Origin: Terebella lapidaria
Taxonomy: Eukaryota; Annelida; Polychaeta; Terebellida; Terebellidae
Length of the DNA stretch: 64,000 nt
Direction of reading: 5' to 3'
NCBI GenBank assembly: GCA_949152475.1
Contig: OX424566.1
Location: 8,951,177-9,015,176, forward strand
The notes under the pieces were generated by a model. It made no database searches. It was not told the DNA's origin and saw only the letters and a list, made by a program, of their open reading frames with translations. Below, in pieces: positions 1-64,000 of this stretch. Each line of letters begins with the position of its first letter. Within the stretch, counting starts at the first letter, position 1. A program made the position numbers and the translations under genes.

Positions 1-316
1 TAATAGTTGGAGGATTCACAGTTCGATGATGCCGTGATTTGTCAAGTATCCATGCAGCGACATAGAAGATATAGTCCTGCTTATTATCACTAAATTCAGC
101 CATGGACTGAATGCGAGCAAGGTCAGAGCTTTCTCGTCTGATATTGGACTGTTGAGGAGGTTGAAGAGTAAGCTTTTCCTGTATCACCGTGTACATGTCA
201 CCGACTTCCAAGACGAACTTGTCAACATCTTGGACGCAGTTCGTGTATGTCCGATGCGAAAAAGGGCGTCGACTAACGTGACCGACGACCTGGACGCGGC
301 ACAAAACTGCGTTGCA
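1..316 (-). CDS. Partial exon of an unrecognised protein, truncated by the window edge
   Basis: On the minus strand one frame is open from the stop at about 326-328 through position 1, which is longer than chance favours here. The peptide is hydrophilic at first, then contains YIFYVAAWILDKSRHHR near the edge, and it reads like ordinary coding sequence. AG acceptor-like sites occur at about 291-292 and about 309, so the true exon start is uncertain. An internal ATG lies near 197. I do not recognise the family. The plus strand over the same bases gives only short ORFs. Being open and having plausible composition are the only evidence. Confidence 0.35.
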
Positions 317-3290
317 ATAGGTTTTGCGATTTTACCTAAATGTTGATATGTTTTTCTGGGCACTTTTTGTATTAATTTTAGAGTGAAAAAAAAAAGAAAA
401 CAGAAAGCCGCCGTGGATCTTGAGGAAATGTTGGGAATTTTCTTTCTACGCCACCCCAACAAAATGCTTCAAGACAAACGAAAACTTAGTACCAGTATGG
501 GATAACAGTAGCACCGCCATATCAGCTTCACTTGAAAAACCAACAATATCCGAATACACCCGTGTGCTAATCTACATTTATTGTTGTCATACATACAGTA
601 TTGAAAACGTGTTCCATCCTACAATTTGACAGAAATATATTTACAAGTTTCAGGCACAAGATACTGAATACCAACGAAATATGACGTTTCACTTCTGACT
701 TTCGATATAAGGTACTTTGCCACATTTCTAACACATAGAATTTATTAATATTTCACAAATTATTATTTATTCTCATCCTTGTTAAGAAAATCAAATAAAA
801 AGTGGGGGTCGTCGCGTTGGTATTGTCCCAATCCTGGACTGAAACAAGTACGTTCGGGCATCGGTTCCATAGTTTTTCGTTGACATTGCCGCGACATTTT
901 GAAACGAAGTCTCACGATGAGATGACACAAACAAATGTTTGCAACACGCCCATTCCTGGACGAACTGACTTGAAAATTTGCAAGCATGTTCAGGAGAGTA
1001 TATAGATGACACTGTTATAATAAAATATATGGTTGAGTCGAAAAAATCTGCACAACCCATGCCCTCACATGGACGTTACTCCGTCACGCTGGATTTATCA
1101 TACAATAATCGTATAATATTTCCAGATGGTTGATGAATTATCACCCACCGGTAAAAATGTGTTCATCAGATTTCTTTCCAAATTTGTCTGATTATCACGT
1201 GATATGTGTAGATTGAAATCGTTGATTAAAAAATGAGGGTCGTCCAGTTGGATTTGTTGCAAAACACTTCTGAACGAAACTTAGCTAGCCTTCGAAATCC
1301 GCAATATTATTCACTTCAAAATGAATTAACAGCCCCAGAAAAAAAACCATACGGTAGAAACTTCCAAAATTTAGTCTACATGTCTACTGGATTGTACACA
1401 TGTAATAAATGAAATAAAATGTGGGGGTCACTGCAGTAGAATTTTCGCAATCTGCATTTGAATGCTGCATGTCGGGCTAGAAATCGTGCGCCCATTTGCC
1501 ACCAAAACGTCATTTTTACAGAGACTCCGTCGTGTGGCGCCACTGTTCAATTGGTCGCACGTAATGACGTGAGTTGGCTATCTTGGTATAGAAAATCTTT
1601 GCTCGTGTATAGGTGGAGCACGGGAGGGTGTAGTTTTGCATGTGTATAGTGCGATAGTACGAATGTACTGAAATGCGTGGGAGGGTCAAGGGCCATTACA
1701 GACTCCGTTAACACTACATTTTCAAGACATGGTCAAACGTATTTATCCGTTAAAAAAGCAGATATGATACGGAGAACCAACATCATTCTTGGATAAATTG
1801 ATGAACATTTTTATGTAAATTTTCTGGGGAGTATACTTATGCTAACTTTCCTTCCAGTGTGTCAACACACACCGAATCTTTTTTTCCCCTGCACAGTATT
1901 TCAGACCATGTTGAGTGATATACAGATGTCATTCAAATCAAAGGGGTGTCCTATTTTACGAAGTATTTCATTTCTCATCAATACGGCTCGTAATATTTCT
2001 TTTTATCAGTTTTCAACTGTTTGAAGTCGATTGGTATAGTGAAATTTGTTATATGACTTTCCGGGAATGATGTATATTCACGAGGAGGTACATTATCTGT
2101 CACTAATGCTATGGTCACATGTCATACCCGGAGGATTCCCGACGTATCTACGGCAAAAAATCGAATGCCGGGGTTCTCCGTATATATACCGTCTGTCACC
2201 AGCTTCACTCCGCAACAACACCTAATCTACTCCTGATTTCCTTTCCACAAAAAAGAAATATTGACAAAAAACACCTGGAGCTTGCCGGAGATTACCGGAA
2301 TACACTATGGCTATCTCCGGGCTTCTCCGGCTGTTTCTAAAATTCTGTATCTGTGTCGGGAACACCTGTGAACATAGCATACTGACGACATGATTTATTT
2401 TCATATCAGGCCCCATATTTCAGTAACATATACTGGCACAATTCGTTTTGGTTTGCAAACTTAATGCAATGCTGATGCGTCGTGAAATCAGCTTCATATA
2501 GAACACAGTGAACATACTGCTCTCATATGTGCATCATATGATTTGACCGGGTGCATGCTCCGGGTGTTTTTGTCAATATTTTTTTTTGCGGAAAGGAAAT
2601 TATATATTGATGTCAAATCGTTGTTTAACATTGCAGATTTATCACTGTTATTAAATTCATAAACAGGAGTATTAATGTAAAACATGTTGCCATTAGCGTC
2701 AACAAGATATTGAGTTCAGATCGTTGTTCAACATTGCAGCTTCATCACTGTTATTAACGATTTGCTGAGATTGGCTGCGAAACAGGTTTTGTTGTGTTAA
2801 ACGTTAATCTTTTGGATAATTTGGAGTCATGAACATTACAACTTCTAAACATGTTAATATATCATTTGTTATTCTTATGATATTGCAACTCTAGTGGGAG
2901 TAAGTTTTTTAGTCCCAATTAAGTAGAATGGTGAAAATTCAAGACATCATGGGTGTATGCATTATTAATTCATCACAGAGACCAATCAATCCTAACACTA
3001 TGAATTTTCAAACAGTTATAAGTTATTATTCATTATATTCTACATAATGTGATATAAACATAATCCGTGACTAGTTTTGTTACTTGCTTCACATAATACT
3101 CATGCCTGAGATGTACCCCATAGCCTAAATACCATATAGTATTGAATTATTCATGCCAAAATTGTCAAAATGTTTACAAAATGAGTCCAAATTAATGACC
3201 CCTATTGATGATATGTTTTATATTGATAGAAATTGGTGCTATGTCATTTTTATGTTGTCATAGGTTTACCAAAATCAGTTTGTGATATGA
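317..3290. other. Non-coding stretch with no supported gene
   Basis: All frames are short and AT-rich. The only structure I see is a set of three diverged copies of a GGGTC-containing block, listed separately, and short CCGGAG-rich palindromic text around 2110-2340. No RNA gene or mobile element end is evident. Confidence 0.5.
796..1475 (+). repeat. Three diverged copies of a ~55-bp block
   Basis: Related blocks start near 796, 1229 and 1410. Each begins with A-rich sequence leading to a (G)GGGTC core, followed by a GTTGGNATTGT-like stretch and then by CTGNANTGAA-like sequence about 25 bases later. They share orientation but not spacing, so this is a dispersed local repeat and not a clean tandem array. 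Origin unknown. Confidence 0.35.
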
Positions 3291-4223
3291 TTGCACAGAA
3301 AGGGCAGCACTAACACGTGCCCTACTACATTGAAAGAGATATCTGCTTTTGACGTTGAACCCACCACCCGCTCCATGACTCCTGTAGTTTCCCATGTGAC
3401 TCTCCGCAATGGAAGGGTAAGGATGACCCCAACCAGGACCATCTGTTACATGAACTCGATTATACTCAAGGCAGTAATGTTACATAATGCATCAATCACG
3501 CGGTTCTGCTCAGTGGAACAACCATTCCAGTTCGCCAAGGCTAAGCACGAATGGAACGATCATGTCGCGAATCAGATCTTAGATTTGACAACTCCCCTTG
3601 AAACCAAGAGACTAGGAGACTGGAATTCCTTTCAGCTGAGGCAACGTCTGATCTTTTTTGGGCATACAGCGTGCCTCCCAAGGCAAATTCTATCACTCGT
3701 CGTGACAAGTGGCCTGGACAAAACCTCATGGGGGTGTTGATAGCTGAGTTTTGTGTTGCGCTGCTTTCGGACATACACCCAAGACAGATACCACACCAAA
3801 TGCAGTGGGTTTGACGACAAGAGAAGACCAGGTTGCTCCATATGTGGAAGGCAGTAATAGAGACATCCACTCCACCCATGTCGAATTGACTGACACCTTG
3901 AAACTGGCAGGGACTTTCCTCTCTGAAGCTCTCGCCGCACCTCTAACAAAATCCACGTCTTCCCCTGAATTGTTCTCAAAAGCCAACAAATTATGAGCTC
4001 CCTGTCAGACACAGCCAACTCCTCCCCATCTAGGAAGAGGAAACCTTCAAGTCTGGTAAACTTGTCAAACCTTACCAACTGTGTTCATCCAGAGAAGGCT
4101 GCAAGGGACGTTCTGATAACACTGAGCAAATATATCAGTAAACCAAAACTAAGTGAAGAATTTCAAAACACGTGTAGATCTATAACCTTTAAAGTTGAAG
4201 ATAATATAGAACATTATTTGTAA
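3291..4223 (+). pseudogene. Possible decayed coding region, family unknown
   Basis: Three overlapping or adjacent plus-strand frames (3291-3740, 3751-3996, 3993-4223) have non-repetitive composition and follow one another with frame changes. Near 3630-3780 a different frame from the longest one looks more protein-like (it reads ...FWAYSVPPKANS... then ...WPGQNLMGV...), which suggests one or more indels. The last part is rich in Ser and Lys. No domain is recognised. Long opposite-strand frames at 3541-4078 are probably shadows. It could also be chance open sequence in a locally GC-richer patch. Confidence 0.22.
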
Positions 4224-4452
4224 TATGTGTTGATGTGAGGGGTCTATGGGAAACTGTCGAAAGGGATGTAGAGTTTGTAACTGGTATGATTATTTCGTTA
4301 TCACCCAAAAATGAAACCGAAGGCATCACAGATGTGATACAACGCAAAGTATTCTCCAGTCAGTCATTATTCTTCTGTTGTCAGCCACGAAGTGTATAAG
4401 TATATTCACGTTCAAAAGAGACACCAATATAACTGTACTTTACGGAACAGTT

Positions 4453-4532
4453 AAATCCTGGAGAAAAATTTGAAGTTGGAGATTCTGAAACAGAAAAATC
4501 CTGGAGAAAAATTTGAAGTTGGAGATTCTGAA
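4453..4532 (+). repeat. 43-bp tandem duplication, two copies
   Basis: The sequence from AAATCCTGGAGAAAAATTTG to GATTCTGAA is repeated with a period of 43 bp (starts 4453 and 4496) and almost no divergence, so the duplication looks recent. Confidence 0.85.
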
Positions 4533-5771
4533 TATTTCTGCGATTAATTATCAATCTCATACATAAAAGCATCTCTGGTGAATAAAATGGTGATGAAAGT
4601 TATCCACATTTATTTACATTGTTGTGTAATGTGAACAATTATGTGTCCTTCACTACAGAGTGACCAGGGCACTGTTTTGTTAGCCATTATGTAATTTAGT
4701 AACGTACATGTTGTAATGTAATGTAAACATTTAGTTATGAGCATCCTTAACGCAAGCGTACTTGATAATATTGATTATCATAACGTATACATTGTGTGCG
4801 GAGCATCTTAATATGATTGTAATATTTAGTAAGATTGTAATGTAATGTTGTGAAGAGACTTACATCTATATGTAGAATATTTAATACTATAACGACCCAG
4901 AACCCTCCCTTACACGAACTCTCACTTTCACATACACCAAACATGATTAATACACGCCCCAAGACTTAACATCCTAAGCACATGACTTCATGAGTAACTT
5001 ATCTGCAAGCACTACTCACCTGATACACACGTGACACCCAACAGCCAATCACAGACACGCCTTTCATCCTACGAGGTGGCCACCCGTAAATGCACGGAAT
5101 TGTCCCACATCCATATTGTTTTTAGGATCCAAAGAGAGAAGTGTTTCTGTCACTGAGAAGACATTGTTGAAATATAAATAGGAATAATTGTGTGAAGAGA
5201 ACATTGAGCTGGATTAATGAGTACTACGGAGTGCAATATATATTCCTGTTGGACAGTTAGGGGCCATATGAGTGGCCAGTGATCATGCCATTGAAATAAA
5301 TAGTCGTGCCAATCAAGATCGTCTGTTGAAAGCCTGACTCATTATTGCACAGCGCTCTTTGTTTACTAAACGTCGTGATATGATAGAGCCTGAAGAACTC
5401 TATTTCATCACATTCATCATACCTACATATCATCAATGCAATATTTGCATACCGGTAATGAATTCAAATTTTACTCATTCTTGCTCAGGTATCATGAAAA
5501 TAGGTAATAACCCGAAACTGTTACATCATGTAATAACCCATAACATTCTTTACTCTCCAGTGGAATGACACACTCGTCCCTTCATCGTAAGCTATGCGTC
5601 ATACCATCAACCTTCACCATAGCCGAAGTTTTGTCGAGCCCCATGGCACCTACTTGTCATTGACCCGGGTAAGTTATGCTGCTTGTTCCTCTATTGCCAG
5701 AAAGGGTTCAGAAGGTGTTGGATGGACTGAATGAAAAGGGGATTTTGACATATGACTCCAAGTCTGTATAT

Positions 5772-5945
5772 ACAGTGTACTCTGCTGAAACTGGCTCTTG
5801 TATATACCGGAATTTTGTCCATACCGGCGTTCCTCTTAGGTCCCGATTTCTTCCTCTTTGTTTCTACAATAACCAACTCTCGATATACCGGATGTTGTTC
5901 ATTCTGCAAACCGGCTTTATTCCTGTGACCTAAGCGGCCCACAAT
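5772..5945 (+). mobile_element. Fragment of a DNA transposon end, possibly Tigger/pogo-like
   Basis: Starts TACAGTGTACTCTG, then shows repeated ACCGG-containing blocks (TATACCGG, CATACCGG, GATATACCGG, AAACCGG). An inverse-oriented segment at about 20200-20387 ends in the same CAGTGTACTCTG word and has similar spaced CCGG blocks. A terminal CAG after TA with such repeated blocks resembles pogo/Tigger ends, but no transposase ORF is present and the second terminus was not found. Confidence 0.3.
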
Positions 5946-6290
5946 AATTCAAACTGTGGTGTCTAAATTGCAGTCAGCCATACTTCATTGGATCACAGAC
6001 CAATGTCAAAGGCTGCGCTTTAGTCACACGTCTTCGTAAACCCAACAAAACGAGGAACATGGCGCTCACAAATTGTAATTACCAACAACTGAAATTCGTC
6101 AGTTAGGGGTCGTTTGAAAAATGCACGATTTACCTGACATGATTTCTCGAGAGAATAAATGCAAGCTCATCACTGGAGGTGACGTGCATTGTTCAAAGTA
6201 ATTATTAATCAGCGAATGCTATAAACGCAGAGAACAATTTATGACATCATGCAATTTTGTCTCACTATTGTCACGGATAAGCGAGCGAGT

Positions 6291-7639
6291 ATTTCTGCTT
6301 CCTTCAAATTTTGCACATGAGAGAGAAAACTCGGACACTGAATATGCTATCAGGGTTTATTCCACATGAACAGGTATAAAATGGTAAAAATGACATGCAC
6401 AACAGACAATGTACACGTGATTGTTTTCACGAGCCAAACAATCAAAACCCAGAGCAAATCAGATAGAGCGATTGTTTTCACGAGCTAAACAATCAAAACC
6501 CAGAATAAATCAGAAAAACAATTGTTTTCACGAGCTAAACAATCAAAACCCAGAATAAATCAGATAAAGCGATTGTTTTCACGAGCTAAACAATCAAAAC
6601 CCAGAATAAATCAGATCAAATATATACGTGGCTGTTTTCACAGGACAAACAACCAAAAACCCGAAATGAATAAAATTGTAAAATTCCCCTTGCCTAACTG
6701 ATATGATATCCTAATTCAGCCTAAATGTAATTCATAAAACATGGCCGCACCAGGCCTAAAAGTGGCTGAATAAAATATTGTCAAATTTCACCCAGCCTCA
6801 CTCGGCCTAAAATAGTAGTGGTATGTAGCCTAACAGTTTAGGTCCCCAGCCTAAAATAATTGTGGCTCCAGCATAAGATATACCTTGATCCTAACTGTGG
6901 AACTCCTGGCAAGTTGACTTCACTGTAGCTCCTAAGTGTAGCTCCTTGGTGTAGCTCCCGGCTAAATGTAGCTCCTGATAGATTCCTGTCTCCAGATGTT
7001 GCTCCTTGCCCTGCTGGGCTGCAGACTGAAAATCTCCCCTGGGAGCGCTGCTTAAATACATGGGCTCCAGAACCAGGTCACGGTGACCCAGATCGGGTTC
7101 AGGAGTCAAACAAGCCGGATTCTGGCTCAGATTGAGGCCAGAATTCCCAGAGTGCTGGGCGTTAATAGCCCCTCCACTTCCGGTTCATCCACGCTAGAAT
7201 TGCTCACGGTAAAATCTAAATAACTAAAGAAATATGCCCTAACATCCCCTAAATTATGTTTCCCCAATGAATTCCCACACCCTGCCCCGTAAATAAATGT
7301 ATAGGTTGAGATAATTATGCCTCCCAGGCATTAAAATCACTCTCGAAGCGGCCGGCCAAAAGGTAAACAAATTGACCGTCGCGCCCCCTAGTCAAATGCA
7401 ATAAAACCACATGGGATACGGCTGGCAGCCAGCAAAGCATGAACAAACTAAAATGCGTGAAAATCAAGATAATCTGAGCTGACTCTGGTGAAAATTGCTA
7501 ATAGTGAGTAAAAAAGAAACTTCCCTAATCAAAATCCCTTCCCGAGTGTAGACATAGCTGCCCTCCCATGAAAGTTTGGCCAAATCACAGTAAAATGCCT
7601 ACCCCCCCCCCCCCCCCCAGGGACCCAATCTTTACACTA
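6291..7639 (-). repeat. 3' LTR of the large Gypsy element
   Basis: About 1349 bp, nearly identical to 18653-19991. The main length difference is a C homopolymer near 7603-7618. In element orientation it begins TAGTGTAAAGATTGG directly after a purine tract. It carries a 51-bp tandem array (6421-6616) and several copies of GTAGCTCC around 6895-6985. The short open frame at 6891-7109 has a counterpart at the same place in the other LTR and is not thought to be a gene. Confidence 0.93.
6421..6616 (+). repeat. ~51-bp tandem repeat inside the LTR, four units, each a hairpin
   Basis: Units start with GATTGTTTTCACGAGC and continue to AAATCAGATAAAGC; a fifth degenerate unit follows to about 6670. Each unit contains the inverted pair GATTGTTT/AAACAATC around a 9-base loop. 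The same array is in the other LTR at 18783-18980. Confidence 0.9.
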
Positions 7640-7652
7640 CTCCCCGCTTGTG
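7640..7652 (-). other. Polypurine tract next to the 3' LTR
   Basis: The minus strand reads AAGCGGGGAG immediately before the LTR start. Its position and purine content fit the plus-strand DNA priming site of an LTR element. Confidence 0.7.
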
Positions 7653-7765
7653 ATTAAAAGTGTCCCCACATAATTACAAGCAAATTGACATATGACATAT
7701 AAGTACAACATGGAAATACACAAAAAGTACATGCACATACAAAAGGACAAAACTATATACAACAT

Positions 7766-8832
7766 TCATAATACTGTCATCAAACAATTCAAGTGTCCAC
7801 TGCTGACAAATCCTGGTTGTCCTTGAGTAACTACGTCAATATCTCCAGGGTTGAAGGTTTGCGCGCCTTGGTTGTCCTCGGTGAGGGTTGTAATCTCGGA
7901 ACTGTGCAGCGAGCCCGAAGTCCTGCTGGTCATCCTGACGGTGCCGATGGTCCCTTCGCTGGTTGTTGTGTCCGCGCTTGGTCCGGAGGACTTCCTGCAG
8001 ATCATTCCGGAGTTGTTCGTTCTGGGCCTGCTGAACTCGAACCTCGTTCCTGAGTTCCTCCACCATCCCGATGAGCCTGTCTAACCTGTCATCAATAGAG
8101 GTCGTTGGGGGAAGGCAGGGCCTCTTTTATGACGGCTTTTCCTCCAGCTCCTCGCCAGCCCTCTTGTGTGTGACCTGTCAGGTATCTTGTGGTTGGGTGT
8201 GTCATCATCGCTGTCAGACGGGTCTATCACCAACGGAGGTGCCATGGTCTCCTCTGTGGTCTCGGCTGTCTCCTCGGCATGACTGTCGGCTTCCTCTCCT
8301 TGGGTTGTCGCATCCTCTGCTGCACTTGTGGTCTGTTGTGGCGGAACAGGTGTCTCCATGGTGTGCTCGGAAGTGGTAACCATGTCAGCTTCTGAAGCAC
8401 GGTCGTGGTTGCTCTCTAGCTCTGCATCCATCTCGGCTGGACCAGGTGCATGTAGCTCCACCAGTGGACACCAGACTCTCTTTCCTGGATTCGATCCCGA
8501 AGCAGGTTGAGGAGTGCCGAATCATTCAAGATGTTATCCACCGTGAGCTCCGGAGTCTTTTCCAGGACAGGGGAGAATTTGCCCTGGAAGTAAGGCACAT
8601 GCCCTGTTCCTCCACAGATTTCCGTAGACTGGCACTCCGAGTGCACCAGCCGAACATGTTGGCGCAGGGACTTCTCCTTCATGAAAACTTTATGACATTT
8701 CAAACACCGGTGGGGTGCCTCATCTTCAGTCATATGTTTCCGAACATAGTGGGTCTGCACCCTGGAGAGTGAGCCTGTGTAACCACATGAGTCACACCGG
8801 AACAGCCTCTTTGCTGTTGGCTTCTGGCTCAT
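7766..8832 (-). pseudogene. Accessory ORF of the Gypsy element: two C2H2 fingers, acidic linker, coiled coil
   Basis: Downstream of integrase and before the 3' LTR, where an env-like ORF would sit, the minus strand encodes a protein starting at 8832. Residues about 12-36 and 41-65 are two C2H2 zinc fingers (CDSCGYTG...HYVRKH and CLKCHKVF...HVRLVH). The reading then moves to another frame (8081-8461), which is acidic and Ser/Thr/Glu-rich and ends in basic residues. A third frame (7836-8066) has a heptad-like coiled coil starting MVEELRNEVRVQQAQNEQL, followed by an Arg/Gln-rich tail. There is no signal peptide or membrane segment, so this is not a typical envelope protein. The frame changes near 8420-8460 and 8070 look like indels. 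A nucleic-acid-binding role is inferred from the fingers. Confidence 0.6.
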
Positions 8833-9015
8833 CTGTTCCTCATCGGCTGAATCGTTAGATTGCTCCTTCTGTAATTTGGTTGGTTGTTCCCTCAGTGCCT
8901 TGTCAGGTCGTCCCTTTATCTTGTCAGGTCGCTCTTTCCGGGACTTGTCAGGTCGCTCCTTCCTGGTTTTGTCAGGTAGCTACAATCTCTGGGGTTTGTC
9001 TACTGCTTATCGCCG

Positions 9016-10410
9016 CTATTCCTGCCGTCTAGCGGCATGGGTCCTCAGTGCCTTCACAGCCCACGTGAACCTCCTTTCCCCTTTGTAAGCTTTGAGGCAG
9101 TTGTAATGCACAACCTTGGGAGCACCCTTGGGACTAGCCTGCACAAGATAGTCTACTCCACCCAGTCGCTCCAACACAAGAAAAGGGCCCCCGTATGGAT
9201 TCCTGAGTTTGGGGGCCAGGTTCAACTGGCCTATCTCAGTCCGCAACCACACATAGTGCCCTGGTTGGTAAGGTTGGTGGTGGACCCTCACGTCATACTG
9301 TTCCTTCTGGTGGACAGCCGCTGTCTTGAGATGGCTACGGACCACCTCATGTGCGCACTGCAGTCGCTCCCGTAACCGGTCCACATATGCCCCATAAGAT
9401 TCAACCGTCTGCCCGGTATCATGGATACCAAGCAGGATCTCTGCAGGCAACCTGACTTCTCGTCCCAGCATGACCAGGTTTGGCGTCAACCCTGAGCTTT
9501 CCTGGGGAGTAGCACGATACGCTGCAGCAAGGCAACCGAGATGGCGATCCCATTCTCTCTGCTCACCCTTGAGGAAGGATTTAACCATGCGTATCAGTGT
9601 ATGATTGAAACGTTCAGTCAGGCCATTGCAACGGGGGTTGCAGGCAGATGAGCAGGTACGCCTGATCTCCAGAAGTTGGCACAGTCGTTTGAAGATCTCA
9701 CTCTCATAATTCCTGCCTTGGTCGCTGTGGATGCTCAGCGGGCAACCAAAACGAGAGATGATCTCATCAAGAATGACAGTGGCTGTTGTTTGTGCAGTCT
9801 GATCTGGCACCGCAAAGATTTCGACCCACTTGGAAAAATAGTCAGTGACCACCAGTACATACTTGTTCCCCCTGGGGGTCTCAGGCAATGGGCCAAGTAC
9901 GTCCGTGGCTAAACGGTCCATTGGAGCGCCCACAGGCATCTGACCTAGTGGGGCCCGCATAGACTTCCCTGGGGGCTTGATCGCCTCACAAATGTCACAC
10001 TTAGCCACAAAGACATTGATGTCTGTGCGCATGCCAAACCAGTAGAAGTGCTGAAGCGCCTTCTCACGAGTTTTCTTCCGACCGAGATGGCCAGACAGAA
10101 GAGCGCTGTGCATCTGCATACAAACTTCTTTGCGAAGTGAGACTGGAACGACCAGTTGCAAGTGCTCTCCCGTCCCATTCCTACGAAAGAACCGCCTGAC
10201 TAGAACCCGATCACGCATCTCCAGGTTGCTCCATTGGCACCAAAAATGGCGCAGAGTGGGATTCTTGTCCTCCATCGATTTGCTAGACGGTCTTTCCTGT
10301 TGCTCCACCCAATTCAACACCACACTCAGGTCAGGATCCTGCAGCTGCTGCTGCCGTAGGTATAAGGGGGTGCCAACGGATCCCCACGCACCTGCAGTCT
10401 GACGTGTCAC
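9016..10410 (-). pseudogene. Integrase domain of Gypsy pol
   Basis: 464 codons. The zinc-binding HHCC is present (H101, H108, C138, C141), as is the catalytic triad D170 (LATDVLG), D230 (HSDQG) and E266 (LTERF) with 35 residues between the second Asp and the Glu. A C-terminal GPF-like module follows (YGGPFLVLERLG). It lies in the same frame as the RT/RNase H block upstream, separated by a single in-frame TGA at 10489-10491, which could be a CGA-to-TGA change. The domain itself looks intact, but it depends on a broken polyprotein. Listed start is the first in-frame Met, not a real initiation site. Confidence 0.9.
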
Positions 10411-10488
10411 CCGGGCAACTCTCCTGAAGTAGCGTTTCGAAAGGACGACTCCCCAGATCCTGGAAAACCACTTGCTATTGCCAATGGG

Positions 10489-12221
10489 TCACGCATTGCT
10501 CATGACAGCACCACCAAACTTCCATACAACCGAGAGGATCAGACATAACCAAGCACCAAACCACTGGAGGCCGCAGCTTGGGTGGCTCCACTGCACTGCT
10601 CGAACCTGTGGCTCAGCACTCTCATTCCCTTGGGTTGGACAGGGAAGACCACTCTTCATCACCTGTGCCCTTCGCAGACATTTAGTACAGTGTCCGCACT
10701 TCAAGTCTTCGAGGCTCATGGGTTCTTCACATTCGCAAGCAGTGGGATGTCTGCATCGGGACATCCCATCTGCATTGCCGTGCTTCTTACCCGGGCGATA
10801 TTCGATCTCAAAATCGAACGCCGACATGGACTCGATCCACCTCGCGGTCCGATCCTTTGGCTCCTTAAGGCTGAAGAGCCACCGCAGAGCCTGGTGATCG
10901 GTCCGAACGAGAAATCTGCGGCCAAGGAGGTAGTGCCGGTAGTGATCCAGAAAGTGCCGCACGGCCAGCAATTCCTTGTCTGTGACGCAATAGTTGCGTT
11001 CGGACTTGCCCAGGGTGCGGCTGCCGTAAACGACCACTCTCTCCTCTCCTTTCTGCATCTGGGACAGCACCGCTCCAATGCCCACCTCGCAGGCGTCCGT
11101 ATCCAGGATGAAGAGCCCTTCATCTTGAGGATAAGCCATAACATCGGGGCTTGCCAAAATCGCCTTCAGTGTTTCAAATGAGTCCTGACAAGACGCTCCC
11201 CAGTGGAACTTCACCCCTTTCTTGGTGAGGTATGTCAACGGACTGGCGATGCTTGAAAACTCCCTCACGAACCAGCGATAGTACGTGGCCAAACCAAGAA
11301 ACGAGCGTACTTCTGTAACATTCCTGGGGGGTTCCCAAGCCATGAGTTTCTTGATATTGTCCGGATTGGGCAAGACTCCCTCATGGGAGATTATGTGCCC
11401 AAGAAACGGCACTTGTTCCTGGAACAACCGGCATTTTGAGGGTTTGAGCTTCAGCCCAGAGCTCTCAATGCGATTGAGCACCTCCCCGAGCCGACTCATG
11501 TGCTCTTCAAACGACTTCCCAAAAACGATCACGTCATCCAAGTATATGAGACAGGACATCCATTGGAGACCACTCAAGGCTAATTCCATGGTACGCTGGA
11601 ATGTGGCATGGTCATGGCCATGGTCACAAATTCCATCAAACCATACCAACTGCAGAAGGCTGTCTTGGGGATGTCTTGCTCTCGGACTGGTATCTGGTTG
11701 TAAGCCGCTGTGATGTCCATAGTGGAGAAAAGCACGGAGCCTGCCACAGCATCAAGACAGTCCTGTGTCCGTGGGATTGGAAAGGCGTCCTTCTTAGTGA
11801 CAGAGTTCAAGCGTCCGTAATCCACGCAAGTTCGCACACTGCCGTCCTTTTTGCGGACCAACACTATGGGAGACGCCCATGGTGAGGTCGATGGTCTGAC
11901 TGACCCCTGCTTTAACAGCTTTTCGATGGCTGCTCTGTCCTCACCAGCAAACGCCAAGGGCACCCGTCTAGGGGGCTGCTTGATTGGCTTGGCATCACCC
12001 GTCTCAATGATGTGTTCTGTCAGGTAAGTAAGACCTAGATCGTGATCGTCCTTAGAGAAGACCTCAGAATGGCGAACAAGCATGGCTTCTACGGCAGCCT
12101 TACAGGCAGAATCCTGCAGCTGACTTGTTGCTCCCTCTAGGGTGCTCTTCAGATGGTCTGGCACCGGCACCCCCCTGGGCTCAACGGTGGATACCGAAGG
12201 GCCCTTTGGATCACTGACCAA
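10489..12221 (-). pseudogene. Reverse transcriptase and RNase H of Gypsy pol, frameshifted
   Basis: The upstream part (12221-11580) carries the N-terminal RT motifs: a DYGRLN-type block and FSTMDITAAYNQ. The downstream part (11649-10489) begins past the break and contains the catalytic YLDD (residues 36-39), the thumb, and RNase H (LDTDACEVGIGA, DKELLAVRHF, RTDHQALRW). Around 11600-11650 the conserved block that normally precedes ATFQR is replaced by repeated ATGGCCATGACC-like sequence with a change of frame, so the enzyme cannot be made intact. An additional in-frame TGA at 12240-12242 separates this from the protease. Confidence 0.92.
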
Positions 12222-12239
12222 GGACCATTGGCCGATCCG

Positions 12240-12962
12240 TCATACACTCCCCGTGTCATGCTGCTCACTCGGGTTTTCCCTTTCCGCCAATACCGCCAAC
12301 TCCGCCACCACTGGCTCAGCATAGCCAATGACCATGTCCTGCATTAGGACAAGATTCTCGCTTGTGGGGTTCATTACCCGCACCAATGCTGTGCAATAGT
12401 CGTCACACCCTACGAGGGTAGGTGCCACTACTGCTGGTACCTTATCTGCCAAGCCAGGGTTAGCTTCCACGAGAAAGTCATGACTCTCATCACTGGTGTA
12501 CCGGTCCACGAACACATCTATCACTGCCTCGCAGAATGCTGGAACGACATGTCTGACTGCAGCACATGTCCTCAACCTACCGGGGACACCCACCTGACGA
12601 AGTGGTATGGATACCCCGTTCAGAACTAGCATGTCCTTGGACAAGAGCAAGTCTGCTGGACCCGCGGGATTCTGCTGCAAGATGTCCGCCCCTATCAACA
12701 AATCATCTTGAACGTCCGCGACCATGAGGTTCTGTTTGAGGTCTAGTGGGCCCAGACTGAGTGAAAAGTCAGCCTGGCCTCGGATTTTCATCTGATGGCC
12801 ATCGGCTGCGCTAACTGGTTTGCCGCACCCAACTGGTTTGAGGTCCGGTCGCTTCGCCTTCTCAATCTGCCTGAACTTGGCATAAGAGAGGATTGAACCA
12901 GTCACTCCCGTGTCGATTGTACAAGATACCTCAAGACCCTGCACCGATCCATCATCATACAC
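12240..12962 (-). pseudogene. Aspartic protease region of Gypsy pol
   Basis: 240 codons with the retropepsin signature CTIDTGVTGSILS (DTG catalytic triplet; Val in place of the usual Ala or Ser) and the later LLIGADIL block typical of the second half of the fold. Same frame as the N-terminal RT, but closed by a TGA at 12240-12242. It processes the polyprotein in intact relatives. Confidence 0.82.
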
Positions 12963-12969
12963 TCCTACA

Positions 12970-13680
12970 TCATATACTCAAACCTGGGGGGATCCTTACG
13001 TGTAACCCCACCCGGGCCTGTCCAATGCAATCTGGGACCTCCACCTCCACTGCTGGAAGTGACATCGTTGCTCCGTCCGCCACTGCGGTCCCTGAGTCGC
13101 TCCGCTCGGGTTTAGAGCCTGTGAAACTGCACTCTGGAGACGTTGCCTCTACTGATGACTCCCCTCCAGTACCGCCAGTACTGTTTTCCTCACAGACTCC
13201 CCTGCCCAGACATGCAGCCTCCACACCCAGCCCCTCAACCGGCGCTGTCCCATAGAGCCCTTGGTTGGTTCCCCTGCTGGTGTCCACTGAGGCGCCCACG
13301 TCAGCACTAGTCTCCTGGGTTGTCATCACTTCAGAGTCCGCACCCGCACTCTCCAGGTGTTCACTGGTCTCACTACCAGCTCTCCCAGAGCCATTCACAC
13401 CACATGAAGAAGCCATTGCTGTCCCATACAGCTCTCCAACGCCTATGTTGGGATCCCTATCGACTGCAATGCCCCGACATGCCACCTGCAGACCCAGCTC
13501 CTCGACCGGTGCTGTCCCAAACAGCACTGGGTCGGAACCCTTGCTGGTGTCTGCGGAGGTACCCATGTTGGCATCAGTCCCCTCGGACTCACTTGCTTCG
13601 TTCGCGTGGTGGTCGCTGCTCTGGACCAGCTGGTCCGGTTCCCTTGTCTCTACAGGCCCACCTCCACATTGGCCAGTCAC
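12970..13680 (-). other. Gag-pol linker region, Glu/Ser/Thr/Gly-rich
   Basis: An open minus-strand frame of 236 codons between the gag zinc knuckle and protease. It is low in hydrophobic residues, and GTAPVE-containing blocks recur (around 13240 and 13520), indicating internal duplication. It is in a different frame from both neighbours, so it is joined either by frameshifting or by mutation. No domain is recognised. Confidence 0.5.
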
Positions 13681-14448
13681 TGTTGACCGGGCTGCCCCGT
13701 GGCCAGTGGAGCAGGCCCTTGCCCGTTTGGGTGAACATTGGCTAGTGGCTGGTTGGCACTACCATTTCCCCGGGTTGGATACTCACGAACAAAATGTCCC
13801 TCTAGGCCGCACCCGAAACATGCCATGTTGCGAGGCGCTCTCGGGAAGTTTCGCCCTCCTCCATGGCGCCTGCCCTGGTTTTGCCCATTGGACGATTGTC
13901 CACCAGACTTAGGCTCTCGCAGAGTCTTCAGGATCTCCTGTAACACGACCATCATCCCTGGATCAGTCTGTTCCTTAGACTCTTCCTTCTTGGGGCTCCC
14001 TTCGTCAGTCTTTGGGGGCTTGGAGGGCCTGCTCTGTACTCGAGCGACACGTTGCTCCTCGTCCTCAGAGTTGCTGGAGTAAGAAACTTCCTGGTGCAGC
14101 ACCCGGGCATTCCTTTTTGGCAGGTTTCCATTCCGGTGCCTGGACTCCACGAAATTCACCACCTCATAGACAGCCTCATCTATGCTTTTTGGGTCCTTAA
14201 CGTATTCGACCTGATGCCGGGCCCTCTCGTCCTGGAGCCCATCTAGGAACCTATGCAGGAGATCCTCCTGGCGGGTCTGGCGGTCCCGAGAGGGATGAGC
14301 CTTATCGTACAGGCGCTTCAACTCAGCGGCATACTCTTCCACGGACTCAGAGGCCTTCTGGCAACGGTTGCTGAACCTCGCCCCATAAGACTTGGCTGTC
14401 TCGATGACCCTAAACCGGTTAGCAAGTTCGTCCACAAGAGATGTGTAG
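13677..14448 (-). pseudogene. C-terminal half of Gypsy gag with degenerate zinc knuckle
   Basis: Encodes the capsid C-terminal region (SVEEYAAELKRLYDKAHP, RFLDGLQDERARHQVEYV) and one zinc knuckle, CFGCGLEGHFVREY, in which the last Cys of CX2CX4HX4C is Tyr. The frame runs upstream into the hAT-like insertion at 14457. The 8 bases TCCTGGCG at 14449-14456 are the target duplication, also at 17113-17120. Confidence 0.85.
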
Positions 14449-14550
14449 TCCTGGCGACGGGGTTGTTCAGAAAATAATGTTCCTCACAAAACCATGCCTA
14501 TTGAAGTTTTTCCCATTTTACTATTCCTAATATACCTAGAAACATTTTTT

Positions 14551-15480
14551 GCAGAATTTTAACAACTCATCCTGAGGTCCCTCAAAGCCTCTGAACATAC
14601 CTACCGTTTTCACGTTTTTCGTGCATTTTGTCGAAATTGAGGGAATTTCATTGTCAGTCTCCTAAGTTTCATAAGACCATTAATGTGCATTACTTGACAT
14701 CTTGATGCTTTTTTCCGATTGAATTGTGCATCTTACACCTAAAAACATTTTTTGCAGAATTTTAACAACTCATCCTGAGGTCCTTCAAAACCTCTGAACA
14801 TAACTACCGTTTTCACGCTTTTCGTGCATTTTGTCGAAATTGATGGAATTTCATTGTTAGTCTCATAAGTTTAATAATACAATTTATGTGCATTACTTAC
14901 CATCTTGATGTTATTCTTCCATTAAACTAGGCATCTTATACATAGAAACATTTTTTGTAGAATTTTAACAACTCATCCTGAGGTCCTTCAAAACCTCTGA
15001 ACATAACTACCGTTTTCACGCTTTTCGTGCATTTTGTCGAAATTGATGGAATTTCATTGTTAGTCTCATAAGTTTAATAATACAATTTATGTGCATTACT
15101 TACCATCTTGATGTTATTCTTCCATTAAACTAGGCATCTTATACATAGAAACATTTTTTTGTAGAATTTTAACAACTCATCCTGAGGTCCCTCTAAACCT
15201 CTGAACAAAACTACCGTTTTCACGTTTCCGGTGCATTTCGTCGATACTGGGGGAATTTCATTTGTTCGTCTTTTTGACGTCTTGGTGTATTTTGCCCATT
15301 ATATTATTCATAGTATAGATATAACCATTTTTTTACAAAGTTTAACAGCTTATCCCGAGTTCCTTCAAAAACGTTTTCGCTTTTTCTGTGCATTTTGTAG
15401 ATATTGGGGGAATTTCATAGTTAATATCAAATGCCTGATAAAGACAATTAATGTACAACAAAATATGTTCTGTCACAGAT
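14551..15480 (+). repeat. ~203-bp tandem repeats in the left arm of the hAT-like element
   Basis: Starts of the block GNAGAATTTTAACAACTCAT are at about 14551, 14754, 14957 and 15161, with a shorter diverged unit near 15335. Inverted copies occur in the right arm around 16600, 16815 and 17020. Central units are more alike than the terminal ones, which suggests unequal exchange. Confidence 0.85.
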
Positions 15481-15557
15481 GAGACACTTCTGTGACTCCA
15501 CATTATTAAGTGACTAAGCAGCTCCATAACATGACAAATTGACACTCATACTTCAAA

Positions 15558-15860
15558 TTACCACAATCCAAATGAGTCAATGACACAAGAATAAATCGCA
15601 GTTGAGAGCATCAAGTTCTCCTGAAGAACTGGTTGCTTCACTACAAGTTGTTGAGCAATGACAAAGTCATGATCCGCTGACCACTGCTCAATGGATTTGG
15701 TGAGCCAGTCTGTTTTCACTCCCAGAACCTGGCGCAGTGAAGAGAAGTCCTTAAAATTTGTGTCATGGGCAAATTTTCGGAAGACTGGCTTACCGAGGCC
15801 AAAGTGTTTTTTCTTCTGGTACTGACATCGCCAACAATCAACTAGGCATGTCTTGCTTCA
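15558..15860 (-). pseudogene. Coding-like remnant inside the hAT-like element
   Basis: One minus-strand frame is open for about 100 codons without a Met start, ending at TAA 15558-15560. It reads as ordinary protein, with CQYQKKKHFGLGKPVFRKFA, then IEQWSADHDFVIAQQL, then VLQENLMLSTA. A plus-strand piece of the other arm near 16300-16350 encodes a matching end (QENLMLSTAI, stop). It is probably the 3' part of a transposase or captured gene; family not recognised. Confidence 0.4.
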
Positions 15861-17112
15861 TGCTGTCAGTCATCTTTTGGTTCTTGCTGAACAATGCAAA
15901 GACAACGACCTCCTCCGTGAGGGTGTGAGGTACCATTTGTGGTTACGAAGTTTGATATACGAATTTGTTGTACAAAGTTTGTTGAAACCATTTGTTTCAC
16001 GCAAGATAAATAATGTGTTCCCCACACGCTTGCGGTAGTAAGGGATGACACTGTGCTCAAGCTCAACAGACCCGTTGAGCATTGGTCAGTGGATCCTCTT
16101 CAGTCATTACTAAACAGTTTTTTTTTTGTTCGTTGAAAGTCGTCCATGGCACACCTGAGCGAGGCGTCGGACTTTGCTACGATATAATTCACCACAGAAC
16201 CCCAGCAAATATCTTGGCTATTGCTGTGTTGAACAGCATAGAAAACAGTACCCCAGTTTCAGCAAGAAAAGCCTGGTGAAAGGCCAGCTGTGATGTGTGG
16301 TGAAGTACCAGTTGGCCAGGAAAACTTGATGCTCTCAACTGCAATTTAGTGTTGTGTCATGGACTCATTTGGACTGTGTTGAGTTGGGGTATGAGTGTCA
16401 ATTATTTCATATCATGAAGCTGTTGAGTCACTGTTAATAAATGTGGTGTCGCAAAAATGCCTCGTCTGTGATCTGTTCTATATCATTTGTCTTTATGAGG
16501 CATTTGATAATAACAATGAAATGTCCTCAATATCGACAAAATGCACAAACACGCGAAAACAGAAGTTATGTTCAGAGGATTTGAGGGAACTCAGGAAAAG
16601 TTGTTGAATTATGTAAAAACTGATTATGTGTATCATGAATAGTAGAATGGGCAAAATACCCCAAGACGTCAATTAGTGCAAATTCATTATATTATCAAAC
16701 TTTTGAGTTCAACAATATGATTCCCCCAATATCGAAGAAATGCACCGAAAACGTGAAAACTGTTGTTATGTTCACAGGCTTCTAGGGACCTCAAGATGAG
16801 CTGTTAAAATTCTGCAAAAAAAAATTCTAGGTATAAGATGTCTAGTTTAATGTGAAAAAAAAACATCAAGATGTCAAGTAATGCACATTAATGGTCTTAC
16901 CAAACTCAGGAGAATAACAATGTATTCCCTCATTTTCGACAATAGGCACGAAAAACGTGAAAACGGTAGGTATGTTCAGAGGCTTTGAGGGACCTCAGGA
17001 TGAGTTGTTAAAATTCTGCAAAAAATGTTTCTAGGTATATTAGGAATAGTATAATGGGAAAAACTTCAATAGGCATGGTTTTGTGAGAAACGTTATTTTC
17101 TGAACAACCCTA

Positions 17113-18551
17113 TCCTGGCGTGTGCTTTTGGACAGTTGCCCATACACAAATTCGCCAGCTACACCTTGGAGTTTGGACATGAGCTCCACCAGTCGCTCCT
17201 CCTCGTCCCATCCCAGTCTATCGGCCACGTCCTCGAACTGGTTGAACCACTCGGTCCACTGCTCCTTGCCAGTAAAACTGGTGAAACGAGGCCCCCGCCC
17301 TGTGTATCGGCGGACTGACCTGACACTCCTGCACAGCTGTGCCGTATCATCACTGCTGATGTCCCCGCTGGATCAATCAGTGCATGAAGAGGAACTGGAC
17401 GACCATGTCCGGCGAACAATCTTCTTTCTGGAAGTAGGACTGGGATCTGTCTTCCCCTTGCGGACCTCTGCCTGCTTGGTAATCTTGTGACCCTGCAGCA
17501 TCCCCTTGATTTCAGCAAACTGCTGCATGAACAATTGCTGATCACCAAGGACGCCAGGCGTACAAGTCCTAGGTTGGCAGTCATCACCACGTGCCGCTCG
17601 GCGGGACATATGTTTGGCAGGTTCCTGCCTCGCATAGAGGTCATCCCCAAGGGCTTCATTCTGATTCGCCCGCCCAATTCTACGACTGTGAGTCGACCTT
17701 GGGCGAGCCAGCTCAGGCATTCCAACATGGCCATGACCTATTGCAAGGTTCTGGTAACTCGTTTGCACGGACCTGCTCACACAGTCATTCATATCCGACC
17801 AACTGGACTCATCATCTGAATCATGGTAACGGAATGACTTAGGGAGCTGACGCCTAGAACCAGATTGGCTGTACGGCCTGCTGGGGGACACCACCTGGTG
17901 CCTGTTAGTGTTACCAGCCCCAGGTACTCAGACTGGCTAGGGGCGATGAGACTCTCGTACCGAAGGCCTTGTGCCAGAGATGAACCCTAGTTCAAAGGGC
18001 AGAGGTACATGGCCCACCTGCCGCTCTGGACCTGGGAGTCCAGCAGCCCCGTCTCCATCCCTGCTTGTCTGCCCGGCTCCATATAGGCCATTGTCCAGCC
18101 CATCTCCACTGATTGTGGCTCCTCCAGAGTGGCGGACCTCAACCTTGGGGCAGCCATCAATGCTGCTTACTGCAGGCATTGGGTGTCCCATCCTCTGAAG
18201 CAGAGGAGGAGGTCGGGACACAGGCCCCGGAGCTGGTACACCAGAGGGAGTGCTAGTCGCCATGTTGCTCCAATCACTTGGCCCTGAGTACGCTGGCAAC
18301 TGAGGTGCTTGCCTCACTGTGTTTTCCAGCAGACTAGAGCAAAGGGTCATCTCAGTCGCTCCCTCACTCCACCTCCTGCAGCTAGTATCCAGCCCTCTCA
18401 TCTGGCCATCACTAACACTAACAGGCACGGAGCGAACGGGCTCTTGCCGCAAGGTGTTATTAGAGGCCTCATTGCCACAGTCAGAGTCTCCCATATCAGA
18501 GCCAGCACCAGTCATGGACTTAGCCCTTCGTGTACCTCCACGAGTCATCAT
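17113..18551 (-). pseudogene. N-terminal half of Gypsy gag
   Basis: The minus strand carries gag upstream of the insertion in at least three frames (18551-17937, 17894-17373, 17228 downward). The part near 17200-17330 has the capsid signature WFNQFEDVADRLGWDEEERL, and the N-terminal part is Pro/Gly/Ser-rich. Frame changes near 17900 and 17300 indicate indels in addition to the transposon insertion. The start at about 18551 follows the primer-binding site by roughly 75 bases. Confidence 0.75.
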
Positions 18552-18627
18552 CTCTACTCAATGTGCAAGGAATTTGTCAGGAACGTGGAATCGTTTCGTA
18601 GGATACTAATGCCAACGGGGCAAAAGT

Positions 18628-18645
18628 ATCCCACTTCTGACACCA
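18628..18645 (-). other. Primer-binding site, tRNA-Leu type
   Basis: The minus strand reads TGGTGTCAGAAGTGGGAT, complementary to the 3' end of animal tRNA-Leu including CCA, 7 bases inside the 5' LTR. This fixes the element's orientation. Confidence 0.85.
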
Positions 18646-18652
18646 GTTTCTC

Positions 18653-19991
18653 ATTTCTGCTTCCTTCAAATTTTGCACATGAGAGAGAAAACTCGGACAC
18701 TGAATACGCTATCAGGGTTCATTCCACATGAGTAGGTACAAAATGATAAAAATGACATGCACAACAGACACTGTACACGTGATTGTTTTCACGAGCCAAA
18801 CAATCAAAACCCAGAGCAAATCAGATAGAGCGATTGTTTTCACGAGCTAAACAATCAAAACCCAGAATAAATCAGATAAAGCGATTGTTTTCACGAGCTA
18901 AACAATCAAAACCCAGAATAAATCAGATAAAGCGATTGTTTTCACGAGCTAAACAATCAAAACCCAGAATAAATCAGATCAAATATATACGTGGCTGTTT
19001 TCACAGGACAAACAACCAAAAACCCGAAATGAATAAAATTGTAAAATTCCCCTTGCCTAACTGATATGATATCCTAATTCAGCCTAAATGTAATTCATAA
19101 AACATGGCCGAACCAGGCCTAAAAGTGGCTGAATAAAATATTGTCAAATTTCACCCAGCCTCACTCGGCCTAAAATATTAGTGGTATGTAGCCTAACAGT
19201 TTAGGTCCCCAGCCTAAAATAATTGTGGCTCCAGCATAAGATATACCTTGATCCTAACTGTGTAGCTCCTGGCAAGTTGACTTCACTGTAGCTCCTAAGT
19301 GTAGCTCCTTGGTGTAGCTCCCGGCTAAATGTAGCTCCTGATAGATTCCTGTCTCCAGATGTTGCTCCTTGCCCTGCTGGGCTGCAGAATGAAAATCTCC
19401 CCTGGGAGCGCTGCTTAAATACACTGGCTCCAGAACCAGGTCATGGTGACCCAGATCGGGTTCAGGGGTCAAACAAGCCGGATTCTGGCTCAGATTGAGG
19501 CCAGAATTCCCAGAGTGCTGGGCGTTAATAGCCCCTCCACTTCCGGTTCATCCACGCTAGAATTGCTCACGGTAAAATCTAAATAACTAAAGAAATATGC
19601 CCTAACATCCCCTAAATTATGTTTCCCCAATGAATTCCCACACCCTGCCCCGTAAATAAATGTATAGGTTGAGATAATTATGCCTCCCAGGCATTAAAAT
19701 CACTCTCGAAGCGGCCGGCCAAAAGGTAAACAAATTGACCGTCACGCCCCCTAGTCAAATGCAATAAAACCACATGGGATACGGCTGGCAGCCAGCAAAG
19801 CATGAACAAACTAAAATGCGTGAAAATCAAGATAATCTGAGCTGACTCTGGTGAAAATTGCTAATAGTGAGTAAAAAAGAAACTTCCCTAATCAAAATCC
19901 CTTCCCGAGTGTAGACATAGCTGCCCTCCCACGAAAGTTTGGCCAAATCACAGTAAAATGCCTACCCCCCAGGGACCCAATCTTTACACTA
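18653..19991 (-). repeat. 5' LTR of the large Gypsy element
   Basis: About 1339 bp, matching 6291-7639 with roughly 1% differences plus a shorter C-run (six C instead of about sixteen). It contains the same 51-bp hairpin array at 18783-18980, which produces a spurious open frame because 51 is a multiple of 3. Confidence 0.93.
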
Positions 19992-21216
19992 TGTATATTC
20001 TGCAATTGGTTTCAAAACGTGCTAATAGCACAATATTATAATGATGTCAATAGAAAACCTACGATTAATATTCGATTTACAATTCATTCATTTCAATGTT
20101 CTGCAATAAATCTATACAGATCCGACCTATTACCAATAGCAAAGTATCAGCTACGCTGATGTCCATAAAGTTTGTAACTACATGTACATATTCGGAAAAC
20201 AGCTGGCCAGTATTTAGTTATGTTATGTTGTGTAATAATGAAAAGCGAAGTTGGCCGGTATCTGCATATCTGGTGAGATGTTCGATGTTCTCTCCCTTGA
20301 AACTCTTGATAAACCGGCGCTCTGTCCATAACGAATTTTTTCCCTAGTCCCCTGGAGATCCGGTTCATACAGAGTACACTGTAAAAGCCATATTTGCTGT
20401 CCTAATACTGCTGAAATGGTGACCACTTCCCAGAACAATTGTCTTTGTTGTGAGTGTATCAAACGAAATGCGGTTGGTACCATCGGGCGACAATGGCATT
20501 CAAACATAGATTCTTCGTTCGGCATGAACCTCCAAGATCTGTTTTGTTCCAAATTCGTTAAATGGTTCTCATTTTATTACACTGACATGGTCAGGCAGCT
20601 ACATGGTCAGGCAGCTATATTCTGAACTATGCAGCTAGCTGTATTTAAATTTCTGAACTAATCATCATCTAACTCATTTGAATGGAAGAAAAAACACACA
20701 AGTGTGGATACACATCAAGTAGTATATAACTCCCGAATAATATTACACTTGATTACGACACATGTAATGAAAAAAATCCATGCTAGTCATTTTCATGAAT
20801 ATTTCTTAGGATTCAAATACAGCTCGTTTTTCATTTCTCTCATATTTGCCAACTCTTATGTAGTGCCATTATCCTGGATTCCCTGAGCCTTGCATTATAT
20901 TAGAGTGGAATTTGTTCAAATTTCAAAGACTATAAATATCTGAGACAAACTTCATAATGAAAATACCTTATTCACCTAGATATCTAAACATTCAATATAT
21001 CTCCGAAATGTGACGAAGTCAAATAGACTTCAAAACTAATAAATTTATGTCCTTGTACAGACTGCATCAGCATGATATTCAAATTAGCAAGAAACAACAG
21101 TGTGTGGATTCGGAATGGCGTCCCAAGGTAAGATTCATAGATGTGTGTTTAAGTAACTTACCCCATGTACCCCATTTACTGGCACATCTGCCCATACTAG
21201 TACTTCTGCAAATCGA
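19992..21216. other. Intergenic stretch without a gene
   Basis: AT-rich, no convincing frame. A segment at 20200-20387 resembles a Tigger/pogo end in reverse orientation (see 5772-5945). Confidence 0.45.
20200..20387 (-). mobile_element. Second transposon-end-like fragment, Tigger/pogo type
   Basis: On the minus strand begins ACAGTGTACTCTG followed by spaced CCGG blocks (GAACCGG, GCGCCGG, ATACCGG), as in 5772-5945 on the plus strand. No partner terminus or transposase was found. Confidence 0.28.
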
Positions 21217-22294
21217 CGGGTGAAAACCAGAAGGTCGTAAGCGCCATTTTCACAATTTTACAAGAGCGTCATTTTTCATCCTGTAGAATTAGTTGTTGCG
21301 ATCCTTGAAATTTCTTCTGCCACATGCTTTGTAATAGGGATTGTTGGTGTCATTTCACTTATTTCATTCACCATAGCTATTATTTTCATTTAGTTATCAA
21401 TAGAAATGTAACTTACGACGTTCTGGCGTCACGTCTAAACAAGGCATAGCTATGCCTGGTACCAGCCAGAACATCGTAAGCGACAACTTTAAATGGGAGA
21501 ATCTCTGCCAATGCATGCTTATTCTAGTTTTACTTTTGGAAACTAATCTCATCTCATCGATTTCTTAGCGAATTTCTCGCTTTCAAGCATGAACAATGCA
21601 AATGGTGTTTACGACGTTCTGGCTCGTCACTATTCCGCAAAGAACTAACACTGACGAAACGCCAGAAGGTCGTAAGTGTTTTTCGCGAGGCCACAACTCC
21701 GTTCTATTTCAAAATACAACAATGACACGAGTTCATGGCGCAATACGTGGATAGTGGATCATACCCGGTGAACGAAATTAAAATTGGAGCAATGTAAATG
21801 GGTTAAATCGATAAAACATCGTAACCGCCACACGAGTTCGCCAGAACATCGTAAGTGCCAGTGGCCGTGAAAGAACGTCAGCCCAGGAAAAACATTTTAC
21901 TGTATCTTTTGGCATTGTTTATCCTGAATAGTGAGCGTGTTATACCTCGAATGATAACCATAGGTATTTATATTTCGTATTATTATGAAGCCTTCATCAT
22001 CATGACAATAACGTGATAGAATACCAAAGCAAAATGCTGTGATTTAGGCTATGAAGCCCACATGAACCTTTTACTGGATAACGAATGAAGTTTTGCGCTC
22101 TCTCGCGGGCATTTTCGCGGGCAATTTTTCGGCGTTCTCATAATTTTTCCCGACTCACTTATCTCCGGCATTTGCTGGTGTTATTTTCAATTTTGATGAA
22201 AATTCATAATCTCAGGTACGTTATATCATACTTCGTGTCTGACATTACCGCGTTTTATTTTATTGAAATCCAGCAATTATTTGACTCATTTCAG

Positions 22295-22399
22295 TACGGT
22301 CAACCATTTTCCTCTTGGATAACACCCTACAATTTGGCACCGAATCTACTGTACAGATATCTAAGAAACAAGTACGCAGGCGGGTGTGTCGTGTTTCAG
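22295..22399 (+). other. Isolated exon-like segment
   Basis: A 105-bp open block bounded by CATTTCAG upstream and CAG|GTACTAGT downstream encodes 35 residues (starting YGQPFSSWITPYNLAPNLLY). The composition is protein-like, but no partner exon or family is recognised. Could be an upstream exon of the gene at 27041 or chance. Confidence 0.18.
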
Positions 22400-25189
22400 G
22401 TACTAGTAACTAGAAGTATTAGACAGACTTTGTGAGGTGATGGTCTAATGGCTAGATGGTAAATAAAAGAAGTCAAGTTCAAGCAAAAGGCCCAAATCGA
22501 AAAAAATGCAATATTTTTTTTTCTGAATAAGACTTGTGTTCTAAGACTTGTCTTCTGAATAAGATTTGTGTACTTTCTTGCGTGTCCGATGGTCGTACGA
22601 CCAAAACCCCCGATTATCCCGAGGTCGAAAAAACATTTTTCAGGGGTGTCTTGACTTTACGGTTTCATATAGCGCAATATTCGGTACCATATTATGGGGC
22701 CAAGTTTCAATGAACGCAGTTCTACTCAGCAACCACTGTCCTGATCCCTCCTCCCATACCAACTTATTGGCCGTAAACACTTTTGAATTATTAATATTTC
22801 TTGGGAGGTCGATTTTGGGGGAGGTTCAAATTATGTCCCTGAAAATACTGGATAGAAAATCCTCACTAACAATTAAACACCAAGAAATATCCACATTTTA
22901 TTTCTCATGTTTGTTCTTCTTCTTTCTTATCTTTCAATCTTGCCCGGAGTAATTTTAACATGACATTTTGATATACATGGATATATAGGGGAGGAGTATT
23001 GACTGACAGTGTAAGACACTGGTGATATCACAGCGACATCACAAATGTGACGTCGTGGCTCTTGGGTGTGAGTCATATTTATTGTGGGCGAATTTAAATA
23101 TTGTTAAATTGATCACTATAATGATGAAGTTCATCATTTCAAAGTGATATAACAGTGTTTCTTTTTTTTTTGTGTTCACCATGCGTGTGTTTGCAATTAA
23201 ATTGCCGTATATTGGTCCTAATAGTAGCACGGCGAGCCAAAGCAAGATATCCCACAGCAGCGCGGGCAAAAATAAGGTCAAAATTTAGGTCAAAAATGAG
23301 ACACTGAACAATATACCCATAGCCTTCGATTCCCCTTTATTATGATTCAAATGTCATAATATGTTGATTGGAATTCCCCAAGATTTTATTAGAAAGATAT
23401 GACGTGAAATATAGGGTTACGAAAAGCGAGTATTTTTGGGGAAAGGTGGGGCGTGCTTCTATTACGGTGCGTGCCACTATTGGGAGCAATATGGTATATA
23501 TCCTAGTATGCCTACACTGATAAGTCATTCTTTCTCGTAAAATTAGGCCCAACTAAAAAGTTGTCATGGTGAATATTGTCAAACCTTGGAGCAGGCAATT
23601 TCAGTGGTGTAATCTTTAATTATAATTCCAATGCCTTAGGACTCCTTAACATACATACCAGAAGTGCTACACAGCCTACAAATATTCCTATGTTTTTAGA
23701 GGGTGGGTGGGTGGGCTTACGGGGGTTACATTGGTTTGGGATTTCTTAACGTTCTCTGGTCGTCATGCTGTTGTAAGTAATATCAGTTGCTAGTTGAAGA
23801 GAGATAACGCTCGGTTGCGTGATGGCACAGTGTCGTGATAGTTAGAGCGCTCGCGTTCGAATACAACTTAGGTGTTTTATTCCCGGCTACATGCTGTTCA
23901 GTATCTATTTTCTAGATCTATGCTGTTTTTGTTTTGCAATATCCGAAAAATTCATTATAATTAATATTTGGTTATTTTTTTTTTTATCCAAGATATGCAT
24001 TTTACAGTGTGTTTTGATATACAGATCTACATGTAGGCCCACATAAAAATATAACTTTAGTTGATGTTTCAGTTGTATTATGAGTGGGCCTATGCCTATG
24101 GCATGCGAAAGGGGCCACAGCCAAGTGTCATAGTCTCAAATACTAAGAGTAGTCCTTTGGCATGCAATCGCCAACTGCTGAAACTCATTCAAACCATTTT
24201 CAATTACTTATGCTGCAAATTGCTCGGGAGATTTTTTATTTTCTAATACCGGACATTGTTCAGGAGATGTGTTAGGGCCTAAATGTAAAAATATGCGTAA
24301 ATTAATTCATAGAAGGTAGGCCTATGCGTCGAGCTTGGCTCATGGCCGATTATATTTATTAGTGTTGTAAATAATTATAATTGTAAATAATTGAATAATT
24401 ATAATCTTACAGTATTCCTTAGAATAATAGTTTTTGTAACTTTGTAACCTGAATCGATCGATCGTATACTACAGTCGCCGAACGATCGCTTTATACATAG
24501 GCCTGCAGCAACGGATTTTTTTAAACAATCATATTATATACTATGTTGAATTATACAGTATTGATATCATGATATGCATATTGAGAAGATTGTCGATTGT
24601 ACATCGGCACGGCACATGGCCAGTCCATCGTTCCATATATGGAACGCAATAGGCTTACGATCATACCTGTAGGCTGTAGGCCGGGCCTACTTGTAAACCT
24701 ACATGTGAGGTTTTGGAATTCTTTATGCAGCAGTGGCAAAGAATCTACCACAGGACATAACAATGGATATGGCTAGATCTACTGCTCAAGGCCCTTGAGC
24801 GGGTCCCAGACCCTTGCCTAAGAATTTGCACCCCCCCCCCACCCCTGCCCTCCCCCCCATCCCTCTCAAATTTCTTGATCCGCCCTACCGCCTGTATCTA
24901 TATAGGCCTATTATATGTAGGCCTAAGAAAAGTGTCGACAGCAATGGTTAATGAGCAGAGGAAGGGTGCACGTCACCTTTTATTGCTCATTGACTGGACA
25001 GACCAGAGGCGAATCAACTATAGATGAATGGTGCATTTTCTCTCAGATTCTAAATGCATTATCAATGAACAATTCACATTATGCAACATATACGAACCAA
25101 GATCAATGGCACATCATGTCCGCGAGAAGGAAAAAAAAATAGCCCAAAGGCTAAGACAGGTTCCCGGACAACATATGTTTCATACATTA

Positions 25190-25780
25190 AATATTAGTCA
25201 TTTTCCCCGTGACTTTGAAAATAAGGTCTCTGGTCAAATTCAAGGTCATCAAAATATTCAGCATACATAATTCCTTACCAATGCACACTTGATTCCTATG
25301 CTGAAACGTCAGTAATAAGCAAAAATATTAGCCAACTTGTGCTCTGACCTTGAAAATGAGTTCAAATGTCAAATTCAAGGTCATGACAATATCCAGCATA
25401 TATCATTTCCTATATGTGCACAATTGATACCTAAGCGGTACACAGTCGATGATAAGTCGATAATAAGCGAAATATTAGCCATTTTGTGCTCTATCTTCAA
25501 AAATAGGGTCGAATGTCAAGTTCAAGGTCATCAGAATATTCAGCGTATATAATTTTCTGCATGTCCACAATTGGTTCCCACGCTATATAGTCCAAAAGAA
25601 GCAAGATATTGGCCATTTTGTCCCATGTGCTTGAAAATGAGATCGAAGGTCGAATTCTATATGTCCAAAATTGACTTCTAGGCTGTAAAGTCAATAAGAA
25701 GCGAGATATTAACTATTTTGTCCTGTAACCTTGAAAATGAGGTCAAATATTCAGTATATATCCTTTATGTTCACAATTGA
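25190..25780 (+). repeat. Degenerate ~140-bp satellite
   Basis: The block TTGAAAATGAGGTC...TTCAAGGTCATNANAATATTCAGCATATAT recurs at about 25243, 25377, 25525 and, more diverged, 25640 and 25740. A further unit is at 26460-26560 and an inverted one at 34215-34310. Copies differ widely, so it is old. Confidence 0.75.
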
Positions 25781-25805
25781 TTTCTAAGCTGTAAAATCGG
25801 TAATA

Positions 25806-25899
25806 ATGTATCAATCTATCACCACCGATACAGTCAGATTTTAATGATGCTAATAACAAACGTAAAATACAACATTTTTCAATTGATACAAAGCACGAC
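25806..25899 (+). repeat. 94-bp direct repeat, copy 1 (copy 2 at 26331-26428)
   Basis: TATCAATCTATCACCACCGA...AAAGCACGACCAA occurs again at 26331-26428 with about 10% differences. The SINE lies between the copies. Too long for a target duplication; more likely one satellite unit on each side. Confidence 0.75.
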
Positions 25900-25921
25900 C
25901 AAATAATTGATCTGAAAGGAT

Positions 25922-26236
25922 AAGACGTAACCGAGTGGTTACGTGCGAGCGCTTAGTCGCTCAATTTGAACCAACAGCTATCGCCGGCGTGGGTTCGATC
26001 CTACGTCGGGCCGCACGTGCGAGCGCTTAGTCGCTCAATTTGAACCAACAGCTATCGCCGGCGTGGGTTCGATCCTACGTCGGGCCGCATGTGCGCTAAT
26101 TGTAAGGGGATTTTTTCCCTGTCCTCTCTCCTCTCTGACCACTCTCAGAGGACTAAAGTCCAAACTATGAAGCGCTTTGAGAATGTGTGTAAAGTTGATA
26201 AAGCGCTATATAAGAACCAATTATTATTATTAGTAC
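25922..26236 (+). mobile_element. tRNA-derived SINE with internally duplicated head
   Basis: The head has a box A-like TAACCGAGTGG and box B GGTTCGATCC. The tail ends AAGCGCTATATAAGAACCAA followed by (ATT)n. A 74-bp segment carrying box B (25941-26014) is repeated exactly in tandem (26015-26088). A second copy of the family is on the minus strand at 54319-54668. RNA polymerase III transcription and LINE-dependent copying are properties of SINEs in general. Confidence 0.85.
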
Positions 26237-27040
26237 CTAATCACAAGCCAAAAGGCTACTGAGTTGATGGCATCCCCGGGGACAGTTTTAACGTCCACCA
26301 GCAGTGACACCGGCTCAGTGGTATAAATGTAAGTATCAATCTATTACCACCGATACAGTCAGATTTTGATGATACCAATAACAAACGTAAAATACAACAT
26401 TTTGCAATAAAAGCAAAGCCCGACCAATAAATTTCTCCAAAAACATAGATAGATACGATTTAGCCATTTTGTCCTGTGGCCTTGAAAATTGGGTCAATGG
26501 TGAACTTCAAGGTCATGACAATATTCAGAATATATCCTTTCCTATTTGTTCACATATATTTTATATGTTTTAGGTAACCTATAACCCTTCCACATGTCGG
26601 GTAAAAGTCCTCGAATGTCAGCACGTGTTGGCGGTTACGATGTTCTGGCTTTGACGCAAGTGCGCTTACGAGGTTCTGGCGTCACCATTGTGAATCACAC
26701 ACGGGCGCTTGCGACCTTCTGGCAAAAATCGCTGGTGCTTACGACCTTTTGGTGAACACGTTTTGTGCAATTTGGCGCTTACGACTTTTTACAAAAAAAA
26801 GAATTTCCGGTTTTGGTTTATTGAGAGCATGATCAGTCATCGATTGGATGATGACAAAGAAGCTCCTGGCTTGATTTGACTGATTAACTCATTTTCACCA
26901 AAAATGGCGCTTACGACCTTCTGGTTTTTACCCGTCGAAATATTAGTATAACAAAACCATAGGCATGTAGCAATGAGATATTCCAAGATTTTAATATGTT
27001 TGTTCCTGGTATTGCCTGGATGTTTCACACTTTCTTCCAG

Positions 27041-28365
27041 CTTCATCAGCAAATGATGTGAAAACATCATTTTTTGACATCCAGCTACAAGGGAATGAGA
27101 AGAAAGATATCACATATGATGTGGAACAACAACTCAAGCACAAGCCATTCCATGATTATCTGTCAAAACTGAGTCCTGTATACCTACAGGATACTGTGCT
27201 GCTATTCAAAGATTCTGATCAGGACTTAATCCTAAATCTAGAACCACTGCAAGCAAATATACATGAAGGGTTGAAGACAAAAGGTTACCATGGCAACTTT
27301 ATCTCAATAGGGTCTTCGAAGGGACAGCTCAAAATTCAATCTTTAAATGAATTGGACCTAGCATTTTTGATTCATCTAGACAAGTCATACATCAGCCAGG
27401 TCACCTCAAGGTCACATGTCTACCATGTAGAGAAAGGAAACCAGACCATAGATGCCAGAGAATTCCGAGATAGGTTTGGTAAAGATATCCATGAGATCCT
27501 AAGCAACATAAAGCTGCCACCCAGACTAGCACATAGTGGCTACTGCTCACCAAATTTCAGCGGGATACGGTACAATGGCCCAGCAACAACAATGTTATTG
27601 GTCTGGGATCCAGAGGGTGAAGCGCGTGAGATCTCAGTAGATATTACCCCCATGCTTCATCTGCCAACAGAAGACGAACAAGCTATTAAAGAAAGAATCA
27701 GGCAGAAAACACAACAAATGCGAGATGAGATGCCACAAGAAATATTCCGATTCGAGGGCATATATATGTTTCCCAATCCAATCTCAAATCAATGGGAATT
27801 GACCACAGCCTGCTATGAAGCTACAAACTTGTTGCCCCACCTTTCACGTGACACACCTTTCAAGAGGTGTATCTTGATGTGTAAGTCCATGGCAAGTTTG
27901 ATGTCATCCATCCCAACCTCAGCACACAAGGCACAAGAAACAAGAATAATGAAGCAAATTGCTGGTTCGTTGGTTGAACAAGACGAGCAAACACCAGAAT
28001 TGATGAAATATGGCCACGCATTCCTCACATCTGATACTGGCAAGAGTCACAAGGAGATGACCAAGAAAGCAATATCCATAAACACTGCTGCCATTACTCA
28101 CTTGACACTAGAACTAGCGAGTTGTATACACGGAGCATTCACATCAACACATGATCCAGACGAAAGACAGAGAATCACACTGCAACTGGTCACAGATATT
28201 TTCTGGTACTTATCGTCAGGGAAGCATGACGTACAACACTTTTTCTTGGATTCCCAAATCAGTTTGCTAGCTATTGCCGCCTGGGCCCGGCAGATGTACA
28301 ACACTCAGCAACTGGTGGACAACGTAAAAAGCCAGTGCTTGCTGACAGCCCATTTACTGTCACAA
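27041..28365 (+). CDS. Exon encoding a Mab-21/cGAS-like nucleotidyltransferase domain
   Basis: Open frame beginning after acceptor TTTCTTCCAG (27040). An in-frame stop lies at 26992-26994 and no in-frame ATG precedes the fold, so one or more upstream exons must exist. Numbered from 27058, the nucleotidyltransferase signature is GSS at 85-87 followed by E98 and D100 (NELDLAF), with the third metal ligand D195 in ISVDITPML. YNGPATTMLL precedes it, as in Mab-21/cGLR proteins. The C-terminal helical half (190-436) fits the Mab-21 helical lobe. Family members sense nucleic acid and make cyclic dinucleotide or related signals; activity here is inference. The exon ends CAA|GTGAGT in phase 0 and joins the Schlafen-like exon. 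Confidence 0.72.
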
Positions 28366-28545
28366 GTGAGTATAGTTTTTGCTTGAATTTGATTTCTATT
28401 TTAGATTACACAATTCAATCAGGGGGGGGGGGACAGGCAAAAACAAGTTTACTATAAATATCTAATCTTTATAGTAGGTGTGTACTATAAATGTGAAGTT
28501 TCTCGCTGTAACCTTCATAATGATGACTCTTTTGGCATTATACAG

Positions 28546-30981
28546 TGGAATATTGAAGAACTCGACCAAGACGTGAATCAGCACGTAGACGAAGTACCAG
28601 ACGAGGATCTACAGTACATAGAGGACACATTCCGTGTACGAGCACACTTCAATGGAGAGGGATGTAACCAGACATTTGGCATCATCTTGAAGATCTGCAA
28701 TGCTCTGGGAAATACAATGGGTGGCATTATCCAGGTGAACGACCCAGGCTCAACTGATATGAGTAAACAAAAATTGTGGATGAAAGCCTTCAAAGAGCAT
28801 GCTGCACACTGCAGCATGAAAGAAAATATTCAGTTTCTGGAAGAAGAACATAAGACCAATGCACTTGTCCTGCATGTGCCAAAATTTGCCCACAGAAAGT
28901 CATTAACCTCATACAAGGTTCACTCACCTGCTGTCGGAGACCAAGGTGAAGAGATCAAAGACACTGCAGCTTACAAGAAGCAGCAGTGTCACATGAAACG
29001 TCAGATGCACTACTTCATGGAAAACAAGCAAATCAAGTCAACAGGCACAACTGTTGAACACGCCAGCTACCCCGGTGTGAGAGGAAAGACGAATTTAACC
29101 ACACATGCAGATGAACTGTCGTCAGAACCACAGGAATATGGAAGCTCAGACACAAGAGAGACTCAGATAAAAGAGGATGCTCACATCTCCTTGATACCTA
29201 CTGGAGTGACTGTGGACGACTCTGATTCTGTCCGAATAGACAGTGTGTCAGTTGAGGAGGCCAACAAGAAACTAAAGAAGCACAAAAAGCTTGGATGGAC
29301 AACAAGCAAGCATGACTGGGAGAACAATCTAAGACAGATTAACATTGATGTTGATACCAGTGCTAAAGAATTGATTGACAGCAGGAAAGGTACCTTGAAG
29401 CAAACATCGCCAGGGACTTATATCCCTTCTAAAGAGACCATTCTTCGTCGTTATCCACAGATGGATCAACTGCTCAGTTCTATCGAGAAAAAATTCCATT
29501 CTAAACATGTACTCATACTAGCATGTGATTCCTGGCCCGGGCAAGTTGATATTGGAATGACACAGCCTACCCCAATCCACCATGTACTGGATGTTGTGAT
29601 ATTTGATCAGTTCGGCACAATAGAGATTTGGTGTGTGGTTGACAACATAGATGACACCAAGTTATCCCCAATTTGGCAGTATGCAGTGAATATAGGTCAG
29701 TCAACAAAGTCATCATTCCTTCATCTGGACCAGAACTCACACATTCAGTGTAGTGTGTACTTGTCCTCTGACAAGAGACTGTATCGGTCTTCGAAGGTAC
29801 ATCCACAACAAGATGATGTCAGGAAGAATGTCATGTACCTATTGGCCTGTTTGCTAATTCGTAAGAAATCACACTTTCGAAATTGCCTAGGGGAAGACAT
29901 TGGTGTATACTTAACTGGCCAACAAATGGAAGTTATCCTGCAATCAGCCTATACATCGATTGTCTTGATCGAAGGACCTCCTGGTTCAGGAAAAACTTTC
30001 ATGGCGTTTCACATCTGCTCAAAGTACAGCCCCCATCAGGTTCTATACATATGCACTACAGTGGCGTTCCAAAACTACCTGCACTTCCAGCAGAATTGCA
30101 CTTCTGAACTGGTTCAGAACGAGGCCGACATGAATAGATTAATCAAGAAGGCGAATCTGGAAAACTGTAAATGTATCATCATCGATGATGGACACCAACT
30201 TGCCTGCTCGTACAAAGTCTGGAGAAAGTTCCTGCTGATGGCAAAGGAGAAATCATGTCAAGTCTACATTTTTGCTGATAGTCAATATCAGAACTTCAAC
30301 GCTGTCGATACTGGAGTCCTGAATAGGTGCATAGGAGAAATGACGAGAATGAGTTTTGCCTCAGAACACCATCTGCATGACATCCACAGAAATAGTAGAA
30401 GAGTAAGTTCGTTCTTAGTTGCATCAACTGCAGACATTCACACAAGTTCAAGATCTCCTGAAGATACGATAGGTTGCTCCTCTGTACATGAAGGGCATGA
30501 TGTGGAGGTGCAGTATATCAACAACCTCCTTGAGGAAAGCGAGACAAACGGATTGTTACAGTTGATATTACAGCTATCAGCAGATGTGGTGACTGTCCAA
30601 GACATAGCAATACTCGTTGACACAAAACATGCCAGAAAAGATGTAGATAGCTTGAACGAAATCCTTAAGCAATTCACAGAATTTCCAGTCCATTCTGCTG
30701 GACATTTTCCGATTAAAGGAATTACTTTAGACACCCTGGACAATTTCCTTGGTTTCGACAGGAAAGTCTGCATTTGTATTGTCAGAAAGTTGGCGAAAGA
30801 CACAATATCACTCCGAAATTTATTTAAAAAAAAGATGGACTTGACACGTCATCTGCAGAACCCCAAGTACAGAACCTTTGTGGCATCTCGAGGTATTTCC
30901 AGAGTCATTTTTGTGGTCAATGTCCCAATCAGCACTGAAGTCGCCAGCTTTATGAAGATGGATTTGCTTCCCACAGAAGTT
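28546..30981 (+). CDS. Exon encoding Schlafen-like AlbA, SWADL-like and SF1 helicase regions
   Basis: 812 codons after acceptor TTATACAG, in phase 0 with the preceding exon across a 180-bp GT-AG intron. In order: an AlbA/Schlafen-core-like block (ILKICNALGNTMGGIIQV, nt 28676-28736); a charged linker; a SWADL-like block (ACDSWPGQVDIG, 29521-29556); and an SF1 helicase with Walker A GPPGSGKT (29974-29997), Walker B-like CIIIDDGHQ (30172-30198; DDGH in place of DEAQ), FADSQYQ (30271-30291), HRNSRR (30384-30401) and a weak motif VI near 30890. This order matches long (group III) Schlafens, RNA/tRNA-acting antiviral factors in mammals. The altered Walker B and motif VI may mean reduced ATPase function. 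Ends GTT|GTGAGT. Confidence 0.72.
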
Positions 30982-31034
30982 GTGAGTATGGTCAGATTTC
31001 TCAGCTGTAAACTCGCCTTTTCACTCTAATTTAG

Positions 31035-31094
31035 ATAAACCTGATAGATTTATGTATGCAATGTACTATGCATGTCAGAATACATGTAGTGTAG
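31035..31094 (+). CDS. Probable last exon of the nucleotidyltransferase-Schlafen gene
   Basis: A 53-bp intron (GTGAGT...CTAATTTAG) would lead in phase 0 to 19 codons (INLIDLCMQC...) and a TAG at 31092-31094. Without splicing, the frame would instead end at 31027-31029. The donor is strong and the intron very short, so this end is provisional. No AATAAA is obvious just downstream. Confidence 0.4.
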   Translation: MNLIDLCMQCTMHVRIHVV

Positions 31095-34000
31095 GCTCCC
31101 AGCATTTTTATATTGCATCCTTCACCACAGAATACATTGTGACTGGCGCGAAGATGAACTATATTGCATTCCAGACTTGTCGTTCCAACTGATATAATGT
31201 TTTGGGTTTGCCGTAGGCTGAAACAGTGACAATTTTTGAAAGATATACAGTGATTTCGTTGAGATATGACAAGATATTGCTTGGATGTTGTGGTGCATCT
31301 TCTGTGGATCATTTTGGATATATTTTTGAGTGTCCAGCAACGAAATGTTGTCCACAGTTGTGGAAACCGCAGGTCAGTTATTTGAGATGTTCATTTTTCA
31401 CATTTTGTTTGCATATTTCAAAAACTCACTGTGTGGATTATTTTTTTCGAAATACAATATAATTCAATGATTATATAGCAACTGCCTTCGATACCAGTCA
31501 ATATTGTTTGAAAACATATTCCATTTTAAACATGCTAAATTTACTGAATGAGACATACCCACATCAAATGTAATGACTATAACCAGTCCTCTTGGAATTT
31601 TTGCTCATTAGAACAGGCACGCTTAAATACAGGAACTGTATCCATCACAGGCAGATTTAAACCAAGGATAAAAGTGCAAGATGGACTAACAATTATACGT
31701 ACAACATGGTATATCACTGATTATTTTCTCAAAACTAGACTATTTATGCACAAGCGACCCGGAAAATGTACTCGATGTGGGCTTTTAAGCGTGATTTGGG
31801 CATTTGTTTACATTCGGCTTTGATGGATACACTTTGATTGTTTATATACAAAACCGGTACAAAATGTGTATTAAAACGGATGGAAAGACAACTCGGACAA
31901 TTGTAATCGTCAAAACAATTGAACACACCTTTTGTTTTCTTGCATTAGAAGTGTTGCACAAAAATTTAGTTTTGAAAAAAATATTGCATACAATCAAAGG
32001 CAGTAGCTTCAAATATAGGTATGCTTGTTGGATTAGCAAGGAAAGACATTTCTATTCATTGGAAAAAATTTTGACACACACCATACCAAAATTTGCACAC
32101 AAAACCGAACAAATTCAATATGCAATATTCGCTAGGTGTCTCCCCAATCACGATAGCTTTTTTTTACACTTGAGAGTACAAAACTATTTGTGTTGCCAGC
32201 CAAAATATTTCGGAATGAGGGCTTTGTGTGACTTTTTTATTGGGACATCTTGGAGGATGCATAACACAACGGAGACCAAAATATGTCCAGCAGCTTCTGA
32301 AATGATATAACCCTTCAGGGTAGGCTACACATTTTAGAAAATAGTTAATATGCATAATTACCCACAAACTTTAGAATTACCAAGGAACAGAAGTTTAGTG
32401 CCATTGTAATGTAAATGAAATTTTGAACAGTGACTAACCATGACAAATATCATGAACCTTTTGCATATAATGAATGGTTGATGAAACAAGTATGAAATAA
32501 AATGTCACAGGTAGGCTTTGACTTGCCAAATGTCTCCAAACGATCAGAAATTTGATGCTTCCGTTTGCCCACATCTGTTTGCCACAAGCTATTACGCACA
32601 ACACGACATTCGTGCCATGATGGTGTGTTTGTGCGGACAACAGCCAAGCGTTTTACTTCCTAAGTACCTCATTCTTATGTGGATAAAATTGCCAAACGCC
32701 TTACTAGGATGTAAGCTGTTCTGTGACATGGAATGATGCCACACAATGTTTAAGTGATTTAATGCTCTATATTCCAGCATTTGAAACATAAATGTCATGC
32801 CCTGTTGTTGTATTGTTTACATATAAATTTCAGAGTTTTCCCTTTTTTCGAGGTGAATGTCTCTAGCAAAAATTTACCCATACATTTTGATTTACCCTTT
32901 TTTGAGACCAACGGGTACGGGACTACTTCGCGAAAATCCTACCTACTGCTTTGAGCCAACTGAGCTTAATTCTGAACGTTTTGGTTTGGTCATATCAGCA
33001 GTCCCTCACCTCATACAAGAAGAATCACAATGATAATTATGTCATTTGAAATGCTTATTTTTGCAGAGTTAATAGCCATACAATCATCACACGTACATGT
33101 ACATTTATATCGCCCAGCCTAGAGGGAGCTAGTGTCATCGCAATGTGGAATTTTTGTTATCTGTGTCAATTTTCCATGAGTTCAGTGTCATCACAGTGGA
33201 TAAGGGACACTTTCATTCACGATAGTTGCAGGATTGCATGATGGATGAAGGTCATTGGAAAACATCGAAAAACATTTAGGGTTCCAGACCTTTGGTCTGA
33301 TAACCTATTGTCGTGGCGTTGCATCCGTCGTCCATCAGTGCCGATGGTGTCGTCCGGCTACATCTTTATCTTTGAAGTTTACAGTCGAATCTTTCTGAAA
33401 TTGTGCACAAATATGCCGAATAATATTTCAAGAGAGGTGTTTGTTTAGTTTTTATGTTCCACCATTTTTTCCCAAAACAATACCACATGTCCGAAAGCGT
33501 TGATGTTGCGACCAAGAAATATTTTAATATGTACGTAGCCTACGACTCGTGGGCCTATACTCACGTTTAGGAATGCACACCATAATGTATATGATAATGG
33601 TGTCACAGTGAAATTACGTACATCAAACCAATCATCTTAAGAATCATTCTTTAAAATTATTCTCTTTCTGTATTGTTTGTAAGTCTGACAATAATATTGT
33701 CTGTAAGTCTGACATCAGTTGTGTCTGTTTTGAACTGTTGAGTATGTAGACAGACATGCGGACACCCTGCTATTGGATCTTGGTCAGAGCCGCTATTGTG
33801 TTGGTATGTGGTATGTTATGCAAATAGAAATCGAGGAGAGATCGCGATGTATATGGTTATGCAACCCTACACCCGGGTACCTTCAGTATGTGGTTCTTCA
33901 AGCTGAATATCAATTTAAAAACCGAGTTCTTACTTTTACTTTTATTGTAAGATGCACCGTTGCTCGATGCACCTTATGGCTGTGAACTAGCTTTCATTCT

Positions 34001-34436
34001 TTGTCGTTCACTTTAGCCATACACGCATATTATGAATATTCCCTTTTACATGGATTGAAAAACAATGTCATTATGTTTTTGTCTTTTATATACACATTTG
34101 CTCCGTGGGGCTATTGACGTTGTCATTTCCCCCTCGATTGTTTGTAGGACTGCAATACCCTCGAAGGCAGGCTCAATCCCTGAATCGAATTCACAACTTG
34201 AGAATCAATTGCGTACATACTGGAAATGATATATATTGAATATCCTTGAGATCTTGAATTTACCAGTGAACTTATTTTCAAGGTCAGGGGACAAAATGGC
34301 TAATATCTAAATCATAAAAAAAAATATATTGTCTGGTAACTTTCCTCATCCTTTAGGCTAATTTTTATAATATAATTGTAACAATATAATATATTATTGT
34401 AAATCTTCACAATCAGCGATTATTCGTGTCACCTCG
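31095..34436. other. Intergenic stretch without a supported gene
   Basis: AT-rich. The longest open frame (31804-32310, plus) is Lys/Ile/Phe-rich, resembles no known family and has no splice context I trust. One inverted satellite unit is at 34215-34310. I see no RNA gene. Confidence 0.45.
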
Positions 34437-35077
34437 ATAGTCTCGTCGGTACACTAGGTGTACATGGGACGCTCAAATGTACGATATACATGGAACGCTC
34501 CACCGTACGATGGACATGCCACGCTAGACCGTACGATGGACATGCAAGGCTCCATCGTACGATGGACATGTGAGGCTCCATCAGACGATGGACATGCGAG
34601 GCTCCACCATAGAAAGGACATGCGATGCTCCACCGTACGATGGACATGCGATGCTAGACCGTATGATGGACATGTGATGGGATGCTCCATCGTACGATGG
34701 ACATGCGATGCTAGACCGTACGATGGACATGTGATGGGATGCTCCATCATACGATGGACATGCGATGCTAGACCGTACGATGGACATGCGATGTTCCATC
34801 GTACGATATACATGGGACGCTCCAATGTACGATATACATGGGATGCTCCACCGTACAATGGACATGCGACACTAGACCGTACGATAGACATGCAAGTCTC
34901 CATCGTATGATGGACATGCGAGGCTTCACCGTAGGAAGGACATGCGGTGCTCCACCGCACAATGGACATGCGATGCTAGACTGTACGATGGACATGCGAT
35001 GTTCCACCGTACGATATACATGGGACGCTCCAATGTACGATATACATGGGACGCTCCACCGTACAATGGACATGCGA
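34437..35077. repeat. 30-bp minisatellite, about 21 units
   Basis: Units are variants of CCGTACGATGGACATGCGAT plus GCTCCA or GCTAGA. Higher-order blocks of several units recur, for example around 34630-34780 and 34800-35060. Because the period is a multiple of 3 and lacks stops, long repetitive frames appear on both strands (for example 34454-34969 minus, decapeptide MSIVRWSXAC-like); these are not genes. The CGTACG core is palindromic. Confidence 0.92.
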
Positions 35078-35390
35078 TGCTTACTGCAGTTAGTGTTGTA
35101 GGTGCACTAGGTGTGAAGTTGTCTGTCTTGCAAGAGGGGAGTATTTAAGTTCACGTGAGTCCGAACACATGTGCGAACGCTGAATACTGACAGTTGCCAG
35201 GTGATCTCTGGTCTTGTCTTGTCGATCATTCACACTAACTGACGTATAAACCTTTTTTATTATTATGAGCAGTTTTGGTAACTTTACATTGTGGCTAAGC
35301 GACAATATGTAACACGACAACATCGCAGGTACTAGATTCATCCCCTGAAAAGTTTTAGAGTTTTAGTGTAATTTTGTGGATTCTGGTGCA
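35078..35390. other. Unique non-coding spacer
   Basis: No gene or repeat is seen. Position 35391 is where similarity to 43378 onward begins. Confidence 0.5.
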
Positions 35391-36739
35391 TTAAAATTAA
35401 CAGGAAAAATTTCTTCCGACCACGCCACCTCCCCCCCCCTCCCCCCTCTCGGAACGCCCATGCTTGCTCACACTCCATAGGTTTCTCTCTTCAGATCCAG
35501 CCACAATCAGCTGGCCTGTGTCAGCAGGATAGAAAAACCTTAATAATTTAAGATACGGTTCACTGGGAAACAGAACAAACTACCTTCACATTACAGATCC
35601 ATCATTTAAATAATTTTCCTCATAGCAGCATGCATGGGGACATCAATAAAATTTGCCAAAAGGCAATATTGGTCACTTTTTATTAAGATGATAGTTACAC
35701 GTGTAAAGTTTACATTACCCCCTTCTTACAATGTTGATTCCCAACATGCTCTGCCCGCGCCCAAAACTGGGAAACACGACGAAGGCATGCAGGCGACGAA
35801 GGTTCGCATGCAGGAACCGGGAGGAAGCAAGGTGCCGACACCCAAAAGTCACGGCGCAAAAGACTGAGACCTTAAGGGTCCGTTTTGGAAGAATGGGGAA
35901 TGACCCCTGGACTTACAGAGTAAGCTACAACGCGCTCTACAATTTTGAACAAACCCTAATAAAAAAACTAAAATTTTGACCGAGGTAGTCCAAAAAGGAT
36001 GATGACCGTGGAAAGTCATCTGCCGAAAGGGACGGTGTGTCGAGTCTTTGGAAGATCTTTAAGGTTAACCTTTGAATTGGAAAATTTCGTAAAACGACCC
36101 ACCGAGTGACCAAAAGTAGTAGTACCTCTAGAAAGGGCTGCCGACCGCCCGGCCGGCCGGCTCCTCAAACCTGCCGAGCGAGTCTCAGGCAGGGTTGAGC
36201 CGCAGAAGCGACTCCGGCACGCCGTCGTGTTGCCGCAGTGACGAGGCTACACTAGCCTTCCTCCATCGTCTGCTCGTCTGTGCCGCCCTTCTTGGGGCTG
36301 GGCAGCGGAGACAGGTCACTACGCTGCGGAGCTGGGCGCTCTCGGAGCGGAGCTGGTAACTGGAATTCCAGCTGCACGGGCAGACGAGGCAGGCCTGGCG
36401 GCGGTTGCAGGGGCTTCACTGGAGAGCCCTGCGTGCCAGGTCCTGTCGGAGCCAACTGGAAGGAGGTTGGCAGAGATGTCGCGCCTAGGTTGGCTACAGC
36501 GGCAAACATCTCTACCACATCGCGGGTGCGCTCCTGGCCGGCCGTCCGTTCTCCCCATTTTTTGACTAGAATGGGGTAGATGGCCAGCTCCAGGGCTGCA
36601 TCCGCCCGCTTGGCAACTGACTGGTTCAGGGCGGACGACGCCGGGTCCTCGACGCCTTGAAGGAGGTGAGTCTGAGCAGCCTCGGCTTCGTGTAGACGAT
36701 TCCGTAGCTCCTCGTTCTCAGCCACCAGCCGCTGCACCT
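35391..36739 (-). repeat. Duplicated retroelement 3' segment, copy A (left part)
   Basis: Matches 43378-44726 with about 2% differences, and continues after the Gmr1-like insertion at 43250-43377, where it joins the start of copy B head to tail. The minus strand carries the last ~160 codons of the coiled-coil/Pro-rich ORF (36739-36252), then non-coding sequence, a purine tract near 35720-35735 (AAGAAGGGGGTAA on the minus strand) and a TGTAAACTTTACACG start typical of an LTR. Confidence 0.85.
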
Positions 36740-37569
36740 TGTGACATATAGTGGTCGAAACATGAAACATATGCGGTTGAATGATAGCATAATTAAGCGA
36801 CACGCAATAGTAATAACATCTTGAAAGTGTTGAAATGTGCATTACTGTTTAATAGGAGACGTTGTTGAATGTTTTTGTTAATACTATTCTTGTTTGTTTG
36901 CTCTTGTATTTTGTTTTGTACACAGCATAGTGCAGCTACTCATCAACGATTGTGGACCGGCTGCCACGCGTGAGTGATTTCATCGTGGAGGAGACCATCG
37001 TTGCTACGTATACACCAGCCACTTTTGGGGCAGCTATGTGACAAGCACGGCATGCGCACCTTCGCCTCTGTCTACTTGTGTTCGTCATATTCTACGACTG
37101 TGTATTACACGACCTAGTATTTTATCCGCCAAACCGTGAGTGTGTGGACTACACGTTACTGGGCTTTGAGGTCATTACACATACTGCTACGTGGACTGGA
37201 TATTGGAGCGGCTACACTCTGTCAATTCACCATCTCCTCGCTTCGCTCGTGGTTGCTGCATCGCCATCTTCGCGTCGCGTCGTCACTCGACCAGGACTAC
37301 ACGTGTTACGGTGACTGTGCTCTGACTGTGCTTTCTTGTAATTTTCATTTAGTAACTCTATTGTAAAACTTGTATGCATGTTGTGTGTATGTAGGTGAAC
37401 GAGTGTTATGGTATAAAATTGCAGAAAAACATAACTCCTTGTCTTTGTTGGCACACGAATTATTAGTTATTCCAAATTTCGGTACAAAATCCGGTATTAT
37501 AATCTGTGCTTGTGTTATTACCAATACTCCGTGTATTATTGCAATGCACGGAGGTGTTTCTACGTCACA
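36740..37569 (+). repeat. 5' LTR of the Gmr1-like element
   Basis: 830 bp, TGTGACATATAG to TACGTCACA. It differs from 42420-43249 at about five bases. Short frames in it recur in the other LTR and are not genes. Confidence 0.95.
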
Positions 37570-37574
37570 GAAAT

Positions 37575-37592
37575 TGGGGGCTCGTCCGGGAA
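37575..37592 (+). other. Primer-binding site, tRNA-Pro type
   Basis: TGGGGGCTCGTCCGGGAA, 5 bases after the LTR, complementary to the tRNA-Pro 3' end except possibly the last base. It is the same primer class used by murine-type gammaretroviruses. Confidence 0.88.
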
Positions 37593-37633
37593 CTTACCTA
37601 TGTTTTGTCGTGTGCCAATGATAAACAGCAATC

Positions 37634-38566
37634 ATGCCTACATTGGAAGAATTCATACAAACACCGTCATTGCAAGAGTTAGAAAAATTCAAAAAAGAAG
37701 AGTTGATGGGCGTAGCCAGACGAATGGAAATTGATGTCAAACGATCCATGAGAAAGTGTGACATCAGTAAGCTGATTGTTGAATGCCTTGTCGATGAGGG
37801 TTTGTTGCCAGTCGAGTCACTTGAAGGTTACTCTGAAGTTTTTGTGGTTTCCGAGAGGGATCGGGTACAGATGGAGCAGGAAATGAAGCTGAAGGAGATG
37901 GAGTTAAAGCTGAAACAATCCGAGGCTGAAAATGAAATGCAATTACGCCTCAAACAGATTGAAGCTGAAAAAGAGATCAAATTGAAAGAACTTGAGCTCC
38001 ATCTCCAAGCTGAAAAAACAAAACAGACTGGTCGTTTTGATATCAGTACACAGATTAAACTGGTTCCCCAGTTTAATGAACTTGAGGTCGATAAATATTT
38101 CCAATACTTTGAGAAGGTTGCAAAAAATCTTGATTGGCCTGAGAAAATGTGGCCACTGTTGCTGCAAAGTGTTTTTAAAGGTAAGGCTCAGAAAGCCTAT
38201 TCCTCTCTTACAGTTTCTGAAAGTGCTGATTACAAGTGTGTAAAGGCAGCCGTTCTCAAAGTATATGAACTGGTACCAGAAGCTTATCGTCAAAAGTTTC
38301 GGGGGTATCGTAAACAAGACCAACAAACACACGTTGAATTTGCACATGAGAAAGAAATATTCTTTGACAGATGGTGTCAGTCAAAGGAGGTTGGCAGTGA
38401 CTTTGGCAAGTTAAAGCAGATAATTCTAATCGAGGAGTTCAAAAGGTGTGTTACCGACAGTCTTAAGACTTATCTTGATGAAAAGAAGGTTGAAGTGCTA
38501 CAAGACGCTGCCATCCTCGCTGACGAGTATGCACTTACTCACAAGTCAAACTTCCACAAAAGCTAA
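37634..38566 (+). CDS. Gag with coiled coil and SCAN-like capsid domain (Gmr1-like)
   Basis: 310 codons from an ATG 42 bases after the primer site. Residues 1-60 are helical (LEEFIQTPSLQELEKFKKEE). Residues about 75-135 are a Glu/Lys/Leu-rich coiled coil. Residues about 140-300 are the capsid region with SCAN-like features (YFQYFEKVAKNLDWPEKMWP, GKAQKAYSSL, AYRQKFRGYRK). The vertebrate SCAN domain is reported to derive from Gmr1-like gag, so the likeness is expected. A TAA closes the frame at 38564-38566, yet the same frame continues to 38758 and contains the start of a zinc knuckle, so the nucleocapsid is cut off unless the stop is read through or is a mutation. Confidence 0.88.
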   Translation: MPTLEEFIQTPSLQELEKFKKEELMGVARRMEIDVKRSMRKCDISKLIVECLVDEGLLPVESLEGYSEVFVVSERDRVQMEQEMKLKEMELKLKQSEAENEMQLRLKQIEAEKEIKLKELELHLQAEKTKQTGRFDISTQIKLVPQFNELEVDKYFQYFEKVAKNLDWPEKMWPLLLQSVFKGKAQKAYSSLTVSESADYKCVKAAVLKVYELVPEAYRQKFRGYRKQDQQTHVEFAHEKEIFFDRWCQSKEVGSDFGKLKQIILIEEFKRCVTDSLKTYLDEKKVEVLQDAAILADEYALTHKSNFHKS

Positions 38567-38758
38567 TCTGACATGTCTCTCAAAACAAAACCTAGCTCGT
38601 CACCGTCAGGCGATGGTCAAAAGTCAGTGGAGAAGGCTGCTGACATTGGTTCTGCAGGCAAGGCCAAAGATTTGGCACAGACTCAGACCAAGCAATCAGG
38701 TCCTGTGTGCCATTACTGTAAAAACGTGGCCATGTCATCTCCGACTGCTATGCTTTGA
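38567..38758 (+). other. Nucleocapsid segment between the gag stop and the pol frame
   Basis: In the gag frame this stretch is Lys/Ser/Gln-rich and ends with CHYC (38708-38719), the first half of a zinc knuckle. The second half (H and the last C) is in the pol frame from 38731 onward. Moving back one base between 38720 and 38731 gives correct CX2CX4HX4C spacing. The site includes T AAA AAC at 38719-38725, which resembles but does not match a classical slippery heptamer. Confidence 0.6.
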
Positions 38759-41700
38759 AAAACAAAAAGGCACGGGAAGCCAATCCCAATGCATTTGTCA
38801 TGAGCGGTCCAGTAGGCCATGCAGCATTTCCTGATTCTGGATGCATATCTGATCACTTTCTTTCTGAAATGGAAGGGCCAATGTATTGTGGCAAAGCTGG
38901 GTGTGTAGAGTTTGAAGAAGTTCGTTCTGAGTTCGTACCTTTTGTTTCTGAGGGGACTGTGGCATTAGATAGTGACACATCACAACCTGTATCAATACGT
39001 ATATTGCGGGACACGGGTGCAACCCAGTCATTAATATTACAGGATGTACTGCCTTTTGGTGAAGATTCTGCCACGGGTGAGCAGGTTATTGCCCAAGGCA
39101 TTGAAGGTGGTTTTGTTAACGTTCCCCTCCACAAGGTGAATTTGGTGTCAGATTTAGTTTCGGGTTCCGTTGTTGTTGGTGTACGGCCGTCGTTGCCCAT
39201 CAAAGGTGTAGCATTGTTGTTGGGAAATGATCTAGCAGGTGGTCGTGTAGTAGTTTATCCCAAAGTAATTGTTGATCCAATTGATTTGCCAACAACGTTG
39301 TCCAGCATGGATGAGAAATTAGAAGACACATTTCCGTCATGTGCTGTCACGCGGGCTCAAGCTAAAAAACTTTGTGACACAGTGTCAGGTCCCGTTGATG
39401 AAGTGGTTGATCTATCCAACACTTTTCTAGATTCCATTGAGAATTCTGTTGCTGGTGATCGTTTTGTTGAAACACTTAGTCCTGGGAGTAGTACACATCA
39501 TGCTGGTGATGAAAAGTCACTTTCTCGAAAGTGCCTCATAGAAGAACAGAAAAGGGATGCTAAAGTCTCTCGGCTCTTTGAGTTTGTCCTTACAGAGGAC
39601 GAATTGTGTAAAGTTCCAAAAGGGTACTTTGTGCGAAACGGTGTCCTGTTAAGGAAATGGAGACCTCCGCATGTTCCTGCATCTGATGAGTGGGCTGTAG
39701 TTTATCAAGTGACGGTGCCTAGGGCTTACCATTCTGAGGTGTTGAGGTTGGCTCATGAGATCCCCATGGGTGGTCATTTGGGTGTGAACAAGACATGTGA
39801 CAGGATAATGAAACACTTTTATTGGCCAGGGATCAGGCAGGATGTGTTGGAATATTGTCGCACATGCCACACATGTCAAATTGTGGGGAAACCTAACCAG
39901 GGTGTCCCAGTAGCACCACTGCGTCCAATTCCGGCTTTTGAAGAAGCATTTACTCGTGTCATCGTGGATTGTGTCGGTCCTCTCCCAAAGACTCGATCTG
40001 GAAACGAGTATCTGCTCACGATTATGTGCGCATCAACACGCTTTCCGGAGGCCATACCGCTAAGACGAATTACCGCCTCAAGCATGTCAAAAGCTTTGAT
40101 CAACTTTTTCACACTGTTTGGACTGCCAAAAGAAATTCAGACCGATCAGGGTTCTAATTTTATGTCTGGTTTGTTCCAGCAAGTGGTGTACCAACTAGGG
40201 GCAAGGCAAGTTACATCGAGTGCTTACCATCCACAATCGCAGGGTGCCCTAGAAAGGTTTCATTCTACTCTAAAAACCATGCTTCGAGCATACTGCTTTG
40301 AGCATGAAAAAGATTGGGATCAAGGAGTGAATTTGCTGCTATTTGCAGCCAGAGAAAGCGTGCAGGAATCATTGGGGTTCAGCCCGTATGAACTTGTCTT
40401 CAGACACACTGTTCGTGGGCCTTTGAAGTTATTGAAGGACAATTGGTTAGAGGAAGGACCCTCAAACCTGAATCTGTTGGAGTATGTCTCAACCTTTCGG
40501 AGTAGATTGTCTAGGGCGTGTGAGTTGGCTCGTGAGCATCTGAAGTCAGCTCAAGTGAAGATGAAGGGGTTGTATGACAAGAGAGCCAAATCGCGCACGT
40601 TCAGTCCTGGCGACAAAGTCCTGGTGTTATTGCCAGCACTTGGGCATCCTCTGAAAGCCAGGTATCAGGGCCCATATGAAGTCGCTAGGAAAATCAGTGA
40701 CTTGGACTATGTTGTCAAAACGCCTGACCGACGCAAGGCAACTCAATTTTGTCACATAAATATGCTAAAAGCATATCATGACAAGATGGCCAAAGCCGAA
40801 GTAATGGCTGTTGTTTCAGTTCCTGATCCACAAGATGAGCATGTTGGCTATGATGAAAGCAATGTTGGTGTTGATGAAAGTGATGTACCAAAATGTGGCT
40901 ACCATGTGAAACTTCGCAATTCCGAGATATTATCTAACCTTGATTTGAAACTGTCTCATTTGGCAGTGGAGGAAAGAGGATCTCTCATTGATCTCTTACT
41001 GCAGTATAGCTGTATCTTTCCAGACGTTCCCCGTAAAACTCATGTGGCTTTTCATGATGTAGATGTGGGCGAGGCTCGTCCTATCAAGCAGCATCCTTAC
41101 AGAGTCAGTCCTTTGAAAGCAGACCAAATGCGTGAGGAAGTGGCATACATGTTAGAGAACAAAATTATAGAGTTGAGTCAAAGTGACTGGGCCTCACCTT
41201 GTGTGTTGGTTCCCAAGCCAGACGGTTCTGTACGATTTTGCACAGATTTTCGCAAAGTCAATGCCCTGACAAAGACTGACTCCTATCCCATTCCGAGGAT
41301 AGATGACTGCATAGACAAAATTGGCAAAGCCAAGTACATCACAAAATGTGACTTGTTGAAGGGTTACTGGTGTGTTCCACTTACTGACCGAGCAAAAGAA
41401 ATATCAGCATTTGTCACGCCAGATGGCCTATATAACTACAAAGTCATGCCTTTTGGTATGAAAAACTCACAAGCTACCTTCCAAAGAATGATGAACAATT
41501 GTCTCAAAGGGTTAGAAGGCGTTGATACTTACGTGGACGACATAGTAGTGTACGCTGATACTTGGGAGCAACACATTATGCGATTGGGTCAGATGTTTGA
41601 CAGACTTAGAGACGCTCATCTGACAGTGAACCTTTCCAAGAGTGAATTCTGTCAGGCCACAGTAACTTACTTGGGTCATGTTGTCGGAAGGGGCGTGGTT

Positions 41701-42333
41701 TGCCCTATCAAGGCAAAGATAAGCAAGATACTTGAGTTTCCTGTACCTACAAATAAGCGCAGTCTCATGCGTTTCCTCGGCATGGCCGGGTATTATAGGA
41801 AATTCTGTTGTAATTTTGCTGATCTGACTGCTGCTTTGACTGATTTGTTGAAAAAGGACAGAAAGTTTGTGTGGTCGTTGGGTTGCCAGAATGCGTTTGA
41901 GAGGGTGAAATCCTTGTTGTGCACAAATCCAGTCCTAAAGGCTCCTGACTTCGGTCAGCCGTTCTTGGTAGCTGTAGATGCTAGTGATCTTGGTGGAGGA
42001 GCAGTTTTGTTACAGTGCGATGAACATGGCATAGAACATCCAATTGGTTATTTCTCCAAAAAGTTCAATCCTCATCAGAGAAATTACTCCACGATCGAAA
42101 AAGAGTTATTGTCTCTGGTGCTTGCTCTTCAGCACTTTGAAGTGTATCTTTGCTCCGGTCTGCCAGTCACGGTGTACACTGACCACAACCCGTTGACTTT
42201 CTTGAGCAAAATGAAAAACAAGAATAGAAGGTTGTTGAGCTGGAGTTTGATACTGCAGGAGTATAACCTGGATATAAAGCATATCCGTGGGGTGGATAAC
42301 GTTATTGCAGATGCTTTGTCACGTGCTGTGTGA
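38722..42333 (+). CDS. Pol polyprotein, order protease-integrase-RT-RNase H
   Basis: One frame open from after TAA 38719-38721 to TGA 42331-42333. Residues counted from 38755: protease DTGA at 86-89; integrase zinc-binding His pair near 334-341 and CRTCHTC near 368; catalytic D405, D464 and E500 with 35 residues between the last two; a GPYEV module near 642; then a second hinge (about 680-780); RT with PDGSVRFCTDFRKVN, FGMKNSQATFQ and catalytic YVDD at 926-929; RNase H with D1075, IEKE and D1143, ending DALSRA. All catalytic residues are present. No host-like ATG exists at its start, so it should be made as a gag fusion. Confidence 0.95.
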   Translation, partial: KRGHVISDCYALKNKKAREANPNAFVMSGPVGHAAFPDSGCISDHFLSEMEGPMYCGKAGCVEFEEVRSEFVPFVSEGTVALDSDTSQPVSIRILRDTGATQSLILQDVLPFGEDSATGEQVIAQGIEGGFVNVPLHKVNLVSDLVSGSVVVGVRPSLPIKGVALLLGNDLAGGRVVVYPKVIVDPIDLPTTLSSMDEKLEDTFPSCAVTRAQAKKLCDTVSGPVDEVVDLSNTFLDSIENSVAGDRFVETLSPGSSTHHAGDEKSLSRKCLIEEQKRDAKVSRLFEFVLTEDELCKVPKGYFVRNGVLLRKWRPPHVPASDEWAVVYQVTVPRAYHSEVLRLAHEIPMGGHLGVNKTCDRIMKHFYWPGIRQDVLEYCRTCHTCQIVGKPNQGVPVAPLRPIPAFEEAFTRVIVDCVGPLPKTRSGNEYLLTIMCASTRFPEAIPLRRITASSMSKALINFFTLFGLPKEIQTDQGSNFMSGLFQQVVYQLGARQVTSSAYHPQSQGALERFHSTLKTMLRAYCFEHEKDWDQGVNLLLFAARESVQESLGFSPYELVFRHTVRGPLKLLKDNWLEEGPSNLNLLEYVSTFRSRLSRACELAREHLKSAQVKMKGLYDKRAKSRTFSPGDKVLVLLPALGHPLKARYQGPYEVARKISDLDYVVKTPDRRKATQFCHINMLKAYHDKMAKAEVMAVVSVPDPQDEHVGYDESNVGVDESDVPKCGYHVKLRNSEILSNLDLKLSHLAVEERGSLIDLLLQYSCIFPDVPRKTHVAFHDVDVGEARPIKQHPYRVSPLKADQMREEVAYMLENKIIELSQSDWASPCVLVPKPDGSVRFCTDFRKVNALTKTDSYPIPRIDDCIDKIGKAKYITKCDLLKGYWCVPLTDRAKEISAFVTPDGLYNYKVMPFGMKNSQATFQRMMNNCLKGLEGVDTYVDDIVVYADTWEQHIMRLGQMFDRLRDAHLTVNLSKSEFCQATVTYLGHVVGRGVVCPIKAKISKILEFPVPTNKRSLMRFLGMAGYYRKFCCNFADLTAALTDLLKKDRKFVWSLGCQNAFERVKSLLCTNPVLKAPDFGQPFLVAVDASDLGGGAVLLQCDEHGIEHPIGYFSKKFNPHQRNYSTIEKELLSLVLALQHFEVYLCSGLPVTVYTDHNPLTFLSKMKNKNRRLLSWSLILQEYNLDIKHIRGVDNVIADALSRAV

Positions 42334-42410
42334 ACAGAACTGTTCTTGGTTGTCGTGCTTGAAAAAAAAAAGTTTTCATGTTCAGTGAAGTTCCAACTTT
42401 TTTTCTCTAT

Positions 42411-42419
42411 GGAGGGAGA
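42411..42419 (+). other. Polypurine tract of the Gmr1-like element
   Basis: GGAGGGAGA directly before the 3' LTR TGTGACATA. Confidence 0.85.
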
Positions 42420-43249
42420 TGTGACATATAGTGGTCGAAACATGAAACATATGCGGTTGAATGATAGCATAATTAAGCGACACGCAATAGTAATAAGATC
42501 TTGAAAGTGTTGAAATGTGCATTACTGTTTAATAGGAGACGTTGTTGAATGTTTTTGTTAATACTATTCTTGTTTGTTTGCTCTTGTATTTTGTTTTGTA
42601 CACAGCATAGTGCAGCTACTCATCAACGATTGTGGACCGGCTGCCACGCGTGAGTGATTTCATCGTGGAGGAGACCATCGTTGCTACGTATACACCAGCC
42701 ACTTTTGGGGCAGCTATGTGACAAGCACGGCACGCGCACCTTCGCCTCTGTCTACTTGTGTTCGTCATATTCTACGACTGTGTATTACACGACCTAGTAT
42801 TTTATCCGCCTAACCGTGAGTGTGTGGACTACACGTTACTGGGCTTTGAGGTCATTACACATACTGCTACGTGGACTGGATATTGGAGCGGCTACACTCT
42901 GTCAATTCAACGTCTCCTCGCTTCGCTCGTGGTTGCTGCATCGCCATCTTCGCGTCGCGTCGTCACTCGACCAGGACTACACGTGTTACGGTGACTGTGC
43001 TCTGACTGTGCTTTCTTGTAATTTTCATTTAGTAACTCTATTGTAAAACTTGTATGCATGTTGTGTGTATGTAGGTGAACGAGTGTTATGGTATAAAATT
43101 GCAGAAAAACATAACTCCTTGTCTTTGTTGGCACACGAATTATTAGTTATTCCAAATTTCGGTACAAAATCCGGTATTATAATCTGTGCTTGTGTTATTA
43201 CCAATACTCCGTGTATTATTGCAATGCACGGAGGTGTTTCTACGTCACA
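42420..43249 (+). repeat. 3' LTR of the Gmr1-like element
   Basis: 830 bp, matching 36740-37569. Followed by ACCT, the right target duplication. Confidence 0.95.
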
Positions 43250-43377
43250 ACCTCAGCGGTGACCTTGGGGGAGGTGGAGACCTGTGCGGACTCGGCAGCT
43301 CGGGCGGCAGCTCTCCCTTGCTCGAAACTTTGCCGCTCACGCTCCGCCACCAGAGTCCGGTAGCTCTCAAGGCTCTG
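43250..43377 (-). repeat. Duplicated retroelement segment, copy A (right part)
   Basis: The continuation of copy A after the insertion, equal to 44723-44850 with a few changes. At 43377/43378 it meets the start of copy B (TTAAAATTAACAGG), the tandem junction. Confidence 0.85.
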
Positions 43378-44239
43378 TTAAAATTAACAGGAAAAATTTC
43401 TTCCGACCACGCCACCACCCCCCCCCCTCCCCCCTCTCGGAACGCCCATGCTTGCTCACACTGCATAGGTTTCTCTCTTCAGATCCAGCCAGAATCAGCT
43501 GGCCTGTGTCAGCAGGATAGAAAAACCTTAATAATTTAAGATACGGTTCACTGGGAAACAGAACAAACTACCTTCACATTACAGATCCATCATTTAAATA
43601 ATTTTCCTCATAGCAGCATGCATGGGGACATCAATAAAATTTGCCAAAAGGCAAAATTGGTCACTTTTTATTAAGATGATAGTTACACGTGTAAAGTTTA
43701 CATTACCCCCTTCTTACAATGTTGGTCCCCAACATGCTCCGCCCGCGCCCAAAACTGGGAAACACGACGAAGGCATGCAGGCGACGAAGGTTAGCATGCA
43801 GGAACTGGGAGGAAGCAAGGTGCCGACATCCAAGAGTCACGGCCCAAAAGACTGAGACCTTAAGGGTCCGTTTTGGAAGAATGGGGAATGACCCCTGGAC
43901 TTACAGAGTAAGCTACAACGCGCTCTACAATTTTGAACAAACCCTAATAAAAAAACTAAAATTTTGACCGAGGTAGTCCAAAAAGGATGATGACCGTGGA
44001 AGGTCATCTGCCGAAAGGGACGGTGTGTCGAGTCTTTGGAAGATCTTTAAGGTTAACCTTTAAATTGGAAAATTTCGTAAAACGACCCACCGAGTGACCA
44101 AAAGTAGTAGTACCTTTAGAAAGGGCTGCCGACCGCCCGGCCGGCCGGCTCCTCAAACCCGCAGAGCGAGTCTGAGGCAGGGCGGAGCCGCAGAAGCGAC
44201 TCCGGCACGCCGTCGCGTTGCCGCAGTGACGAGGCTACA
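43378..44239 (-). repeat. Copy B 3' segment: non-coding tail, purine tract and possible LTR start
   Basis: Counterpart of 35391-36251. On the minus strand the coding frame ends at 44240 (MEEG then stop). A GC-rich part with GGCCGGCCGG follows, then AAGAAGGGGGTAATGTAAAC at about 43700-43720, a purine tract followed by a TG start, after which about 330 bp could be a truncated 3' LTR. No matching 5' LTR was found in the window. Confidence 0.5.
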
Positions 44240-47200
44240 CTAGCCTTCCTCCATCTTCTGCTCGTCTGTGCCGCCCTTCTTGGGGCTGGGCAGCGGAGAC
44301 AGGTCACTACGCTGCAGAGCTGGGCGCTCACGGAGCGGAGCTGGTAACTGGAATTCTGGCTGCACGGGCAGACGAGGCAGGCCTGGTGGCGGTTGCAGGG
44401 GCTTCACTGGAGAGCCCTGCGTGCCAGGTCCTGTCGGAGCCAACTGGAAGGAGGTTGGCAGAGATGTCACGCCTAGGTTGGCTACAGCGGCAAACATCTC
44501 TACCACATCGCGGGTGCGCTCCTGGCCGGCCGTCCGTTCTCCCCATTTTTTGACTAGAATGGGGTAGATGGCCAGCTCCAGGGCTGCATCCGCCCGCTTG
44601 GCAACTGACTGGTTCAGGGCGGACGACGCCGGGTCCTCGACGCCTTGAAGGAGGTGAGTCTGAGCAGCCTTGGCTTCGTGTAGACGATTCCGTAGCTCCT
44701 CGTTCTCTGCCACCAGCCGCTGCACCTCAGTGGTGACCTCGGGGGAGGTGGAGACCTGTGCGGACTCGGCAGCTCGGGCGGCAGCTCTCCCTTGCTCGAA
44801 ACTTTGCCGCTCACGCTCCGCCACCAGAGTCCGGTAGCTCTCAAGGCTCCGCCGGGTACCTTCCATGAGGCCTTGGTCATGTGCCAATTGGCATGTGACG
44901 CGTGAGGCCTCCGCATGGTACCGGCTAAGCCGTTCCAGAGAGCGGTCCAGCAACTAGGTACTAGGTCTCAGCAACTAGGTACTCCGCGGTTTGGGTGAGC
45001 CTGCCTCGCTGTGTGTGATCCCAGGGGTGCTCTTCCCACGCGGGGACCAACGCGGTCACTCCTCCGGATCCCAAGTCACCGATGGCTCGGGGTACCGGCA
45101 GGTTGGCAAGCCCTGGATCCGACAGTATCTGTTCCAAACCATCTCGATGATGGCCGACCGCCTGGCCTACAGACTTGCGGAAAGTCGCGTTGGCGCTGAC
45201 TGTCTCGGAACCGTACTGTCAAAGTACGTCCTCCACCAGATTGACGTAGTCCATGTTCAGGGAGGCGATGCTTTGCCATCCTGCGGACTTCCCTTCAATC
45301 GGGATAGAGGACGCGGGCATCGACCTCGAGAGAGGTGGCGCACGTCCGGATCTGCTTGCTTTGTAGGGAGCCTCACGAGGGGTCTTAGGTTTGACCACCG
45401 TCGTGGAACTCGAGGAGGCGGTAGGGTTCACACGCCTCTCTGACGGACCTCCGGGCACCGTCACTTCCAGCAAGGCCTGATATTCCTCCGCCGACAGGGC
45501 ACCTGGAGACCGAAGGGTGGTTGTCCGGTCCGGAGCGGTTCCGGAGGACGAGCTCTTCCCCTCGGTCTTTGAGGGGGTGCTCCGCGGCTATGGGGAGGCC
45601 ATGCGTGTCTTGGCCGCAATCTGCGGCGTCTCCGACACGACCGTGGTAATCCGGGTCCGTTCCTCCACCTGCAGTTGACGGACTGCCTCTAGTTGCTGTC
45701 AGGCGAGCTGCATAGCTCGAGCCTGCCGACACAATGCCGGACTCTCTCCAACAGTCGTCCATGACACGTTTTCCGAAGTGCCACGGACCGTAGTGGAAGA
45801 TACGGTTCTTCGCCGACCCTGACATGGTCATGATCAGCGCCACCCAAGGAGGAATGTATCCATAATTGAATACAGGCCCAACTTCGTCACCTTCGGTGTG
45901 AAGTCCCTCACCACGATGTGCACCCGCGTGGTGAGCGTTTAAGGCCTCCAAACTGGGGAAGAATCTCTCCCGAGGGCCACGTGAGTAGCACCGTCTGCAG
46001 AGAAACAGCTTCACCCAGGGGTAATGATAACCCGCAATATGCCGGCTCAGGTGGTTGTAGGAAGGGTACCTACGGTCTCGGTTGGAGCATAATGGGGTCT
46101 TCATACCCGACCAGGGATTGCGGACGAAGGGGCACTCGACCGCTTCTCCTGTCACGGGTGGCAGACCGGCACGCTCCTTGTCCGTCAGTGGACAAGGCCT
46201 TGTAAAAGGCGTGTCGGCTGTCGCACCCGCCTCCGACGACCGTCGGGAGTATGCATCTCTGCCATACCGCGAAAGGAAGGTGATGTTTTGACGCACACCA
46301 GGGAGCTCGGGCCCCATTTCGGCCTGCAGCTTCTTGAGGGGAGGCTGCTCCGAGGAGGATCGTTAGCGTGACGATTTCCCCGAACGAGACTTCAACCTAG
46401 TTCGTCTAGGCACACTCTTCACCCGTTGGGCAGCTTCCTTCGCGTGTTGGGCGGCTTCCTTCCATTGCTTCTCAATGAAAGCCTGCCACCCAGCCTTCAA
46501 CGCGGCTGTGGACAGGTCCGTGGCCACGTCCGCTTCCGCTTGCCTACGCAGGAGCTCCAGACGGAGATCTTCTTCCTGCAGCATGCGGCGGCCTGCGTCT
46601 ACTGGTGATGACCCGTATTCGGCAACTCCGATGATTTGTTTTGGCCGGAGGACTTGCCGGAGGTGTTACCTTTTGGCTTCCCGGAGAAAGCCCCTTTACC
46701 AGAGCAACCCGCACCTTGGCCGGACTTTGCGGAGGTACTGCCCGCACCGCCTCCAGAAGGATTTGCCGCCTTAGTACCTCCGGACTTGGTGGAGAACCCT
46801 CCGGCGCCAGCCTTCTTAGGTGGTGTCGCCTTAGATCCCCCGGACTTGGGTCCGGACCCAGGTGGAGGAGCGCCGGGGCGCAAGCTCGAGGACTCCGAGC
46901 GCTTTCGGTGCTTTCTTTTCTTCTTTCGCGCGGATTGGTCCGGTTCCTCGTCAGGTCCGGACTCAGATTGCCCGCGGTTAGAGGCCTCCAGTTTCATTTG
47001 GGCCTCCCATTGCTTCTCGGCAATCTTGGAGACGGGCGAGACGAACCCGTCATCCTCCTCCGCAGACTTCTTCGAGCTAGGCGGCTGCGAATCCGGATGG
47101 ACCTGGGATGCGGACAGTTCCGCATCGACCTGGTCTTACCAACTCACAGACTTCCCCTTAACAGGCGGAACAGGCTCCGCGGATGCGGACTTCGAGGAGT

Positions 47201-47648
47201 TCTCGCCGGGAACGGTATCCGGACGACCCGGTCATCCGGACGGGTTTCTGGACGAGTACTCTCATTGACGCCCAAAAATGCAAGCATCCCCGTAGGCGGA
47301 TGCAACTCGATATCCACACCAAGAGGGCCCGTCTCGCTGTAGTCCATCAACGCTTCTATGTTTGGAAGCGAAGACGGATTGAGGAGCTCCTCGGCCTATA
47401 GCGGCCAAGTTGCTCTCTACAGTGCGTTCCTGCCTGTCAATCACACTCTCGACATCGCTGCCAGAGTCGGATTCCTCAGAACCCATGTGCTGGCTCTGGG
47501 AAACGGCCTCACGGCCATCATCTTTCGAGCCGGTTCGTCCCGAAAGCGAGTTATCGCTCACAAGGGACTCATCTCCAGACTGGATCTCACGATCACTGTC
47601 CAGAGGCACCTTCCCTCCCGTACTTTCCCCGTCATTCTGCTCTGACAT
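44240..47648 (-). pseudogene. Large accessory ORF of a degraded Gypsy element: C2H2-like fingers and coiled coil
   Basis: A minus-strand coding stretch broken into several frames. It begins with an acidic N-terminus (MSEQNDGESTGGKVP, 47648). Next come a Lys/Gly/Ser-rich basic part (46997-46599) and a helical KEAAQHAKEAAQ part (46584-46363). Then 46317-45385 has two Cys/His finger-like units (CPFVRNPW...CSNRDRRYPSYNHLSRHIAGYH and CRRCYSRG...HHAGAH). The C-terminal part (44953-44240) is a coiled coil (VQRLVAENEELRNRLHEA) with a Pro-rich end. It lies 3' of pol and before a purine tract, the position of the zinc-finger/coiled-coil ORF in the 6.3-20 kb element. It could instead be gag of a second copy. 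Frameshifts make it a pseudogene. Confidence 0.5.
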
Positions 47649-47731
47649 ATTCAGTTACATTGTTTTTACAGCATTGAGGCTGGCAGTTATTCTGCATGCA
47701 CAGCAGTATAACGCATCTCCGTGGAAACGTC

Positions 47732-47740
47732 TATTTATAG
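47732..47740 (-). promoter_or_regulatory. TATA box upstream of the accessory ORF
   Basis: The minus strand reads TATAAATAG about 85 bases before the ATG at 47648. That gap is too short for a normal LTR R-U5-primer-site leader, so it may be an internal promoter. Confidence 0.4.
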
Positions 47741-49316
47741 CATCGATCGATACAGGCCGACAAACGAATTACATTTTCTCTGCAGGCTCATACATACACA
47801 CGCATCTCCCCCCGGTGACTCCTTATCATGCCATGTATACGGACAGCCTAAATACAGGCCATCCCGGGGGATCCCGCAATCACACACAATAATTAACATC
47901 AGTCATGAGCTATAGCTGCCGCACTGGCGGTAAATGACGTGAAATTCATCACCACAGCAGGATAGAGATTTTGTATATCAAAAGTCGATCTACTTGTGGA
48001 TGTTACGATGTCCACCTATCAGCAGCGATAAAAATACATTTACCACCACTCAAACAGTAATGAAAATAAATTCACCACCGTTTGCCTACTTTTCATAGAT
48101 CAGGTCCAACAAGCTTCTGATACACAGCACACAATCTCCTACACCCCTCTAACGAAAGGAAAAATCTCCTGATTTCTCACTCTCTATTGCACCAGGAAAA
48201 AGATATATCACTAAACTTATCTCAATGTATGATCAAATGAGAAAGAATAGCGTTTCCACGGAATGCATGCCTACTTGTGGTTTATATAATCCACTCAGTA
48301 AATAATAACATGAGATGGATAAATAAATATAAACACTCCCCATAGCCACTGGTATGCTTACAAGGTGATCGAGCATGCCTATTGTAGCTCTACAGACAAT
48401 TGGGCACCATGTGGGCGTTCATGACGCGCCCATTAGCAACCCCAACGTACAGTAAAGCCACGGAGCAATAGCCGACGCTTGTCCGGAACTGCCTGTGAAC
48501 AGAGTCCCGAACCAGACAAGCACCATAAGATGACATATTGTCCTTATCCGATAGTAGTGATAGGGATTAGAAACCACAAAAGATGCTGTGCATGTAGAAT
48601 ACGACCCCCTTCTTAGAAGGAGGCCGAGGTTCCGGTCATTCCTGCCGGATCGCGTATTGTGAAGGTATGATTCGGACGAAAATAAGCATCACCCGCTGCC
48701 GCGGCTGGTCCGCACGTGCGGACTTAACAGCCGGTCCATTGAAAATAATGGTTTAACGATATCCTGCCGTTAGAAATCTTATCTACTATAAACAACCTTA
48801 CAGTAGTGGCTCACGGTTGACAACGCACCGAAATGCGTCATCTGGAAGCGTCCGGAGCGCCGGACGAATCACGCGAACGAACCGCGGACATCAGTCCTCT
48901 CATCCGGACACATTCCCTGCATCCATATGCCAGTTCCCCAATTCCGTGGGAAGGCACTTCACCCGTGCAGACGTAAATCCCAACCTCAGTCTGGCCATAT
49001 AAGAGGTTGTCTTGGGACCAAGGGGAGTCCGGCTAATCCACAAAAGTGGTCCTGCCAGCGTAGGTGTTGGATTACCTACGCCAGACAGCAGTCCACATGA
49101 TGCGGATAGACTAGCCACACGTCCCTAGAGCTAGTAACTAAGGGAGGGCGGATGCAGAAGCGTTACGACGTAAAGGTATCCGCAGACCTCAACTCCAGAG
49201 ATAGCCATAAAGTGACTGCTCACGGAGGAAAGTCGTGCGAATCCCTATGGAACGACCTAAAATCCATCCCTGGTGTGATAGATGGATACTGCATACACAT
49301 TTGCATGGGCGGAACG
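47741..49316. other. Non-coding stretch between accessory ORF and pol remnant
   Basis: No good frame and no clear LTR pair. GC-richer and CCGGA-rich between 48600 and 49300, AT-rich below 48400. It may be an LTR or a long untranslated region of the degraded element. Confidence 0.4.
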
Positions 49317-50360
49317 TTAATCCCACCCATATCGGGTCGGCGCACAGGGTTTCCGGCGTGGCCGCCCGTCATCCGCAGGTGTTGGAGGGATTGGTAGTAC
49401 CTGCGGATCGCCGAGATCAGGTGTAATGTCGTCCAGACCATCATCTGACGAATCAGAGAGGTCCGGAAGACCCACCATATGGCCCACCCGTTCGTCCTGA
49501 GTCCGCGGATGCTGACCAGAAGTATCCAAAAGAGGAGCATCATCCGGTTCTGCATCTTGTATGAGCGAATCCATGATGAGCGGGCCCTCGTATTTCTTCA
49601 GGTTGTCGATATGGACCACCAGTACCCTATCTGGATCAGAATCCCTCCGGATCCGGTAGTCCACGTCTGTCACCTGTTTCAGCACGGTAAACGGGCCTAT
49701 CCATGGCTTAGCAAATTTTTTACCTTGCTTAAGCGGCGGATAATAATAGCGCACCTTGTCGCCTTCTGCAAAAGCAGGCCTGCCCTTAGCCTGGGCGTCA
49801 TAGCCACCCTTCTGCCGGATGGCTGACTTGTCCAGGCGCCCTCACACGAAATCATGGGCATTCGCCAGGGCGCGGCGAACCCACTCAACGTACTCTGGAC
49901 CTCACTGGGGTACTGCGCCGGTTCCTGCCGCAGTTGGATACATAATATCCACGGACAGATTGAGTTCCTGGCCGTACAACATCGCGTGCAGAGTTACTCC
50001 GGTCGATGCCGCAGTTGGATACATAATATCCCCGGGCAGATTGAGTTCCCGGCCGTACAACATCGCGTGCGAAGTTAATCCGATCGAAGAGTGGACCGAC
50101 GACCTGTACGGTGGCTTCAAGGGCTTTTATTACCGCTGCCAGAGCACTGTCAGCTCTCTGCTTCACAGCCAGTTGTGCCGGAGAGTAATCGCCTAAGTAG
50201 TTCGGTTCCTCATCCGACTCGTCGGACTGCGCACTGGGGGCAAGGACAGCTCGTACTCAGACTCACCCGAGGACGCGGAGGGTACCCATGAGGAGTACAC
50301 CGCTGGACTCGAGGAAGACTCACTGGAGCTGAGTCGCACCTCCGCTCCAAATGCGGGACG
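49317..50360 (-). pseudogene. Integrase remnant lacking its catalytic core
   Basis: At 50230-50110 the minus strand encodes an integrase N-terminal-type lead (YSPAQLAVKQRADSAL). The frame then jumps to the region after the core (HAMLYGRELNLPGDIM), so the HHCC and DDE parts are absent, a loss of roughly 0.8-0.9 kb. An 81-bp in-phase tandem duplication (49927-50088) repeats the LYGRELNL block. The C-terminal GPF module (KPWIGPFTVLKQVTDVDYRI) and an acidic tail ending at 49317 follow in another frame. Confidence 0.7.
49927..50088 (-). repeat. 81-bp tandem duplication in the integrase remnant
   Basis: Two units start at 49927 and 50008 with about 8% differences. The period is 27 codons. Confidence 0.85.
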
Positions 50361-52300
50361 TCAACTCTGGTAACGGCGGATCCTCGCACGGGGGTGGACT
50401 CTTGTGGCTCCGGCCGCCGTGTTGTTAGAGGGGGCGGTGGCCTGCGGCCTTCCCGGAAGGTCCAATTCCGAGTCTGAGGAAGAATCCCCGGCGCGCTGGA
50501 ATGGGGTCATCCCGGCACAGTCAGGGTTCTTGCACTTATGACAATGTGACAGTCCGTCAGCATTGCCATGTAACTTTCTGGCGCAGTGCTCAATTTGCAT
50601 GTCATACTCCTGGAGTCTGACAAGCCACCGGGCCACCAAGCCATCGGCCTCACTATAATTTAGGAGCCATCTCAGCAAACTGTGTTCAGTCCGCAAGCCG
50701 AAATGGCGTCCCAACAAATAGTGCCGGAAATGCTTGGTCATGGTTACCACCGCGAAGAGCTCGCGGTGAACGGTGCAGTAGTTCATTTGAGAGTGGCTCA
50801 GGGCGACACTCGCATAAGCTACTCCCTGCTCTTGCCCATCCACGATCTGTGAGAGGACACTGCCGAGTGCAAAGTTACTCGCGTCAGTGTCCAGAATGAA
50901 CTCACAATCCGGACGAGGGTGCCGCAGCACCGGGGCAGCTACTAAAGCTTGCCGGAGTTCCGAGAAGGCAATGGCCTGCTCAGCTTGCCAGACAAAATCG
51001 GCGCCCTTATCTGTGAGCATAGTAAGGGGGTGCCCGATCTCCACAAAGCCTCGTATAAACCGGCGGCGATAACTCGGGAAGCCCAAGAAGGACCTCACAT
51101 CTGCCACATTACAAGGCCGAGGCCAGTTCTGTACGGCCTCTACCTTTGCAGGGTCTGGTCTAACTCCGGTGCCTGTTACCATGAAGCCCAAGTACAGGAT
51201 CTCCTGCGCGAAAAGTTCGCACTTACTAGGCTTCAATTTAAGGCCTGCTTCGCGGATGCGATGGAGCACCATCTGGAGGTTGGTGAGGGTTTCCTCGAAC
51301 GACTGGCCATACACGACGACATCGTCGATGTAGACCATACATCGCTTCCAGAGGAACCCTTTAAGGACCATCTCCATTAGGTGCTCGAACTTCGCTGGTG
51401 CGTGCAGAGTCCGAACGGCATTACCTTAAATTGGTAGAGCCAAAGGCTTGGTAACAAAGGCAGTTTTCGCCCTATCACTCTCGTCCATCTCGACCTGCCA
51501 ATACCCGGAGGCCAGATCCAGAGCACAGAAGTAGTGCGATCCGGCCACGGCACCGAAGGTGTCCTCGATGTGCGGAAGAGGATATGAGTCCTTCCCTGTG
51601 GCATCATTGAGCTTACGATAGTCCACGCAGAACCTCCACGAGCCGTCCTTCTTCTTCACCATAACCACAGGACTTGCCCAAGGGCTATCACTGGGTTCGA
51701 TGATGTCTAGCTCGAGCATCTTTTGCACCTCCTGGTCTATGACCTCTTGGTGCACTATCGCTGCTCGTCGTAGACGCTGTTTAATGAGACGCTCGTCCAG
51801 AGGTCGATGCGGTGTTTGGCCACGTCTGTCTTGCCAACGGCACCATCCGGTCTCATAAATTCATCCGCATACTGCCGGAGCAGCTTGCGGAGAGCTTGAC
51901 ACTGATCTTCATCCAGCCGGTCCTTCGGAACTCGAGATTCCAGATGGTCCGGCAGGGTGAACGGATCATCTCCGGGGACCGCTGCAGCGCACACAGCACG
52001 ACACACAGGGTCGTCTGGGATAACCCGGCTAGACGACGCGAGCGTAGAAGTAGCTGCCACACAGCCGCGTCGCAAGACAATGGGAGCATCCGTGGGATTC
52101 ACCACGGGCAAAATTGCTCACCGGTTGCACTATACACGGACGACCACCAAGGGGCATGCGCGGACGCCGTGGCCTCGCCTCAATGATCATTTCGCTCAAA
52201 TGTTGTGCGCGCCGCCCGCAGTTGGAAAGAACGGGTCAGACCCGCGCGCAAGAGGAAATGTGTGTCCTCTCCCATCAGGAGTTCGCCGGCGCTGAGTTGG
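50361..52300 (-). pseudogene. Reverse transcriptase and RNase H remnant of a degraded Gypsy element
   Basis: From 52300 down: the end of a protease-like region (about 52300-52200), a pre-RT segment (52111-51755), RT fingers (MLELDIIEPSDSPWASPVVM, then CVDYRKLN) to 51426, a short piece with VMPFGLC in a second frame, and a third frame from 51377 with catalytic YIDD (residues 16-19), RNase H (LDTDASNFALGSVLSQ; RTEHSLLRW with Glu where Asp is usual) and a Ser/Asp-rich tail. Two indels near 51380-51430 break RT. The sequence is not closely related to the Gypsy element at 6.3-20 kb. Confidence 0.88.
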
Positions 52301-52488
52301 CAATCACCCGGTGGATCCGGAGAACGTTCATTCCAATGATCCCGGGCGATCTGATATACGCAACGATTGCCTCTGTTATGTATATCTTGTCTCCAAGAGT
52401 AATAGGCAGGATCCAACATACATAATTTGGGAGTGACACGTGGTACAAATAAACCATTCAGAGAAGACGATTCGTGCCAAGTTAATAA

Positions 52489-54170
52489 TATATCATAATC
52501 GTTGTCAGCTACAGCCTTTTTCCACTCTCGTAGTCTCTACCACGTGTTATCGGGAGTGTTCTGAGTGTTATGGTCTAGGTGCAGGTGTTAGCACAAAATT
52601 ATTCTACTGCATTAGAATGCCTAGAAAACAAAACTACGCACACACCCCTACGCCTAATAAACCACCCCAAATATACCAGAAAATATCCCAGATAGATTGA
52701 TGCAAACCTGACAAAAATATACTGTGTACACACCAATTATCCGGAACTAGAACTATCACAATAATATTACAACCGTCCTGGCATGCTCGCCATATTTTCA
52801 CAGATTCGTAGGACGGTTGTGTTTGTAAATTGTGAAATAACTCGACAACTTTGTTTTGATACAAGCAAAATATACTATTGTTTCTTTTTGATATGATACA
52901 GTTGTTTCACCAATAGAAATTTCAGTTTACATATATGTAGTAATATTTACAATATAGGCCAAAATGTAATACACACACTCACACACACACCACACACCTA
53001 CGTAAATTCGCTGCCAAAGATTTATCACACTTATTGAGAAACGGTTTCCTTATGGACAACTGTTTCTTTATGGACAAATTGATCATAGGTTGCACTTACC
53101 TCGGACAACTCGACCCATTTATTAAAGTACCTGGTGATTCTCCCGACGAACTGTGAATTAGTTTCCTGTACGTCTGGCTTACTTTACCTAAATTTGTTAC
53201 GAAAACCTTCTTCTGTCAACTCATAAGCATGCAATACAGCATCTTTCAGTTTATCATAATCATTAGTATCATCAGGAGGCATACGAGAATAAGCATCTAA
53301 AGCTTTGCCTGTAATAAACATGGAAAAAAACACCCAAGTATATAGTATCCGAGCAAACAAAACTGAGTTCATTATCCAATCTCAAAGTCCAGTGTCAGGC
53401 AAAATCGAGAAAATTCAAACATGTTATATGGAATTTCATGAACTCTCTGGCCATAAAAGGGTGAAATCAGGTATTCCGGAAAGAGTGAGCATTTCCTGCT
53501 CCACATGTGGCACCCGTCATGAATTCCAAAACATTAACATGCAAAAAGGTTTTGTTGCATACTTGTAACAGATTTTGTGTACTTATCAACCAGATTGTGA
53601 TGCGTCCATATAATTTCTCGGAAGCTGCTATCAGTCTTGGTAAAACATATCTCTGTTGCATCAGTTTAGAGGCCACTCACGACGCCACTACCAAACGCGC
53701 AAACAAAATATAATAATCATTGTCGGCTACAGTCTTTTTCGCTCTCGTAGTCTCTACCACGTGTTATCGGGAGTGTTCTGAGTGTTATGGTCTAGGTGCA
53801 GGTGTTAGCACAAAGTTATTCTACTGCATTTGAATGCCTAGAAAACAAAACTATGCACACACCCCTACGCCTAATAAACCACCCCAAATATACCAGAAAA
53901 TATCCCAGATAGATTGATGCAAACCTGACAATGATTTATACTGTGTACACACCAATAATCCGGAACTAAAACTATTACAATAATATTACAACCGTCCTGG
54001 CATGCTCGCCTTTTTGTCAAAGATTCGTAGGACGGTTGTGTTTGTAAATTGTGAAATAACTCGACAACTTTGTTTTGATACAAGCAAAATATACTAATGT
54101 TTCTTTTTAATATGATACAGCTGTTTCACCAATAGAAATTTCAGTTTACATATATGTAGTAATATTTACA
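52489..54170 (-). mobile_element. Short LTR element with a SCAN-like gag remnant
   Basis: Two direct repeats of about 463 bp (52489-52951 and 53709-54170) enclose about 757 bp. The minus strand inside carries a gag fragment. The repeats differ at several percent, so the element is older than the Gmr1-like one. Both repeats are followed by CA-rich sequence, with a 20-base difference, so the repeat may extend to the CA tract. No pol is present; this is an internally deleted or non-autonomous copy. Confidence 0.65.
53184..53310 (-). pseudogene. Gag fragment, SCAN-like
   Basis: The minus strand encodes GKALDAYSRMPPDDTNDYDK and then LKDAVLHAYELTEEGFRNKF, then stops. It aligns by eye with residues 182-222 of the Gmr1-like gag (GKAQKAYSSL...VYELVPEAYRQKFR). 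Fewer than 50 codons remain. Confidence 0.7.
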
Positions 54171-54180
54171 CACACTCACA

Positions 54181-54213
<33 letters not shown>
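54164..54213 (+). repeat. (CA)n microsatellite
   Basis: About 22 CA units with two interruptions. A shorter CA tract is at the equivalent place after the other repeat (52971-53000). Confidence 0.95.
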
Positions 54214-54214
<1 letters not shown>

Positions 54215-54318
54215 CCACATGCACACACAAAATTCCCCCCAAAAGGTCCTTTGAACTGATAACTGGTCTCCCATGGAGAAAGCGTCCCTCAAAGGTTTTC
54301 TGATAGCGTCCCATGTAG

Positions 54319-54668
54319 ATTATAATAATAATAATAACCGGTTCTTATATAGCGCTTTATCAACGTTACACACATTATCAAGGCGCTTCACAATTTGGAA
54401 TTTAGTCCTCTGAGAGTGGTCACTGCCAGGGTACATGTCGTTCTCAGAGGGGTCTCAGAGGGTTTTTTTTCCATGTTTATTACATCCCTTTACAACATTT
54501 TTTTTAGAGATGGGACCTCCATTTTACGTGATATCCGAGTCACGGGCACACTGCCAGGTGTGAGGGCAGGAAGAAAACCCCTATGATTACCGCACATGCG
54601 GCCCAACGCGGGATCGAACCCAAGCCGGCGATAGCTGTTGGTTCAAATTGAGCGACTAGGCGCTCGGA
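54319..54668 (-). mobile_element. tRNA-derived SINE, second copy
   Basis: The minus strand has GCGCCTAGTCGCTCAATTTG, box B GGTTCGATCC and the GCGCTATATAAGAACC tail with (ATT)n, as at 25922-26236. About 150 bp of extra sequence (54430-54590) interrupts the body. It inserted into the 23-bp tandem array: GCGTCCCATGTAGATT is found directly before its tail and again after its head. Confidence 0.85.
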
Positions 54669-55174
54669 AGTATAACGAAGAATTTCCTGCCGCTGTGTGA
54701 ACCGAATACTGACTGACAATGTGATTTTGCCGGTGGTCAGATTTCTTATATATAGCGTCCCATGTAGATTTCTTATAGCGTCCCATGTTGATTTCTTATA
54801 GCGTCCCATGTAGATTTCTTACAGTGTTCCATGTAGATTTCTTATAGCGTTCCATGTAGAGGTGAACGGGAACCACGTGGTCGACGCCAGAGCGACCTGT
54901 CACCCTAGACTGGACGTAACGTCTACATCTTCTACAAAAAACTGAATAGAAACAAAGCTTTACACAGAGTTAAATTTGTATGACATAAACCTGCCTAACA
55001 ATACCCCCATTCTTTTATTGTACTCACGGCTGTGCTGACCAACGGCAAACGTTAAACTAACAAGACACCAGCAGCATTACAAAATAACAGGCAAAATCTG
55101 CCATGTGTATAACGAAGAATTTCCTGCTGCTGTGTTAACCGAATACTGATTGACAATGTGATTTTGCCGGTGGT
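54669..55174 (+). repeat. 70-bp direct repeat at 54669-54738 and 55105-55174, with non-coding spacer
   Basis: GTATAACGAAGAATTTCCTG...GATTTTGCCGGTGGTCAG occurs twice with about four differences. The intervening bases show no gene. The interval from 55175 to 55336 is also featureless. Confidence 0.8.
54737..54862 (+). repeat. 23-bp tandem repeat, about five units
   Basis: Units of AGATTTCTTATAGCGTCCCA plus TGT with single changes. One displaced unit is at 54290-54310 on the other side of the SINE. Confidence 0.9.
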
Positions 55175-55336
55175 CAGCTTTTTAGACAGCGCCAGTCACA
55201 CGTGACCATCCAGCTGGGCATACACTCGACGCTCGAGCAACCCGCGAGACAGTGAATGCACACTGTCGCGGCAAAATCAGACCAATGACCACACATATAC
55301 CGCTGGTCTAAATTTAAGCAACAGTACATACATACT

Positions 55337-56720
55337 CTACGACACAATTTGTGACAATTGGGGCTTATCTAAAGGCCTGAGATACAAAGCGGCAGGCCTG
55401 ACCTCTGTAGGGCAGTGCGACAAGTACTTCTCGTACATATCTACGATACAGCGATGCGGGTTCGTCAGATTTTCGTAGGCATCCACGGTCTTTGGTTCAA
55501 CGTGGCGATGGTTCAAACCCCCCTGATTGGTTTTGCTGACATCTTCGGTATATCGCAGAAATCGGAAGCCGTCCTTATCTGTCAAACATTAGCGGTGCGT
55601 AATGCAAAATTTATTCCAAAGAGGTAGATAAGTGTATCCAGCAGCTGTTGCGGTGACGAGTCTCCCAGTATCCCCTTCTCCCACAGGAGCTCTCCCCCAT
55701 CAGTGGTGATAATGGCAGCCTGTTGGCGCTTCACATTCAGACCAGCCGCTTCTCTCTTTTTCATCATCGCATCCAGAGTGTTCTCAGCGTCGATAACGCC
55801 TTGTCATCGAGGAACTTGACCTGCCGCCCGAAATCTATTTCTAAGCTCAATTGTATGCTCAGGAGCAGTTCATAAAGTGTTTCGCAATGATATTCCTGGC
55901 CATTTCGCTTATTTTTACTTCTCATATAAATCTGTTGAGAACAAAACAAAGTTCGTCCTTGGTCATCTCAGGAAACTCCAGGCATATGACGCTCAGCTGC
56001 AAGTTCGTTTCCCTCGTCGCCCACAAATTCCGAAACATCTTCCACTCCTCGTACAATGTCATGGCCCATTGACATTTCTGGCGCATTGCTTTGGAAACAA
56101 TGCAGCAAAATATGCATGCCTGAAGATACGGAAGAGCTAACGTGAGACCATCCGAGAGTATTAGAAGACCCCCAATTGTTAAAGTAGTTTTCATTTGATT
56201 ACCATTCAGACCCTAAACTGATAGTATATAATTATAATTCTCCCAACAATAAACGTCCAGACATTCAAACCCAATATTATATATAACCTACAGAAAAAAT
56301 ACCTCCAGTCAAATACCTTCGTCGTCCCAACTGAATCATCTCTGCATCAGACTTGGGTGCACGGAATCTGTCAGCTGCTTCTGCCGGCCTCGCAACATCG
56401 ACAGTTGCAACTTCCGGCACATGCGGGTCAGCACGTGGCCTGATGTTTTTGTCCACACGTCTCTCGACAGCCTCCCATGGTCTGGCGTTGTCCGGCGTCA
56501 TTGTCTAGACGTCCCTCGGCAACCTCACACGATTGAACACGTGCATCATCCAATATATCAGAAAACTCACACTTGCTACTTTCAGGCTCAGGTTTTCCAA
56601 TGTGACGTATCCGATATTTTCAAACATATCAGCGGCAGTGAAAGCGGCAATGCTGTCCATTGTGTGATCAAGTACATTGAATGTACTTTGTGTAATGAAT
56701 GAATCGTCGTCTGACATGTT
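55337..56720 (-). pseudogene. Crypton-derived (DUF3504-type) recombinase-domain gene, frameshifted
   Basis: Minus strand, 5' to 3'. ATG at 56717 begins MSDDDSFITQSTFNVLDHTM. An exon with ADRFRAPKSDAEMIQLGRR ends at a GGTATTTG donor near 56318. Further segments are WAMTLYEEWKMFRNL (about 56080), KNKRNGQEYHCETLYELLLS (about 55910), ILGDSSPQQLLDTLIYLFG (about 55650) and RYTEDVSKTNQGGLNHRHVE to PTEVRPAALYLRPL (55550-55370). These follow the block order of the DUF3504 domain of ZMYM/QRICH1/KCTD-type proteins, reported to derive from Crypton tyrosine recombinases. Three frame changes (about 55930, 55767 and 55585) each look like a single-base indel. Host gene or transposon origin is not settled. 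Confidence 0.62.
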
Positions 56721-58403
56721 CACCCTGCAACATATCTTAAGGCGGTGACTGACCTAGTTCTTTTGTCTAGGGGTCAGGTCATGTTATTGTCACCGACTTG
56801 TGCTCAGATTTTTTGGAAGAAAGATCAACACACGGTAAGAAAAATGCAATTTCTGCAACATAACGCATATATATAACAACTGAGGGGGATGATACGATGT
56901 CCGAGATACTACTACAAATTTATGTATTTCACAAATATTTGTAGGGGCTGAAATTCCCCAGAAATAAGGTTTCTTCCATCAATGTTTACCCCAATTTTGA
57001 CACGGTGATCACGTTCAAGGTCATTTTCAATAATTTTTGCACATTGTATTTCGATAATCTGTACACGGGAGTTAAGATAATCATCTCATGTTTCATACAT
57101 CCTGCGCATATGCACTAATATCTTGTAATTTTTCAGTTATTCCTAAATTACTACACACGCTTGTCGTGTCACCGATTTGAGTCAAGCGTCACCGACTTAG
57201 GTTTACATTTTGGGTATAACGTACCCACTGGTTTAATGAGTTGAACTGTACGATAAGTTCTCAGGAAAGGTGTTCTCGTGTACGGTTATAGCGGTTGAAT
57301 CCCGCTGTCAACCAGATCAAAGTGTCATCATTTTGTTGAAATGTATCGCGGTATGACATGGACGACAGATACTCATTGAATAGCGTGAACGACATAGTGT
57401 CCCTGCCTATAAGACCTTTTTCAACACTATGTAACAAATTGTCATAAAAAACGGTCGTAACCAGCAAGTGTTGCAAAAGTGTTTATTGCACTGCACTTCG
57501 TGCATGCAGGTGGTCATCACTCTCCGAAACACTCTCTCCATAAAACACTGTGGTGTCCAGATCATCCCCCGAGTCTGTAGCCGAGTCTGACCCCGTCGGT
57601 GCGTCATTGTCGCATTGCTGTCTTCGCAGTTTGTACGTGCACACCTTATTGGACAGGTACGGTTTTCTTTTCCTGCCATAATTCCTGAATGAACAAACGA
57701 TGGGACTATGCAAATAATTTAGGCATGTCCACGTATTATGAGTGTGTATAGTGTACATGTTAATTTTGCTCATTTTCCAAATATGAAGACACCAATATGG
57801 AAAGAAAACAATATAAACATTTGCATTATGAAGTTGCAATGCATACCGTTGATTGAACATCGGCAGTGGTTAATACTTCACGCGTTTTTCGTGGAGAGAT
57901 ACCAGTCCTTTTCCAGGCAACTAATATCTCGGTGACGCTTGACTCAAATCGGTGACACGACAAGCGTGTGTAGTAATTTAGGAATAAGTGAAAAATTACA
58001 ATATATTGGTGCGTATGTGCAGGATCTATGAAACATGAGATGATTATCCTAACTCCCGTGTACAGATCAGCGAAATACAATGTGCAGAATTTATTGAAAA
58101 TGACCTTGAACGTGATCACCGTGTCAAATCTTGGGTAAACATTGATGGAAGAAACCTTATTTCTGGGGAATTTCAGCCCCTACAAAAATTTGTGAGATAC
58201 ATAAATTTGTAGTAGTATCTCGGACATCGTATCATCCCTCTCAGTTATTATATAAATGCTTTATGTTACAGAAATTGCATTTTTCTTACCGTGTGTTGAT
58301 CTTCCTTCCAAAAAATCTGAGCACAAGTCGGTGACAATAACATGACCTGACCCCTAGACAAAAGAACTAGGTCAGTCACCGCCTTAAGATATGTTGCAGG
58401 GTG
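56721..58403. mobile_element. CMC/Chapaev-like element with 475-bp terminal inverted repeats
   Basis: Ends CACCCTGCAACATATCTTAA and its inverse. TGTT is duplicated on both sides (56717-56720 and 58404-58407). Arms 56721-57195 and 57929-58403 are inverted copies at about 90% identity. CAC termini plus a 4-bp duplication fit the Chapaev branch of CMC. The 733-bp centre has coding-like text but no full transposase. It lies directly 5' of the ATG of the recombinase-domain gene; the duplicated TGTT overlaps that ATG. Confidence 0.8.
57261..57700 (-). pseudogene. Coding-like segments in the centre of the CMC-like element
   Basis: After acceptor CATTCAG near 57690 the minus strand is open in a frame reading NYGRKRKPYLSNKVCTYKLR and then acidic sequence to 57483. 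Another frame downstream (57476-57261) reads TVFYDNLLHSVEKGLIGRDT. Both are protein-like but unrecognised, and they may be remnants of one transposase or of a captured gene. Confidence 0.3.
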
Positions 58404-59359
58404 TGTTGTATACTGGTCTTTATCAACATGCTGCCGTATGAAAACGGCGATTGTAATGTCTCGATTGTTGTACAAACCGGCTCGTACTCACAGCGTTAAG
58501 TTTCACAACAACGTTTATTTTTCCAACAGGGCGAGTCTTTGATGAGTTTTTCACACACGATTTGTCTTTTCACTCAACGATAAGTATCCCAATAACGTCT
58601 AGTTGTATTATGTAAGTCATTCTATTTATTTTGAACAGTCCTTCATAATACTCCTCTCGTTTATTACTTCACAATTTGGCCTGATTCTATATATTCAAGA
58701 TGGCTGACAACGTGGCCATTTTGCTCGAACCAGAAACTTTTTTAGGACTCGTAAATTAGCCGTCTAATGAACAAGAACATCATGGGGGAGAAATTCTAGG
58801 TGTCACGTGGTGCAAATGACAGGTCGTGATTGGCTGCTGTATGTGGAGCATGAGCTGTTGCTAAGGAGATGGTGGTGCACTTGCATGCAAATGTATACTG
58901 TGGGCAGAAAGTGTTGCAATAATCTATTAGTCTGTGACGTGTCGGTGCGTGGGTGGAGTTGGGTTTTGGGGGAGTGAAACCTGAAAAATATACTACATTA
59001 AATGCATACCATATTCGATATGCACCATTTTTTTTTTTTTTTTGTCTTATATACCTAATTCAAAATTGTTACTCTACTTCGCGTGAGTATTTGCCGAGTA
59101 ATATGTATCATGCCTATGTTGTTACCTTATTTTGAAGAGGATATTTACAAATCCACTGCTGCAACAGTTGACTGCATCTATGCATGTAGTGACGTGTCGC
59201 TAATGCATAATTTACGGATCCACTATTGCAGCACTTGATAATTTACGAATCCACTGTTCCTCGTGTATTATCCCTGACATAAAACATCACCAACATCAAC
59301 AACATCATCATCATCATCATATACAACATGCATTATACATTGTAATGGTAATATAACCA
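58404..59359. other. Intergenic stretch without a gene
   Basis: AT-rich. It contains a T-run (59029-59043), three short copies of ATTTACRRATCCACT between 59145 and 59255, and an (ATC)n tract (59295-59320). No RNA gene seen. Confidence 0.45.
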
Positions 59360-59740
59360 TGTGCGGAGCCTGAGATGCCATGGGAGCGACACCACAGAAC
59401 TCGCACACGTAGGCTTGTTGCTGGCCGGCCTCGCCGATGGCATTGTCGCAGGGATAGAACTCTGTGTTTTTATATTGCGAACACATGTAGCGAGTACATG
59501 GACTAAATTTATTGGGATATCCAATGGATATCCAATGCAAATCCAATGCAACTCATTCGTACGGCGCAATACATAACACCCTGGACAGCCCGACGGTCTG
59601 CCAGAGCCTGTGTCACACCATCCCAGGGCGAGAGACCGGTGATCACAGGAACGAGCCCCAAGAAATCATGGTCCCCCTCTTGGAAGTCGTTGTCAGGGCC
59701 CTCGCAGGCCTTAGCCGGTGAGGTTGAACGTGGAGCTCAT
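59360..59740 (-). CDS. Possible small gene with TATA box, frame-disrupted, family unknown
   Basis: On the minus strand an ATG at 59740-59738 lies about 73 bases after a TATA box, but its frame stops after nine codons (MSSTFNLTG). From the same place a second frame is open and protein-like (ACEGPDNDFQEGDHDFLGLV, then SPWDGVTQALADRRAVQGVM). A further exon-like block follows acceptor AAAAACACAG (about 59461) and encodes a Cys-containing segment (YPCDNAIGEAGQQQAYVCEF, then CGVAPMASQAPHM). A one-base indel near 59725 would explain the early stop. The plus strand is also open here, so strand assignment rests on the promoter and splice signals. Confidence 0.3.
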
Positions 59741-59812
59741 GGTCGAGCCCTCCGTCGTCCTCTCGCCTTGCTCAGCTCTGAGACAACTCCACTAAACAAC
59801 GTGGCTTCAGAG

Positions 59813-59820
59813 TATTTATA
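59813..59820 (-). promoter_or_regulatory. TATA box on the minus strand
   Basis: CTATAAATACTC on the minus strand, 73 bases before an ATG and about 235 bases from the divergent beta-propeller exon at 60055. Confidence 0.45.
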
Positions 59821-60054
59821 GCCCGAGGAGCACGAAAAACGAGGGATGACCTAAGAGCATTGTTACAGTACAGTGGGGAGAGAGGATTAGAGAGCGTTGC
59901 TATGTAGCGCACGTGCTTCGAACACAAAGCACCTAAAACAAGAGTAGTGTTTACAAAGAATCTCATGCCGTGGTCTTTGGGCGAAATTGCCACATTTGTT
60001 TATTGTTGGTTACTCCGGCAATATACATGACATTATTCGTGACACTTTATCCAG

Positions 60055-60411
60055 GTTCTCCGCCGAATGTGGACCAAAGAAGAAGCAGCCCTTGACATCA
60101 CCTGGACGGCGGGCGCAGCTTCCCCCGCTCTCCTCTACAGCACATGGTCAGGTGAATTACGGATGGTGTCAGAGAGCGGGGAGCCGCTGCCGCTGCAGTT
60201 CGACACTGCCGGAATACAGGGGCCGGTATGTGTCGACTCCACACCTGACGGGGCCGCTGTCGTGGTGGTGCACGGGGAGAGACCATACAGCTGGACAGTG
60301 TTCAGGAGGGAGTCGCGGGTGTCGTACCGTCGCCAGGCAACCTACCATCTACAACGGCCTGAAGCTGCATGCTGGACACATGACAGAGAGATTGTCATGG
60401 TGGTGGAAAAG
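60055..60411 (+). CDS. Beta-propeller (WD40-like) protein, penultimate exon
   Basis: After acceptor TTTATCCAG (60054) the frame is open with VLRRMWTKEEAALDITW; the ATG at 60067 could be a start if this is the first coding exon. Repeating beta-blade-like pieces are visible (LLYSTWSGELRMVSESGEPL, VCVDSTPDGAAVVVVHGERP, CWTHDREIVMVVEK). It ends AAG|GTGAGA in phase 0 and joins the exon at 60634 across a 222-bp intron. The family beyond a propeller fold is not recognised. Confidence 0.6.
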
Positions 60412-60633
60412 GTGAGAAACTTGATTTATTGTGTGCATTTTGTAACAGGATTCGATTGAAATCAATATAATGGACAACACAAATAATTAGGTATCTATGT
60501 CAAAAAATGCTATTGAATGCATTGAATTTTAACATGTATGGAATTTTAGTATCCTTCACACATTACTGATTTTGTTATCATTATTTTTGTGCTAATCTTG
60601 TTTATGTATCATCATTATTATTATTGCCATCAG

Positions 60634-61101
60634 ATATCCAGTTATAACCTCCGGAAGTACCGAGTGTCTGACGGTGGCCTGCTCTGGGAGGTGAAGTATG
60701 TCAGCAGCTATGTGCTCTCAGGTCAGCTGTCTGTCTGCCAGCAGAGCGGCCACATCCTCCTGGCTGACGCGCTGGAGGGAGTCCGTGTGTACAGCCCGGC
60801 CAGGGAGCTCCTACATCGTGTTCCTCTCCCTGACGGGCTCCCAGGTATCTTCTCAGTGTGCGCGGTGAGGAAGGACACGTGGTTATCTGGGCATCGTGAC
60901 GGCTCTGTCCGTCTGTGGGGGGTCAGGGACACCGCTAGGGCCGAGCACATGCTGGTTGATACAGGAGAGCATGTCGTCACAGGTCTAGCGCTGTCCGGGG
61001 ACAGACTCCTCGCTGTACATACCAGGATCAGTCTCCTCACTTTACCTACCGCAGATAGGGACAAACTGATTGTGTATAACGTGGCGGGGTGCCTGGGGTA
61101 A
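60634..61101 (+). CDS. Beta-propeller (WD40-like) protein, last exon
   Basis: Starts after GCCATCAG, phase 0, and ends at TAA 61099-61101. It holds several blades, the clearest being SGHRDGSVRLWGVRDTARAE (WD-repeat-like), preceded by LLADALEGVRVYSPARELLH and followed by VVTGLALSGDRLLAVHTRIS. It is GC-richer than its surroundings, as expected for a coding exon. WD40 domains are protein-interaction platforms; the partner is unknown. With the previous exon it gives about 275 residues, enough for one propeller at most. Confidence 0.65.
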   Translation: MSSYNLRKYRVSDGGLLWEVKYVSSYVLSGQLSVCQQSGHILLADALEGVRVYSPARELLHRVPLPDGLPGIFSVCAVRKDTWLSGHRDGSVRLWGVRDTARAEHMLVDTGEHVVTGLALSGDRLLAVHTRISLLTLPTADRDKLIVYNVAGCLG

Positions 61102-61635
61102 AGCACCACTATCACTATCAAATCGATATGTACAGAATAATGTGGTAATGTATTTGTGCAAATTTATGATGAATACATTCATGATAAATGTGTGAATGTA
61201 TTGTGTAAATTTATGACCACAATATTAGTGATAAATGTATGGTGTAAAACTGTGAAATTATGATAAATATATTTTATGAATTTATGATAAATGTATGATG
61301 TGTATTTGATGTCGATATACAACTGTACCTGTATGTATGTTGCTGAATGGAATGGTCTTTTTTCTTTGTTTTTTTTAGAATTTATAAGTGTTTCTTGTTT
61401 ATATAATTTGGTGATTATAACATTATAGTTGTCATATTCGCTGTAACTTGTGACACTAACATTATTGACAGTTTTTAGTTATGATGCAGTTATTTATAGC
61501 CTGATATGTTTTGTAGCTTATATAATATTGCGAAGACTAGATATATTCATGTAATTTTCGGTACTTATATTAACTTTGTGAAATGTTCGTAGTTGTAAAG
61601 TTGGGTCCTGTCAATAAAATACGTTCTGTTTTTCA
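61102..61635 (+). other. 3' untranslated region with poly(A) signal
   Basis: AT-rich, no frame. AATAAA at 61613-61618 followed by a GT-rich stretch (GTTCTGTTTTT, GGTTGTTGTTGTTT) fits a cleavage/polyadenylation site about 510 bases after the stop codon. Near 61150-61300 short ATTTATGATAAATGTATG-like units repeat. Confidence 0.65.
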
Positions 61636-61819
61636 CTGAATGGTTGTTGTTGTTTATATTGAGTCGAGACAGTTCCTATCATAAAGTGATAGAGAGATCA
61701 GTAAAACTTCTAATATTCATACTAACGCTATTAGACACCGGGACACAAATTCAAATACACTGATAAAATTGTTGTTAAATTTATGGCATAGTTTTCACAG
61801 AGATACTTTAGATACTTTA

Positions 61820-63565
61820 TTTAGTTATCATAGTCGTCAACGTGCGCACATTACTCTTGTACCGGAAGTACAGGAAGCCTGCAAACAGCAACAACATAGT
61901 GTTACGAAATCGGGATTCTTCAGGGTCCGATCAGCCCTTTTACTGATGTATAGTGTTCGTTAGCGTTGTGCTTGAAATATCACAAACCAGTCCGAATTCA
62001 ATTAATCCAAGTTTATTGGGATGAATATTAGTCCGAATACTAGTCCGACACGTACAACAGTATATCACAGGTTATCACAGATATTCACTCTTTAATTTCT
62101 TTGCGATTTCTTCGATCATCTCAGAGACCCGTCTTCTCTCTCGGAATCTCTAAAACTCGACTCCGAAAAGTGCGGGGACTTTTTCAAGAGTGTCTGGTTT
62201 TTCCCGCGTCGTGGAACAGGAGTTCATGTGATTCGTTGAATGTGATGTAATGTCTGTGTGGCGTGGTTAGGTGTCTGGAAATGTTGTGATTGGTGGTGTG
62301 TTCTGCGTGACGTCATTTGTGGAGTTGTTTACATGTCTTGGACGGTGTGTGCCGGTTCTCATGAGTATGAAGTCATGTGATGAATCTGTGCCGTGTATGT
62401 CGAGTGGGATAAAGTGTGAGGGAGGGTTTCGGGCCGATAACTGACATAAATATTCTACAATAGTCTGAGAACTTTTATGGTAAGTGGGTATTTTTGGTTG
62501 GAAACAATCTCAAACGAGGTTTCCAGTGTAGGGGGTTCAGCAGATAGACCAACACAATGATATTCTTTTGCGTAGTGGTTTCATTTGTTGTTGACACCTT
62601 CGTTGTTATTAACTATAAACACATGACGTGAGATTATTCCTCAATTATCGTCCGATTGCCTCTTTGTCTACATGTAATCACCATATGATGGAACTTTTGT
62701 CCACTGCTAATGTGCATGGAGGATGATTGGTTCACAGTTGATCACATTCAACAGTTACTGGGAGGTGACACTCGGCTGTTCGTGTTTGTCAAGCAATTTT
62801 TTATCGTGACATACACGAGATATGTGCTGCAGGATTCACGTAACAGGCGCTTCAGTAAAGTAACACTAGATGTACAATTGCCCCAAAATATCTCTTTCCA
62901 CTAAATTAACTTTGTACACATCAATATAAACACATTCAAATCTCTTGTGGTGATCTTTGGGCAAAATCGCCACATATGCTTGTACTGGAATCTGACCTTT
63001 GTATGTGTTTATTTTGAAGTGTAGAAAGTTAATTTAGTGGAAAGAGATATTTTGGGGCAATTTTACATCTAGTGTTACTTGAATACTGAGGCGCCTGTAA
63101 CATGAATACTGAAGTGCCTGTTATGTGTGTGCTACGATCAACAATTGTTTGACAAACACAAACAGCCGAGTGTCACCTCACATAACTGTTGAATTTGGTC
63201 AACTGTTACCAATACACCCCCATGCGCATTAGCAGTGGACAGAAGTTCCATTATTTGGTGATTACATGTAGACGAATAGGCAATCGTATGATTAAATGAG
63301 GAATTATCTCACTTCATGTGTTCATAGTTATTAATAACGAAGGTGTCAACAACGAATGAAACTACCACGCAAAAGAATATCATTATGTTAGTCTATCTGC
63401 TAAGCCTCTTTGCTGGAAACCTCGTTTGAGATTGCTTCCAACTGAAAATACAAACTTATCATAATTTTTCTCAGATTATGTTGTTGTTGTTGTTTGCAGG
63501 CTTCCTGTACTTCCGCTACAGGATTACTGTGCACACGTTGACGACAGTTATTGAAAACAAATAAT
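61820..63565. repeat. Long inverted repeat (fold-back), arms ~500 bp, spacer ~59 bp
   Basis: The left arm (61820-62938, interrupted by the solo LTR) and right arm (62998-63565) are inverted copies at about 80-85% identity. Anchors are GGAAGTACAGGAAGCCTGCA (61864) against its inverse at 63497-63516, and CTCTTTCCACTAAATTAACT (62892) against its inverse at 63026-63045. A transcript would form a long hairpin. There are no protein-coding frames of substance. It may be a fold-back transposon; no target duplication was identified. Confidence 0.85.
61900..62459 (+). mobile_element. Solo LTR inserted in the left arm of the inverted repeat
   Basis: 560 bp, TGTTACGAAATCGGG to TATTCTACA, flanked by ATAG on both sides (61896-61899, 62460-62463). 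The right arm lacks it and reads straight through, which confirms insertion. The internal text AAGTTTATTGGGATGAATATTAGTCCGA resembles the sequence at the right edge of the window. Strand is arbitrary. Confidence 0.8.
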
Positions 63566-63840
63566 ATATTTTGTATATGTGCAAAAATTATTGAATAAGA
63601 TCATATTAATAAATGAATTCTTAGTGACAGATGTTTATATTATGGAGTCAATGAATACATTACTCGTGAATATATGCAGACTGTTTTGTCTATGAACAAA
63701 AAAGCCACAAATAACAAACAACAACATTTGGCACAAACAACAATATTTAAGTTTTAATGCTAACAGTATCCATGATGGCCACTTGTTCTGCATTATTGCT
63801 GGTTAAAAATTTATTTCCGCATTATTATAGTCTGCATAAT
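63566..63840. other. Non-coding stretch
   Basis: AT-rich, no gene or repeat recognised. Confidence 0.4.
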
Positions 63841-63841
63841 T

Positions 63842-64000
63842 GTGACGAAACAGGGTGTCTCCCGGCGGCTATTACGCTGAATCGATCATATAGTACAATG
63901 TATGTCATGCGTTAACACAAACAAATAGTCCAACATATCTTCAAATAGTCCGAAGTTTATTTGAGATGATTAGTCCGATGATGATCACTGCCACACACGT
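63842..64000 (+). mobile_element. Start of an LTR related to the solo LTR, cut by the window
   Basis: Begins TGTGACGAAACAGGGTGTC, resembling TGTTACGAAATCGGG at 61900, and near the edge has AGTCCGAAGTTTATTTGAGA and a further TAGTCCGATGAT, as in the solo LTR. Whether a full element follows cannot be seen. Confidence 0.45.

Follow-up and report, generated by a model that had tools for sequence, protein, structure and literature searches.

On sequence evidence, the fusion of a cGAS-like nucleotidyltransferase (NTase) to a Schlafen-like protein in the window, the 64,000-nt stretch of DNA analyzed here, is real and larger than first described, being longer at both ends. The same evidence shows a multicopy family encoding what reads as one protein of ~1530 amino acids (aa), composed of an NTase, a Schlafen-like part, and a WD40 propeller. 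cGAS-like enzymes and Schlafens have so far been studied as separate immune systems. If the fusion functions as it reads, Schlafens and cyclic-nucleotide signaling would physically be one system in this lineage, and the family offers a testable candidate explanation of the link between Schlafens and DNA sensing.

Gene model in the window

The sequence-only reading had described an NTase exon and a Schlafen-like exon (here exons 1 and 2) joined by a 180-nt phase-0 GT-AG intron, and its coordinates proved exact (Table 1). Both exons are open, exon 1 over positions 27041-28365 and exon 2 from 28546. The earlier model lacked the start exon, which precedes exon 1, and the WD40 propeller. The start exon contributes 13 coding nt (MASQ plus 1 nt) after in-frame stops in the 5'UTR ahead of the ATG, and TTCTTCCAG directly precedes exon 1 at 27041. 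A pattern search recovered the same ATGGCGTCCC start exon in 13 of the 20 fetched paralogue loci as well as in the window. Paralogues L009 and L010 are free of the transposon-like insertion found in intron 1 of the window copy, and their intron 1 measures ~0.2 kb.

Table 1. Features of the fusion gene in coordinates of the 64,000-nt window
Feature	Position	Strand	Details
Start exon	21061..21127	+	acceptor TTGTACAG, 5'UTR, ATG 21115, donor GTAAG at 21128
DNA transposon-like insertion in intron 1	21213..26938	.	38-nt terminal inverted repeats, 97% complementary
NTase exon, cGLR/Mab-21-like (exon 1)	27041..28365	+	GSS 27310-27318; catalytic E/D/D codons 27349, 27355, 27640
Phase-0 intron, NTase to Schlafen-like exon	28366..28545	+	180 nt, GTGAGT..ACAG
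Schlafen-like exon (exon 2)	28546..30981	+	AlbA-like N-lobe (alignment), linker, SWADL-like region, SF1 helicase/ATPase; Walker A GPPGSGKT
29-kb intron with retrotransposon-like ORFs	30982..60054	+	
WD40-propeller exon 3	60055..60411	+	phase 0 at both ends
WD40-propeller exon 4	60634..61101	+	stop codon TAA

The 3' boundary of exon 2 is a conserved phase-0 donor, GTGAGT at 30982. The stop codon at 31027-31029 is probably not the true C-terminus, since it lies past this donor and the propeller exons follow downstream; we rejected it as the end of the protein on these grounds, while a short isoform may still terminate there. The full model comprises 1532 aa, its 1532 codons being free of stops and frame breaks, and a possible polyadenylation signal (AATAAA, 61613-61618) lies 3' of exon 4. 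A stretch at 32714-32793 that resembles L016 was considered as a 3' exon but rejected because its acceptor is not conserved and no common reading frame was seen. We do not favor an origin of the fusion from a retrotransposon or a virus, as the retrotransposon-like ORFs sit outside the exons.

A family of fusion genes

Defining family members by an exon 1 similarity of at least 47% gave 29 places, and a Schlafen-like exon lies downstream of exon 1 in 28 of them, including the window. Exon 2 begins ~0.2 kb after exon 1 in 18 of the 20 fetched paralogue loci and ~21 kb after it in the other two. The GT-AG sites of the 180-nt intron are conserved in eight aligned copies (the window plus seven), as is the phase-0 donor that closes exon 2, in all 19 copies compared. 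No Met precedes residue 47 of exon 2 in any of 18 copies, and exon 2 therefore offers no independent start codon before the N-lobe. With this missing start and with splice sites and phase conserved, we rejected two adjacent genes, and the earlier claim of one gene with an in-frame NTase-Schlafen-like fusion is supported. Median dN/dS values of 0.25 (exon 1) and 0.35 (exon 2) place both exons under purifying selection, and the main clades of the exon 1 and exon 2 trees agree. In L010 and L030, exon 2 is interrupted by a stop or a frame break. Such stops in some relatives, together with the transposon insertions in the introns of the window copy, are what one might see if the NTase and Schlafen-like exons were adjacent separate genes or the window copy a dead pseudogene, but we give this very little credence: separate genes conflict with the startless exon 2, and a pseudogene with an uninterrupted reading frame and a dN/dS of 0.22 to 0.40 between the window copy and other copies.

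The propeller belongs to the same pattern. A propeller exon occurs further on, on the same strand, in 27 of the 28 loci with both NTase and Schlafen-like exons, at a distance from exon 2 to exon 4 of 0.6 to 85 kb; none lies within 100 kb of the copy at C13:7965469. On C13, a propeller lies within 50 kb at 17 of 19 places, compared with a simulated mean of 1.35 and a maximum of 6 in 5000. The WD40 assignment comes from a profile search of the Protein Data Bank (PDB), in which PkwA (whole-sequence E value of 5e-8, a sum of weak stretches) and other WD40 proteins were matched, and from Pfam WD40 matches in all three sequences tested (best E value of 6.6e-4), that of the window copy being under the cut-off. 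A same-strand Schlafen-like exon is found within 100 kb upstream at 44 of 49 propeller places. At 14 of the 49, the nearest upstream same-strand exon is that of a Schlafen-like gene without a nearby NTase, and the propeller is thus not confined to the fusion. These 14 places, each within 100 kb downstream of such a gene, the 5 places where the 100 kb upstream hold no Schlafen-like exon on the same strand, and the 29-kb gap in the window would suit a model in which only the NTase and Schlafen-like parts are fused and the WD40 exons form a separate downstream gene. We consider that model barely credible, given the 44 places that do follow such an exon, the donor conserved at the end of exon 2, and the phase-0 splice into exon 3 in all four loci read, three of which have an intron of only 156 to 911 nt there.

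A second NTase set comprises 29 places best matched by a diverged NTase (~28% identical). A Schlafen-like exon lies downstream at 10 of these, and no Schlafen-like match was found within 40 kb downstream at the other 19; therefore, not all such NTases are fused. A candidate link to ankyrin, perhaps marking a second clade, was seen at one locus only.

NTase and Schlafen-like domains

In the window, exon 1 carries the motifs GSS..ELDL..SVDITP. The G-S, E-L-D, and V-D-I residues, which include the catalytic triad and fit the looser cGLR pattern of a GS loop followed by [E/D]h[E/D] ... [E/D], are kept in all 21 copies, in agreement with the Mab-21/cGLR-like signature reported earlier, and the triad and GS are also present in six sampled, more distant members (L029 to L034). 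Pfam Mab-21 (PF03281) matches all 21 copies at an E value of 0.1 or better (best, 2.1e-5), with the window copy (E value of 0.005, 17.4 bits) below the cut-off of 24.1. The strict published cGLR motif, as given in the available part of its source, is h[QT]GS, followed by X8-20 and then X50-90 to the third acid. All 21 copies miss it, with I in place of [QT] before GS and a triad spacing of 94; the first spacing, 11 in all 21, is within range. Because the strict motif is not matched, we call the NTase cGLR-like rather than a cGLR. Searches of the PDB with exon 1, including a profile search, did not find cGAS, and single-sequence AlphaFold2 gave an unusable model (pLDDT of 34.8).

The weak Mab-21 scores and the departure from the strict motif would also fit a non-signaling Mab-21-like fold, serving as a nucleic-acid binder or scaffold while restriction proceeds through the helicase-like ATPase, and messenger synthesis by Mab21L1-related proteins is described as not understood in those parts of the literature that were available. 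However, a mere scaffold would not need a triad and GS that are invariant in the family and present in its distant members. We regard the non-signaling reading as unlikely, though worth keeping in mind.

The AlbA-like, SWADL-like, and SF1 helicase blocks proposed for exon 2 fared unequally. The best solved-structure matches are SLFN5 (profile E value of 4.9e-10) and SLFN11 (3.3e-8), and in the SWADL linker SWPxxVDIG aligns with SWAVDLG of SLFN5 within a stretch with an E value of 8.2e-10. The Schlafen group 3 helicase model (PF09848) matches all 18 copies at an E value of 0.1 or better (best, 1.1e-7); the window copy is barely over the cut-off (24.2 versus 24.0 bits), and L024 (21.5 bits) and L031 (21.8 bits) are under it. 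Both Walker A and the Walker B DD are invariant in all 18 copies. Exon 2 also matches a general AAA model, and an nSTAND3 match around the P-loop is over the cut-off in L035 and under it in the window. The SWADL-like and helicase blocks thus stand. The AlbA-like block is at most an N-lobe, aligned with local Schlafens without statistical support of its own, and a profile of this N-lobe found no Schlafen in the PDB. Among the profiles that the sequence-only reading had named, then, Schlafen helicase was recovered, Mab-21 weakly, and AlbA_2 not at all.

The AlbA_2 C-lobe (PF04326) was not found in the N-terminal 400-aa parts of any of the 18 fusion copies at E values up to 1, and the alignment has a gap where it would stand, whereas both of the free-standing Schlafens sampled from the same genome match it (L036 at 2.1e-6, over the cut-off; L037 at 2e-4, under it). 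Since this lobe, with its catalytic Glu pair, was not found, we call exon 2 Schlafen-like. It had been proposed that the NTase senses nucleic acid and that the Schlafen part, in the same chain, is the effector that cuts RNA or tRNA. The domain order is indeed that of long Schlafens, and mammalian Schlafens cleave tRNA/rRNA according to the available text of two reports (PMC5862951, PMC9482658). Yet the catalytic residues of SLFN13 are confined to the C-lobe, as stated in the accessible part of the first (PMC5862951). With no nuclease lobe found in any of the 18 copies, a Schlafen RNase effector role for the fusion is unlikely, and we consider the full sensing-and-cutting scheme very unlikely.

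Proposed mechanism and relation to known systems

On balance, we lean toward reading this single chain of NTase, Schlafen-like ATPase without a nuclease lobe, and propeller as an NLR-like receptor with a nucleotide-messenger output, a reading suggested by its layout of repeat sensor, ATPase, and signal-making enzyme. The propeller (perhaps ankyrin in a second clade) and the nucleic-acid-type ATPase would sense a trigger and gate the enzyme; upon activation, the N-terminal enzyme would make a nucleotide second messenger, which STING might read. Sensing and switching would thus fall to the Schlafen/propeller part, with the enzyme providing the output, which inverts the order first proposed. A STING ligand-binding domain is encoded in the same genome; STING need not be the partner of the fusion protein. 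More tentatively, the family might represent animal immune receptors of a new class, combining an interchangeable WD40/ankyrin sensor, a nuclease-less Schlafen-derived ATPase switch, and a cGAS-type synthase output. If so, an old, expanded family would give cGLRs an NLR-like switching by proteins or processes instead of bare nucleic acid, and would reveal what a nuclease-less Schlafen can do.

NLR/STAND receptors combine an output domain, a P-loop NTPase, and C-terminal repeats such as WD40 or ankyrin. The fusion resembles them in layout and in its nSTAND3 matches around the P-loop but differs in that its NTPase is closest to Schlafen SF1 helicases in the PDB and its output domain is a nucleotidyltransferase. 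With long (group 3) Schlafens such as SLFN5, SLFN11, and SLFN13, it shares a SWADL-like linker and an SF1 ATPase in the same order; unlike them, it lacks the AlbA_2 C-lobe that bears the nuclease residues, and its Schlafen-like part is flanked by an N-terminal NTase and a C-terminal propeller. As in animal cGLRs, a GS plus E/D/D nucleotidyltransferase is accompanied by a large copy-number expansion; in the available portion of one survey, some bivalves have over 200 cGLR copies, 87% of cGLRs have no added domain, and ankyrin, TPR, or death domains occur in a minority (PMC9980059). Unlike those enzymes, the fusion departs from the strict motif in both h[QT]GS and spacing. The word Schlafen does not appear in the main text of that survey, and no WD40 fusion was seen in its available portion (PMC9980059). 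Consistent with the earlier remark that no described protein joins a cGLR-like NTase to a Schlafen, none was found in the open-access literature searched, as far as its available text extends. The only published one-chain link between cGAMP signaling and Schlafens found, in the accessible parts of two reports, is the orthopoxvirus poxin-vSlfn fusion, in which poxin destroys cGAMP (PMC7971493, PMC8204762). In contrast to that viral countermeasure, a cGAMP-destroying protein as it is portrayed there, the animal fusion has, judging by its sequence, a synthase-type enzyme.

Gene model of the fusion

The two exons and the 180-nt intron proposed in the sequence-only reading were found at exactly those positions when the window was re-read. 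The gene span it assigned, 27041..31094, stood for both exons and was amended at its ends, where a start exon upstream and propeller exons downstream were added (see table). Exon 1, which encodes the cGLR/Mab-21-like nucleotidyltransferase (NTase), begins with a splice acceptor and no start codon. Comparison with paralogues placed the ATG in a short upstream exon (ATGGCGTCCCAAG followed by GTAAG); a pattern search recovered this exon in the window and in 13 of the 20 paralogue loci fetched. In the window, in-frame stops ahead of the ATG close its frame. The DNA transposon-like insertion in intron 1 is absent from paralogue loci L009 and L010. Since exon 2, the Schlafen-like exon, has no Met ahead of residue 47 in 18/18 copies, it could not start alone with its N-lobe. 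It most likely ends at a phase-0 GTGAGT donor at 30982, kept in 19/19 copies (18 paralogues and the window), rather than at the TAA of 31027.

Among 23 fetched paralogue loci (L009 to L031), the propeller fell within the fetched stretch only for L030, L031, and L024, at 186, 156, and 911 nt from exon 2, respectively, and each time a phase-0 donor was matched by a phase-0 acceptor at the propeller exon. Homologous propeller exons are present in the window, whose joined exons give 1532 codons in an unbroken frame; the compact counterpart at L024 encodes 1541 or 1545 amino acids within 6 kb, depending on the choice of second-exon acceptor. A last-exon profile compared with known structures returned WD40 proteins (PkwA, whole-sequence E of 5e-8), with no single stretch passing alone, and Pfam WD40 matches for the propeller were weak. 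The window also holds, in three stretches, long open reading frames (ORFs) that by eye resemble Ty3/gypsy-type retrotransposons.

Features of the fusion gene, its surroundings, and related loci
Feature	Location	Remarks
Retrotransposon-like ORF	window 9016-14483	
Start exon	window, ATG at 21115	
DNA transposon-like insertion	window 21213-26938	38-nt terminal inverted repeats; intron 1, between start exon and exon 1
Exon 1 (NTase)	window 27041-28365	
Exon 2 (Schlafen-like)	window, from 28546	
Retrotransposon-like ORF	window 37625-42333	in intron ahead of propeller
Retrotransposon-like ORF	window 49317-51860	in intron ahead of propeller
Propeller exon 3	window 60055-60411	phase 0
Propeller exon 4	window 60634-61101	phase 0
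Tandem NTase array	G000:C1:84409190-84416878	period ~2.2 kb, four near-identical rows
Ankyrin exons	L035 914-2713 (C5)	0.8 kb 3' of second-clade NTase-Schlafen fusion
Free-standing long Schlafen	L036 (C5:30.84 Mb)	~1000-codon open frame, one exon
Free-standing long Schlafen	L037 (C16:30.85 Mb)	~1000-codon open frame, one exon

An expanded family in the genome

With exon 1 as query, translated searching of the 761.6-Mb genome yielded at least 100 rows (92 of 108 candidates scored). We retained the 31 rows at ≥47% identity, which merge to 29 places including the window, and excluded weaker ones, such as rows of 37 to 40% on sequence C16, near which no Schlafen-like row was found among the matches listed. 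The exon 2 search gave at least 63 rows (52 of 211 candidates scored), of which 52 were used and 11 N-terminal part rows dropped. The 55 propeller rows were merged or cut to 49 places. At 28 of 29 NTase places, a same-strand exon 2 lay no more than 30 kb downstream; the sole exception carries stops. A same-strand propeller followed within 100 kb, ahead of the next NTase, at 27 of these 28 fusion loci; for the other copy, the nearest propeller is at least 672 kb away. Of the 19 loci on C13, 17 had a propeller within 50 kb. When positions and strands were randomised 5000 times across 5.0 to 15.2 Mb, the count averaged 1.35 and never exceeded 6. We regard the fused architecture as a whole as very nearly certain. 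A tandem NTase array was also seen on C1.

Median dN/dS was 0.25 for exon 1 (204/210 pairs) and 0.35 for exon 2 (162/171 pairs), excluding pairs with dS ≤0.05 or undefined. The exon 1 and exon 2 trees, each of 22 rows, show the same main clades but differ in the youngest, within which exchange between copies is likely. The second half of exon 2 at L015 is closer to L009 than to its exon 1 sisters L014 and L018, a sequence pattern that suggests gene conversion between copies.

At two loci of a second clade (L033 and L035), an NTase ~28% identical to the exon 1 family lies ahead of a Schlafen-like open frame (772 codons), from which it is separated by what is likely a phase-0 intron of 125 nt. 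In L035, this Schlafen-like part is akin to exon 2 (E of 1e-35), with a match to PF09848, the Schlafen group 3 helicase model, that is under cut-off; the ankyrin exons downstream are a candidate tail of the same gene. For the best 29 of at least 100 rows found with the second-clade NTase, a Schlafen-like match lay within 40 kb downstream, by raw count, at 10 and at none of the other 19.

Propellers lay within 100 kb behind a same-strand Schlafen-like exon at 44 of 49 places, and at 26 of 30 on C13 (simulated mean 3.75, maximum 13); in 14 of the 44, the nearest Schlafen-like exon has no NTase row near. Given this proximity, including the 14 places without an NTase, the propeller seems to be a tail that Schlafen-like proteins of this genome carry beyond the fusion family too. 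Schlafen-like helicase exons are greatly expanded on C5, C13, C16, C17, and others: one query gave at least 63 rows, and for a second query 87 of 199 candidates were scored. Their open frames span ~240 to 1820 codons.

Domain content and comparison with known systems

In 21/21 NTases the GS loop is unchanged, as are the three acids (E, D, and D), and all 21 matched the Mab-21 profile (best 2.1e-5), the window copy under the curated cut-off. PDB searches with the NTase returned no cGAS match. The cGLR rule, as given in the available sections of PMC9980059, specifies the acids, the residue before GS, and spacings. The acids of the family NTase fit; because the residue before GS and one spacing, off by four residues, miss the rule, we use the label cGLR-like.

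Exon 2 matched PF09848 weakly in 18/18 copies, is Schlafen-like also by SLFN5/SLFN11 matches, and keeps its Walker A motif, GPPGSGKT, unchanged across 18 copies. The sequence-only reading cast this part as an effector, noting that vertebrate Schlafens restrict the use of viral RNA or tRNA. The free-standing Schlafens L036 and L037 consist of an N-lobe, an AlbA_2 lobe (2.1e-6 and 2e-4, the latter under cut-off), a SWADL-like region, and a helicase, with a Glu pair whose spacing is by eye like that of SLFN13. In contrast, the AlbA_2 lobe was found in 0/18 fusions, which have an alignment gap at that place. Since the SLFN13 active site is confined to this lobe (PMC5862951, available sections), a tRNA/RNA effector role for the fusion's Schlafen part is, judging from sequence, unlikely.

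As the sequence-only reading had supposed, no published protein joining a cGLR and a Schlafen was found among the papers listed in searches of open-access literature, and neither PMC9980059 nor PMC10732462 uses the word Schlafen in its main text. The closest link in the available sections of published work is the viral poxin-vSlfn fusion (PMC7971493, PMC8204762); those of a mussel study name Schlafens among genes up after Vibrio.

STING ligand-binding exons gave 12 rows in this genome, and such exons exceed the Pfam cut-off at several places, among them L038 and L039 (C2:5.72-5.74 Mb) and C3:50.76 Mb. The fusion may act as a receptor, in which the propeller and ATPase would perform sensing and gating and the N-terminal enzyme would signal, a mechanism for which we hold belief and doubt in about equal measure. 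NLR-type receptors follow the order enzyme, ATPase, repeats, and the fusion has a like order.
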